DNA of 64,000 nt from Deuterostichococcus epilithicus (Eukaryota > Chlorophyta > Trebouxiophyceae > Prasiolales > Stichococcaceae). This document shows, piece by piece, positions 1-64,000 of this stretch (its first letter is position 1; every line of letters starts with the position of its first letter). The translations under genes and the position numbers were made by a program. The stretch covers positions 2,778,501 through 2,842,500 of the forward strand of contig JAVTLE010000005.1 in NCBI GenBank assembly GCA_033439295.1, read 5' to 3'. The notes beneath the pieces were generated by a model that was not told the origin of the DNA, did no database searches, and saw only the letters and a list, made by a program, of their open reading frames with translations.

Positions 1-334
1 GAATGCGCGAGAGGTGGCCACCGTCACGCAGTCACTGCCAGCCGCCACCGCCACGACCTGCCCACGGCCCCTGCGGGATGGCGTCATGCGTGTCGGGCAA
101 CATGCGTGGGTCTGCCACACATGTGAGGTGAGGCGATGCGTGCATGTCGATGAGTCGAGGACGGTGGAACCTGGTGATCTGCTGGTCGAAGCCTTCGAGC
201 GAGAAGATTGGCGGCACGCCAGCGTCCACCGCTGCCATCGGAGTGCCGTTCTGGGCTGTGACTGCGGGCTGCGCAGCGCCTGTCTGGCTGGTGCGTGCTG
301 CATTCTCCACCCAGTCATCGACGAGTGTTGCCAT
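1..334 (-). CDS. VPS18: VPS18-like protein, N-terminal part (cut by window edge)
   Basis: Two exons are visible on the minus strand: 171-334 (start codon at 334) and 1-70, the second running off the window. The donor GTTCCA follows base 171 and a CCCGCAG acceptor precedes base 70; the phases match. The joined reading is a short acidic leader, then PIFSLEGFDQQITR, then GRGQVVAVAAGSDCVTVATS. This resembles the start of plant VPS18 (VFSVDLLERYATKNRGMITC followed by MAAGNDVIVLGTSKG), the first beta-propeller blade of the class C core of the HOPS/CORVET tethers that act in vacuole and endosome fusion. Only about 78 residues can be judged, so the call rests on that short match; another WD/propeller protein is possible. 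Confidence 0.6.
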
Positions 335-952
335 GCTGTGCTGCGATTTAAACTGCCAGCCAGCAGGACTCAGATCAAGAATCGCGAGATGGCAGCAGAA
401 GCCGCGTCCTTTGTTTCTGCGTCCATCGTGATGTTTTTGTTCTCTTTCTGAGAATCCAGATTGCAAATGCAGCTGCAAGTGTATCTTGACTGGGTGTGGA
501 TCCTGTTCAATAGTTGAGCAGAACTCTCCCGAGCGGTGTGATGCCCCGTTCCAAGCCGAATCAGTCGTAAGACCGACTGGCCTGTGCTGGGCTGGGTGGG
601 CAACAGCTGGACATGCAAGCGATGCGCCATGCGTGAGCAGTCAGGGGTGGCGAAGTGGTCCGTGCTGTGCCGGATGACGAAAGCGGAACGGGCAAGCAGC
701 CGAGTTGCAGAGTTGCTGCAATTTGCCGAGCAGTTGCACATCATGTTGTATATGTGATGTGCTTGCTTCAGTCCAGACTGCCCGTCGTACGACGCTGACC
801 AAGTGTCTCAGACTATACGTCGGAACTGCATACGACCACCTTGCAGCGACGCTCTGAACGACGTGAAGGGAATAAAACCACATGCAAGAGCTCGAAGTTG
901 CACTAGGCCAGCTGGCATGCCTTAAGACAAATACCAGCAACCTGGAACCGTG
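335..952. promoter_or_regulatory. Divergent intergenic region, VPS18-like / P4H
   Basis: About 620 bases between two start codons facing away from each other. It should hold both 5' leaders and promoters. I see no convincing TATA box or ORF with family similarity here. Confidence 0.4.
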
Positions 953-3595
953 ATGCCTCCCGTCAGCAAGCCCGTCCTGCTGCTGCTGATTTGCAGCGTA
1001 CTCTTGGCCAGCCGGTCGCTGAGCGAAGATGGGCAGCAGAGATCCGGCCGCAGCCTGCATGCTTCCGTGCAGACGAGCACCCGCAGGCCGGACGGGCTGG
1101 GTCCCAATGATCCCTGGTGCGGCACTCCGAGTTCGTGCATGGTTATGTGTTGTACTTATGCCTGCGACCGATGCCGTCCCTTGTGTCTCCTTGTTATGTG
1201 CCAAGTCTCCTGTGTGCCGCCACGCACGTCGAGCAGCCTCCCGCGCTGCGTGCCATGCGAGCATGGGCTCGCCGCGGCATCGATCCTCGCCGATCCTCAC
1301 CGGCTGGGAACCGTGCTGGCGCGCAGGATCGAGCACTTGTCCTGGAAACCCCGCGCCTGGGTGTACCACAACTTCATGACGCACGAGGAGTGCGACCACA
1401 TCATTGAGCTGGCGGCGCCCAGCATGGCGCGGTCCACAGTTGTGGACTCTGAGACTGGGGACTCTGTGCTGGACCCCATCCGCACCTCGCAGGGCACCTT
1501 CCTCTCGTGAGCGCCTTTCCGTCTTGCTTGCTTGTCTGCAGCCTCCTCTCACGAACTTGTTTCCATCCTGCCTGCCTGCCTGCCTGCACATGCCACAACG
1601 GGTGTGCCAGGTGTGGGCGCCATGTGGTGCACCCGCCTGTCGCCAGCGCCCGCCCCAGCTGTCCTGCTCTGAACATGTGCAAGATTACGCGCCGGGACTA
1701 GCTCGGGCTGGGCCAACTGCCTGCCAGCACCATGGCAAAACTGGGTGCAGGTACCATCTGCAAAGGGCGCTCAACTGTGTGCAATGCCCACCGCGCAAGC
1801 AGACAGCACAGTCTGCCGTGAAGTCTCAGAAACTGACCTGGGGTCTGGACTTGCAGGCGGTACCAGGACGAGGTGGTGCGAGATATTGAGGATCGCATGG
1901 CACACTGGACGCACTTGCCCGCCACCTTTGGCGAGGACCTGCAGGTGAATCCAGTCTGTCATGTAACCCAGACAAACCCCGACGTGCTTCCGGGAAGTGC
2001 TCCTGGAAAGTGCCCCTGAGCCAGCGGCGCGTCTGCAAATTCTGCTTCGCAAAGTGCCATTGAGGGAAGAATGGCAGAGTGAGAATGGCTGCGCCGCACA
2101 GCAATGCAGATTCGACAGCGTGTTTCCTGCGTTTGCACAGCAATGCAGACCCGACAGCAGTGGTTGCTGCGTCCGCACAGCAATGCAGAATTGACAGCAT
2201 TGGATGCTTAGTTCAAGTCCACAAGCAGCACTGTTGGGCCCCGAGCAGGTGCTGAAGTATGAGCCAGGGCAGAAGTATGAGGAGCACTGGGACTGGTTTG
2301 AGGCGGAGGAGCTTAAGAAGATCGACATGGACACCACCAACCGCATTGCTACCATCCTCGTGTACTTGTCGGGTGAGGTTGCGTGGAGTTTGAGACTCAG
2401 ATTCAAAATCAGGTGCAGAAGGCCGATGGTATGCTTGGAACACCGAAAGAACTATCAGGATGCAAGTACAATTTGAAACTCGTGGCAGATGCGCTGACCC
2501 TGTGTGCGGGCATGCGCCGACATGCCCACCGCTCTGATGCTCTGCTGCAGATGTTGAGGAGGGCGGCGAAACTGCGTTCAGCAAGTCCTCCTGGCTGAAC
2601 GAGACGGCGCAGCGCACGGCGCAGCCATCGGAGTGCGCCGCGGCCAAGGTGTTCGTCAAGCCCAGGAGGGGCACTGCGCTCCTGTTCTGGGACCTCAAAC
2701 CTGACGGGCAGACAGGTGCGGACTGGAGCCTTTGCAAGTGAACACACGAGCTGGACCTAGTACCATGTTTGGCTCCTGATCGATCGCTGGTGCATGGCAT
2801 CTGTGGTCGCTGGCGCTTGAGAAATCAAACACTTATGCATGCGCCCGGAGTGGTTGGAGCTTTGGTAACTAATCCTTCTGTTTTAACTCACCAGGGGACA
2901 AGTGGTCCATGCACGCTGGTTGCCCCGTGATTAAGGGCGAGAAATGGTGGGTGTCCTGGTCAGCTTCTATCCCGATATCCTGGCTGCCCTGTCGCAGTGT
3001 GTGCACGGCAGCAGTACACGAGATGATATGGACACATTTGTGGGACTTCACTCTCGCAGGTCCACCACAAAGTGGCTGCATAATGGCGAGTATGGAGGTG
3101 CGTGCAAACATCTTGTTGCATTCGATGCGGCAGCCATGTCCTACCTGCCGCAGCATTGTCGGTTAACGGTTGCCCTGTTCGCGCCGTGCAGACACGTCGG
3201 AGATGCAGCGGCTGGCGGCGAGGCGTGCCAAGTTCAAGTGCCAAGACACAGATGGCGGCTGCGCCAAGCGGGCTGAGCAAGGTACTTCATCGCCATGACC
3301 TGCCTGCCCTCCCTGCCATTAAACGGCAAATGTGTACTGACTTTGATGTTAACGCTGACGCAGGGCACTGCAAGAGCAACAAACCCTTCATGGTATGTCT
3401 TCTGTACCTCCCACATGCATGCACACGCCTGGGGCTGTATGCTAAGCTTTGATGGACTCGCTTCTTGCAAGTATCGAGAACTCCAGCGTCTGACGCTGGC
3501 AAACCTCCACTTCGCTGCAGATTGGGACTTTGGATGCGCCAGGAGCGTGCATGCAGTCTTGCGGCGTTTGCGTGGCATGCGCGCAAGGTCCGTAG
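953..3595 (+). CDS. P4H: Prolyl 4-hydroxylase with C-terminal ShK domain
   Basis: Ten exons splice in phase: 953-1116, 1327-1506, 1857-1944, 2249-2372, 2551-2715, 2895-2946, 3060-3097, 3192-3281, 3364-3392, 3521-3595, giving about 334 residues. The enzyme hydroxylates peptidyl proline using Fe(II), 2-oxoglutarate and O2, in the secretory pathway. A leucine-rich signal peptide or anchor (VLLLLICSVLLA) opens the protein. The family core follows: KPRAWVYHNF, STVVDSETG, RTSQGTFLS, then iron ligands in EEHWDWF (HxD) and the distal His in SMHAGCPV, with the 2-oxoglutarate Lys in IKGEKW. The tail has the six-Cys ShKT pattern (CQDTDGGC, HCKSNKPFM, CMQSCGVC), as in many plant and algal P4Hs. Likely substrates are hydroxyproline-rich wall glycoproteins. 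The first intron boundary (1116/1327) is the least certain; the reading frame stays open across it. Confidence 0.92.
2096..2196. repeat. Three-copy minisatellite in a P4H intron
   Basis: GCACAGCAATGCAGA starts at 2096, 2135 and 2175, followed each time by a variant of CGACAGC, so the period is 39-40 bases. It lies wholly inside the third P4H intron (1945-2248). Confidence 0.75.
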
Positions 3596-4041
3596 TTGGT
3601 CAAGTCAACCGTGCACCTCTCCTAAATATAGCAGTTATCAAGTGACCTAGTGATTGATGCCGCATTCGTATGCTCGTGTGGTCGACATGCGTGGAGAGAC
3701 AGGAATCATCTTGGAAATGCAGGGGATCTGATCTGCCAGCGGAAGAGCGAGAGGATGCGCAGGGCGGCCTTGACGAAGCAAAGTTAAAGACGTCAGTTCA
3801 GGAGCCGTGTGTGAGCCTTGGTTTCGTTCTGGGCCTGTGCTGTCAAGTTTGTTGTGAACCGGCTCATACAGACATGACTAGGCACATCGCCTCCTCGTTG
3901 GTCGCGCAAAGCCCGGAAAATGGATGGGTGCCTCCTGAGATAAGATGGGCTGAACGGATACCTACGGATACCGAATCCTATCGAACTGGTGGCATATTTT
4001 CACTGCATGCTCATCTCTACAGCATCTCGAAATCAACAGCA
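3596..4041. other. Convergent 3' intergenic region, P4H / MAP1
   Basis: About 445 bases between two stop codons facing each other; both 3' UTRs must lie here. Nothing with coding similarity seen. Confidence 0.5.
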
Positions 4042-7000
4042 TCACGTCCTGGCCTCCTCTTTGACTGCCATGCCCGCTAGGCCATTCTGCGCCGCAGCTT
4101 CCGCTGCCGCTGCCGCCACATTCGTCTGCTCAGCTGCAACCTTCTCCCACCACAGCGGCGGAGAGCTGGGCAGCCGCGCGGTGAGCACGTCGCAGCCGTC
4201 CTTCGTCACGACGAGCGTGTGCTCGAACTGCGCTGAGCGCTTGCCGTCCGCAGTGACGCTCGTCCAGCCGTCCGGCCAGGTCGTGTCCTTCCACGTGCCG
4301 GCGTTGATCATGGGCTCAATTGTGAACACCTGCAGTTTGTTGCCACAGAACTACGTTGTACTCCCCACTCACGGACGGTCGAGCATCTTGTACCTGTGTT
4401 ATTGAACGATTCCTAGCAGGGCATACCCATCAGCACGCATGGAGGGGACAAAGGCGTGTCCCATGTCGTGCCTGTGTGACACGACATGCCACAGAGCGGC
4501 ACAGCAGGCATGCTGATTAGCGGCTGACATAAACACCCATCACCTGGCCCTCCTTCATGGTGCCGACGGCCTTGTTGCCACGGTAGTGCGGGATGTTGGG
4601 TGCGCAGTGGAACCACTCCCCGATGCCGTGCCCGCAGTACGTCTTCACCACCGCCAGCCTGCAAAGCAGACATTGTGGTCGCAGGTGACTCGTTTACATG
4701 GTCACGCAGAGGTGCACTAGGCCACATCGCCTGGCAGACCCCATGCGCCTGCATAATGCGCCAGCTCAGCCAGCTCCTTGCCTGGCTGTCAATGGTGCTG
4801 GCAGGGCACAACACCCGCCTTTTCAGGCATTCTTTCAGCCATGCACTGCGGCTTGGCGACACCAAAACGATGTGATGGTGGAGAGCGCGAGCGCTGGCGG
4901 TGAGCAGCGCACCCGTTGGACTCGGCGTGCTTGCTGATGATGGCGCCCAGCTCGCGGTACCGCAGCCCCGGCTTCACCGCCGCGATCGCCTGCATGAGGC
5001 ACTGCGCGCAGAGCAGCAGTCACCACGTCTCAGTAAGCGCCACTACAGGGTGCGCAGTCACAGCTCCTTGCTGTCGACATCAAATCGCTTCAGAGCCTGC
5101 GCACGCCCCACAGTCTGGGGGCTGCTCCAGGGCTTTGGAGCGCACAGGCATCACGGGGGCACCACCTCAGAGAGCTGCACTGTCATCGGACACCAGGTTT
5201 CGTTGGACATCAGGTTCATCGGACTCGTACTAAGTATCAACTGAATTCATTTGTGAAAACAAAATGCGCGCAGCACCTCGTAGGCGACCTTGGTCAGCTT
5301 CTGGCTCTGGGCGTCCACGTCCCCCACCACAAAGGTCTCGTTCAGGTCGCCGTGGAAACCCTTGTAGTATGCCGTCACGTCCACGTTCACAATGTCGCCC
5401 GCCTTTCACATGCCAAATCACAAAGGTTGGTACCACAGACTCTGACCGAGCTTACAAGCTCCAGTAGTTGCTCGGATCACAGAGGTCCTCCGATAACAGA
5501 CTGTTCTGTGGTGTCTTCGTGTGCAAAGGGTGTAAACCGTCGTGGCTCTTGTTGCTCGAATGCAACTGCAAGCGGCCTGATAGGTATGCACGTTTAGGCG
5601 CGGTGGGCAACAGTCACACCACAAGCGGCCGCTTGTCGGGGATGCCGTGGCAGATGACCTCGTTGACGGAGGTGCAAACCGACTTGGGAAAGTTCCAGTA
5701 GTTCAGCGGCGACGGGTACGCGCCAGCTTCAATCGTCGCAGCGTGCACCTGCACGACGCCCGGCGGCGCCGTCAGCATCCTCCGCCCGGGAGCTCGCTCT
5801 GCTGATGTGCAGTCCTGGACTGGTGGTGCTGGCCGTCTTGCAGTCGGGAGCCATGGCCCATCTCCCTTGAGTGGATGGCCAGCCCACGTCCCCCATATCC
5901 CTCACATCCCCCATTAGACTCAAATTACATGGTCCTTCTGAGCATGCAATGAAACTCCAGCCTGAACCTGGCTCGCATGGTCAGGGGCTGTGTGCAGAAT
6001 GCGCTGGCGGAGGGTGGCACGATGAAATGACGCACCACTTTGTCGATCTCGTCTGTGGTGGCGCCCGGCCGGATTGCAGCGTGCGCCTTGTCCAGGATCT
6101 GGCGCCCCAGGAGGCACGCCGCCCGGATGCCCTCCAGCTGCTGCTGGGTCGGGTTGGGCACTGCGTAAACCAGCTGCGGCTTGTCATGCAATGCACAATG
6201 CAGGCACGAACGCCGGATTTCGAAAAACAGCACCGCCGGTTTGATTGCGCGAGACCTCACGATCCAGGGCAGTCAGGGACGACAACTGCAAGTCAGTTGG
6301 ACGGCAGCAAGCAGCCTCACCGCTGTTTTGATGCCTGCTGCTGATCTCTCTGGTGGGCTCGCCCGTGATGGAGTATTCTGGAAGGGGTATGCTGGCTGGC
6401 ACCTGTGAGAGGACATGGCGCGACTCTAATATGTCTGCGCCAGGTCACCTTATCGATCTGGAGGGAGCTTCTCACGATACTGGGTGGGAGAACATCGCAT
6501 GACGGAAACGATGTGACTTGCCTCGCTGCGTGGGCTGACGCGGTCCGGCCGCAGCTCGCCAGTCCACCCGAAGGAGGGCATTGCCTTGCTGCGGGCGCGC
6601 CCCCGCTTTGTGACAAACAACCATGCGTCCGCCGCCGGCTTCTGGTGCACCTTCTTGTGCACTCCCCAGGCTTGCTGCAGGGAGGGCAGGTCAGGACGCT
6701 TCCGTTCTGTATAACATCTCCGCCTGATGAATCATGAGTCGATGGGCCAGCTCAGCCATGCCATGCCTCGTGTCCATGGCGTGCAAGGCCTTCACCAGCC
6801 GCTCGACGTCACCAGACCAGCCCGCTCGTGCAGTAAGACACAGGGAGCCCGCACCTTGAAGCAGTCCTGCGAACAAAAGACGCTGCCCTCCTTGGGCAGG
6901 CCCTGCTCGAGGCACTTGGGACACTGCAGCTTCGCCGGGTTGCCGCACCTGCGTGCACCATGTATACCGAGTCTCGTACACTACACGGGGTGTCGCCAGC

Positions 7001-7100
7001 GGAATTGAAAAGCAATGTGAAAGGAAAGTAAACGCTTCGCGTGCTCCCCAACCCACCTCGCGCAGTCTGAGCCCGGGAGAGGCTCCTCGGCCGCGCCCAT
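4042..7100 (-). CDS. MAP1A: Methionine aminopeptidase 1 (zinc-finger type)
   Basis: Exons on the minus strand: 7057-7100, 6855-6948, 6522-6674, about 6340-6402, 6035 to about 6183, 5623-5748, 5277-5402, 4913-5001, 4544-4658, 4042-4329. The cytosolic enzyme removes the initiator Met from nascent chains at the ribosome. The N-terminus carries the MYND-like zinc finger typical of eukaryotic MAP1 ([12 protein letters not shown], then CSQDCFK and VHKKVHQK). The pita-bread catalytic domain has all metal ligands: His in [11 protein letters not shown], Asp in DIVNVDV, Asp in HGDLNETF, His in [11 protein letters not shown], Glu in [10 protein letters not shown], Glu in AQFEHTLVV. The end is [10 protein letters not shown] as in plant MAP1A. 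The intron after 6522 appears to use a GC donor (GCAAGT). The junction between the exons near 6340 and 6183 is unresolved. Confidence 0.95.
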
Positions 7101-7577
7101 CTCGGATGCCTTGCGAGCGTTATCGGTTGCCGGCTGTGTGCGTGCTGATACGACTTCCAGTGTGGTCTCTGATTGTCTACATGTCCTGTGTGAATCCAAG
7201 TTGAAAGCGTCTGCGCGAATTGGCCTCTCGGCGGTCACGTGCCTGAAACACGTGGAAGCAGAAGCGCACAGGCAGCAGGACGCAGTGCTGCGAGACGCCT
7301 GCACAAGCCCGGGCCAAGTGCGCAAATGCATGAATTATTGCATCATTGCAGTGGTGGGACTATCGCGCAGCCCAAACGACACCCTTTGCCCAGCGCGCGG
7401 TAGGTTTAAATCGTCCCAGGTTTGTGTTCGACCCGAAGCGTCTGGTGTCTTCCTTCAGCCTTTGGGCCGCATCAGTCTCGGGTCGACTAGTTGCAGATCA
7501 ACAGCGTCGAACGAGGCTGCTCTGACACCATGTGGTGAATTCCGTTGCGGTGCAATAGCACGTTTGGTCTGGTCAGC
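7101..7577. promoter_or_regulatory. Divergent promoter region, MAP1 / UBL-UBA gene
   Basis: About 480 bases between two start codons pointing apart; probably a shared bidirectional promoter. No motif I can name with confidence. Confidence 0.45.
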
Positions 7578-8392
7578 ATGGCCCTAGCAGGTGAAGGGCC
7601 TCCAGCTGGGTCGTCCAAGATGAGCCTGGTAGTGCACTCCAGCCTGGGAGACGTGCCGCTCAAGGTGCAGCTCGACAGCGCCAACACGCAGGAGCTCAGA
7701 GCTCGAGTGTCGGCGCACTACAATGTCGATGCGGACGGGCTGAAGCTGGTGTGCGTTTGGCGCTGCACAATCTGCATGTCCTCCCTGCGTGTTCCCATGC
7801 GCGGCTGTGATGTGGTCTCATTAAAGCAGCACTGCGACCTTCAACATAACTGTCGCTGTCTGAACTGGCGAATGGCGAACGTCAACCGTCATTGTGGCCC
7901 ACCACCAAATCACGTGCAGTTCTTCGACAACAAGCTGCTGGCGGACGGCGCGCTGGCTGACGCGGGGCTCAAGGACGGTGACGGCGTCGCCGTGGTCAGG
8001 CGGAGGCCGCCTGCCGTCCAACCGCCGCGGCCAGATCTGGACCCGGTGCCGGACCGCGCGGCGGTTGACGCCGTGACGGCGGCGGAGGCGGAGAAACGCG
8101 GCAACCCCGCCACGGCAAGCAGCGAGGCGCCGCCGCGCGGGCCCGTCAGCATGGAGCGGCAGCTCATGGGGCTGCTCCACATGGGGCTGCAGGGCCACCT
8201 GATGCGTGCGTCGCTCCGGACCGGTTGCTCCGCTTTGGTCCCCCCAAGTGTCCTGCCCAATGCCGCCAGCCCGATGCGGTCTGGCAGCGTGCAGTGGCAC
8301 CGCACCGGTTCATTGAACCTGCAACTGAATGCGTCTGTCACGATGAGCACAGAGGCGCTCTGTCATGCTGCGGTGCTCGGTGTAATGCTTTC

Positions 8393-8444
<52 letters not shown>

Positions 8445-11400
8445 GACGAGCGAAACGCCGTCTCCTACCATCTTCAAACCGCCGTTAATCGTTTGTCCTT
8501 CTGTCCTGCTCGCAGCGGAGATGGGGACCCAGGATGAGGTCAATGCGGATGATGAGGAGGGTGGCGAGGGGGAGGGCGCCCAGGTGGCCGAGGTGCAGGT
8601 GAGCGTTCGACCATCTGCACACATGCATATGCGCGCATGCGATTGCGCGCATGTGCTGCAGCCTGGTCCATGCCGGGGCAGACCGTTACGCCTCAGCCAC
8701 TGCGGAGAGCGGCTGCTTGCATGGACAATCTCTGCGGCCGACCCAAGGCTGCACGCCAGGATACCAGTCCTGACATGAATTGTTTTCAACCAGGCCATGT
8801 CAGACAAATACCCTTCTCATAGCAAAAACGAAGCTCCATTCTGTTGGTGTTGGCGGCGGCAGGTGCCGGAGCCGGACGCGGATGGCCTGGCGCAGCTGCG
8901 GGACATGGGCTTCTCGCAGGGCCTGGCCGCCAAGGCGCTGCTGCTCAGCCGCAACCAGCCGGGTGCCGCCCTCGAGTGGGCGCTGCAGCACAGCGATGAC
9001 GCCGACGCCGATTCGCCGCCCTCGGATGAGGCCCTGCGCGCAGGTGACAGACGATGAGATGGGGCCATACTGTTGTGGCTGGGCTGCGCCGGCGGTGACT
9101 CGGTGGTCAAGCTTGGCGTCTGTGCTGTGCGCATCTGCGGCAGCCGCACATGTGCGAACCCCGCTTGCCAGCACACTGACGGTTTCGACCTGGGGCAGGT
9201 CACCAGAGGCATGACGCCACGTGTGCTGACACTACAGTGTGGCAGCCCGCGCCGCGGCGGCGGCATCGGCACGGCGGTCCCGCGGACCCGAGCCTAGTGG
9301 AGCAGCTCGTGGACATGGGCTTCGACCGGGAGCAGGTGCTACATCCACCTCTTGACCCCCACCGACAGCCTGCTAGTGAGTGTGCACCGGCAAGACAGCC
9401 GCCTGTGGAACGAATTTGGACACCTACTTGATCGGCAGCACTGGCAGAAGTCAGTTCGGTCAACGGGTACAGGCCAGCTGATTGAGGTCGATGCATGCCA
9501 GTTGCTGCTGTATGCGGGTGTGCAGGACCGCACCAGAACGCAGGACCTTCAGCCTCAATTAGACGCCTGGAGTGCTAAACCCTCGTGCAGGCGGCGGAGG
9601 CACTGCAAAACGTGGACAATAGCCTGGAGCTGGCGTGCCAGTGGCTGCTGGCGGCCGCTGCGCGCTCCGACGACGACGCCGAGCAGTCCGGCGCGCAGGT
9701 GGGACCGCAGGCAACTGCACCTTGCTTTTTGACTCGAGAGACTTTGAATGCGAGTGGCCCGTTCAAACAGCTGCAAGGTTGTCCCTCCGATTGAACACTT
9801 CATATTCAATGCTAGACCCTGGCTCGCACCTGATGACTTCCGACGTCGCTAGCCTTTCTTTGGCGCTGTGTGCGCCGGTCGACCACGACTTGGGTGTGGT
9901 GCGAGGGGCTGCGCAGCGCTGTTGTGGCGCGCCGACCGGTATTCGTCACAGATAGTCAAGGCCGGGGAAGCCTTCTGAGTGGCCCTGCGAGTCAGGCCTC
10001 AGCACAGCCTGCGATGTTGCTGTGCCCTCCCCGCGCAGGCTGCTGCAATGATGGCGGCGGGCGGCGAGGGGATGGACATGACCTCCGGCAGCGAAGACGG
10101 CGGCGACGGTGCGCCTTTGGGTGACACTGGACCCACTCTGGGCCCGTTTTATGTAGGAGGACCACTGCCTGCTGTGAGTGGTCGGCTAACACACAGGGTG
10201 GCACTGCATTCACTGTGGTGTGCAAGGGTGGTCACTGCATGTAGAGCTTTGCCAAGTCGGAGTCCTGCACAGCCTGTCCCGCTGCAGGCGAGCACGATGG
10301 CGACGACGACGCCATGAGCAGCTCGGACGACGACAGCGAACCCCTGGTCATGGGCGGCCACCACAGCCACAGCGGTGACGACTACATGTCCTCCGGCGAG
10401 GGCTCTGACATCTCGCCTGCGTCCTCCGACGAGGTCTGTGATCCGCACCTGGCAGCCCATCTCGCTGTTCACTGCCACCACGACCTGGGCGGGGTGCCGA
10501 GGGGCATGCCCGCCCCTCCAACACCAATGCCCACTGGCCCCTGCACTGCAGGCGCCCCTCACCGCAGGAGGTGACCATGCTTGTGGTGTCGAGCGCAGGA
10601 CGAGGATGGCATGGGGGCCGCAGACGATGCGGCCATGCACCCGGGGGAGGACGACTTCGAGCACGGCCTGCAGGACATGCAGCCCGATGCCGGCATGGTC
10701 ATGGGCATGCCAGGTGCGATGCCGCCTGCCCGCTGATGATCCAGCCAGAAGCCTGTCGTTGCTGGCTGGTGTCACGGCAGCCGCGCGCTTGCAGCATGTG
10801 GCATCAGTGCCCCGTGCCCAAGGTCCTGCCCTCTGCCGCGGCGGCCTGCTCGAATGGTTCGGCGGCGCAGTGGGCCATCAGCAGCTCGTCACTCTCAAGG
10901 CGCGGAGAGCAGGCTGGCCCCCGCGCCAGGTGCCCCTCCCCAGACGCGCCCCTCATCAAACCTCGTGGAGGGTCTCACTGAAACTCTCGTACCCCCTGCC
11001 CAGGCGGTGACTACAGCATGGCGGACATGGCGGGGCTGTGGGACATGCAGGAGGTGCTGGCACGCCTGGAGAGCGGCGAGCTCGCCCACCCGGAGATCAT
11101 GCAGGTGACCGCCTGCCGATATGTGTTGCCGGGCGCTGCTGCTGCAGTCAGCGCCGATCCGTGTTGTTGGGCGCTGCTGCTGCAGTCAGCGCCATGCCTG
11201 CCCTGGTCGCCTGGTCTCTGACTGGATCTGGGCTTGCGGCCAGTGCAAGCCTTGACTTGCGACCTACGTCCCGCCTGAATCCTTTGCCCGGCGGCGTTCT
11301 GGGAGGAGCCGGTCGGGATGACTGCCTTCGGTGTGCGGCGGACTTGGGGCCAGCGGACAGCATTGCCACGCCTGTGCGGCTGCGCGTCAGCGTTGCCGGA

Positions 11401-12446
11401 GCCGGTGGTGACCCTAGGGTGCCCATCGCGCCGCAGGAGATTGCCAGCAGCCCGGCGCTGATCGACGCGGTGCAGGCGCTGCTGCAGAACAGCGCTGCGT
11501 ATGCATCCCTGGTGGAGCACCCCGAGATGGCGCCCTTCATCCGCTCCCTGCGCCGCCTCGTCGGTGCGCCCGCCCCTCTGCCCCCTGCCACCCCACAAAC
11601 TGGCAGACACTAGCCCGGCTTTGTTCGTCAGAAGTTGTGGGCCTGAGCGCAGCCTGTTGGCGCAGCCAGCACTGCGCTGCCTGCATTGCAGCTCTGGGCT
11701 GCGCGATCACGTTCTGCACGTGGGGCCTGGCACCTCCATCTGCACACTGGTCGGATGTCTAACACGCAGGCATGGACATCGATGCGGAACAGCAGCCGGC
11801 AGAGCCCCGGGAGTCCACGCCGCCGGACGCGCCACCGCACGGCGGCGCCGGAACAGCAATCGCGGCGATGCCCGCTGCAGGCGAGCTGGTAGCCGCTTTG
11901 ACGGCCGCGGCCAATGCCGCCATGCAGTCGGGGGCCGCCGGCGCCGCGCCCGGCGCGGGGTCGGGCGGCAGCGGCGGAGGCGTGGCCGGAGGCACCGGAG
12001 GCTGCCCTTTCGCTGGCAGCGGGGACAGCAGAGGCGGCGCGCCCGGCGTCGATTCCGGTGACGCGCCGGTCGCGCCTTCCGGCAGCCCCGCGATTGCCTC
12101 AGCGGCGCCGGCGGCGCTGCCGATGGCGGGCGGCCCTGCCGCGGTCACGATGGAGGCGTCGCAGGGCGGCGGCCCAACGTTCGTGGTGACTGTGCCAGTG
12201 TCTGCTGCATCTGCGGGCTTCGGCGGTGCGCTGGCTGGCCTCGGGGGCATGCTGCAGCAGCAGCAGCCGCCGCCGCACGTGCACCAGCCGCCTGCTTCGC
12301 TGCACATTGCGCCGCAGCGGGCCGATGCGGCCATTGGCCCAGCAGGGAGTGGCAGCCTGGATGCTGCCGTCGCAGCCGCCGGCGAGCCAACTGCGGGCGG
12401 CGGCAGCAGCAATCAGGGAGACGAAAGTGGCCATGCAGGGGCCTAA
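7578..12446 (+). CDS. UBL-UBA-UBA domain protein (proteasome-shuttle or E3-adaptor type)
   Basis: Twelve exons in phase: 7578-7748, 7920-8205, 8516-8598, 8863-9043, 9238-9335, 9591-9698, 10039-10108, 10288-10433, 10599-10713, 11004-11104, 11437-11563, 11770-12446. The N-terminal ubiquitin-like domain runs from SLVVHSSLGDVPLKVQL to LKDGDGVAVVRR, resembling the DDI1/UBL fold. Two UBA domains follow (QLRDMGFSQGLAAKALLLS and QLVDMGFDREQAAEALQNVD), each with the MGF loop used for ubiquitin binding. Then come acidic Asp/Ser-rich stretches, a STI1-like helical part (MQEVLARLESGELAHPEIMQ and VQALLQNSAAYASLVEHPEM) and a long Ala/Gly/Pro-rich tail. The order UBL-UBA-UBA-STI1 recalls UBAC1/KPC2 more than ubiquilin (UBL-STI1-UBA) or DDI1; no protease domain is seen. 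A second start at 7620 is possible. Confidence 0.82.
8394..8442 (+). repeat. (CAG)16 trinucleotide repeat in an intron
   Basis: Sixteen perfect CAG units lie in intron 2 (8206-8515) of the UBL-UBA gene, 73 bases before the acceptor. The surrounding intron is open in the frame of the upstream exon, so a retained intron would read the repeat as polyglutamine. Confidence 0.95.
11122..11193. repeat. Two-copy direct repeat in an intron
   Basis: A 33-base unit containing GGGCGCTGCTGCTGCAGTCA occurs at about 11122-11155 and 11161-11193 inside the tenth intron of the UBL-UBA gene. Confidence 0.7.
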
Positions 12447-12832
12447 GACGAGCATCTGCCTACGAGTGCTTGATGGAGGAACCCGGTAATGCTGAAGTCC
12501 AGGTTGATATCAGTGCCCTTGCTGCAGGAGCTTGCATGCGTGCGCGCCAGACGACTTCCTTAGCCTCGCTACATGGGCTTGTGAGGCTGATCTAGAAGTA
12601 TCATAGGCTTGGCTCTGCTGATGATGCCTCTTGAATGTTCGGGAGTTCAATTCGACGTTGCACAACTCAGCCGGCCGCATCACGTCAAACATCAGTTCCT
12701 CATGCGCTGAGCGCTCTTCATGCGCCTTCTTCGATAGCATTGCGTCAGTGGGCGCCTACGCTGCAAAAGAGGACCCACGCAAGTGAGGCTGAGAAAACAT
12801 TAACTCATGTCAACTGCAGCTCAAAATTGTGG
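12447..12832. other. Convergent 3' intergenic region, UBL-UBA / EDM2-like A
   Basis: About 390 bases between two facing stop codons. No coding similarity seen. Confidence 0.5.
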
Positions 12833-15800
12833 CTAGCCCCGCCTGCTTCTGCCACCGCCAATGCCGCGAGCCTTGCTGCCGCTGGCACCACCCCCCGTGC
12901 TGCCGCCACCGCCCTTACCGCTGCCGCCACCGCCCTTACCGCTGCCAGCTGTCTTTACGCTGCGGTTATTGTGGCCGCTGCCGCCGGTGGGCTGCCGGGC
13001 ACCTGCAGAGAGCTGCGGCTGGCTCTTCCGCCGCTTCGCCGGCGCCCGCGCAGCGTTAGGCGGCGGGCTCTGCTGCTTCTGATTGTTCAGCCGCTTGGGC
13101 GCCTGCCTGCCGCTGCCAGGCCGCGCGCCCGACCGCGGATCAGGCTCCGGGCACACCCGAGCGATGTGCCCCTGGCGGCCACACCTGCATGCCAGGGCAA
13201 CTCACAGTGCTGGGTGTGATGACAGAATGACCTTGGACCTTAGCATGTTCGACGCAACTCATGTGTTCAACACACTCTGCTGCGCAACTTGATGAAAAGG
13301 CACAAGCGCATCCCCGGCGCACCTACTGCAGAAGAATATGCCCTCGCGGGCATCACGGCACTGCGCATTTACGTGACCCTCCCGCCCGCACCTGCATGCA
13401 ACGAATCACACCAAGCCCATTGACATGACGACGCGATTGGTCGACGCATTTGCCGCGGCCGTTCTCACTGCCATTCCTGTCTCGCATGCTGAGGTCCGCC
13501 TGGTTGGCCTTCACGTTCACGACAGGCAAGGCACCAGCAGTGGGTGCGATCGTGGGAGGGCAGGCTGGGAATTCGCACCCGTCGCAGAAATTGCCGCCGC
13601 GCCGTCCCACCGTGCTGCCATCGTGCCAGCTGCCGGGCGGCCCGGCGCTGCCGTCGTCCCGCCAGCCCCCCGGCGGCGGAGGTGCTCGTCCCAGCCGTCT
13701 GGCGGCCCGTCAAACTGGGGCAGCCCCAGCGGCTCGTCAAAGCGCGGCGGCGGCGGGCGCCCCTCAAAGCGCGGGTGAGGCGGCTCGTCGTAGTGGGGCG
13801 GCCCAGGCCCCGGGCCCGGCCCCGGCTCAAAGCGCGGGTCCCGCTGCAGCGGGCCGCGCCGCCCGATGCTGCCTGCGTCTGCGAACAGTGGCCGGTCGTC
13901 GAAGTGCAGCGGCGGCCCATCGAAGTGCGGCGGCCGGTCGTCATACTGCGGCGGGCCATCGAAGCGCAGCGGCCGCCCATCGAAGTGCGGCGGCGGCCCG
14001 TCAAACCGCAGCGGCCGCTCGTCGAGGTGCGGAGGCACATCATGGCGGTCGAAGGGCGGCGAGCCCTGCGGCCCGTCGAACCGCTGCGGCGGCCCTGGCG
14101 GCCCGTCGAAGTGCGGTGGCGGCCCGCCAAAGTGGGCGTCGTGCATTGGCGCCCCATCCATGAAGTCGCCATCCGCTGCCGTGTTCACAGGCAGCACCAC
14201 GGACGTACCGTCGGCTGCATGGGCAGAACCCAGGGGAATCATGCCCTGTGGTCTCAGTCGTGAAGCTCGCTGCACCCACTCGCATGGCCAGACGCCAGAA
14301 ATGGCACATGAGCAATGGAGGGACCACACGATGTGTGAACGTGCACAGCAGGACACGGCAGGGGTCACTAAGTTCCCTGGGACACGATCGAAGTTGCCGC
14401 GCATCGCTGGGTATAGCAGTGACCGCACCCGTCTGGAACTGCTGAAAGATTTGCGGGGGAGGATCGCCGACCAGAGGCAGCCCCGCAGCGTGCTGCATCG
14501 GCCCCATATGGCCGCCGCCGCCGCCGCTGCCGAAGCCAAAGCCGCTGGCGCTGCTGCCAAACCCAAAGCCGCGCTGCTGGTGCATGTGTGGCTTGGGCTC
14601 GCCCAGGTACGCCGGCGCCTGTGGAGCGATGGACGCCAGTCTCGTCTCCTTAAGACAGCCTTGCCTTCCAGCCGGCGACATGACTTACACCAGAAGCAGC
14701 ACAATGCCCCTTGCAGTGGCATGCCATAGCAGTCCCATCGCACCAGCGCTGGTAACCGGGTGCAAGCAGGTCTGGCTTTCAGCCAGGACAGTTGCATCCA
14801 AGGATGGCGGCGGGCCTGAGAACACGGCAGGCTGCATCAGGCATGGCCTCGTGCACTATCAACAAGCGAGTGCTGCCGATGGCACAGTCCGTTCGGCCGC
14901 GGTGCTGCCTGCACATGCTGCCCTGGAGCATTTCGGGCTCGTGACGCAGGAGCCTCGGCTGCAGGAGCCCTGCAGCGCGCTGTTCGGTTGTCATCTGATA
15001 TCTGATCGTCTGACATCGGACCTCGTGCACCAGGTGTGCCGGCGGGCACTGGATGTGGTCGACCACGGCGTAGGCTGCGCCGTCCTCCCACGCAGCGTCG
15101 GCGCAGTCGTTGCGCAGCATGATGCGCAGCGGCGGCGCCACCTGCGGCAGAGCGGCGGCACCGGATCACTGGAAGCCGGAGGGCTCCAAAGAATGGGGGC
15201 ATTGCGATGGACCATGCCAGACGGCCTTGACACGACTACTGTGCACTGCGACTCGCCACCCATGGAAGACTGCAATGCCTGTCATCGACTGACTCACGCT
15301 TGCCGCAACCTTGCTGTGTCATCGTGGGCCGGATCACAGGCACAGAGCGCCACACTCGTCACGGATATCCACAGGGTGTAAGACCAGCGTTGGGGTGTAG
15401 GGTGCCGAGGCACACCTTGTTCCACGAGTCCTCCTTGAGGCCAGGAACAAAGAACACCCGGTCCGCCGTCAGCGTCTTGTTCTCGAACATGATGCAATAG
15501 CCCGGCGGCGTGACCGTCTTGGGAGGAGCGATCAGGACGATGATGCGCGGCTCGAACTGCTGCGCCGCATGCAGCACAAACTGCGGCGTGCACAAGAACA
15601 GGAGCGGTTCAGCGAGCAGCAGGCAGGGGCAGCAGGGGACGCTTGGTTCACGAGCGCCGCCCGCCGTTCGCTGCTGGCACAGCTGCTTCTGTGTCCCGGC
15701 AATGATGGCGCCGCCTCACGCACCATCGATGCTTCTGATCCGACAAAATGCCAAAACGCTTCACGCAATCTCAGAGAGCATCAGTAGAGGTGGGGCCTCC

Positions 15801-18800
15801 AGCGAGCCTGGCGCGGCGGGCACGCACCTGGTTGGCAAGGGCGCGCGCCTTGCCGAAGGGCGGGTTGAGGCCGATGACCAGGCGGTCCCCATGCGGCAGC
15901 TCCCCTGTGCGGCGCAAGCATTGCGCGGCTCACGGATGCAGGTGCTGTCCAGCTGGCTGTAGTCGGGATACGATATCTATGCCGACGCGGTCGCTGCACC
16001 TCCCCGAGAGGTCTGAGACTGCAGGCGACGTACAGTCTTGAACGATTACTCAGGAGCCGCCCTGGCACAAACATACATGGTTGCCACGTTGACAGTGAAA
16101 ACCAGACACCGGAACCATGGCGGAACGTGCGCACCGCAGCGGCACTCGAACCAGCTCTTCAGCTCGAAGTCCTCCAGGTCACGAGCCGTGAAGATGTCGA
16201 AGGCGCGCCCAAACACCTGCGCCCCGAAGGGTCCTCCAGCGCGTCAGGCAAAGGACGTCATGGCCGAGGCCAGCCAGGTGCTAACCCCGTTGGGGTTGCA
16301 TCAGCTGGTGTCAAGGTCCAATGCAGCGGAGGCCCTTGCGACAACAACAAGCTGAGGTTGTGCACCGATGGTTCGCCGCCCAGGTGCAGTGAGCTGACGC
16401 AACCAGAGCAGCTGCCACCGCCCCAACGTCCGCCCTGCGTGTCTGCCTGCGGAAACGCAGCAGCCAGCGCACCTTGATGCCAGCGCGTGCGCCCCACTTC
16501 TTCATCAGCGGCACCCACTCGTTGGCGCCGCAGGAGAAGTCGACGACGCAGTCGCTGGGCCGCATGAAGTGCTCCAGTATCTCCGCCACCGTCTGCAGCA
16601 GCCGCGTGTGCGAAAAGTGGCGCCCGAAGCTCGAGTACCTGCGCATTGACAAGTGCACGTGTTGCTTCAAGCTGCATGCACGAAGGGGTTGTTCTTCAGA
16701 GACCCTTGTAAGAGACATAGAGAAGGAGGGTGCAGTGCTGCTTTGCACTGGCGCCGGCATGCGCACTGGGCTCCGCCAAGCGGCCATGCAGCCTCGCGCC
16801 TGCTTTCAGGACGCCTGCGAAGCGGTTCTGCATCACCCTGGAATGCGGTGGCATCGCGGCGGCGTGCGCACAGGGCGGCTCACCGCTTGCCGTGCAGGAA
16901 AGGCGCGAGGAAGACCTTGTAGTCATCCTCGGAGCGGTGCATCTGCTTCAGCGTCTGGCGCGACAGCAGCAGCTCCGCAACCTCCTCCTGGGCGACGCCC
17001 GCCGCCGTGACCGCGTCCTTGAACGCCTGCAGCTGCCCCTGCGCACCCGGCACAGCTTTCTGTAGATGTCACTGACATTCATTTTGCACTGCAAACCCCG
17101 CCTGCACTAAAAGCGGCACACCGCATCCTTGATCGCCTGCAGCTGCCCCGTGTACGCAGCACGGCTGGTTCGCAGTAGCGACGGTACTTTAAATGGTACT
17201 GTAGCCCTGTAGACGGTCACTGCCCGCTGCAACCCCCCAGCTCCACACCCTCAACGCTGCACCGCCAACCCTCTGGCGAGCTGGGGGCGAGACGCATGCT
17301 GCTGTCGCCAAGCATGCTGTGGACCAGCGAGCTCGGCTGCGGGAGCAAAACCGTAAACCCAGAATGCCCCACCTGGGTGAAGGCCTTCTTGGCAACCTTT
17401 TCGTAGCCCTGGATCTTCCGGATCCTGTGCTCCAGCTGGTCGAAGCTGATAGATCCCGCCGCCGTGGCGATCACGCTCTGCACGCCCACCACCACCTGCG
17501 CCCACGGTGGGGTCTCGGGTCAAGGTGTGGGTGTGGAGGCTTGGACAAAAGTCGTCAGGATGGGAGGACGCAATAGAAGGAGGGTAAAGCAAGACTGCAT
17601 CGCCAGCACCTGTCATCTGGCTGCGGCGCAGCTGACCATGTTTGTTCAAGCGCTTGGACCTTGAAGATTGCCACTTCCCTCAAAATGTCCCAAAATCGCC
17701 CAGAGCTGCGCGGCGATGTGCAGACCAGGTCACAAGCAGCACTGCACAACAGCTTGTGGAAGTATTTATTGCACACCTGCTCCTCGTCCAGGTCGTCATC
17801 GGGGTCGTCACCCAGGAAGTCAGCAATGGCCTGTTCCTCGGCCGCGTCCACACCAGCCGCCGCCTCTGAAGCGACCGCGGCGGGCGCCGCCTCCGCTTTG
17901 TGTTTAACTGCCTCTGCTGCTGCTGCCGATGCCGCTGCTGCCGCTGCTGTGCCTGCCACACTCTCGTCGTCTGGCACGACGGCTGCGGCCGCTGATGGCG
18001 ACGCCGCCGCGACGCCGCCGAAATCGCCTTCGTCAAAGTCCGGCAGCACGTCTGCCACCTCTTTTGACGGCTCGGGGGCCAGCGCCCTGCCTGCTGAGGC
18101 TGTGGCGCCTGAAGGGCTGGCGGGCTGGGCTGCTTTGAGGGGCCGGGCCTTGCTCTGCGGCGTGAAGGGCTTGTGCACCTGCACAGGATGGCACACAAAG
18201 GCGAATTGCACTCCAGGGGATGCCCTCAACCGACCTGGTGACACAATGGTGGGTAGCGGTAGGCTGCTGGTGAGGCTGCCCATCATGTGAGGCTGGAGCT
18301 ACCTTGGTGCCCAGCAGTGTTTGCAGTGACACAGATGGCACAACCATTATAGCACGAATAGCACAGCGGCAAGGGCGTCCCACGACGAGCAAAACCAGCC
18401 AGCAGAGCCCAGGCTTTCAAGGCGCAGCACCTCTGCGCGGGGCGTCCTGGGCACCGCTGCCGTTTCGACGGCCACCCCAGCAAGGACGCGCCGCTGTCGG
18501 ACGGCTGCGCAGCCGGAGACGGCGCCGGTTGGCCGGTGCCTGAGGTCGCAGCGGCGGCAGCATCGTCATCGCCCGCCGCTGCCTTGCGCTTCCTGGGGGA
18601 TCCGCCCGAGGAGGCACCGGCAGCCTGGCTGCTGGGCGATGCAGCCGGGCGAATCCTGGGGCTGGCAGAGGGCGCCGCTGGCCGCTGTGGTGATGTGACG
18701 GCCTGCAGGCTCATGCGGCGCATGCCAGGCATTCTCGGTGGTGTTGAGCACTAGTGAGGACAATAGAGCGCAGAGAGGCGGCAGCAGGCGCCAGCACGCC

Positions 18801-20776
18801 AAGGCAGCATCAGGCGGCAAGAGCATTGCTGCGGCTTGAAGATGGCGCAGACGTTAACAGATAGATTGTAATTCAATGAGCGGCTGAGCGGCTGTGGGTG
18901 CCCACCCGCTTAGCCTTGCGGGCCAGCAGTGTCTCCTTCAGCGAGAGGACCGCACTCTTGTCACTGTCTGACCCCGCCTCATCTGCCGAGGCCACCTGCG
19001 CCGATGCGGCGCTGCCTGCGGGGTGCGCTGCAGCCGCAGGCTGCTGCGCTTCTGCTGCTGGAGCCGCCCTAGCCGAGTCCGCTGCCAGCGCCTCCGCAGC
19101 CGGCCGCTTGGGGGCCTCGGCTGACGCCGAGATGTCAGGCGCGGCCGCCACGCGGCATGGCCGGCAGCCGGATCACCAGACGTGGCTTTGACGCGGCAGG
19201 CTGCTCAGACGACTTAGCCGCCGGCGACGCCGTCAGCGACGCCACCGCCGCCGCCACTCCCGAGCCAATACCGGGCCGGTCTGGGGAGGCGGGCGTCGTC
19301 GTCGAGGGTCGCCGCTTCGGCGACAGCGCCGCGGCCACGGTCGAGCACTGCGCTGCCTGCTGCGCGGCCGCTGGCGTGGTCGTCTTGGCGATTGCCGCAG
19401 AGGTGGCCTGTGGGTGCACAAGGTCTTGCATCAAGCCCTTGTGACCTGGGAATGGCTGCAAACTTGTAGGCTCGGTTTGTATGGTGCGTGTGTATGGTGC
19501 ACTCCCGAATACACTATGATTTGTGGTTGAATATCAGCCATGCTGCGGTATCAGGCCTGAGTCCTCTCGCTGACAGCACAGATGCAGTGCTGATGCGTGT
19601 GCTCACCTGCGCCCGGCTGGTGGAAGACAGCAGCTGCCGCTTGGCCATGGCCGCCCGGCTCGCCAGCGGCAGGTCGTCGTCATCAGACAGCGCCGACGCC
19701 GCCTTGACTGCCGCGGCTTCCTGCAGCAAGTGAATTGTTGGATGCATCAAGCAGAAGGCAGGCATGCTCAGACAGGCTGTTGTTCCCGATGTCGCTTCTG
19801 CTGCTCGACATGTGCACAATCAAGCAGCATTGCAGCAGGCAACGCACCCACATGTATATATCTGACATCCGGTCTCTGACATGCTGTCCATCCAGGCAGG
19901 TCGCAACGCCCAGGGCTGCTGCAAGCTAACAGAACTGCTGCCAGGGTTGCAGCCAAGCCCGGAGCCGGCCGGCAGCGGCGGTGCTGCCCCGGGAGGAACG
20001 AACCTGGCGGCGCGCCTCTGCCTGCAGCACCGGCTGCGAGGAGGCCAGGCTCGCGTGCTGCTGCGCGTAGTGCAGGCGCCAGGCCGCCAGCTGCGCCGGG
20101 GTGAACAGCTGGTAGGGGACCTTGTCGGGGCGGACGTGCGCCGGCGCCAGCTCGTGCGCGCGGATGCGGTGCTTGAAGCAGTAGATCAGGGAGCTGTCCA
20201 CCTCTCTGTCCTCCAGCAGCTGGCCTGGGGGGGCGACGGGAGCCCGACATTGGTTGGGGTCACCCCAGGGCGGCTGGTGTTCGGGCGGTGCTGGTGACGG
20301 GCGACCAGCGGGGCTGGGCACACGATGCCTCAGGGGCCAAGTTGAACGGTTTGTACAAGGTCCCAGCGCGATGATATGCGAGAGGCGCACCCAGCTCAGC
20401 GCCCTGCCATGATAGACCATGCACGCAATCGGCATGCCAATCAATCCCATCAGTCAGACCGGGGCACGAGAAAATCTGTCAAAAGAAGCCGCTCGAGGGC
20501 CGCATTCAACGGGTCGCCTCCTGAGCACGCACCGTCGTCGCCGCGCGGCGCGAGCCAGAGGCGCTTCGGCAGCAGCTCGGGGTCCAGCAGCCGCGGCGGC
20601 AGGCAGGCCTGATGGTACGCGAGGGGGCAGCGTCGGCAGGGCACCATCTCTGTCACTGTGCCCGGCCGCCCCAGCGGCAGGTTGCACTCAGGCCGCGCGC
20701 ACGTATGAAGCGGGCTGCGCGCACATGAAAGCACATCGTGTGGTCAGCCCTTCTCGTGGCAAGAAGGGTCCTTCCC

Positions 20777-20825
<49 letters not shown>

Positions 20826-23038
20826 CGTGTGGTGTGCATCAGTTGTGCTGAGGCAGGGACGCGGGAACTGCGAGCTTTCCGCCGAGACAAGGGAGGGTGC
20901 CGACGCTGAGACCAAGCAACCTGATCGTGCAACACATGGCAGGCTCGCCGTGGTGGCCTTGCAGGGGCGGGCGCACCAGATGTAGCCGGCGCCAGACTGC
21001 ATGTCCTCGGGTCGCTGCTGCACGCACGCTGGGTGGTAGTGCTTCCCGCAGCTCGCCACTGCGCAGCCCAGCCCAGCACCGACCTTGCTTGAATCATGCC
21101 CTCAATTGCGGCTCCAACTACAACCTCAAGCTGATCTGCATCTTGGTGCAGTGTCTGGTTTGCGGCACGGCTTGCTGTCAGCCAACGAGCAAAGAAAGCA
21201 TGTCGAGTGCAGGTCGAAGGAGAGACGCGCACCTGCGCAGCGAAAGACCTCCTGCTGCTCCGCCTGGTCACGGTCGGAGGTGCCGTGCTTTTTGCACACG
21301 AAGCACTGGTGCCGCTTCGCCAGGCAGCTGGGGCAGAGGAATGCGTCAATGGAGCCCTGCGCAGTGGTTACCGGGATTGTCAAGTGGGTTGACGACATGG
21401 TGCGACACGGACACCGGTCGTGTCAGGACGCCAGCGCCTCAGTTCAGCAGGTGTCCCTGCGGGTAGGCTGATTCACATTCATGCGAGTATGCTGTGTCAA
21501 ATGACCTGGGCTCGATATCAATCAGGAATGACTCTCTGTGGCACCGGGCACCTGGATGCGCTCGAACAGGTCGGCGGGCACGCAGATTGGGTTGCAGCCG
21601 CCGTCCTCGTCGGTCTGCACGTGGAAGCCGCGCATGCAGGTGCCGTCGCACAGCAGCAGGTCGCCGCCGTCGTCACACCTGCAGGGAAGGCGGGACATCA
21701 TGCCGTGCGCCAGCCTACTTTCCCTTCGACTTGAGACGGCTGGCTGTCACACGCGTCCCAAGGAGCCCTGCCCGCTGTTGGCCGTATGTTCGGGCGATGA
21801 AAGTAGACTTAAGTCAATTTTGAATGTGAACGAGGATTGTCACAGGATGGAGAAATTCAACGATGCCGCACCAGGCGCATTGGTTCTCGTTGGCGCGCTC
21901 GTCCTCCTCATCGCTGTCGGATGCAGAGTCGTCTTCCCCCTCGTCCGCGCCTGTGCATGGCGAAAATAAAACCCCTAGGCACCCAGCTCGGACCGGGCTC
22001 CCAGTGCTCATACATGTAGACGTCAATCACACGGACAGCCCTCCTCAGCTGCCATGCCATTGCAGCGAGCAGGTCTTGAGGGCTGCCTCTGAGGTAACAT
22101 TCTTCTGTCTGGTTTTGCACTTCAGCCGAGCAGGTGTGGTGTGCTCAGTTCATGGCCTGGGTGGGAAGGGAGGCACTAGCAAGTTCCGCACCTTGGAAGT
22201 CGCTGAGGTCTGTAGACATGGGTCCTGCAGCTGCAGGTCGCCTTGAGCGAATGAGAAATCTTCACGGCTAGGGACGGGGGCTTGCTGTGCAGCCCTGAAG
22301 CCCGATGGATCACACAACACAACGCACACAAAGAACGACAGATCTCAAGAACCTTCAGTCATTTTGTGCGGTGCACTCACACACCTCTGGCCGCCCGGAC
22401 GGCCCAGTCAGAGGACTTTGACGTGCGCCCTGCCTGCTGACGAAATGAGATGGAGGCCGCATAAGGTCATGGAACACCAGCTTAGGGCACCTCGTTGGCC
22501 AGTAACCAACGCTGGTGCAGTACTGAGGCATTCGGCTGCGACATGCTTCGTGTGCGTATGTCGATGCATGCATCCAGACTGATGTGCGGTCTGCTGACAT
22601 GCGCATATCAGGAGGGGTTGGGAGGCCCGCAATTGCATAATCAAGCGAAAGGGTCACCCTGAGCTGCGGCGTGGTAGACCGTCGCCCGAGCGCAGACACT
22701 GAGGGACCATCGTCGACGCCTCCGGTCCGGCTGCTGTGCGTTGTCCGGCCCATCTCACCTGCCGCATCAGGATCGATGCCAGGGAAATGACGCGCGTCCG
22801 TGCGGCGCTCTGACAGCTGCCGGTCCCTGCCGGCTGCATGCGCGCTGTCTCCTGCGCTGTCCCAGCTGCCAGGCACCCTGCCGACGGCGCAGGCCGGCAG
22901 ACCGTGGTGGTGGTCTGGCGTCCCACTGTGTCGCCGAGGCAGCCGCAGCAGGATGTCATCAGAGTCAGACTCTGAGGGCGTCACTGCTGCGGGCCCGGCC
23001 GCAGGCCTGCCGAGCCAGTCCGACGAGTCGCTGTCCAT
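12833..23038 (-). CDS. EDM2: EDM2-like PHD-finger / methyltransferase-like protein, copy A
   Basis: A long many-exon gene. The N-terminal acidic exon is 22759-23038 (MDSDSSDWLG). The PHD cluster spans 21872-21950, 21552-21678, 21233-21356, 20977-21058, 20533-20713 and 20004-20224 (CDDGGDLLLCDGTCMRGFHV, CPSCLAKRHQCFVCKKHG, VASCGKHYHPACV, CRRCPLAYHQACLPP, SSLIYCFKHRIR). A disordered Ala-rich linker follows (19607-19720 and on to 17777-18178). The methyltransferase-like part uses exons 17373-17495, 16884-17059 (FLAPFLHGKR), 16473-16638 (YSSFGRHFSHTRLL, VVDFSCGANEW), 16135-16216 (VFGRAFDIFTARDL), 15828-15904 (LVIGLNPPFGKARALANQ), 15416-15580 and 15031-15141. This order is that of plant EDM2, a nuclear chromatin protein. 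The tail (12833 to about 14620) has glycine-rich and FDGPP repeats and two CCHC knuckles. Linker exons near 19150-19190 and the frame near 13690 are unresolved. Confidence 0.85.
13330..13590 (-). CDS. Two CCHC zinc knuckles at the C-terminus of EDM2-like A
   Basis: Splicing GACGG at about 13572 to the acceptor near 13395 gives FCDGCGREGHVNAQC, a Cx2Cx4Hx4C knuckle. The next junction (after 13330) joins FFCSR to CGRQGHIARVC near 13180-13140, giving a second knuckle. A basic tail follows (APAKRRKSQPQ) to the stop at 12833. Knuckles of this kind bind single-stranded nucleic acid. This entry marks part of the copy A gene, not a separate gene. Confidence 0.7.
13690..14200 (-). repeat. FDGPP-type repeat tract in EDM2-like A
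   Basis: Read on the minus strand this stretch gives more than a dozen degenerate units of the form HFDGPP, RFDGPP, HFDDRP or HYDEPP, ending near FDEPLGLPQFDGPPDG. It encodes a low-complexity Pro/Asp/Phe-rich segment between the methyltransferase-like part and the zinc knuckles. At DNA level it is a diverged GC-rich tandem array with a unit of 15-30 bases. Confidence 0.8.
20777..20824. repeat. (GGCT)12 microsatellite in an EDM2-like A intron
   Basis: Twelve perfect GGCT units lie in the intron between the PHD exons 20977-21058 and 20533-20713. Confidence 0.95.
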
Positions 23039-23113
23039 TGGATTCCTTCACCAACTTATTGATTCTGCTGCCTGTTGGTGCCACATCATGTGCTGCCGGC
23101 TTGACGGCCTGGC

Positions 23114-23153
<40 letters not shown>

Positions 23154-24127
23154 CATCATCATCCTGCTTTGAACTTCAGCCCTGCCACTATGCATTGCTT
23201 GCTCAGGCTGGGCAAGCTGACAGGCTGTGCATCCTGTTGTGCGGCAACGGTCATGGAGATCATGACAGCAGCGCCTCAGCTGTGCATACTCGGCATGCCA
23301 GCGCATGCTAGGAGCCCGAAGATGCGCTGATTGGTCAGGAACCGCCTGCCTAGCTGCGCCGAGCGATTGCGCTTGCGCCGTTGATGCTGTCAAGAAGCGT
23401 TCAAGACAACCTGTCCCGCTATACACAAAGATTCACCACCGATGTGCAGTGATGGTCCGAAGGACCCAGTATGCACTGGACAATCCCGGCCAGCTCTGCG
23501 GGGACGACACTGGATGGTCAGTCCGATGCTTCGGATCGGCGACCTCGTCGCCGAGCTGCTGCACACCGGAGCATGCAAGTGCTGCTGATTTTCAGACACT
23601 GGACAGAGATTGATCAGGCGCCGCAGTGACAGGGTTCAAAATTTGGGTTCGCTGCGACACGCCTTATTGTCACTGCGCTTCTGCGCTGTTAGTACTTAGA
23701 TGTCTCCATGGACGGTATGAGAGCTGCTCTGAAGTCAGATTTGCAGCACCTGGCCAATGCGATCAACACTAAGCTCGCCGTTTCAGAGGAGGCTGTTTAG
23801 CTAGGCCGCTGAGTTTGCGGGGTGTCTCGCTGCCTGCAGTGCCAGGGGTCGATTCCTGAGCCGTTGTACCAGCAGTTGATGAAGTGCAGCTTGGCGAAGG
23901 CCAGCTCTCTGGGCAGCCGATCTGGCAGCTTTGTGCCTCGGCCCCCTCTCCTCTGCCCTCAGGTGATTCTCTGCCCTCAGGTGATCGCGGGTGGTCGATC
24001 GACTAAGCGCAATTTCCAGCTGTTGGGGCTTTGTCACAAGCAGCGGCCACGATCTAATGCCTTTCCTGGGCTTCAGGCCGCACGCAGGCCGGGAGTCGGT
24101 AGACGGCAGGTGCACACCGCCATTGCG
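23039..24127. promoter_or_regulatory. Divergent intergenic region, EDM2-like A / PGP phosphatase
   Basis: About 1.1 kb between start codons pointing apart. It contains a (GCT)n tract with one interruption at about 23112-23153, followed by a short CAT run. No ORF in it resembles a known family. The EDM2-like start at 23038 is inferred, so part of this may be its 5' UTR. Confidence 0.4.
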
Positions 24128-26486
24128 ATGTCCCACCCGGCCTCGCCGGATGAGCTGGCGCAGGCGCCGCCCTCAGCCCCACCGCCGGTGAGTGATTAGA
24201 CGACTCGGGCTGCTGCAGTCGTCTGCATGCTTGCCCCAATGCCAGCTTTTCTCATGAGGACATGGGGATGATCGATGGACCAAGGCACGATGACCTGGCA
24301 CTACAGGAGCAGCGCACCCGATGGTGGCAGAAGGTGGGGCAGAGCGTCAACATGGCGGGCGTCAACCTCTTCCTGCACGTGCGAGGGGTGAGCTGCTTTT
24401 GCACCCCTTGTAGACGCTGCAAAGCCGTTGTATCTTCCTCATGGTGACATGTGAGCCCTCAGACCCATGGGGCAACACCCGATCCCGGATCAGCGATCAT
24501 CAGCCGAGGCTGCACGACACGGCTGAGAGGCGACTCCATGGACGTCCAGGGTCACGAGGAGCTGGCGATCCCGCACGTGAGCGTGCCAGACATCCGGTGG
24601 GTGGATTGGCAGGCGGTGCGACGGGCGGGCTTCGAGGGCGCCGCGTTCGACAAGGACAACACCCTCACGCTGCCATACATCGAGAAGGTGGGGCGTGCAG
24701 CATGCATCGTCTCGTCGCAGCATGCATCGGATCTCTGCGAGGTGATTGGTAGTGTAGGAGCAGGGCTGCAGATCTCCTGGTGTTGGAAGGCCTCAGGGCG
24801 CGCTCCAGCAGCAGTTGTCTGGATCATGGTAGAGGTGTTCAAGGAGATGTCGAACCGCACAGTGCTGTCCCCCAGGTGCATCCGGAGCTGCAGAAGTCGC
24901 TGGAGGACTGCAAGAAGGCCTTTGACGGCAAAGTCTGCCTGTTCAGCAACTCGGCGGGACTGGAGCAGTTTGACCCAGAGGGTGCGCGCGTCGCGTCTTA
25001 TTTCCTGGAACCCAATGCAACCATGGTGTGAAATCGACCGGCCAGTGGCGCCACCGCCGTGCCCACCGCTGCATGAAGGTATCTGGCACCGTCAGCGCCA
25101 GGCCAGCGGACGGCCTGGTTCGGCCGTGCTGTCCCCGGTGTGCAGAGTGGCGTGCAGCCTTCGAAGCTGGGCTGGCCGTGCTTGCACTGGTGCTGAGAAA
25201 CGGAACACATGGCAGCGTTCCCATATTGGGACACGAAGCCCACCCGCATAGATTGTTGCAGGCAGGATGGCGGAGAAGCTGGAGGGCTGAGTTGGGCATG
25301 CTGGCGGTGGCATGTGCGAGTAGGGTCCTGGCAGCATGGTCACACACACTCGACTGGAGTGGCATCTGTGCTGCGTGTGTTCACAGGCAGGGTGGCGGAG
25401 AAGCTGGAGGCGGAGCTGGGCATCCCGGTGCTGCGGCACAGCGAGAAGAAGCCCGCCGGCGGCCCCGAGGACCTGGAGAGGCACTTTGGGTGCGCACCGA
25501 TCGCACTCGCATCGTCACTGCAGTCACTTCGACACCGGACCATGGCTCGCAAGGCCGGCGGGATGTCGGGCCTGATGGACGGAGGCGGGCTGCTGCCGTG
25601 CATGGCTCGTGGCCCCCCCGCGTGTGCTCACAACTCGCGGCGGCAGTCAGGCCAGGCCGCTGTCCCCGCACCTCGGCTGGCCTCTGACGCCCCAGCAACC
25701 TGCACCATGCCCACAGCATCAGGTTCCCTGGCTCTCTGTATCAGCTCTGTAGCAACCAACGTAATCCGAGACGCACGAGCCGCTCGACTGCGCAGGTGCA
25801 AGGCGGAGAGGCTGGTAATGGTGGGCGACCGGTACATGACGGACGTGGTGTTTGGCAACCGGCTGGGCATGATGACCATCCGGCCGGCGCCGCTCACCTG
25901 GGAGGGCGACCCCTCCACCGTGCGCATGGTGAGACGAATCGTTTCCACTAGTGCATTGGTGGAATGATGGTACAGCAGGCAGCGCTGTGCCATTTCGCTT
26001 GCAGCGGCACAGCTTCGCACACCCCAGTCCTGTGACATGCACCCTCGCTGAAGTTGATGCATCCGGAGAATCAGCCCAGCATCGGCTGGCCCCGATTTAC
26101 CAGACCTCATGATCATGGGCTTAACTCGACGAAACGACTGCTGTGACGCAGTCGAGGAGGATAGAGGAGCGATATGTGCGGCAGTGGACGAAGCGCGGCG
26201 TGCAGGTGAGCACATCACAACAGCTTATGGTTCAGCATGCCAACTGCATCTTTCTAGCCAGTTGAGCCAATTCGCAGCCGCCCAGCAACAGGAATGGGCT
26301 GACCTGCGGTGCGCCGCTGTTGACGACATACCGGCTGCCTCTGTGGCCATGACGAGCCCTGACGGTCTCTGTGGCGCCTGGCTGCAGGCGCCGAAGCATC
26401 GCCTGGTGCCGGACGCAGCGACGCTGGCCACCTTCGCCAGGAAGCCGCACGACGGCTTGCAGCAGAAAGAAGAGGCAAAGAAGTGA
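24128..26486 (+). CDS. PGPP1: Phosphatidylglycerophosphate phosphatase (GEP4/PGPP1-type HAD)
   Basis: Exons: 24128-24187, 24307-24387, 24550-24687, 24876-24981, 25387-25489, 25796-25928, 26152-26205, 26388-26486, all in phase. The enzyme dephosphorylates phosphatidylglycerophosphate to phosphatidylglycerol, the last step of PG synthesis in plastids and mitochondria. HAD motif I is AAFDKDNTLTLPY with both catalytic Asp residues; motif II is CLFSNSAGLEQ; motif III is the Lys in SEKKPAGGPEDLERHFG; motif IV is VMVGDRYMTDVVFGNRLG. The lead-in AIPHVSVPDIRWVDW matches plant PGPP1 and yeast Gep4. The N-terminus (MSHPASPDELAQAPP) is Ala/Pro-rich but not a clear transit peptide. An apparent extra copy of the fifth exon lies in intron 4. 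Confidence 0.92.
25258..25310 (+). pseudogene. Decayed duplicate of PGPP exon 5 inside intron 4
   Basis: Right after a GTTGCAG acceptor-like site, the segment from 25261 reads GCAGGATGGCGGAGAAGCTG, then a stretch ending TTGGGCAT, closely matching the start of true exon 5 at 25387. The copy carries a TGA in the frame of the real exon, so it cannot serve as a simple alternative exon. Spacing between the copies is about 124 bases. Confidence 0.7.
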
Positions 26487-26794
26487 ACGCATGGACGCTT
26501 GTTTAGCAAAGGAATGTTTAGCGCGTCTGAGAGGGGGGAAAGGGGGGGAGATATTGCCACATGATCTGGGTGTCGATGTGCTGGTTTGACGTGAAGTTTG
26601 GGCTTGCTTTGTGTGTTCCTACATCATGTCCGGCAACGATCTCATGGAACACTGAACCCGCTGCTCCGCTGCACACACCTATGTACACCTGCTTTTGATA
26701 CTTTGCCGTACCTCTTGCACACCAGCCGTGAAAATTAATCCCATGACGACTGCCACGTTCCTGGACTTGCACCGAGGGCGGCTGAACATCCCCA
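26487..26794. other. Convergent 3' intergenic region, PGPP / EDM2-like B
   Basis: About 310 bases or more, depending on which stop ends copy B. It includes a G-rich run at 26533-26549. Nothing coding seen. Confidence 0.4.
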
Positions 26795-29700
26795 TCACTG
26801 CCGCCTGCGTGGGTCTTGCGAGAGCGACGGCGGCATCGACGCGCTGCCCCGCAGCGCCGGCGCGGCGTGCCGAGCATCGCACCCAGGCTGCAGCGACGCA
26901 CTACCGCGCAGCGGCTGCGGCGCCCACCCATTGCCGGCAGGAGGCAGGCCACCGCCGCCAGGCCACGCCGCCGTCATCGTCTGCTGCCCGGCGGCTGCAA
27001 AGTCGCCGCTGAAGCCGCCGTCACCGTCATACAGCCCAGGCGGCTGGATGGGCATGAGGGTGCCATGGGGGCGGACCGGCGGCGCTGAGAGGATGGACAC
27101 CACGTGGTATCGGCCCCGTCATGGAAGCTTTTGCGGGCGCAATCCTGGCGCACGAGGATGCGCAGCGGCGGCGCCACCTGGGGGATCAGAAAATGAGGTG
27201 TCTGTGGTGACGATTGGCAGTGCCTTTTGGCACAAAAGGACCGAATGCCCAACGCAAAATTGCATTTATGTGCACTAAGATGGGGCTCGTGCACTGGATT
27301 TGAATACAAACTAAGAGCAGTGCACTGGACTAGGTACCTCTGCAAGGCTGATTTTTGACAGCAATCGAATGAACGACGTTGAGTCCCTGGCAGGCCGAAA
27401 GGTCGCCACGAACCCATGCTGCGTGATCATAGCAGTACCTTGACGTCTCACTGATGCACAAGCTGGAGCGCAGTGTGAGAGCGCGCCTTGTTCCAGGAGG
27501 CCTGCTCGGTGCCAGGCACGAAGAACACCCGGTCCGCCGTGATGGTACGGTTCTCGTACACGCACAGGTAGCCGTCGGGCACTGCGCAGCGGTCAAAGGG
27601 GGGTGGCTCTTGGATCCAGAAAGGACCATGCGACGTTTTCAAGCGGCGGGTCCGGTTTAAGGAGCAGTAGCCAGTCGACCGCAAAGGGGCTTGAGGCGGG
27701 CAGGGGTCTGCCTGAGCTGGTGTACATGAGCGCTACCCACTTGCTTGGCAGCAGCGAGACACAGCTCATCAAATGAATTCTCATGGAGCACATCAGATGC
27801 AGCATGCATGACTGTTCTGCCCTACAGGCGAACTGTGCCATCTCAGCACGGAGCGTGCTTGCATAGGATAAGCAAAGTGAACCACACCAATTGTCTCCGG
27901 CGGTGCCAGCACCACCAGGACGCGCGGGTTGAACTTTGCCGCATGCATCACAAACTGCATCCGGGAAAGCAGGCACCTCAGCGTCTGCACGTTCCGCACG
28001 ATTCTGTGCACGGCGTCAGAATTCCTTCAATGTTGCAAAGCAATGTTCAGTCTTCTCATCGGCTGAAGAGGATGAGCGTGCGGTGACCTTGTTGGCGAGG
28101 GCGCCCCTGACGCCAAACTGCGTGGCAATAGAGCGTCGTGTCAACTGTGCAGCTCGTTCCTGGCAGCGCAGCAGGACGGGCACCTTGCCTTGCACAGGTG
28201 CATGTACACGATTTGCACAGGTTCTCATGTCGAGCACGCGAATGTGAGGCAGGCCGATCCAAGAGCTCCAGATGGGACCAGAAAGGGCAGCCTCACTGGC
28301 GGATTGAGGCCGATCACCAGCCGGTCGCCGTGCGGCAGCTCCCCTGCAAATGACACGAACATGCAGCCTCTGGTTCAGCGCTTATTGATCAAGCACGTCT
28401 GTGCCATCCGCCATTGCTTCACAACTACAAATTAGACAGTGGCAACAGTGTGTTCTGACCCGTGTGTTGCAGCGCACCTGGCTGCACTTGGAACCAGTTG
28501 CGGCACTCGAAGTCCGTCAGGTCCCGGGCGGTGAAGATATCGAAGGCACGCCCAAAGACGTGGATGCCATTGGCGGCAGCAAATTCCTGCGATCGTAGTT
28601 CACGACTCCGCTCCAGCGAGGGTCCATCGAACAGGCACTATCCGAACACCCGCAGCAACGGTCTGAGGCGGCTGCTGATGTCTAAGAGGAGCAGGGCAGG
28701 GGGCGCCACCTGGCGCGCACCTTGACGATCGGCACGAATGCGTTTTCTCCGCAGCTGAAATCCACGATCACCTGCAGCAGCATCGGGGCGAACGTTTCCA
28801 GCGTGCGTAAATGATCTATCAAGCAAGCGCGGACATGTATTGGCGGTGTCTCATGTTGAGCGCTGCTCAGCCTGATGCGCAATGACAGTCATGCGTGTGC
28901 GTCATCTGGCCCTCGCCTCGTGCTGTGCGCAGCCAGGAGAACCAACAAGGTACTCACGTCGTTCGGTCGCAGGGCGTGCTCCAGCACGTTGGCGATCTGG
29001 CGCAGCAGCCGTTTGCTGGAGAAGTGGCGGCCATAGGACGAGTAGCGGTTGCCGTGCAGGAACGGCGCAAGCATGATATGTAAGTCCTCGCTGATCCTGC
29101 GGGCGTCGGTGCAGTGACCATGCATTTGCAGTTCGGGCTGTGCGCTGCAACATGCTGAGGCTCACAGGCATGCATGCACCTGGCGCTCGCACCTCGGCAG
29201 CTGTGGGCTGTGCCAGCATATCAGAGGGCGACTAAGTTCAGGGCGGCATGCATGAGCTCGCAGAGAGCATGCCTGACAATCCGCGGCAGCAGATGCTAAA
29301 ACCCACTGCAGGGCCGGAGCTGAGAGCTGATGTGAAACTTGACAGACCTGTGCATGTCGTTCAGCGTGTGGCGGTCCAGCAGCAGGCCGGCCTGTTGGGG
29401 CCTGCGCTCCGCCGATTCCACCGCCTTCTGCAGCGCATCCAGCTTGGACTGCAGCGAAGATGAAAGCAGGTTCACAGATCCATCACTACTTTGCGAGTGC
29501 AACGTTGCTGCACGCATTCAGCCAGGGTTGCTCCTGCGTGGACACATGCCATGCTGGCGCTGCCTCACTGCCCGCAGCCATCCATACCACAGTGTTGTCG
29601 TGGCATGGCCTTCGCCAGCGTCGCCAGCTAGGTGTGCACCGCGTCATGGGTCCACCTTCCACCCTGTGCAGAGGCACAGCGGGTGTCGGGGGCGTGACGT

Positions 29701-32700
29701 GCCTGCATGACGGTCCGCTTGGCGATGGCTTCGTAGCCCTCGATGATGCGGACAGAGCGCTGCACGTCCGGGACGCTGATAGTATGGGAGGCCGCCTCGA
29801 TGTAGCTTTGATCTGCCGCTGCACCGCCCCCGCGTCGGCGCTGAGGTCCTCGCCCTCCCAGACTGCGCGTGCAGCCCTCACAGCGGGCTTGAGTGAAGAT
29901 GATCCGCGTTCACCGGATGAGCAGCGCTGGCCAGCCAAAGCGACGTTGTGCTGTGCCACCTCGACATCATGCTCGGTGGGAGATGCCTGCGGAAAGGTCA
30001 TCAGTGACACCAGACAGAGGACTGCAGTAGCCTCACCGTCCAGCTCGCCCTCCTCGGAAACGAGGCACTGCCACACCGGCGCTGCAGGAGGGCCGCTCTG
30101 CGAGCTGTCTGCTCTGGCCAGCGCCACTTCAGACGGCGGCAGCGGCGACGGCGGCGGCTGGACCGAGATCAGCCCCGTCGGCGGGGCTGAGACCAACAAC
30201 CTGCCGGCCGCCTCGCTGCTGGCGCCGTCCTCCGCCTTTGACGCCCGTGGCAGCGGCTCGGCTGCCGCCGCTGCGGGCAGCGCAGCCGATGCCGAGCCGC
30301 CAGGGCGCTGCGGCGCCACCGTAGCAGCAGATTCTAGCTTCACAGCTGGCAGATGGCCGGGTTCCTGCACGAGCTGCGGCAGCGGTGGCAGCGGCGCAGG
30401 GAATCCTGCCGGGGACGGCTGCTGGGTCTCCCCTGCAGACGTCTCGCTGGAGGCGGCCAAGTGGACAGAGTCTTCTCCGCTGAGCTGCAGAGCTTCCTGT
30501 GCCATGGCCTGCGGCTTGCTGATCGGGGGCGGCAGCTTGATGCGCAGCAGGCCAATGGTCGACTGCGCGCCCGCCGCCGGTGCCGCAGGTGTCGAGGCAG
30601 CAGACGCCGTGCCATCAGCTGCTGCTGCCGACGCGTGCTGCGCGGATGCGGCGGGCTCGCCTGCCTGCGCGGCTTCCGTAATGGCCGCCTGCAGGCGGCG
30701 AACCAGCGACGAGGTTTCCGCAGACGCCGCTGGCGCAGCGTCGTGCCCGGCTGTGGCGCGGCCTGCCAGGGCTTTGGGCGCCGCCTCGGGCGGTGACGAG
30801 TCTGCCGCCGCGGCTTGTCTGCTGGGGCCCGAGCTGGAGCGGCCCTGCGGCCCGACCGCGGTGCTGGCCACGCCACCGCCGGCGTGCAGTGCGAGCAGCC
30901 CGGCTGCAGGCGATGTCGTAGATGGGCTGGCACTGGAGGCTGCGGCCGCCAACGCCGAGCGCTGCAGCTGCTGACGCGCCGGCGTACGCTGCAGCGGCTG
31001 TTGCTGCTGGTCTGCTGGAGTCTGGCCGGATACTGCCAGCTCTGACACCCGGTGCTGCCGCATCTGTCGAGCTGTCTCTTGCTTGTCTGCTGCAGTCTCC
31101 TGCTTCACTGATGCAGGCCCAGGGAGTGGCTGGGGGCGGGCTTGAGTGACTGCCGACACAGATGGCATGCTGTCCTCCGGCTCGCTCGCAAGCGACGGAG
31201 CTGCTGCTGCCGAGGCCGAAGCTGACTGCCGCTGTCGAGCAGGTCTGGTGCTAGCCTGTGCGTCGGCTGCGGGTGCTGTCCGAGCTCGCGCCGTCTAGCG
31301 TCGTGACACAGCAGGTCGTCATGCTCGGCTGCTCGGAAATTATTTGTGGCCCAATTGTACCAGCTAAGATCCTGCACAGTGGAGCATGCGGCCTAACAGC
31401 GGCCACACGCATTCAAGAGTGCGGGCATTGGCAGCAGTCGCCGCTTGAAATCATTGCGAAAGCAGCAGCGTGAGACATGAGCACCTGCAGAATATTGGCT
31501 GATGACGGCAGGCCTGGGTGCTTTTCCGCATACCTGTGTGACGTAGGTGACTGTGTCTCAACCCAATTATCAGAAGCATTCTAATCTCTGTTGCACTGCA
31601 TCCAGCTGCCAATGCATGCACACACAGGAGTGCACCCAGTAAAACCTTGCACATACGCCAGGGCGGCGTGCAGCAGCACAGCATGCCCAGCACCTGTGGC
31701 GCCAGGAGCGTAGCAGGCGTTCCGAGAACAGCGGCGCGGTGGCGGGCCGCATATCGAAGTCGTGCTTGAAGTGGTGCTTGCGGCAGAAGATGACCGACTG
31801 CGCCACCTCCGAGTCCGGCTGCAGGCGCCCTGATTGAGTCAACAGCAGGACGAGATGGTCACCAGCACTCAGTACAAGGTACATATGCAAGGCAGGTTTG
31901 ACAAAGGCTCGCCATCTCCCATAATGTGCACCCTCTGCTGCGAAGGGGGTGCTCGACGAGAGCTGCAGCCGCACCCGCGACGTCGCGCTTGGCCAGCCAC
32001 ACCCGGCGGGGACGGCTGTGCTCGTCGCCCAGCTCGCCTGGGATACACTTCACGTGGAAGGCCTTGGTGCACAGGCGGCAGGTCACCAGCTCGTCCATTG
32101 TGCCCGCCTGGCCGGGCGCCCCACCGCAGCGCTTGCACTCGTGCAGCGGGCTGCGGGAGAGGACGCAAGCAGCAGGTCAGCTGTGGCAGAAGAGAGATAT
32201 CTCCAGAGGCAGCAGCAATGCTGACATACGGGAGGACCGCTGCTGTCCACTTCACATACTGGAAGTGGCGGACGGAGCACAGGAGAAACATACGTGTTCT
32301 GTGCGAGAAGTCGACGAGGCCGCGCACCAGATGAGGGCGTCCATGGCATCCCGCTTCAGCTTGAGACATCTGGGATGGTAGAAACGGCCACAGGACGCCA
32401 CTGCGCACCTGCCCACAGCGCATGAGGTTCTCAAACTTATGAGGTCCGTGGTTCTATGCTCACTCACAGCGTAAGCCTGATCTTTGTGACATTTTGAACA
32501 AGCTGGCCATTGCAGCTGGATATCAAAGGCTTATTGAGAAAACATGATTCTCTGCTTTGACATTTGAAGGACAAGACTGGATGGCAGGTTGTGAAGCCGC
32601 CAGCGTCTGCAATCGTAGGACGCACTGGAACACCACGGGCTCGGCGTCGCCGTCGGCGGCGGCGGCCGTGCCCTCCTTCCGGCAGACGAAGCACTGGTGC

Positions 32701-33414
32701 CGGCCCGACAGGCACGCTGGACAGGTGAAGGGATCAACCGTGTTGTCCTTCAGCGTCTGCAGCAGGTCCTGCACAGCACCGGCGGCATGAGCAGGTTACG
32801 CGGCCGTCACATCGTGAATGGGTGGTTGCACGCCAGGACCGTGACCGTGCGGCATGCGTGCGAGGTCTTCCTCAGATCTTCTCGGATCTGGCTCCGAGGT
32901 GTGTTCACGAGCACTGCAGGGGGGATCGCATCGGAAGCAGCAATGCTATGCATGCAGGAGTGGCATCGCCCACAGCTTCCAACAAGAATGCTGCGCGACA
33001 CCGCACGCTATGAACTTGTGCGCTATCAGAACATCTTTTGGATTCTGCATCCTACCTCTGGAATGGACAGCACATTGCACCCCGAGTCCCCGCCTGTGTG
33101 GAAGCTCCGCATGCAGCCGCCGTCGCACATGAGCAGTTCCCCTGCGGCAAGCAATATCATGCACCAGTGACCAGAGCGGCAGCGTCACCTGGCAGCAACC
33201 TGCCTGTCACCTTCATTTCACCTGCCAAGCTGTGTATGGTAAGCCCACCTCCGTCGTCGCAGGCTGCGCAGAGCAGCTCGTTTGCCCTTTCGTCCAGGTC
33301 ATCTCCACTCGACCCGTCGTCGTCCGAGCATGCACCTATGCTCACGCCTGCGTCCGCCTCTGTCATCTCGATGTCTTGAGTGAAGGTCAACGCCAGGCTC
33401 TCCTCCATCTGCAT
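26795..33414 (-). CDS. EDM2: EDM2-like PHD-finger / methyltransferase-like protein, copy B
   Basis: Paralogue of copy A on the same strand. Exons (minus): 33249-33414 (start MQMEESLALT, DERANELLCAACDDGG), 33056-33141 (GELLMCDGGCMRSFHTGG), about 32622-32768 (CPACLSGRHQCFVCRKEG), 32328-32400 (VASCGRFYHPRCL), 31975-32150 (CPLHECKRCGG, CRLCTKAFHVKCIPG), 31694-31829 (SVIFCRKHHFKHDF), a long disordered linker exon 30037 to about 31150, 29703-29812, 29348-29448, 28958-29096 (LAPFLHGNRYSSYGRHFSSK), 28721-28771 (VIVDFSCGENAFVPIVK), 28478-28586, 28297-28343 (GLNPP), 28088-28117 (FGVRGALANK), 27888-27954, a block near 27480-27620 (TADRVFFVPGTEQASWNK) and one starting at 27177 (VAPPLRILVRQDC). The C-terminus is short and unresolved (stop at 26795 or 26974), without the knuckles of copy A. 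The exon near 32622 lacks a clean donor in the expected phase. Confidence 0.84.
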
Positions 33415-34122
33415 GCAGATAGTGCTTCGGTATTGGATGCGCTGGTATGTGTGCTGGCCGCGGCGAATTTGATCCGGATTGGACGACTTCTGCGGAGTGT
33501 TTCAGTGTCTGACGAAGAGTACTGAATATCGTATCAGCACGCACACTTCATCGATGCTATTTGAGATATATGCAAGAGTCTGCCGTCAGTCCAGCAACTG
33601 GGATGCACCACATGCATTCACTTGCCGCTACAAGCGCTTTTCCCTTGGCAACGGGCATCACGAACTTCCGTTAATTGACCAGAGTTCTGTTTGCAGAGCT
33701 GTTCGAGGGGCTTCACGCGGACGTCGGCAACATCGAGATGTGCACACCGCTTGCAACCATTTCAACGCGCACCTTTCTCGAGCGCGCTGACGACACAAAG
33801 CAGAAAGCAATCTGGGATAACGAAGGCGAAGCTGACTGAAGATCAAGTGAGCGGCTCTGGCTTTCGCGAGTCTGGGTACAAGGCTAGTCTGGGACGAGAA
33901 GAAAGATGGTCGTTTCACTGCAGGGCGGCTTGTGCAGCTTACGAGATTGCAAATTGCAACTGCTACAGTCGTCGCATCTCTTGCAGTCTTGCTCGTTAGG
34001 CCATTTCTTGCATTGTCTGCATGGGTTTGACGGATACGAATCCTGTCACCTTGTGCTGGTCGCTGAGTCAGTTTCGCCGCACCCTGGCTGTGTCAGCCCA
34101 TGAGTCCGTCGCAGAGACGAAA
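33415..34122. promoter_or_regulatory. Divergent intergenic region, EDM2-like B / ZC3H3
   Basis: About 700 bases between start codons pointing apart. An in-frame ATG at 34021 could extend the ZC3H3 protein upstream. No other coding similarity. Confidence 0.4.
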
Positions 34123-37100
34123 ATGGCGTCACAAAAGCCAAGGCGCCCCAGGAGCAAGACATGGGTTCGAAGCGGCGATGATGCCATCCCGGCAGTGAGC
34201 GGCCCCGGCAAGCGCGTTTGGACACGGACGGAGGCTACTCTTCCTCCTGGACCTGCGTCAGCTAGGCAGCTTGCTGCAGCCCCATATAGTCTTCCAGCGC
34301 CTTCGGTGCCGGCGCAGCGGCCTCTGTCTCCCGCCGCTGGCGTTCTTCACGCGAACGACCAGCTACGACAGGCGGGCTTTGGCCAAGCAGGCGCTCGCGC
34401 AGCCACCAGCGGACCTCCGCAGCCAAGCTTCCGCTCACAGCAGCAGCAGCAGTACGTGCGCAAGAAGCCAAACCAGCTGACGCTCAACGCTTCTGGACGA
34501 CAGCCGCCCTCTACAGTTGCGGTGCTGGCCAATGCTCCCACCGCAGCGCCAACGCGAACAAGTGGGAACAATGCTGCAGCAGCTGCACCATTGGCAGCCC
34601 CCTGGTCGCCGCCGCAATGTGCGCAGGCGGGCAGCAGGCCCGAGCTGCATCCTCGGCAGGCGCTGCAGCAGCAGCTGGCCGAGCGGGCCGCCGCGCTCGC
34701 TGGCAAGCCGTCAAAGGGGCGGGCGCCCCCGCGCGCTGCGTCAGTTGCTCTGGCATCTTCCGCGCCTGGGCACCAGCACAGCAGGCCAGCTGCCGTGCAG
34801 GTCGTCCGTGCTGCGAAGGCCAGCAAACGCTGGTTCAGGCCAGATGGCAGTGCACCGGGGGCAAACGGCAGTCCAGCGGCGTCCCAGAAGGCGGCTAGTG
34901 CAGCCGCAGCGGGCGCTGCGGCGAGAGGCGGCCCTGGAGCGGCAGCCAGCACTCCACAGCAGCAGCGCGCAGGCGGCTCAGGCCCTGCATCGGCGTCTGA
35001 GGGCTTGCCTGGCAGCGCGTACAGGCCGCTGCTGCCGGCCTGGGCCCGCGGCAGGGTTGGCAGCAGGGCACGCGGCGGCGGCGGCCCAGCAGTTGGCAGC
35101 TTCAGCACGCCAGGCAGCGCTCGCCGCAGAACCGCTGGCCTCTGTGCCCAGCTGCAGCGGGCGGCCCGCACCTGGCAGCGTACAGGCAGCGCGGACGGCG
35201 GCGCCATGGCCAGCGCGGCTCTGCCGGCAGCCGAGCAGCGGGCTGCAAAGGTCTGGCGGCGCGGCGACGGCATGGCGCCGGCAGCAGGCACGCCCAAACT
35301 CGCGCGATTCCTGCCGGCGGTCGCCGCGCAGACGCGCGTTGCGGATGCAGCATCTCGCTCTGCCGCGACGGCAGCAAATGGGCGACCCGCGGGGCGCGTG
35401 CCATCTCGGCCCGGCAGGCAGGCGGCCTCGCCCGCAAAGCGGGTGGGCGGGGCGGTTGCGCAGCGGCCAGCGAAGCTGCAGCGCATCGGCGACCACATGT
35501 ACAGGGTCGGCGGCGTTAAGGGCGGCGGAACAACCCTGCAGCGGCAGCCTCACACCCCTGCTCCGGTGGTCAGCACGCCCTCGCAAGTGCAACAGCAGGT
35601 CCGTCCGGCCCGGGGTTGCCGCGGGTCAATTCGATGCCTTGGCTTTTGCCGTAAATGGCTGCATCATTCGCCTGTCTGTGCAAAGCGGGTTGCAACGGAC
35701 CGAGCCAGGATGTAGCGATTGACAACAGGCCAGCGGGCACAAGTCTTTACAAACCTGCCCAGAGCCCCTGTTCTCGACATGACATGACCTGGCGCAGGTC
35801 AGCACGAAGAAGGCGCTGCGGTATTCTGTGCGTGGCAAGCACCGGCGCGTGCTGGTGAGGCGGCTGGGCGGCGCGGCGGATCCGCCAGGCACGCCGGTGG
35901 CTGGCAGCGCACGGAAGCGCAGGCTGCGGCTGGGCCTCGGAGGCATGCTGGCAGCTGCCGGCGCCGGCAGCGGCCTCAGAAAGCGCATGATAGGCGGGCG
36001 GCTCGGCGGCAAGCCGCGCGCCAAGGCCCCCAAACTGCCGCCGCAGATCTATTGCACGGAATTTTGCAGGTGTGTCCCAGAAGTTGTGCCCATTTTTCCT
36101 GGTGGTGCTGCCTTGACGACCCCAGACAGTCTGCCATCATCGTGCCCATCGGTGTCTGGACAGCTGCTGGCAGGCTTCCGATGCAGACCGACATGTTTCA
36201 TCAAGCGAAGCGCATTGATTCACTGAGTAGCAGAGACCACACCGTGGACCAGAGTTCATTCCAGCGATGCGCACTGATCTGAAACGCTGCGTGTGTCCAG
36301 GTCGGGGCGGTGCAAGGGGCGGCAGCAGTGCAGGTATTTGCACGACAGCAGCAAGGTGGCAGTCTGCCCCAAGTGGCTGCAGGGCCGCTGCGCCGATGAC
36401 GCGTGCCCGCTGCAGCACCAGCTGCACCCGGAGCTCATGCCCGTGTGCTCCTTCTTCCTCCAGGTCTGTGGTCTTGATAGTTTCCAACAGATGCTGCAAT
36501 GCCGCAGTCGCATGCAAGCATGTGGCCTTGGGCGGCTTTCGGCTGCAGCCATCATCGCCTCGTGCTTGAGTTGCGGCCGCCCTTGGCACGGCTGCAGAAG
36601 TGCTCACGGTCGTGCTCATGGCTCAGCGCAAGAGACGACCGTTTGGACCCCTGATTGACAGCGCTCGCCATCGAGAGCAGAGACTCTGCCTATGGTAATG
36701 TTCGATCTTCTCCATCAATTGCATATGTGCAGGGCGCATGCAGCAAGGCCGACTGCCCGTACCTGCACGTGAACCTGGAGCCGGACGCGCGCGTGTGCGA
36801 GGCCTTCCTGCGGGGGTGGTGCCCCGACGGCGGCGCCTGCCGCCACAAGCACCTCACGCCCGACATGGTGCGCCGGCTGCGCCGCGGGCGCACGCTGCAG
36901 CCCGGCGGCGGTGGCAAGGTGGGGCTCTTACCTTGGCAGGCTTCCACCCTTGGCAACCTCTTGGTCCCTGCATTCCATTGTCTTCTGCTCTAGTCGTGTC
37001 CTTCAAAACTGGCGCAGTATTGTGCACGACGACCTGTTGCAGATCACTTGATCTCGAGCTTGTCGAGGGGCGAGACATGGTGCTGCTGCATTGGGTGCTC

Positions 37101-37346
37101 CATCGAACGCGCCGCACACGATTGGATCTGCAGCAGGAGGCGGCAGACAAGGCGCGGCGGGCGAAGCGGAAACGCTACTTCCAGTTCGACGATGGCGGCA
37201 GTGCCGCCGGTGCGGCGGCCGAGGCAGCAGCGCAGGCGGCAGAGGATGTTTCGAGCGCAGAGGACGAGACGGCTTCGGACGACACGGACGAAGATGAGGA
37301 TCTGCAGTACGGCGCACTGGCTTGGGGAGAGTTCATGGAAGTTTGA
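34123..37346 (+). CDS. ZC3H3: ZC3H3-like CCCH zinc-finger protein
   Basis: Exons: 34123-35598, 35798-36069, 36301-36463, 36733-36918, 37134-37346, in phase. The long first exon is a low-complexity Ala/Gln/Pro/Arg-rich region ending KLQRIGDHMYRVGGVKGGG. Basic stretches follow (KKALRYSVRGKHRRVLVRRL). A compact block of four CCCH fingers comes next: CTEFCRSGRCKGRQQCRYLH, VCPKWLQGRCADDACPLQH, VCSFFLQGACSKADCPYLH and VCEAFLRGWCPDGGACRHKH. Order and spacing, with HDSSKVAVCP and LMPVCSFFL between fingers, match ZC3H3/AtC3H7, a nuclear RNA-binding factor linked to mRNA 3'-end processing and export in animals. The C-terminus is basic then acidic (TASDDTDEDEDLQYGALAWG). An upstream in-frame ATG at 34021 exists; 34123 (MASQKPRRPRSK) looks more natural. 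Confidence 0.9.
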
Positions 37347-38124
37347 GTGCTTGCTCGTGTGCCGACCGTCTGTGTTAGCAGTTGAGCCAAATCCGCTCCC
37401 GCCCTGCCACGGCGCCTGTACATTGTACTATACCTGTTAAGCTATCAGGACAAGCACGGCGACTGGCAATGATGCTTGAGCGGTGACAGAGCACCCCCAA
37501 CGAGAGGGGGCCGGGGTTTTGAGTCGGTGATATGAGAGGGAGCATGGGAGCCAGATATGAGAGGGAGGAGGGGAGCCAGCAACCTACCTCGGTTCGGCTA
37601 GGGTTTAGGGTCTCTGAATCTGAACTTGAACGACAGACTTGATCGTTGTCTCACTCGATGCAGTCTGTTTGTTGACGGCGTCCGTCGAGACACTGCGTCG
37701 TGTGACATTGGAGGATCGCAAAAGCCAGACGCTGCGTGCATCCGGCCTGGAGGTATGGTCTCCTTTGCGGACGCCAGTGATCAGCCAGGTGAGAAAAATT
37801 GCAAATGCTCGCTCAGTGGTCGTCGAGCCAATGGAACGCATGTGCATTTGAATGTGCTTGTATACTAGTGCTCCACATTCGATAGGCCTGCCGCCGGATT
37901 GATGCTGCTCGTTGTCCAACACTGACTTGATCTGATCATGATCGCAAAAGTTTCGAAACAATCGTCAGGGAGCTATTGATGCACAGCTGCTTGTCGCGGA
38001 TCATATCCGGGAATGAATCACCTTGTGCACCGTCACTGACCATCCGCATCGGTCGTGTCGCATCAGCTTGCGAGACGGGTTCAAGCCTGCATGCATTGGT
38101 GCACATGCAGGGCTGCAGCGAGAC
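37347..38124. other. Intergenic region ZC3H3 / ARM protein, possible upstream exon
   Basis: About 780 bases, somewhat less GC-rich. A plus-strand open stretch at 37639-37752 (TLRRVTLEDRKSQTLRASG) ends at a GTATGG donor-like site and could be a 5' exon of the ARM gene, but no family match supports it. Confidence 0.3.
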
Positions 38125-41100
38125 ATGAGCACACCCATCGCGCCGCCCACCCGCAGCCGACAGCCGCTGACACCACTGCCGCTGGTCCTCGAGCAGGTAG
38201 GCACATGGTTGCTGCCGCCTTGCCACGCTTGGCTCAGTGTGCCACCTCGCCTGCACGTGCTCGCGTGGCTTTCGCAGCAGACCACTCAGCATCGACATCA
38301 AAAGCCTTGTAAAGTGCGCAGGAAGCGACGGGTCTCCATTCCAGCCCTGAAACCATCCTGGCGGACGCATTGAGGCTGACACCAGGGGCCAGGCCGGCAG
38401 GTTCGGCATGCTGGGCGCAGGCTATGCTGGAGCAGCCTGACCTGCTACCCACCGTCATCGCCGTGCTGAAGCGCGGGTCGCAGGTAACCTCGCAAGTTGA
38501 CAATGCTGCGTGTCTCAACTCTGCTAATGCAGTCTTGTTTTGAGCGTATGCATATGCGTCACCCTAGCAGCCACCCACTCAATCACAGGTTTGGGCAAGC
38601 CGAGAGTGTTCTGCAGCGATCTGCATTCGCAAATTATGCACCTGCGACCTCGAAGCCGTCAAAGTAAGGTCCGTCCTGTTGAATTTGTGTGCAAGCATGG
38701 CAACATTCGTGTCCGGTGGCACAGGGGCAAGCCGCGGCGGCGGCCACAGTGCTCGCGTCAGCAATCTGCGCGCACATCGACATTAGGGACGAGGCCCTGA
38801 GGCATGGCGTCCTGCACGCAATCTGCAGCAGCTCCACGCTGTGCGACGACCAGCACGTTCACCGTGCGTCAAATTTCCCGGCTGCCAGTGCATTTGGACC
38901 CACTCGTCTGGCCTGGACCTGCGGAGCTTGCTCGAGTGCATGCAACCGAGCACAAGCACCACGTCCGGGCGGGCGCTGCACACTGCCGATCGAACGCCCG
39001 CTGAGAACAACCATGTAAACTGATGCAGAGCCGAGGGCAGTGGCGAGCCTGCTGGTGGCGCTGCTGCAGCGATACGAAATTCTGCACGGGGCAGCCCCTT
39101 TCACGATGGTGCCCCTGGAGCAGGTGCGGTCTTGCACAGGCATGCCCTCTCAAACTTCTCAGCGAAACCTGCAACAACCGGTCACGAGTCACCTCGCGCC
39201 ATTGGCGTTCCTCTCAACCTGGCCGCTCATGCGCCAGCCCTGGCTGAGCACTGCTGCATGCTGCTGCGATACAGGCGCAGCTGGCGCTGCCGCTGCTGGC
39301 GAGGCTGCTGGCGCGCAGCGAGCCAGACGTTGTGGCCCCCGCAGCCCGCGCCCTCGCCTCCATCGCCAAGGCCGGCTGCCGGGAACGCATCAAGGTGCGA
39401 AAGCCACGTTCTGAGCCGTCACCGCAGACTTGTAGTATTAAGGCGGTACCCAATGCAGTGCTGTGTATTGTCAGCATCCCCGCAGAGGTCAGCAAGCAGT
39501 GGGTGGCTGCGCCAGCCGCGCAGATGGCAGCAGCCCGCCCCTGCCGGCTGCACCTCTGAGCGCTTACCGATGCACCTCCAGCTCTCATGCAATGCTGACT
39601 CTGCCTGTCCAGCTCGCAGGGGCCTGCTACCAGCAATGCTGATGCACGCTTACATGCGTTGCGATGCTGACGCAACCTCTGCAAGTCGTAGGCGCTACTG
39701 GATGCGGGTGTCCTGCCGCGCCTCGCCCAGCTGCTGTACCACAAGCAGGAGGTGCGTGCTTCCTCAGCGACTCCCCTTGAAGATGATCTCTTGCAAACGC
39801 GACAGACGATGGCGTGCCAACGAGAGCTGACATGGAGTCTGGCCAGAGCCTCAGCAGCCACGATGCTGATGTGCCTCACAGAACGAGGTCTGAGCCCGCG
39901 GCTGAGTGTCCAAATGCGGCGCCGCAGGCGGTGCGTGTGGTGGCGGCGCGGGCGCTGGGGCGCCTGGCCACTGGCGCGGCAAGCAATGCGCGCTCGGTCG
40001 CCGCAGCTGTCCCCCTCCAAGCGCTGCCGCGGCTGCTGACGCGCTCCAACTGCCTCGACATGAGGTGCTCCGCTAGCCCTTCCCGCCTTCCCCGCTTCCT
40101 GTCCCGCCACAACAGTTGTCAAGCATGCCGGGCCTTCAGCCAGATCGACACCAGGAGCTCCTTGCCCAGGACGTGACCAGTCAACAACTCTCGTCAACCT
40201 CCAGCGATGCCTCGAACCCACCACCGCCTGCCTGCTGGAGCAGGCGGGACGCGGCATGGATCGCGTGCAATCTGTCGCACGTGGCGAGCCTGGTGCCAGC
40301 GCTGCTGGCGGCGGGGCTGCTGCCTCCGCTGGCGGTCCTGGCGCGGGACGCCCGGCTGCCGCTGGACATGCGCCACTATGCGGCGCTCGCGCTGCACAAC
40401 ATGGCCAAAAACAGCTGCACCGACACGGTCCGTCGCCTTTGCATGCTGCTGGAGGCGCCCTGCAGAATGCTGTGTGCGTGAGGAATCGGCGTGTCGTGCC
40501 ATACAAGATGGTGCAGGTGTTGCTGACTGCGTGCGGGTCCAGCACAGCCATGGGATGCGACATGCAAGCAGCTGTTCGAATTGCGTCCCATGGGCGCAGG
40601 CCAACCAGCAAACACGATGTGAGGCAGGTTCAGAGTCTTGCGAGCGCCCAGCCGCGGCTGCCTGCCACTGCGTGACGCGCCGTCGATATATTCGACATAA
40701 CCCATGCAGTTGACGATGCTCCTTCATGTGCCAAAGGCGCTGCAGCTGCAGCGGGGCGGCCTCGTGGAGGCGCTGGGGTGGATGCTGCGCGAGGCGTGGC
40801 TGTACACCTCACCGGATCCAACCGCCGCCGACGTGCTGCGGGTGGCACGGGCCGGCCTGGCCGCCTGGGCGACAGCCTGCGCGCCAGTGTACGCATCCTC
40901 TAATGACCCGACCTTGTGCGAGCGGTGAGCCCTTCTGCCAGCTGTGGCACATGCAGAAAGGCTGACGGTGTCGGAGCCTTTCATCTTCGATTTGCGGGTT
41001 CCAAGGCTGGCTGCAAATTGTACGCCGCCTCGCAGCATCGGCTGTGGCAGAGCAAAGACGCACTTTGTGGGCGACCACGCCTTCACATCGATGTCACCGC

Positions 41101-41958
41101 TGGTTCTTGCCTGCTGCAGGGGCAGTCTTGCTGGCCATATCATGTCGCGGATTGCAAACGCGGCGGGCGTCACATGGGACCTGGTGCCCGCGTTGCTGCT
41201 GCAGCCCTCCTGGTCGCCCACCTGCCACTCCCAGTACCCGCCCTCCTTCAAGGTGCGATGAGTGAGGCGGGACGGCGCATCGCGGCTTTTGCACAGCTGC
41301 TGAGCATGGCACGCTGCTTGACTCAGTGATTGCAGTGCATCACGAACTCTGAGTCTCGGAGTGAATCTGCAAACTTGCACTGATAGCGCTGCTTGTCGCC
41401 TTGCAGGCGGTGGCTCGGCAGCTGATCATAGCGGCGCAGGTGGGGCGGCCGGCACGCCGCGTGGTCACCCGCTCCCAGCAGGAGGCTTGTGTCGGCGGCG
41501 GTGGTTTAAATGCCGCCGGCATCTGGTCCCTCCCGGGCGAGGTCGTGGAGCACATCCTCTCGCTGGCGGCCGGCCCGATGTGCGCCTGGTGCCGCACCGG
41601 CTTCCACGTGCGGCGCCCAACGGAGCCGAGGGTGGTGACAAAGCGGCGAAGGTCCTCTGTCGCAATGGGCGAGGCGACAGACGCCGCGGCCGCGGCCACA
41701 GCGAGCGGTGCTACCAGGGCCGCTGATGGCCCTGTAGCCACCATGGCGGCAGCAGCAGGCGACGACGTCAGCGAGGCTGCTGCTGCCGTTTGGGAAGGAG
41801 GCGACGCGGCTGCCGCTGCGGATGCTGTGGCGGGGGCATTGGCAGGAGGCGTGGCCGCCACCGCCGCCAGCACCAATGGCGATACCGGCGGCGACCCGAC
41901 GCCGCAGCATAGGTCCAACCGCCTGGCCGCCCCGCCTCGCCACAGTGCAGTCAGATAG
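38125..41958 (+). CDS. Armadillo-repeat protein
   Basis: Exons: 38125-38196, 38421-38483, 38725-38873, 39041-39123, 39275-39394, 39692-39751, 39928-40064, 40244-40427, about 40743-40888, 41120-41252, 41407-41958; phases agree. The spliced protein is a string of degenerate ARM/HEAT repeats, clearest in RIKALLDAGVLPRLAQLLYH, EAVRVVAARALGRLATGA, DAAWIACNLSHVASLVPALL and LPPLAVLARDARLPLDMRHY. Such superhelices are protein-interaction scaffolds; importin-alpha and plant ARM adaptors share the pattern, but I cannot assign a specific function. No importin-beta-binding domain is seen, and the true N-terminus may lie further upstream. Near the C-terminus IWSLPGEVVEHILSLAAGP resembles the first helices of an F-box, followed by CAWC and a Gly/Ala-rich tail. 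Confidence 0.75.
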
Positions 41959-42402
41959 CTTGCGACGGCCTGAAAATGGAACAATGAGGTTCGCGATGCT
42001 GAACGATGCAAGTCATGCCGGGAACAATCTGCTGTAGCATGCGCCGCGCGCAGCAATGCCGCTCGAGGCGGACAGCGACCGCGGCGTTCGCGAGGTTGCG
42101 TGCAGACTGCGAGCAGAACAATTTGCCCCGCTTGAGTACACCCTGCCCGCCGGCGCTTTGGGAACGTTCCTCAAGGTCGCTGGGAACTTGGAGCAAAACA
42201 ATTGCCGCGACTTGAATCACAGGCGGTGGGCTCGCTGACTAATTCAGCTGACTAATTCAGCGTGGCATCGTCGCAGCAAGGCGCTCAACTTGCAATCTGA
42301 GTGCGACCGCTGCGTCTACCTTACCTTGAAAAAAATAAAATATTAAAAAACTGCCGTCGGTACAGCTTTGAGGACGTTGACATCGGCATCGGTGGACACA
42401 CC
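41959..42402. other. Intergenic region, ARM protein / TPR protein
   Basis: About 440 bases between genes on the same strand. Near 42325-42350 there is an A-rich run (GAAAAAAATAAAATATTAAA), unusual for this GC-rich window. No coding similarity. Confidence 0.4.
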
Positions 42403-44989
42403 ATGCATTTGCACATGCAGCATGTGCAACGCTGCTCCTGCAGAGCGGGCGTGCAGCACCTCACGAGACGCGCGTTCGCTAGCCCATCCGCACGCAGGTC
42501 GCCTCAGACTGTAGCACAGCATGCCTGTGCTGCGTCGAGATCAAGCACGCCATGTAAGCCCCCTGCAGGTACGGCAGTGCGGTAACTCCCTCAAGCTGCT
42601 GCACCTACTGTCAATCTCCCCTGCCGTGCATCACTAGACGGTCCCCCGTTCGCATCCCACTGGTCTGGGTCCCAGTGGCAAGCGCCGTACTGACATCGCT
42701 CGCATCGGTGTGACGCAGCCGCGCCCAGGCAGGCCGGAAGGCGTGGCATGCTGCTCAGCAGCGCCGCCGCGGCGCTGCTGGTGGTGATGCCAGCTGCGCC
42801 ACCGGCGATTGCGGCAGCTGACGTCCCGCCGGCGCAGATCAACCTCAGCCTGGCGCCCGATCAGAGGAAATATGATGCAGCCGACCCGGAGCTGCGGGCA
42901 GCAGCAAACCTGCTGCAGAAGGCGCTGAACGCGGGCACCGTGCAGGTGTGCCTGAACCATCAACATATCGACCTCATTTGGACTGTTCATTGGCTCTCAC
43001 AGTCTCCCATTGCAGCCTGCAGATGATAAGACGCAAAAGGCCCCTCAACGTTCACCTGCAGGAAGAAGAGGCGCTCTGGACAGAGCTGATCAACACCTAT
43101 CAGGGCGTCAAGGCCGACTGGGTGCCGGACATCGTGGGCAGGTGCACAACCCGCCCGCACAGCGCCGCTGCCTGATGAAGTTGAATGGCAACATGATGCT
43201 GAAGGGTGATGTGTCGCTCGAGGTCTGCAGAGCAGACGGCGGCCTCTTGAGCCTGGACAATTCATTGTCCAGGGTGCGCGGGGGCTGACTGGTCGACTGT
43301 CGCTGTGTTGAGACTTGGGCGGCGCACGCTGCTGCCAGCGTTGCAGCACCTTACCGCACACTGCACGAGTTCATGAGTGCATTCGTGTTGGCGCAGGGCG
43401 CTAGGCAACCGTGGCAATGCGCGCACGCGGCAGGGGCGGCTCGACGCGGCGCTGGCAGACTTCAATGCGGCCATCAAGCTGTGCCCCTGGGCAGTGGACC
43501 CCGTGCTCAACAGGTGGGTGCCGCATTGCCGAACGAGTCCAACCGGCAGGCATTGGCCAACGTCAGTGTCGCCGGCAGGCTGAGCCGCCGGCACGGCTGG
43601 GCACTGGCCGGCCCAGATCCGACCAGAAACAGCCTGATCAAGGTCCCGCGCGATGCGCGGCGTGAACGGGGCCCAAGTCCAGCACGAAGAGCGAACAGGT
43701 AGGCACCTGGCGCCGCCCTTTTTTGACAAAGAATGATGTCGTCTGCGCGGCGGCAGGGGCGTGGCGCTGGAGGGCATGCGGCGGTGGGAGGAGGCTATCG
43801 CCGATTACAAGGCGGTGCTGGCCGCGGCGCCCAACGACCCCTCCGCCTGGAACAACCTTGGCAACCCCAACGCGGCGCTCGGCAACTGGGAGGTCCGCCC
43901 GCCCCTGACCGTATCATGTAGGGCGGCTTATTCAGACCCTGCGCTGCATGGCGGCGTGATCTCTGATGCCGCGGGACAGCCTGCTGCAGACCACGCCTCC
44001 TTGCACGCACAGCGTGGCTCTCCCGTACACTCTCGATACAGCTTGCGTATGAGCAGCGTGTTTTAGGGAGCCCTGGCTGCTCACTTCATCAGCTTGAGGA
44101 GCACGGACAAACCGGCTTGCAGGTAGCCGAGCAGTGCTTTGGGAAGGCAGCGGCGCTCGCGCCGGAGTTTGCATTTGCCGCCGGGAACCATGCGCTGGCA
44201 CTATTCCAGCTTGGCCAGACGGACAGCGCCGTGCGGCAGATGCGGTGCGGCTGTATGTGTGGCCAAAAATGCAAAGAGACGAGCTCGGCACACGCCGTAT
44301 CTGCGCCCCACAACCAAGCAATGAGCTGGCATTGCCATTGCGCCTACTGAGCACTGCCCACAGCGCCCGACTCTACTTCAACCCTGGCATGTCAGCGGCG
44401 CACAGGTGCCGAGCTGTTCGCCTGGCTCCCCGCGCAGGCAGCTGCTGCGAAGATATCAGGACTTTGACGACATGCGGGCCGCGCTGGCGCTGGCGCTGTG
44501 GGAGCTCGGCAAGCTGGGGGAGGCGGAGACGCAGTGGGGGTGCGCTGGCGGGATCTTATTCGCATTTCATTGCATTTGCGACTACGACGCAGGCGCTGTG
44601 TGCCGTGTCAATGCTGTGACGGTACTGACATGGCGATCCTTGCGTGTGCCCTGTGAGCAGGCGGGTGGACGACATCCGTTACAAGGATGCAAAATGGTAG
44701 ATGTGGCGGTCTACTGCTGATGACACAATGCTGCACACCTGCTGCCCGCACAAGAGATCCTTAATGAGCATCCCTGAGGATCCCCTCGATGAGCGTTGCC
44801 ATGCCCCATGCCCTGCAGGTTGAAGAACGAGCGGCATTGGCCACCCAGGTGACAAAACCTTTTGCGGCGCTGATTTCGGTGCATGAATACACCACTACAA
44901 TGGTCTCTGGAAATCTTACACCGTTTGTTGTATGATTGCGCAGGCTGCTGGCAGACCTAGAGGCCTTCAAGGGCATTCGAGCGGTTTGA
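42403..44989 (+). CDS. Thylakoid-lumen TPR protein
   Basis: Exons: first exon from 42403 (provisional, end near 42555), about 42731-42945, 43062-43141, 43397-43513, 43757-43892, 44123-44244, 44438-44539, 44661-44696, 44819-44848, 44944-44989. The presumed transit peptide is Arg/Ser/Ala-rich. It is followed by a Tat-like lumenal signal: RRGMLLSSAAAALLVVMPAA ending AIAAA. The mature part is a plant plastid TPR family: EEEALWTELINTYQ, RALGNRGNARTRQGRLDAAL, KLCPWAVDPVLN, RGVALEGMRRWEEAIADYKA, DPSAWNNLGNPNAALGNWE, FGKAAALAPEFAFAAGNHAL, LLRRYQDFDDMRAALALALW and the signature end YKDAKWLKNERHWPPR, LLADLEAFKGIRAV. This matches the Arabidopsis AT2G37400-like family of TPR proteins. Its exact job is not known to me. 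Confidence 0.85.
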
Positions 44990-45611
44990 TGGGTGCTGCG
45001 CATGCAATTCTGGTGGTGCCTGTGTTCTGGCGCCGCCTCGTACCTGAACTGATGGCCCACCGGATGCGCCCCCTAGGGATGGTTGGGTTTACACAGCTTA
45101 CAGTCAAGCGTATCAAGCTGCTGGAAGAATTTTGCAAAGCCAAGACGTTCATTGACACCGTAATTGCTTTGCCTATCTATACACAAGTGCACCTGCACAC
45201 TGAACCGACTTGCTGCCTGACGCAATGCAGCCTCACCTAATGATTGCAGACCGCTGGTGGTTGCCTGAGACCTCCCGAGGAAACCCAAGCCTGGGGTGTT
45301 GCAAAAAAATAGAAGTGGAAATTCCTACGTCCTGAACACAGTACAAACCAAGAGACGCTTCAATACTACACACGCGGGCCTACGATGGATCATCACTGTG
45401 CTGCTAGACACAAACTATGGCTCCATCCAGGACTGGCAGCTCTGAACTAGGAGGCCGCAGCAGCCTCCCGCCAATGCGGCATATTCTGCTTCCCGGGACT
45501 CTGCCTGCCCGCCTGCCATCCTGGCATGCGTTGGTGACTGCGACGTTCACGAGCTGCAGATCATGTTACTCAACCAGGTGCGGGGCGCCAAGAGTGCCGG
45601 CGCGGGGGGCG
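44990..45611. other. Convergent 3' intergenic region, TPR / DGAT2
   Basis: About 620 bases between facing stop codons. On the minus strand TGTAA, the usual chlorophyte poly(A) signal, occurs near 45099-45103 (reading CTTACAG on the plus strand), rather far from the DGAT2 stop. An open plus-strand stretch here has no family match. Confidence 0.4.
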
Positions 45612-48078
45612 TCAGTACACCCGCAGGGGCATGTCCGGGTAGCCCGCAGCGGCGCGGTGCTTCTCCACAAGCACCTCCATGACCTCAATGAAGCGCGCCA
45701 GCTGCTCCTGCACCTGGTGGGACGTGCACACAGAAACGACGCTGAAGCGTGTGCCGGCCGTGACAGCGAGTGCTTGCAGCGGGATCGGCGCACCCGGCAC
45801 CCGTCGGGTTTGCGGCACTCAACGAGGGTCTGCTCAGGTCTGCAGCGTTTGCGAGCCCGCGTCGCAGCGAACGTTGCGTTCAGGAGGGTGAGCAGGTTCG
45901 CACACCTGCTCCGGGGTGGGCTGCGCGATGTGGGGCACCTCAAACGGTCTCCCCATCACAACGGTGATCGGCACCCGGTGCGGCATTGGCGTGCCTCTCA
46001 CGCCTGTGCGTCGCACATCCCAAGACAGTGGGCGACATGTAGTCGATTGACATGCTGGCTGTAAGGTCCATAGTGCGAGCTCGTATTGTGCAGTGCTGGC
46101 CCACTAACCTAATGCACTAGGCATATCTGCTGAACCCTAAGAAGTACATGCACCCGCCTCCACGTCGAAGCCAGCCCGATCGAAACACAAAGGGACGTGC
46201 TGTGACTTGTGGTGACCGACAACTGCGCACCATAGATGATGAGAGGCAGATATCCGATGGTGCGTGAGATCACAGACACCACTTTGGCCGGCACCAGAGG
46301 CGGCCCTGTGGGGCACCAGTTTATGGTTTGACAGAGCAAGTGAAACGAGTATAATTCAGAAATCATAGTACACACAAGAGCATAGATCTCCATCGCTTGT
46401 GCCACAGGCTGTGCAGCATCTCGCCCCGTCACTCACCTGGGACTATCCACGAATACATTGATGTCTGCCCGAAGCAGAATGCTGGTAAAATGTCTGCGCC
46501 ATGCTGCAATATCACGAACAGGACCGTTTCATGTGACAGATTTCTTGGCAAATACGAGGAATATCGCGATACTGTAGCACGGCAGTGAGAATTTCATGCC
46601 GGAGCTCGGCTCAAAGCAGCTTGGGCAATTGCTCCAGATCTTGCTAGCTCTGACCCCTCCTAGCAATCACCTGCATTGCCATACGCACAAAGCCTGCACG
46701 CCACATGAAAGCTTCAGAGGCTTGAACAGGCCAGCTCGGACGTGAAGCAAAAGTGCATTGCAAGCAGCGATCTAGTGTAGCCTGCTGGCCTTCGATTCCT
46801 GGAGCAGTTTCCCGCACCTGTGCGCCGCCGTAGGTACACGACCTCCTCGCCATGCTTCATGTGCAGGCACTCCTGCCGAGGCGAGGTGGATCTCATATGT
46901 CCGCAACTAGCATTCAGCACTAGCTCTCACGTCCGTTTGACACCTCTGGTGTTGTGACATGATTCTGCAGGCAGGAGTCCGACTGCGACATCGGCCGCAT
47001 GACGGCACGCACCTTGACGCCGCCGGGGCAGAGGGCAACGCTGCCACCAGACGCCAAGATGGAGCCCATCACCTTGCGAGACACCGGCCGCATGCCCAGC
47101 CAGTGCCACGCGTGGCGCAGGCCCGGCACAAAAAACACCTGTCGTGCGACATGAACGTAAATCAACATTTCGACGTGCTGACGAGCTTCAGCTTCGTGAT
47201 GAGACCCAGAAGCAACTTGTGGCGTGCACAGCCCATGCTCACTTCAGCGCACAGACCAGCACACTACCCGATCTGGCTGCAGGTTGTATCCAATGACTCA
47301 CCGAGGAGGAGGCCAAAACCTTGATGCCGTCGAGCGCCGGCGGCAGCAGGCCGCTGTACTCACAGAAGACGCCGGGCATCGCCAGCGGCAGCGCCGAGTG
47401 CGGCTCGAAGGCTGCATCCGCACGTGTGTGAGCCTCGTCAGGAAGAAGTGTCAAAACAGTGGCCTGGTCCACATCGTCAACAGCAAGCTATTACACAGGG
47501 AGAAACGCAGCACGCACTCAAGTAAAGACACCATTGCATACCGACGATGTAGGGCCGCTTTGTGTCCAGCTGTGACGCCTCGGATACCAGCCGCATCGGA
47601 AAGAACTTGACGGCTGACCGGATGGAGTAGCTCAAGATCGCGGCGGCCCATGCCGGCGGTTTGTCGCCAAGCGGCAACAGGATGAGCGCCAGCTGAGAGG
47701 TAGAGAGGGCCCGGTGCGTAAGTAAGCACACAAAATAAAGCCGCGCTACGTTGGAAGTGTCTTTCGAAGTGTTTTTCGAGGTCGGGCCAACGTAGCGAAT
47801 AGAAGGCAGATCAACTCGACTGCAAAGTTGCCATGTGAAAACAGTAACTCGATACCTTTGCCAGGCGCCAGGTCCACCCAACATCGCACCTGGAAGGTCA
47901 GCACGCCAAGGCCGATCCACGACGGCAGCGCCAGCACGGCCAGCGCCGCGCCCCAGATGTTGGCGTACAGCGTGACGATCCAGAAGACCAGGCCGCACAC
48001 GTGCTGCACCTCTGCCCAAAACGCAGCCAGCACCGTCAGCAGCCCGGATGCGGTTTCCGTGACCGCCAGCTGCCCTAG
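45612..48078 (-). CDS. DGAT2: Diacylglycerol O-acyltransferase type 2
   Basis: Exons (minus): 47890 to about 48078, 47542-47692, 47302-47411, 47013-47138, 46818-46872, 46671-46693, 46437-46503, 46231-46305, 45906-46013, 45612-45713; phases agree. The ER enzyme makes triacylglycerol from diacylglycerol and acyl-CoA. Membrane segments come first (CGLVFWIVTLYANIWGAALA). Then family signatures: IRSAVKFFPMRLV, FEPHSALPLAMPGVF (the plant/algal EPHS active-site motif), VFFVPGLRHAWHWLGMRPVS, the glycerolipid motif VALCPGGVKECLHMKHGEEV, FGQTSMYSWIVP, PITVVMGRPFEVPHIAQP and the usual end AAAGYPDMPLRVY. One exon is only 23 bases. The N-terminal coding exon upstream of 48078 is not resolved; the acceptor CTGCAG|GGGTCGGTG is clear, so at least one more exon exists. 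Confidence 0.93.
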
Positions 48079-48980
48079 GGACACCGACCCCTGCAGACAT
48101 CAATTTGTGCTGTCACCTGCTGCGACAAGATCGATTCGGTATGTGTAGCAGGACGGGCACATCGTGCATGTAGCAAGGTGCTCAGGGCAGGTGCCACACC
48201 TGAAGCGTGTCCCAAAGGCCACCGCGCGTGCTGGCTTTTGCTGTCTGCATGGCATTTGACTGCAGCTGGTCTGACTTTCGCAGCCGAAAGCCCTGCTGCC
48301 TGACCGCATCAATCGTGCTTTGCGTGTACCTCAGCATCGGACCGGCTCTGCTTCACAGCATTGCAAGGACCATTTGACGTTGGCAGCGCAGCCTGAATTG
48401 AAAGTACAACACGTCTAGAGGAACAGGTTGACGTTTGCAATGTGGCCAGTCAACAGGCCGCAAGTGCTGACAGGGCCTTTAGAAACGAAATGTGCTGCTC
48501 AGGGGGCGGTGCAAAGTTAGAGCGATAGCAGCGAGTTTTGAAAGCCAAGAAATGCCACACACAGCGAGGGAAGCGCAAATTTTGCTGTGGAAAGTGCGAA
48601 TGAGCAGCGAGGGCCATTGGCGGTGCACCGTGTGCCAATACTCAACCGGCCAACCCTGTAGCTTACGTAAACCCTGGCTTCACACGGCCGCGTTGCAGCT
48701 CGTCGACGCAACGACAACGGCAATCACAGCGCCAGTGACATTGAATCAGTCACCTGAACTGCTGCTGCAGAGCTTGGCCTTGTCTCCAACGGAGTTCTGA
48801 GGGGTCATTTGATCTCGTTGAAAAAGATTTCCCGTCTGCCGGAGAGTCAACGCTCATTCGTTGGGCTCAAGGACAATTTACTCCGGAACAGTCCGTAACC
48901 TAAAAAGGTCTGACATTGGCAGTCCCTGTTCGGAGAGAGTCGAACGATTTGAGTGCAGGTATCAGTCACCTGCTGGCACC
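48079..48980. promoter_or_regulatory. DGAT2 5' part and divergent region to VPS29
   Basis: About 900 bases. It must contain the missing first exon(s) of DGAT2 and both promoters. A minus-strand open stretch from 48308 (MRSGSRAFGCESQTSCSQ) ends at a GTGTGG donor but does not join the DGAT2 frame in phase, so I do not claim it. Confidence 0.35.
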
Positions 48981-50319
48981 ATGGTGCTGGTGCTGTGCAT
49001 CGGAGACGCGCACATACCAGATCGAGCAACGGACCTGCCACCCCAGTTCCGTAAGCTGCTGGTGCCCGGCAAGATCCACCACGTGAGTACGCCCGCGTCG
49101 CTGGTGCTAGCATGAAGCCGCTCCCGCTCTGCAGCAAACCAGCCAAGGCTTGTTTTGTTTATGACTCTCTTGTGCTTGTGGCTCGCAGATTCTGTGTACT
49201 GGCAACCTCAACACGAAGGTGTGCAATCATCAATGACATCAGTCCACCAAAACTCATGTTTGTAGTTTGATGCACATATTGGCACACATGGCGCGCTGCT
49301 CCATGGGCCGTGCGGCACCTGTGCGCAGGAGACGCTGGACACTTTGAAAAGCATCTGCGGCAGCGTGCACATCACAAAGGGCGACTGCGATGAGGCCGAC
49401 TTCCCTGAGGACGAGGTTCTGGCCATTGGCGACCTGAAAATTGGCCTGTGCCACGGCCACCAGGTGGGCGCGCCTGCTGCAGTGGAACATGGGCTGTGGC
49501 ACAGGGCGCTCGTGATCAGAGGGTTATTTTTGGTGGTCACACCTGACCTGTCCACTCCCTGTCTCTGATGCAAGACGGGATTCACTCTCGTGTGCCATGA
49601 GGCACTGGGAAGTGTACGGGACTCATAGCGACAGGCCGTCGGGGTGCATGGCTGCAGGTGGTCCCGTGGGGCAGCACAGACGCGCTGGCGGCGATGCAAC
49701 GGCGGCTTGGGGTGGACATACTGGTCACTGGCCACACGCATCAGCTTCAGGTCCGTGATGCATCATGCCGGCTCTGCCCTTAATCAACGCCTGACAACCC
49801 GCTGCGCCGGCTCGGCTGTTGCATGCTCATGCTGCGCTATCATATTGTGCGTGGCCTTGTGTCTACTGGCAGCAAGCAAGTCCTTGTGCTGACTGCTTAC
49901 ACATCTGGCTAATGCTGCCGCATGGTGTCGCTGCCACAGACACTAAAACACGAGGACAGCTACTTCGTCAACCCGGGGTCAGCAACCGGCGCGTACAGCA
50001 CCACCACCCCCGATGCGCAGCCCAGCTTCGTGCTCATGGACATTGACGGCAGCAGGGTGAGAGGGCACTGGGGAAGGGCTTGACGTGCAAGGGCAGCACA
50101 AATCGCACCCACTGTTCAGACTGTGCCGGCTGGCAGGGATCCATGTGTAGGTTACACTCGAGCACATGTTCTCTCTCCCAGCGAAGTGATGCTGTTGGTT
50201 CATGCTCGTTGCAGGCAAACATCTACGTCTACAAGCTGCTGAAGAACGAGGCAGGGGCGGCGGATGTGGACGTTCAGAAACTGGAATACAGGAAACCCAA
50301 GGTGGCAACGTCGCTTTGA
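48981..50319 (+). CDS. VPS29: VPS29, retromer subunit
   Basis: Six exons in phase: 48981-49082, 49189-49218, 49329-49463, 49658-49750, 49940-50056, 50215-50319, about 193 residues, the usual VPS29 length. It is the phosphodiesterase-fold subunit of the retromer cargo complex (with VPS35 and VPS26) that recycles receptors from endosomes. Metallophosphoesterase-like motifs are all visible: [56 protein letters not shown] and [24 protein letters not shown] follows, and the end is KVATSL. A TGTAA poly(A)-type signal lies at 50335-50339. Start choice is clear: the first codons match the family N-terminus. Confidence 0.97.
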
Positions 50320-50345
50320 CACAGCTCTAGCAGTTGTAAAGTGCT

Positions 50346-50417
50346 TTGGAAGTCATGTTCAACCTCATAAGTGAATGTCGATTGGAAGTCATGTTCAACC
50401 TCATAAGTGAATGTCGA
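50346..50417. repeat. Perfect 36-base tandem duplication downstream of VPS29
   Basis: TTGGAAGTCATGTTCAACCT and the next 16 bases occur at 50346-50381 and again, unchanged, at 50382-50417, just after the VPS29 stop and its TGTAA. Perfect identity suggests a recent duplication. Confidence 0.95.
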
Positions 50418-50785
50418 GGCTGTGCCACCACAGCTACTTGTCAGCAACAGAACAAGGAGGGTGGCCACATACAAAAGACGCCTGCAATGCCAGCTTCTCC
50501 AGCTCTGAACAGGGCCACGTGAGACTGGGTTTCCCAGGTGTCTGTTTCGGTCTTAAAACATGAACCAACAGTGAACTAGGGCACGATATGGGCTCGGCCA
50601 TCTGGTTTCGAGTTTGCATGCTCTCAAATGCACCAGGCGTGCACAGCAGGTGTGGCCCTGCTGGCCGTCATCCACATCTTCCATGGATCAGAGATACTGT
50701 TAGATCCCCAACAACGTGTTGTCCCGATCGAGGGAGGACCGAGCCCGCCCCAGCGCGGCGCGGCGCGGACGGCTCAGAACCCGTC
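50418..50785. other. Convergent 3' intergenic region, VPS29 / TBC protein
   Basis: About 370 bases, 3' of both genes. Nothing coding seen. Confidence 0.4.
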
Positions 50786-53700
50786 CTATCCCCGAGGCGG
50801 CGCCGCCGGTGGTGCCGCCGCTGCGGCCGGCATTGGGGGACCCACGCCGCCATGAGGGTCGTGCTCCATGATGGGCGCCATCACCGACGCCGACGGCGCC
50901 GATGACTGCACGCCGTTTTGCTGCTGGCCCCCCTCCGCTGGCTTCTCCAGGAGCATGTCCATCGCCAGCACCAGCTCCAGGTCGTCCGTGTCCAGTGGCG
51001 GCTCCGGCACTGCCGACGGCGACATCGAGTCTGCAAGTGCTGGGAGAGACGAGTGGGTCAGGTGATGATTTTAACATGTGCATCAAGCAAAGCAAGCAAC
51101 ATATCCAAGATGTCCGTGTCCAGCCAACCACGCCGTCACCGCATCAGCACAAAGAGGATGGACGTAGCGGGTGATGACCTGAAGAAAGTGAATGCAGAAA
51201 GTCTACTGTTGCATCTTGCAGGCGGAAGCTGAACAATGCGTGAAGTGCACGAGTGCTTCGGAGGGTCGACATGGACGCAGCAGCACAGAAGCCGCGCAGA
51301 AGCACGCTTTGTGTGCCTAGGCGCAGCAGGCGCAGTGTGCTACTACGGAGAGCTGGAGAGCTGAGCTGCTCGGGATCCCACCTTGGGAGAGGTCGACAGC
51401 CGCCAGGGCATCGGACAGCTCGTTGGCGTTGACGCCGGTCGCGGCGGCCGCCGGGCCACTCATCGACAGGTGGCGCGAGTGGCTGGTACTGAAGGAGTTG
51501 GCGGCCGATGCGGCGGATGCAAGCTGCAGACGCCACATCAAGATGCTTCTGAGCTGTCTGCATGTCTGTGCTCAGTGGCCGCGCAGAGTCCAATGCATCT
51601 GGCCTTCGGAATCCACCGGAAAACTCTGATGGCCAGGCCGTCGACCTCGAAGCGGCGAGGTGTCGAGTTGTGGTGGAGGGACCCCTGGAAGGACGAACAA
51701 CAGGCACAGTACACACCTCGTGGCGGCTGGAGGTGCGGCGGGACAGCGAGCCGCAGTAGCCGGTGGTGACCGCGAAGTTGGCGGCGCGGATCATTTCGCT
51801 GGTCACCACGCTGTTGACCGCCGCGTTGAGCACCTTGCGCTGCCGCTTCTCGCTCCACTGCACCGGCTCCACCTGCAAGGTCACAGATATCATTGCTAGT
51901 CCAGTGACTGATTTGTGAGCTGTCTTCAGAGCTGCTGAGTTGCTGGTTGCAGTAGCCGTGCACTTTTGGCAACCCGCCTGTGTTTCTGTTCATGGCATCG
52001 CTATCCCACAAGGCTGAATGTTGTGAGCGCAGTGTGGGTGCATCTGACTGACATTGGCAGGCGCACAGCATGATCTCGCATTACAGCACAGCGCATGGCG
52101 CCCGTTCAATCCGATGTCTGATCGGCAGACCGCGTGCCTGCACTCATACCTTGAGGTAGGTGATGAGCTCTTCGAAGTCGTCCAGCTGCAGCAGCTGCGC
52201 CTCGCATTCTGCCACCACCGCCAGCGCCGCCTGCGCCCCACAAGTACCGGACATATTAGCATTCATCGCTTGCCGAAACACCATTGTGCTGCCGACGCTG
52301 TCCACTGCGACTTCTGCCAAGGGTTCGCATGTGGGCCAGCCAGAGCGGACCCATGCAGCAAAAGCGCACAGTGGTCGCGCCTTCTGATGGCGGGCGCGGC
52401 CTGGGACCCGGCGCTCAGCATTGACTTCATGACCAGGGGCAGGCTCATGGTCAGTTTGCGCTTTGCATAGTCAGGCTGCAACCAGCAGGCGTGCGCGCCT
52501 GGAGCATGATCTCGGAGTGGCCCTCCTCCAGGATGATGTCGATGATGCGGGCGGAGAAGGCGGAGGGGAAGGGACACGCAAACAGCGTCAGGAACCACTG
52601 GCTCGCATACAGCACCGGCGCCACCGTGTGCGCCTGCGATTGAGGCCCAACGATCCGGATCCCAGATGAATTTGTTAACACTTTAGTAGCGGGTTTTCTT
52701 GGTGGTGCACGGCGAATGGCGGGTTCTGGCAGAGGCTTCACCTTCGATCAACCCCGCAGGAGCACAAAGCGTGCCGGAATGTCTGCCATGCGAGTTTCGC
52801 GGAAGGAGGACGGTTGGAACCATGCTCGCCTGCAGGTGGGTGGACAGCGCGGGGAGGTGCCGCTCCAGCAGCCACTCCAGCGCTCGCAGCTGCTGCTTCA
52901 GCCCCTGCAGGTGGCACAACATGTGCGGCACGGTTGCTGTGCCTAGTCCGACATGTCAAAGGTTTCCGGGTATCCCAGGGCGCAAGACCACAGCACACAG
53001 AACATGCACGGCACAGCCGCCGCGCAGGTGCAGCGGTGTGCACTGGGGCGGTGCATCCAACACAGCGACGAAGCAGCGTCTTGAACGAGCCCGGCGGGAT
53101 CTGTCAAGGGCCCCAGTGTGGTGCTCCGGCCGAGGGCGGTCGCAGAGCAGGACCGCCCCAGGCCGGACGGGCACACACTGCGCGCCTGGCGGACTTGTCG
53201 GGCAGCGACCCTGCTTGTGAGACCTGACAGTCAACCGGCTCATACCTTGCATGATGTCCCGCACAGCAGGAGGTTTCGTTGTGCCCACTCCCAGACCAGG
53301 CCCGTACAGGCGGCGCAGGTCAGGGCCGCACACCCGGCGGTGATCAGGCGCCTCACCTGCAGTACTTTAAGGCATATTCTCAAATCCGCACCTCCAGGCC
53401 GGGCAGGTAGAGGCGGCGAAGGTTAGGGCCGCGCTCGTCCAGTAGGCGCGCCAGCATGCGGAACGCTGGCTCTTCTGGGAGGTACATAAGAACGATGCCC
53501 GCCACGAACGCCATGCCCTGGCAGTACCCCGTCTGCGCCAAGGGACCAGGAGTTGGTGATGAATTCCACGCGACACCTCCTTGAGCCCTAAACTTTCATA
53601 GAGACGCCTCTCAGAGCCGTGCCCTGGCAATTTCCCCATCTGGCGGCGCGGGCACAAGGACCGACTGATCACGACCGCCGTTTGTGGCCCGATCACATTG

Positions 53701-56700
53701 AATCGGACCAATCCACAGACAAGCTCATACTCTGTATGCTGGCAGCGAGGACCAGCGGCAAATTAGGAGGCTTCCACAGTCAGGCACGCAGCAGAATGCC
53801 GGCAGCAGCAGGCAAAGTGTGGCACCTCCAAGTCGTGCAGCGAGTACGCCTTGAGAACGCGGAACAGCGCCTGCTGCCCCTGCTCGAAGCCGAACTGGGG
53901 GTGTTCTGGAAACGTGCGGTTGATGTCCCGCGAGATGATGTCATCCGTCTCCTCCTGCCCAGAACGCAGCATCATTGTTTTGTCGGACTATCTGTAGGAC
54001 TTCGAATGCTCGATCCTCGAAACTGGTTGCATCGCTGCTGCGGACCCTCATACGCCATCGATGTCAACCTTGTGCCGCCACCCAGCGGACTCGATGGGTG
54101 CAAGGTCACTGCGCCGTGCGGCTAGACAGGACGACCTCTGGGCATTCCACCTTCCAGGAACAACATCTCTCACCTGGCCAATACTGATTTGCAGCAGGGT
54201 GTTGTAGCGGCAGTCTTCGGGATACTCGGTGCCGATGGGCCACGGCACCGTCATGATCGCCATCATCAGCTCTGCAGCATCAGTGGCGGCCGGAAATCAG
54301 AGGCGCCGCTGCCAGAGACTGCACAATCGGGCCGGGGACACACCACCATCATCCGCCACCGCAGCACTGCATCGCACAGGCACGCAAAGGCGGGCGGCGG
54401 CAGATGTCGGCATGGCAGCAAGCACACGCGCACTCTGCCAGATGGCGACGTCCTCAGGGCTTAGCTGCGCATGCGCCGCCGGGTGCAGCCGCGCCGCCAG
54501 GCCGTCGCTGGCCCCAAAGTTGTACAGGTTGCCGCCGTCCTGTGCGGCGAGGTCAACCCTTTCAAACGGCTTATGCGGTGCGAATCTCCGGCCAGCGTCT
54601 CATTTACTGCAAGCTGTCAATGTGACACAGTTCCGTGACGGCTGCCGCCGGCTTCGGCAGCCCCCGGGAACCCACGCATCGACAGCTGCCAATCTGACAC
54701 TGCACGGGCATGTGGTTGAGCTGTGATCCCGCTGTCTTTGAGACATGCAAGCCAAGGCGAATGGACTGCACATGTCAGCGTTGCACGACTGCAGCCTGAA
54801 TCGCAACCCCTACAGACCCACCTGCACCATCTCCCAGGCGTCCAGCTGGTCGCTGTCCGCGGAGCGACGCACAACGCCGAAGCCGTCGACGCCGGAAGGC
54901 GGCGGCGCTGACGGCGATGGCTCCGCCGAGGAGTCGCGCGGGGGCAGGCCGCTGCCAGCAGACGCCTGCGCAGCAGAGGCGTCCCTCGCTGACGGCCCGG
55001 CCTGCACGAGCGTCAGCGCATGGACTGGCTCTGGATGCAGATCGTGGTGCAGCATGCACACATGTCAGACAGTGCGCCTATCCTGACACTGTCTCTCAAG
55101 ACTGCTCCAAACAGACTTGTGAGTGCCAAGCGATTGCCTGATATTCTGGCGCTGTCGGGAACCTCGAATTTCTGGAGTTGCACTCGTAGCTATCGCCCCA
55201 AGCACCAGCAGCAGCAAAAGCAACACCAGTATAGGGGTGCAGCAAGGGTGTAAGCCGCACCCTGGTAGCATCGACCATGTGGCCGCGGCTTTGGTGCCGC
55301 CCTCCGACCTCCTGCGAGCTGGCGGCGCCGCTGGGGAGGTGCCCCGGCTCCTCGTCATCCGGCTGCCAGGGCGAGCACAGCAGCTCGTCAAACTGTGATC
55401 TGCATTGCCGTGGGCGAGATGCGACCATGTCAGGCGACCCAACCCCGAAATTAAATGAAAGGACCTTTGAGGCTCACAATCGATGCCCAACCGATTGCTC
55501 GTATGCTTGCAACGTTTTGCTGTGAAGCACACCTCGAGCCCAAGCGCCTCCAGGTCCGCTGCCTCGTGGCCATCGCTGTCTGCGTCCTCTGCCCCGCGCG
55601 CCGCTCGCTGCTCCGCCAGCGCCGCCGCATGCGTTGCGCCGGCGCTGCGCAGGCGCGCCGCCGCCCGTTGCGCTGGGCTCATCGCCCGCGCGGCCTCCGC
55701 ACCGCCGTCCGCTGCCTGCGCTTCTGTCGAGGGGGCGGCGCCGCACGCGCCGCCGCCGCAGTCCCCACTGTGCCGGGCGGAGACGGCCGGCATGGAGACG
55801 CCGGCGGCGGCCGCGGCGGCGACGGCGGCCGCGGCCTCGGCAGCGATGCCCGACGACGCGTCCGCGGCGACGATGTCCTCGCCGAGCCGGTCCGCAGCCC
55901 TGGCCGCCGCCCAGGCGTCCGCCAGGCGGGTGCCAGCGCCGCCAGCGCTGCCTGGCCTCGTGCGCGCCCAGCTGTAGCCGGCGGTGCGCGGCGACGCCTG
56001 CACAGATGTCGAATCTTCGGCCTGCCGGCATTGTGTGCCACGGGCCGGATGCGAGTGGGTGCCTACACATCGAGTAAGTCTGCTGCAGAGTGTCCATGCC
56101 TCATACAAATGGTGCTGGAGGTGCTTGTGCAGCTTCCAGAGCATCACTAAATGCATGTCATCAGGCTGCGCAACCCACCTGCGGGGAGTCGGCAGGCACC
56201 ACGGTGCGCCGCGCGAAGCTGTAGGGGTCGTTGTCCGGGAGGCTGGGCGCTGCCGGGCTGTTGCGCCCGCTGCCTGCGGCCTCTGCTGCTGATGTCCCGG
56301 CTGCGGAGCTGGCGAAAGGCAAAGCCTCTGTCGCGCCCCCGGGCGCTGCCGCGTCCGCATCGCCTGACGCGGAAGCTGCGCCGCCTGCTGGCGGCGCCTC
56401 AGCCGCTGCTGCGGGCGGCGACCCGCCTGCCGGCGGGCTGCCGCCATCGACGGCCTGCTGCTCATCCGCCGGCTGCTGGCTGGCCTCCTCCTGCGCCTCT
56501 GGCAGGCTGTCGGGCCGGCCGTCGCCTGGCAGCGAGGCGCCACGCCGCGAGGATGTGGGCGACCGGTTGCCCAGGCCCTCGCTCCCGGTGCGCGAGAGCT
56601 GCAGGCAGGCCGCTTGGATCTGTCAAAGTCATGCTGTTCATGTCACCGCTGCAGGACCATCACGATGCACAAGACGACTGTTTGCCACCAAGGGCACCCT

Positions 56701-57736
56701 ATAAAATGAGACTCGCTCATGGGGCTGCACAACAGCGCCCAGGACTGCAGCAGCATAGCACGACCGCCATGCAGCTCACTGCGGCCACCTACCGCGCTGT
56801 GCTCCAGGCTGGTCGCCAGGGTGCTATTGTCAAGCAGCGCAACCCACAGCCGCGAGCGCAGCTCCTGCGGCGCGTTCTCGTACAGCTGCGGCCCGATCTG
56901 CACATCCACTGGCGCGTCTCGCTCCTCCTGCAGCCGGCGGCGCCAGAGACCGTCAACCCCCCACTGAACATCTATCATGCACTCGTGCAGACCGGGCGCC
57001 AGTACCATCGTTAACATAGGTATCAGGAGCGTGGCTCCAAGTCATTCAGGGCAGTCCGATTCTGCACACCTTCAAAGCCACGAGGAGTCGCTGCTCCTCG
57101 ATGCGCTTCTGCAGCGTAGTCAGCACCGATTGCACCTGCGCCGGCCCCGAGCGGATGCGCTGGCCCAGGGTGTCCGCGCTCTGCGCCACGCCTGCATGAC
57201 ACACGTTAAATGAGGCGGACATGGCGAAGCACAGTAGTGAGCTCGAGTTTCTTGGCTTGGCAGCAAGGACTGCCCATTTGAGCATCTGCAGCTGCGGCAC
57301 GGCTTCCGCGCAGCCTACCTTGGCGCACAGTGTTGAAGCCCTTGTTCGCCTGGCCGACCACCAGGCTGCCGGCCTTCCTGCAATTTTCAAGGCAGACGAC
57401 CAATGCGGCACTATTTTCGACTGGGAGTTGGTGCTCGCACTTTGCAGAGGAGGGTCACATGTGCTCAGATCGGGCTGAGATTGTGCGCGCGGCTCACTTG
57501 CGCAGCTCTGCATCTTCGACAAGAGCGATAGCGCTGCCTGCCGTGCGAGCGATCGCCGTCGCCACCTTCGCGAGAGCGTTAGTCACAAGGTCAGTCCGGG
57601 TGCCACGGCCACTACGACATCGTCGAGAACGTCAGGCACATCACGTACAGGCTCTGCTGCAAACATGTACCTGAGCCAGCTGCTTAAATGGCCGAAAGCC
57701 GCTAGCTCTGGTTTCGTTCGGGCTGTCTGGGTCCAT
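50786..57736 (-). CDS. EVI5-like TBC-domain Rab GTPase-activating protein
   Basis: Many exons. Firm ones: 50786-51030 (C-terminus), 51382-51523, 51717-51872, about 52509-52636, 52834-52915, 53392-53532, 53826-53954, about 54175-54275, about 54436-54555, about 55530-55975, about 56178-56620, about 56800-56990 and about 57068-57193. The TBC domain stimulates GTP hydrolysis by Rab proteins. Both catalytic fingers are present: Arg in DDIISRDINRTFPEHP and Gln in TGYCQGMAFVAG. Other matches to the EVI5/RABGAP1 group are YLPEEPAFRMLARLLDERGP, LKQQLRALEWLLERHLPAL and VLYASQWFLTLFACPFPSAF. The first TBC helix (ELRSRLWVALLDN) sits far upstream, with a long low-complexity insert between. The N-terminal part is helical (VLTTLQKRIEEQRLLVALK). 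The proposed start at 57736 (MDPDSPNETRAS) is provisional. Confidence 0.85.
53262..53345 (-). other. Extra copy of a TBC exon segment
   Basis: Read on the minus strand, this part of an intron encodes CGPDLRRLYGPGLGVG. The true exon next to it (53392-53532) ends ERGPNLRRLYLPGLE. The two DNA segments match at roughly four of five bases over about 40 positions. The extra copy is open but breaks the expected TBC spacing if included. Confidence 0.55.
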
Positions 57737-58484
57737 CTCGTGTCGCCTACACTCCGGAAGCTGGCTCTGCCTCAGCTGGCGTCAGTGCTCATCACCGGCC
57801 TGATCAAAGCATTTGGGTGCTTCACTGGAATCACATGGTAGCTGCGCGCGACACTGTAATATCCGCTGCAACGAGGCAAGTCGCCTTGACCAGCGGCAGG
57901 TTCTCTGGAGGGCTGCGTACAACGCGAGGTGTCAAGGCACCAGCGCTGAGACACTGCAACGTTATGTCAAGTTGATTCGTGTACAGTCTCGTGCCGGGAT
58001 GAGCGGCATTCACACGACATCTCCGTTCTCCGATGTTGCAGATCTCGAGACATGCCAGGTGTCCACATTGGAGACAAGCAAAACAGCACTTTTCAGCGCC
58101 CTTGTCACCTTTGGCCGTCCACTCTGTGTCAAGTAATTGCGCAGCACAGCCCACCCCTCTCAATCGGGTCCTCTGCGGAGCGCGAGCTTGAGAGCGTCTG
58201 GTCACCTTCTGGCAATCGTTCAAATTTTGGGTCACTCGAATGTGGGGGTTATTGAAATAGGACATCCAGCAAGGTTGACAGAGACGCATAAAGTGTGCAT
58301 AGCTATAGAGTCAGCCTCAGGTAACCTCTGAAAGACATCTGCTGGGGTGGCAGTCCATGACCAAAGGCGCGCCGTCAAGCGGTGCAGGAGGTGGAAAGAT
58401 GCCACATGCTGGGGCCCCTCTGCCAGGTGAATCCCGGCTGGCGGGTGTACGGGTCCTTTGACGATCGTTATGCATAGCAGCAGC
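57737..58484. promoter_or_regulatory. Divergent intergenic region, TBC protein / small coiled-coil gene
   Basis: About 750 bases between start codons pointing apart. A minus-strand open stretch of about 150 codons (57831-58289) has no recognisable family and no splice support, so I treat it as non-coding. Confidence 0.4.
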
Positions 58485-59752
58485 ATGACAGTGCCTCCGC
58501 GGCGGCATTTGACACTGGAGGTTGCCCTGCAGGTGGCGGTCCTGTGCGCCCTGCACCGTGGTGGGACACCTGGCGGACGAAGCTCACAGGTGAGCGCCGG
58601 CGATACCTGCGTACTGTTCATGCATTTGGCTGCTGCAGTCTTGTTGCTGTGGCTTTCAGCTAAACGTCATATGCGGCCAAATTGCTGCCGCAGATAGCAG
58701 CACGAACCTGTCGAAGAAATGGGCACAGCAGCAGAAGACCTGGAAGAAGCAAGGCAAGTTCCAGATGCCAGGTGCGCAGCCGCATCCCCTTTGAAGCGCT
58801 GACGATACAAGGGCGCGCCTGCTTGCCGCTCGCACAATCGTCTTTTGCAGAGCCTTCCGAGCAGAATGTGTAGTACGAGGCAATAGGTGTTCTTGCGCAG
58901 TGCACGTGGAGATGGACTTCATCAATCCGGCCGCCGAGTCGGTCCAGAACTTCTGGCGGCAGCTGCCGCCGCAAGTGCAGCAGGGCGCCCCGATCGTGGG
59001 CGCAGGCCTCCTGACGGCACTCGTCGTGCACCGCATCGAACTTGGTCGCCTGCGCGCCGAGGTGAGCACCATACTTTCTCCTGAATTGGACGCGCGAAAC
59101 AGTCTGGACCGATCTGGGCAATGCCAACAGCTGGCAGCCGAGAAACATGGCGGAAAAGCCCAAGCAGCAGACATCACGGCAGGTTGCCGCAGCGGCGTCA
59201 TTGCCGCCTGTCATGTTGCTCTGCGCGAGACACTGCCCGAGGAACCCCACCAGTGAGGTGGGGCCGTGGCGGCACCGGCAGTGGCAGCAAATTGCCGGTA
59301 GCGCGGCTGCACCAACACCAGGCCCCTGACCTCACCTCCGCATCTGCCGCTGCAGAGGGAGCGGAACCAGCGGCTGCGGGGGCGACTTGACCTGCTGCTG
59401 GGCGAGAACGAGGAGTTGCACATGAAGGTGGCGGACCTCAAGGTATGATGAAAGTCAGTCGTGCATCGTCTCCGTGTTGTCACGTCAGTGTTGATCGCTC
59501 TCAGCATGCCAAGGCTCGTCATGTGTTTGCGTGGCATGCATTCAACATGGCACACAGCAACTGCGGCAGGGCACTGGTGGCGTGACTGCACTGCCACCAC
59601 CCTGACAGGGCAAGGCCTCCGGGCCGAAGTCGCCGAGCGAGCTGAACATGGCGCGGGCACTGTCAGAGGCGACGCAGGCCGCAGCGGCAGCAGCAACGGC
59701 GGCCGCACACGCTGCATCGGCTTGCCGGCCGAAGGGGGAGAGCCCCGCTTGA
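58485..59752 (+). CDS. Small coiled-coil protein, unknown function
   Basis: Five exons splice in phase: 58485-58589, 58660-58771, 58901-59061, 59356-59442, 59609-59752, giving 202 residues. I do not recognise the family. The order is a short N-terminus (MTVPPRRHLTLEVALQVAVL), a Gln/Lys-rich helix (SKKWAQQQKTWKKQGKFQMP), a stretch FINPAAESVQNFWRQLPP, a short hydrophobic segment (APIVGAGLLTALVVHRIE) that could be a membrane anchor, a coiled coil (RERNQRLRGRLDLLLGENEE) and an Ala-rich helix ending GESPA. All splice sites are canonical and each junction keeps an open frame, which supports a real gene despite no homology call. Confidence 0.65.
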
Positions 59753-60260
59753 GACTCACCCTGAAATCGGCTGTGTACGATAATACTCGAAGAGCAGACG
59801 AGTAGAGCAGCTGGACGGAGCGCAATACTCAGCTGTCTAGGTGCAGGTAGGTTTGGGCAGTCCTTGCAGAAACACATGCTATAGTAGCCGCAGTGGCGCG
59901 CATTGACGTTCTATTGATGCTGACAAATGCATGCCTTGCATGTTTCCGGCACACCGTGTTTCTGCAGGAGCCCGATTCAGCGGCCTGGTGCAAATCCCGA
60001 AGCGATGTTGCAACCATGTTTCAGACTGGCGCATTGGCCTGAATGAAGCTAAAATCCAAGCCAACTTGAAAGAATTGGTCAATACCTGAAGCTCGCAACG
60101 ACGCATTGCTACAGAAAGCTGCTTCCTCTGTCGCAGACCGGGTTCTGTGCGCTGGGTAGAAGCCTTCGGTATGGCAGCAGCATGTCTGAGTGTCTCCCTA
60201 AGCTGTGCTGCAGGCTTCAGAAAGGCACTGGGACTAACACGTCGTTTTCCCGACCATTGC
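59753..60260. other. Convergent 3' intergenic region
   Basis: About 510 bases between facing stop codons, less GC-rich than average. Nothing coding seen. Confidence 0.45.
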
Positions 60261-61124
60261 TCATCTCTGCTGCTGCAATGTCAAAACACCCCACTGGTTC
60301 GAGATGTTGCCCTGAATCGTCGATTGCCTGCGCGCAGCAGATGCTGCCGGCGGTGGCCTGCCTCTCCTGTCCTCCAGCTGCATCCATTTGTCCACCTGCG
60401 CCAGCCCATTCAGCGTGAATGCCATGAAACAAAGGATGAAACAACATCACCAATGCACAGCTTACAGCACATCCGTCTTGCTTGCGAGCTGTTAACGCGA
60501 CTCATGTGCAACTTGTCGAGCAAAACATGGGACTGGTTTTCAGTTCTGCACGCTGTGCAATGCATGGATCTTGGTCCGAAGCGCACCAGCCTGCCGGCAA
60601 TCCGCGCCACATCTGCGTCCGCATGGTATTCTAGCATCTGCACCAAAACAGCGCTTCAGCCAGAATCCCTTTGAGACATCTCGCCTGCTTTCTCGAGCAT
60701 CCGCAGCAGACACAGTGTGGGACTCGCCTGCACGGTGGGGTGCAGAAGTGGCGCTGTCTGCTCCAAGTCCTGTTTGGATATTTCGTGGCAGCTCAGCTTT
60801 CGCAGCGTCAGCACTAGCTCCTCAGTGCTCGTGGTGATGTCCTGCAGCAGGCTCTGGAAGCGCGCCAGATCCTCTGGCTTGAAGCAAAGCGCGGTGGTGC
60901 CAGCGTCCAGAGTTACCACCTGTGGATGTCAGGATTGCCTTTACAGCACGCCTTCCGCAGCAAGCGTGCGTTTGACGCGTCAGCCTTCATCACATGCTTG
61001 TCTATACCGCAGTGTGCAACAGCCGCACCTTCTTCAGTTGCTCGAGTTTGCGCTGGCGCGGCTGCCTTGACGCTGTGCTGATTGTCGACGCAGGCTGGGT
61101 CCCGCGGATCACGAAACGGTCCAT
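60261..61124 (-). CDS. TCEANC2: TCEANC2-like protein (TFIIS N-terminal domain)
   Basis: Four exons on the minus strand: 61029-61124, 60728-60919, 60587-60637, 60261-60395, in phase, 157 residues. The start MDRFVIRGTQP is the hallmark opening of TCEANC2 (MDKFVIRTP in animals). The TFIIS N-terminal (LW) helical bundle follows: DLARFQSLLQDITTSTEELV, LTLRKLSCHEISKQDLEQT, TVQMLEYHADADVARIAGRL and VDKWMQLEDRRGRP, ending in a basic/Gln-rich tail. This domain contacts elongation and Mediator-type complexes; the role of TCEANC2 itself is poorly known. The middle junction aligns to the family only if exon 60728-60919 ends at CAG before a GCGAGT, i.e. a GC donor; the conventional GT two codons earlier would delete Val-Gln. 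Confidence 0.82.
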
Positions 61125-61449
61125 CGCATCAGGATTGCAGGTCCATTGAATGAGGCCCAGCTCACAGCCAAGTTTTGTGGCTTTGCCACAAAACGGTGGA
61201 ACGGACAAATCACAAGCGGCACGCGACGGTCAGGTTGCTGGTGCGGCAAGGCGCTGGCTTTTAGAAGGGTCTGCTGAGAGGTCTTGCAATAAGTTTGCAA
61301 TGCATCCGGATGTCATCTGCACTTTTGCAGTTTGCACTTTGAACGCGGACGGCTGTCTGACTGTCCACGTGAGCATGTCGTGCTGCTCTGCAAGCAGCCT
61401 TGTCACAAGTCAGCGTGAAGCGCATTGAAAACAGGCTGCTCTGCTTACG
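61125..61449. promoter_or_regulatory. Divergent promoter region, TCEANC2-like / MSP-domain gene
   Basis: About 325 bases between start codons pointing apart; likely a shared bidirectional promoter. No named motif seen. Confidence 0.4.
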
Positions 61450-63882
61450 ATGCGCGATGGCGCGCGTGCGCCGCGTGTCGCGACACCTTTGCAATTTGGC
61501 GCACTTCCGTCGGTCAAAGCAGCGGCCCGCATGGCACTTGCAGATCGCGGTGACCAGCTGCTAGGCATCATGACAGAAAGCTCGAGTATGCTGTCACTGT
61601 CGCCGGTGGAGCTGCGCTTCGAGCGTGCGCCTGGGCGGGGCGGCGGCGCCATCTTGAAATATACTTTGAGATTTGATGCGGTTCCATTCAATGCTTGTCG
61701 GTGCGCTGTAAGCATCAGAGGAGATGCAAACGCAGGCGTACTGCCAGGTGGTGACTTTGCAAAATCGCCTCAATGCGACCGTCGAGGCGACGCTGCGGGC
61801 GGGAAGCCCGGAGCGCTGGACGCTGTCGCCGACTAGTATATATAGTGCTGCGCCCGCGGCAGCGCGTAGACGTGCGCGTGCAACTGCGGGTGCTGCGCTT
61901 CGCGCAGCGGCGCAAGGCAGAGCAGCATGGGCAGCGTGATGTGTTTCACATCAAGGCGAGTCCCCATGCCGCCGATGTCAGATTAAGTGTTGCTATGCAT
62001 GACCTGTTCGATAGCCCGCCGCTTGTTGAATTGAAATGGGTGCTGACGAGGCCCAAGTCACCACTGGCACACGGTGGTCGGCCTTTACGGCCATGACGCC
62101 CTTTCACTGCCTCGCATGCGCCGCACTTCGAGCAGAAGTTTCACGCGACATTAATGTTGTACTTGCCTCCCTCCTGTTTTCTGTCACATTTATAAGGAGA
62201 CCGAGCGACTGGCCAGAGCCTTCGCTCTTGATCATCGTCACAGGCGGAGCTGGCAGCCGAAAAGGTGAACGGCGCCCGCGTCACGGCGGCGCTGGAGGCG
62301 GCGGTGCACAGGCTGCGGCACGCGGACGGCACGGAGCGGCGGCGCTGCGCCGAGCTGGCGGCCTGCCGCCAGGATCTGGCTGCGTCCCGCGCCGCACAGG
62401 TGGGACTGGCGGTTCCGGTACAGCTACCCTTTCGTGCTGCAGCTCTTTGCCCCCTCGCTGGCCCACCTCGAGAGGTCAGTCCTGGCGGTGAGAAAGTGGT
62501 ATCCAATACTCTCTGTGTGACCTTTGAGAAATGCGGTCAAAGGCACAGATCGGAACCGGCAGGAGCTCACCGGCAGCGTGGCTGTGGTTTGGTTGCGCAG
62601 GAGACGGCGGAAGCAGAGGCGGCGCGGTGGTGTGAGAAGACGGCCGAGCTGCGCACATCCCTGCATCAGAGCGCCGCCGCGCTGCAGCTGCAGATCGACG
62701 CTGAACAAGAGGCACGCCGGCAGGCGAGCGACACCGCTGCGGAGCTGCGGGCGGCACAGGCGCGGGCTGCCGCCCTGGAGGCAGACGTCAGCAGGTGACA
62801 AAGGAACATTTTCCTGCACTCTAGTTTCGTGCAGGTCGATGATGAAAGGCAGCAACCTGCAAGCTGCGATCACCAGATATTTCGTTGACCAGAACTGCAT
62901 GGCGTAGGGCAGTCTAGAAATCGCTGCCTATCCTGCGGTGCAGGGGGGGTGGCGAGGCGCTGGTGACAGCCCATGCGCTAAGCTCTGCGCAGTCAAGTCC
63001 ACACCAGGCTGCGAAGGCAGGCGCAGAGGTGGAGCGGCACGGCGCCCGCACGGCAGCGGCGGCGACCGCCGACGCGGCCACCGGCGCGCAGGGTCGCCTG
63101 CAGGCGCTCGCGCAGGCGCTTCGGGACGTAATGGCGCTGGCGCTGCGGTGCTGCGAAGCGCTGGGGTTCGCGGCCGCGCCGGTGGCGCCATCGACGCCCA
63201 CGCTCGACCGCTCGAGCGAGGTGCTTGGCCACGCTGCTCGATAGTCAGCTTCTGCAAGTGTGCTGCTTCGCAACGTTTCCACGCCGCTGACGTGAGATCA
63301 ATTGATATGCAACAGTCTGCCACAGGAATCTTGGCTTCGCTACCCGTGAGTTTCGGGACCTGACGTGCCTGTACACTTGACAGGCGGATGCTCGGCGGTG
63401 GCCCGAGAGCGTCGCTGCAGCAGCGGGCCTGTCGGCTGCCGAGGTGGCGGCGCTCTTCAGGCCGGGCCACAGCGCATCAAGTGTGGATGCCCACGCTGAT
63501 GGCACCAGCGCGTCGCTGCGGCAGCTGGCGCAGCTGCTGCAGCGGGTGTGCGAAGGCCTGCCTGCAGATCCTGCGGCAGGTGCGGCAGTTCACTCTGTTG
63601 GTGAGCTTGTACTCGGCCTTCTCATCCCCTATGCCCTTGCCATGTGAGCATGCTCTCTGCAGATTAGGGGATTTCATGTCCAAATTAGTATCTCCTGTGC
63701 CAGTAGCCTTCTCGCACAAGTGCTGCGCCAGAGGGGATCATTAGAGAGATGGACTGCGCACAGGTGTTGACGAGGGCTATGGCAGGCGCGGGCAGCTGGA
63801 GCAGTGCCTGGGAGATGTGCAGGAGCTGGTCCAGACATTGGACGCCAGAGTCGACAGTGGCATCGAACATGTGCTGCATTGA
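61450..63882 (+). CDS. MSP-domain coiled-coil protein
   Basis: Provisional exons: 61450 to about 61700, 61749 to about 61990 (with a frame break), 62244-62399, 62601-62794, 62982-63220, 63384-63600, 63764-63882; the last five join in phase. The N-terminal part looks like a major-sperm-protein (VAP-type) beta-sandwich: SMLSLSPVELRFERAPG, VTLQNRLNATVEATLRAG, then IVLRPRQRVDVRVQLRVLRF and GQRDVFHIKASP. The rest is long Ala/Glu/Arg-rich coiled coil (TAEAEAARWCEKTAELRTSL, RRQASDTAAELRAAQARAAA) and ends CLGDVQELVQTLDARVDSGI. MSP domains commonly bind FFAT-type peptides or polymerise at membranes and cilia; the role here is unknown. The start could also be the ATG at 61570. Between the second and third MSP strands the frame changes by one at a TA repeat (about 61836). 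Confidence 0.68.
61834..61845. repeat. (TA)n tract at an apparent frame break
   Basis: ACTAGTATATATAGTGCTG: the upstream MSP frame (WTLSPTS) and the downstream one (IVLRPRQRV) meet here but differ by one base. Two fewer TA units would join them as SPTSIVLRPRQ. Confidence 0.6.
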
Positions 63883-64000
63883 AGAAGACCAGCAATGTCT
63901 TTGCAGGGTCACCCTGTGTATACGTATTATGAGTGAGATTCGAGTTGCGAACCTGCCGGCAGCTGCGAACAACGACAGTGTGTTCCTGGCTAACGCCTAC
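63883..64000. other. Right window edge
   Basis: About 120 bases after the MSP gene stop; nothing recognisable. Confidence 0.4.

Follow-up and report, generated by a model that had tools for sequence, protein, structure and literature searches.

Two diverged neighbouring genes of a green alga, very probably EDM2-like, combine NSD-type PHD fingers with an adenine methyltransferase-like block

We identified two genes, A and B, on the minus strand of a 64,000-nucleotide stretch of the green alga Deuterostichococcus epilithicus (C5:2778501-2842500, hereafter the window) which, judging from their sequences, very probably belong to the EDM2-like (ELP) family. Both genes share the same layout, namely an acidic start with the motif DERANE, three PHD fingers of the NSD/EDM2 type, a disordered linker and a C-terminal block resembling N6-adenine methyltransferases. 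Gene A extends from 22219 to 12833 and gene B from 33414 to approximately 26800, and the span 12833-33414 is bounded by the end of the final stop codon of gene A and by the putative ATG of gene B. The minus strand was translated in three frames, and exons were joined at splice sites that kept both the reading frame and the similarity between A and B; genome searches were conducted on the 46.8-Mb assembly of 21 contigs. In the modelled blocks, all introns were of the GT-AG type, except for two GC donors in gene B (after 29703 and 27487). The third-position GC of the exons was 0.85-0.91, and the GC content of the introns was 0.56-0.62.

The 5' part of gene A (20004..22219, minus strand) comprises a putative ATG at 22219, the acidic DERANE segment and the PHD cluster, and was delimited using a spliced model with GT-AG introns, Pfam matches and zinc-ligand patterns (exons 22219-22192, 21950-21872, 21678-21552, 21356-21233, 21058-20977, 20714-20533 and 20224-20004). 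The same elements form the 5' part of gene B (31694..33414, minus strand; putative ATG at 33414), for which a spliced model and Pfam matches yielded the exons 33414-33249, 33141-33056, 32768-32626, 32408-32328, 32150-31975 and 31829-31694. The linker of gene A (17496..20003, minus strand) was read in three frames, with exon 19720-19607 modelled and the rest partly so; the Pfam scan of this linker covered that exon only, and an apparent frame change lies near 19.15 kb. In gene B, the Ala/Gln/Ser-rich linker is a single exon of 1208 bases (30037..31244, minus strand), the open frame of which is in phase with both neighbours. A PGP phosphatase gene lies between A and B on the plus strand, where two ORFs match PF09419 (1.7e-5 and 1.2e-12; 24448..25964, the extent of the two ORFs); this agrees with the placement of an oppositely oriented PGPP gene between the pair in the earlier note. 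An inversion, an insertion or the movement of one copy may have produced this gene order.

The PHD clusters of both genes matched Pfam models above the cut-offs, both for PHD_NSD (3.1e-17 in A and 5.4e-15 in B) and for PHD (2.3e-10 and 8.3e-11, respectively). PHDvar_NSD was above its cut-off in A (5.9e-7) and below it in B (3.2e-5), and PHD-1st_NSD exceeded the Pfam cut-off in neither gene. The zinc-ligand patterns were alike in A and B, with C4HC3 in finger 1 and C4HC2H in fingers 2 and 3, although gene B allows two readings of the first Cys pair in its finger 3. EDM2 has been described as NSD1-like, and EDM2/NSD1-type proteins are reported to carry His in place of the final Cys of their C-terminal finger unit (PMC3776765). 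When a profile of the A and B clusters was compared with the PDB, NSD2 ranked first among the 26 sequences listed (1.7e-14), followed by NSD3 (2.7e-7); the best solved relatives are therefore not the unrelated PHD families that had been named as grounds for rejecting the EDM2-like assignment. Across the genome, four of 14 PHD_NSD matches were above the cut-off: gene A holds two of them, and gene B and contig C9 hold one each. The C9 match, at C9:1612970 (1.9e-9), is a related PHD pair, and no methyltransferase block was found there (15.5 kb read, tblastn). Because C9 carries similar fingers without the block, possession of such fingers is not enough to place a protein in the family.

In gene A, the C-terminal block was delimited at 15022..17495 (minus strand) by a spliced model and by similarity to gene B, and it comprises the exons 17495-17373, 17038-16884, 16638-16473 (with RYSSFGRHF and DFSCG), 16216-16135, 15904-15828 (GLNPPFG), 15580-15416 (TADRVFFVPG) and 15141-15022. 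In gene B, it occupies 27112..29818 (minus strand; spliced model, with a match to PDLC03255 at E 0.0013). Its first half consists of the exons 29818-29703 (followed by a GC donor), 29448-29348, 29096-28958, 28771-28721 (DFSCG) and 28586-28478, and its second half of 28343-28297 and 28117-28088 (which together encode GLNPPFG, with an intron splitting NPP from FG), 27954-27888, 27581-27487 (TADRVFFVPG) and 27177-27112. Exon 27581-27487 ends either at a GC donor or at a GT donor 27 bases further on. From 33414 to 27112, gene B is open for 939 codons in 17 exons.

The two blocks have in common the motifs LAPFLHG, PFLHG-(K/N)-RYSS(F/Y)GRHF, DFSCG, GLNPPFG and TADRVFFVPG. All the shared features that had been proposed from the letters of the DNA, that is, the same block order with DERANE, PFLHG-YSS(F/Y)GRHF, DFSCG, GLNPPFG and TADRVFFVPG in both genes, were recovered on the minus strand. 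A stretch of 18 residues, GELPHGDRLVIGLNPPFG, is identical between the blocks. So are DFSCG and NPPFG, in which a SAM-type motif is followed by NPPF; we take DFSCG to be SAM motif I and NPPF to be the catalytic motif. This order fits that of N6-adenine methyltransferases with a (D/N)PP(Y/F) motif, to which the predicted domain would belong.

Library searches gave weak traces of the same kind. Five Type II methyltransferase models of PADLOC matched one or both copies, weakly and over short stretches: the best match, PDLC03255, was to one copy (gene B), and PDLC03256 matched both, in A over residues 182-223 including NPPF (0.0096). Among PHROGs, phrog_5172 (function unknown) matched both copies (best value 3.7e-5), in A over the same NPPF stretch, and phrog_799 (DNA methyltransferase) matched one copy at 0.041. 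No methyltransferase match below 0.1 was obtained for the block in Pfam or NCBIfam (Methyltransf_23, 0.18), and NCBIfam yielded no methyltransferase-type match. Unrelated families scored equally well or better on the block (Xre-like-HTH, 0.056; Plasmid_RAQPRD, 0.057; pyrE_Therm, 0.11), and the block profile was at chance level against the PDB, the best match being ribosomal protein S4 (0.37).

We further compared the block of A with a provisional 208-aa fragment of a plant EDM2-like protein, which does not come from a database record and was set down with the window proteins already known, so that the comparison serves as a lead and not as a test. The fragment was 37% identical to A over 194 positions and spanned the whole block alignment with the same motifs. 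In a three-way alignment, which is likewise a lead, the identity was 64% between A and B and 37% between A and the provisional fragment. This pattern matches the expectation for sister algal paralogues, a relationship for which it serves as a lead.

Comparison of the two genes by BLASTP gave an identity of 46% over 233 aligned columns in the PHD part; in the block, it was 57% over 272 columns. The local alignment scores of these parts were 559 and 836, respectively, and the best of 500 shuffles each reached 69 and 53. The two aligned parts contain 12 intron positions in A and 14 in B, and six of the 20 distinct positions are common in both place and phase. Because only six of 20 intron positions are held in common, the data point to an ancient duplication of a gene that already contained introns, with many intron changes afterwards. 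The identities of 57% and 46%, together with this number of common positions, rule out a recent tandem duplication, and the many introns in both genes rule out a retrocopy. Substitution rates estimated by NG86 were dN 0.48 and dS 1.06 for the PHD part and dN 0.39 and dS 0.58 for the block; these ratios are not low, and the dS values are untrustworthy because of the third-position GC of the exons, and no conclusion is drawn from them. When the block of gene A was searched against the whole genome (E up to 10), all 14 matches fell in A (seven) and B (seven), and no further copy was seen in this six-frame search, in which only the best candidates were scored.

Beyond the blocks, the tails of the two genes differ. 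The tail of gene A (12833..14618, minus strand; three-frame reading, splicing and Pfam zf-CCHC) contains a Gly/Phe-rich exon at 14618-14429, FDGPP-type repeats at approximately 14.2-13.58 kb, and a Gly/Lys-rich end with the stop codon ending at 12833. Near 13670, past the methyltransferase block and adjoining a G run, the gene apparently continues in another frame. Two perfect CX2CX4HX4C zinc knuckles are encoded in one frame by the exon ending at 13579 joined to 13391-13323 and 13184-12833; the strict pattern is absent from the unspliced six frames of the window, and the Pfam zf-CCHC match (0.0014, 19.1 bits) is below the cut-off of 20.8. The assignment of the zinc-knuckle exons to gene A hinges on the frame change near 13670; should it hold, the knuckles would form a nucleic-acid-binding end of the protein. 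The tail of gene B (26798..27111, minus strand; three-frame reading) is Gly/Pro-rich and apparently lies in another frame past 27112, where the frame change again adjoins a G run and lies past the methyltransferase block. No zinc knuckles were seen in gene B by eye in the three-frame reading.

We then considered these parts in relation to known proteins. EDM2 is described as containing PHD repeats, acidic stretches and a methyltransferase-like domain, without their order being given (PMC7529245). In gene B, PHD repeats, an acidic stretch and the methyltransferase-like block lie in a single open frame; in gene A, the PHD part and the block are both modelled and the linker between them partly so. 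ELPs also have a proline-rich C-terminal region, for which the Pro/Gly-rich tails recognized by eye in both genes are candidates, in B in another frame and in A partly past the frame change. The algal proteins resemble the ELPs of land plants (Arabidopsis EDM2 and rice OsEDM2L) in the PHD repeats with a C4HC2H end, the acidic stretches, the predicted N6-adenine methyltransferase-like block and the lack of a SET match, but differ from them in the algal host and in the presence of two diverged neighbouring copies. Gene A also seems to add two zinc knuckles and a Gly/Lys-rich end, which, to our knowledge, are not known from plant EDM2. A C-terminal extension of EDM2 has been reported as eudicot-specific (PMC2956552).

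Two families of adenine methyltransferases provide further points of reference. Type II (adenine) DNA methyltransferases are alike in the SAM-type motif followed by NPPF and in the short PDLC03256 match, whereas the block of A and B is fused to PHD fingers. A viral or bacterial origin of the block was considered and rejected: no relative was confirmed in the viral_contigs, prokaryote genome_contigs or phages collections, in contig scans that started from short peptides and reach fairly close relatives only. Members of the MT-A70 family (METTL3/14 and AMT1) are also adenine methyltransferases, and a Pfam search with the block (E up to 10) yielded no match to MT-A70. Elsewhere in the genome, nine MT-A70 matches were found at four places.

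The EDM2-like identity put forward in the earlier note is upheld in part and is the best reading of both genes: the NSD/EDM2-type C4HC2H fingers, the lack of a SET match and the adenine-methyltransferase-type motifs agree with it, whereas the library matches are weak and the plant comparison derives from a provisional fragment. The age of the duplication and the frame changes go beyond what that note describes. That the family identity is correct and that at least one copy retains a working methyltransferase-type domain is, taken jointly, likely. Considered on its own, methyltransferase activity is fairly probable from the conserved motifs, and RNA as the substrate, a proposal by analogy with rice, is tentative and somewhat doubtful.

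Other explanations of these two genes were weighed against this reading. A and B could be histone methyltransferases of the NSD family, the members of which (NSD1, NSD2 and NSD3) have a homologous PHD cluster, and NSD2 and NSD3 were indeed the nearest solved structures. However, all 16 SET matches in the genome (E up to 0.001) are located outside the window, and A and B carry a different C-terminal block in place of SET; we accordingly rule this explanation out and leave it virtually no probability. It is also quite improbable that an NSD-type PHD protein was independently fused in algae to an unrelated adenine methyltransferase. Such convergence would suit the C9 protein, in which a similar PHD pair occurs and no block was found, and the comparison with EDM2 used a provisional fragment instead of a deposited sequence. 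However, the set of parts equals that described for EDM2, the provisional fragment aligns along the full length of the block and shares its motifs (as a lead), and no donor is in sight, since relatives of the block were unconfirmed in the viral, prokaryote and phage collections, where close relatives only would be detected.

Two further explanations concern the state of an EDM2-like pair. The block might have lost catalysis, or never had it, in one or both copies, so that the protein would serve as a scaffold tethering RNA-processing factors to marked chromatin. The weakness of the methyltransferase traces in the libraries and the description of the effects of Arabidopsis EDM2 in terms of H3K9me2 and poly(A)-site choice are in keeping with this possibility, which we nevertheless regard as rather unlikely: DFSCG and NPPFG remained identical despite an overall identity of 57%, which argues for selection on the catalytic centre, and a review states that rice has less m6A when OsEDM2L is lost (PMC9990323). 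Alternatively, one copy might be decaying. The frame changes in gene A (in the tail near 13670 or in the linker near 19.15 kb) or in the tail of gene B (near 27112) would then be real mutations rather than assembly errors, and the two GC donors of gene B could be viewed in the same light. This is unlikely, as the frames of both blocks stay open and their splice sites, zinc ligands and motifs are preserved, gene B is open for 939 codons, and both tail changes lie past the methyltransferase block beside G runs. Long-read assemblies often err at G runs.

If A and B are EDM2-like proteins with a working domain, their mode of action may be sketched as follows. They would be chromatin proteins, presumably located in the nucleus, in which the NSD-type PHD cluster would recognize the tails of histone H3. 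The C-terminal block would act as a SAM-dependent domain of the N6-adenine methyltransferase type, with SAM binding and catalysis predicted from its motifs. The most likely action would be chromatin-guided m6A on nascent RNA, or the formation of a processing complex, at silenced introns bearing transposons. A and B would place, or once placed, a methyl group on an RNA adenine near marked chromatin, and the outcome, by analogy with plant EDM2 and OsEDM2L, could be altered splicing or poly(A)-site choice. Plant EDM2 is described as a nuclear protein that affects H3K9me2 and transposon silencing and favours full-length transcripts of genes with marked introns (PMC7529245, PMC11265718), and reviews report that m6A depends on OsEDM2L, as do the splicing and polyadenylation of EAT1 (PMC9990323, PMC9342612, PMC11286456).

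Matches to SRA and SET lie on one strand within approximately 5 kb of each other at no fewer than two places (C3:951284-955735 and C12:367482-372444), and these places look like H3K9 methyltransferases of the SUVH type. Because SRA and SET matches occur close together in this manner, H3K9 methylation is probably present in the alga, and the marks used by EDM2 may exist there. Cytosine methyltransferase matches were found at a minimum of one place (C12:1612012-1615257).

EDM2-like proteins have been described as lacking in green algae (PMC2956552). That statement dates from 2010 and predates most algal genomes, and others may already list algal members. Our literature search found no published report of an algal EDM2, a result that does not show that none has been published, and EDM2 is unmentioned in the available text of a paper on 6mA across eukaryotes (PMC12695648). 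Should A and B be ELPs, the family either was present in the last ancestor shared by green algae and land plants or passed from one lineage to the other, and the control of plant immune receptors was then probably not its original function. A more far-reaching possibility is that the EDM2 system predates land plants as an algal PHD reader with a working N6-adenine methyltransferase that was duplicated long ago, with A gaining zinc knuckles, and thus as a histone-guided m6A writer on nascent RNA before its use in plant immunity; as a whole, this scenario is speculative and rather doubtful. The two copies, together with the two SRA and SET places and the one cytosine-methyltransferase place, offer a test bed for distinguishing an RNA substrate, a DNA substrate or none.

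The description of the host as a green alga in the earlier note is consistent with a contig that carries genes of the PsaA/PsaB family and the RuBisCO large subunit. This contig (C21; 211,271 bases) is the plastid, with one full-length and two partial matches to the PsaA/PsaB family in addition to the RuBisCO large subunit. The full-length match is PsaB according to its PDB matches (best matches 9kqp, 6igz, 9mgw and 6qph), and its best PDB matches are presumably green algal, 6igz being, as we take it, from a green seaweed and 6ijj from Chlamydomonas.

The reading frame of the two EDM2-like genes, A and B, both on the minus strand, appears to change near window positions 13670, 19.15 kb and 27112. 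Runs of G adjoin the changes near 13670 and 27112, which may be assembly errors. At two introns of gene B (window 29703 and 27487, minus strand), a GC donor apparently takes the place of GT; for the intron at 27487, a GT lying 27 bases downstream could serve as the donor instead. In its tail (window 13634-12833, minus strand), gene A has two zinc knuckles, both of which require splicing to be formed, and then a Gly/Lys-rich end; no zinc knuckles were seen in gene B.

Two open frames next to these genes had no Pfam match. Upstream of gene A, an acidic 230-aa frame (window 22358-23047, minus strand) could be either an extra 5' exon of that gene or a gene of its own, and an Ala/Gln/Arg-rich frame of 571 aa (window 34000-35715, plus strand) is divergent from gene B.

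A third place in the genome with a PHD pair of the NSD/EDM2 type was found on another contig, at C9:1612970-1613161 (PHD_NSD, 1.9e-9, above the Pfam cut-off). The methyltransferase block was absent from the 15.5 kb examined around it, and none of the 16 matches in the genome-wide SET search (E up to 0.001) fell there. Elsewhere, SRA and SET matches lie near each other on the same strand at C3:951284-955735 and C12:367482-372444, which are probably SUVH-type H3K9 methyltransferase genes of the alga.

On the plastid contig, two partial PsaA/PsaB-family matches at C21:139151-142539 probably represent psaA. Since they lie ~1.2 kb apart and both matched stretches contain stops, this gene is probably split by an intron or insertion.
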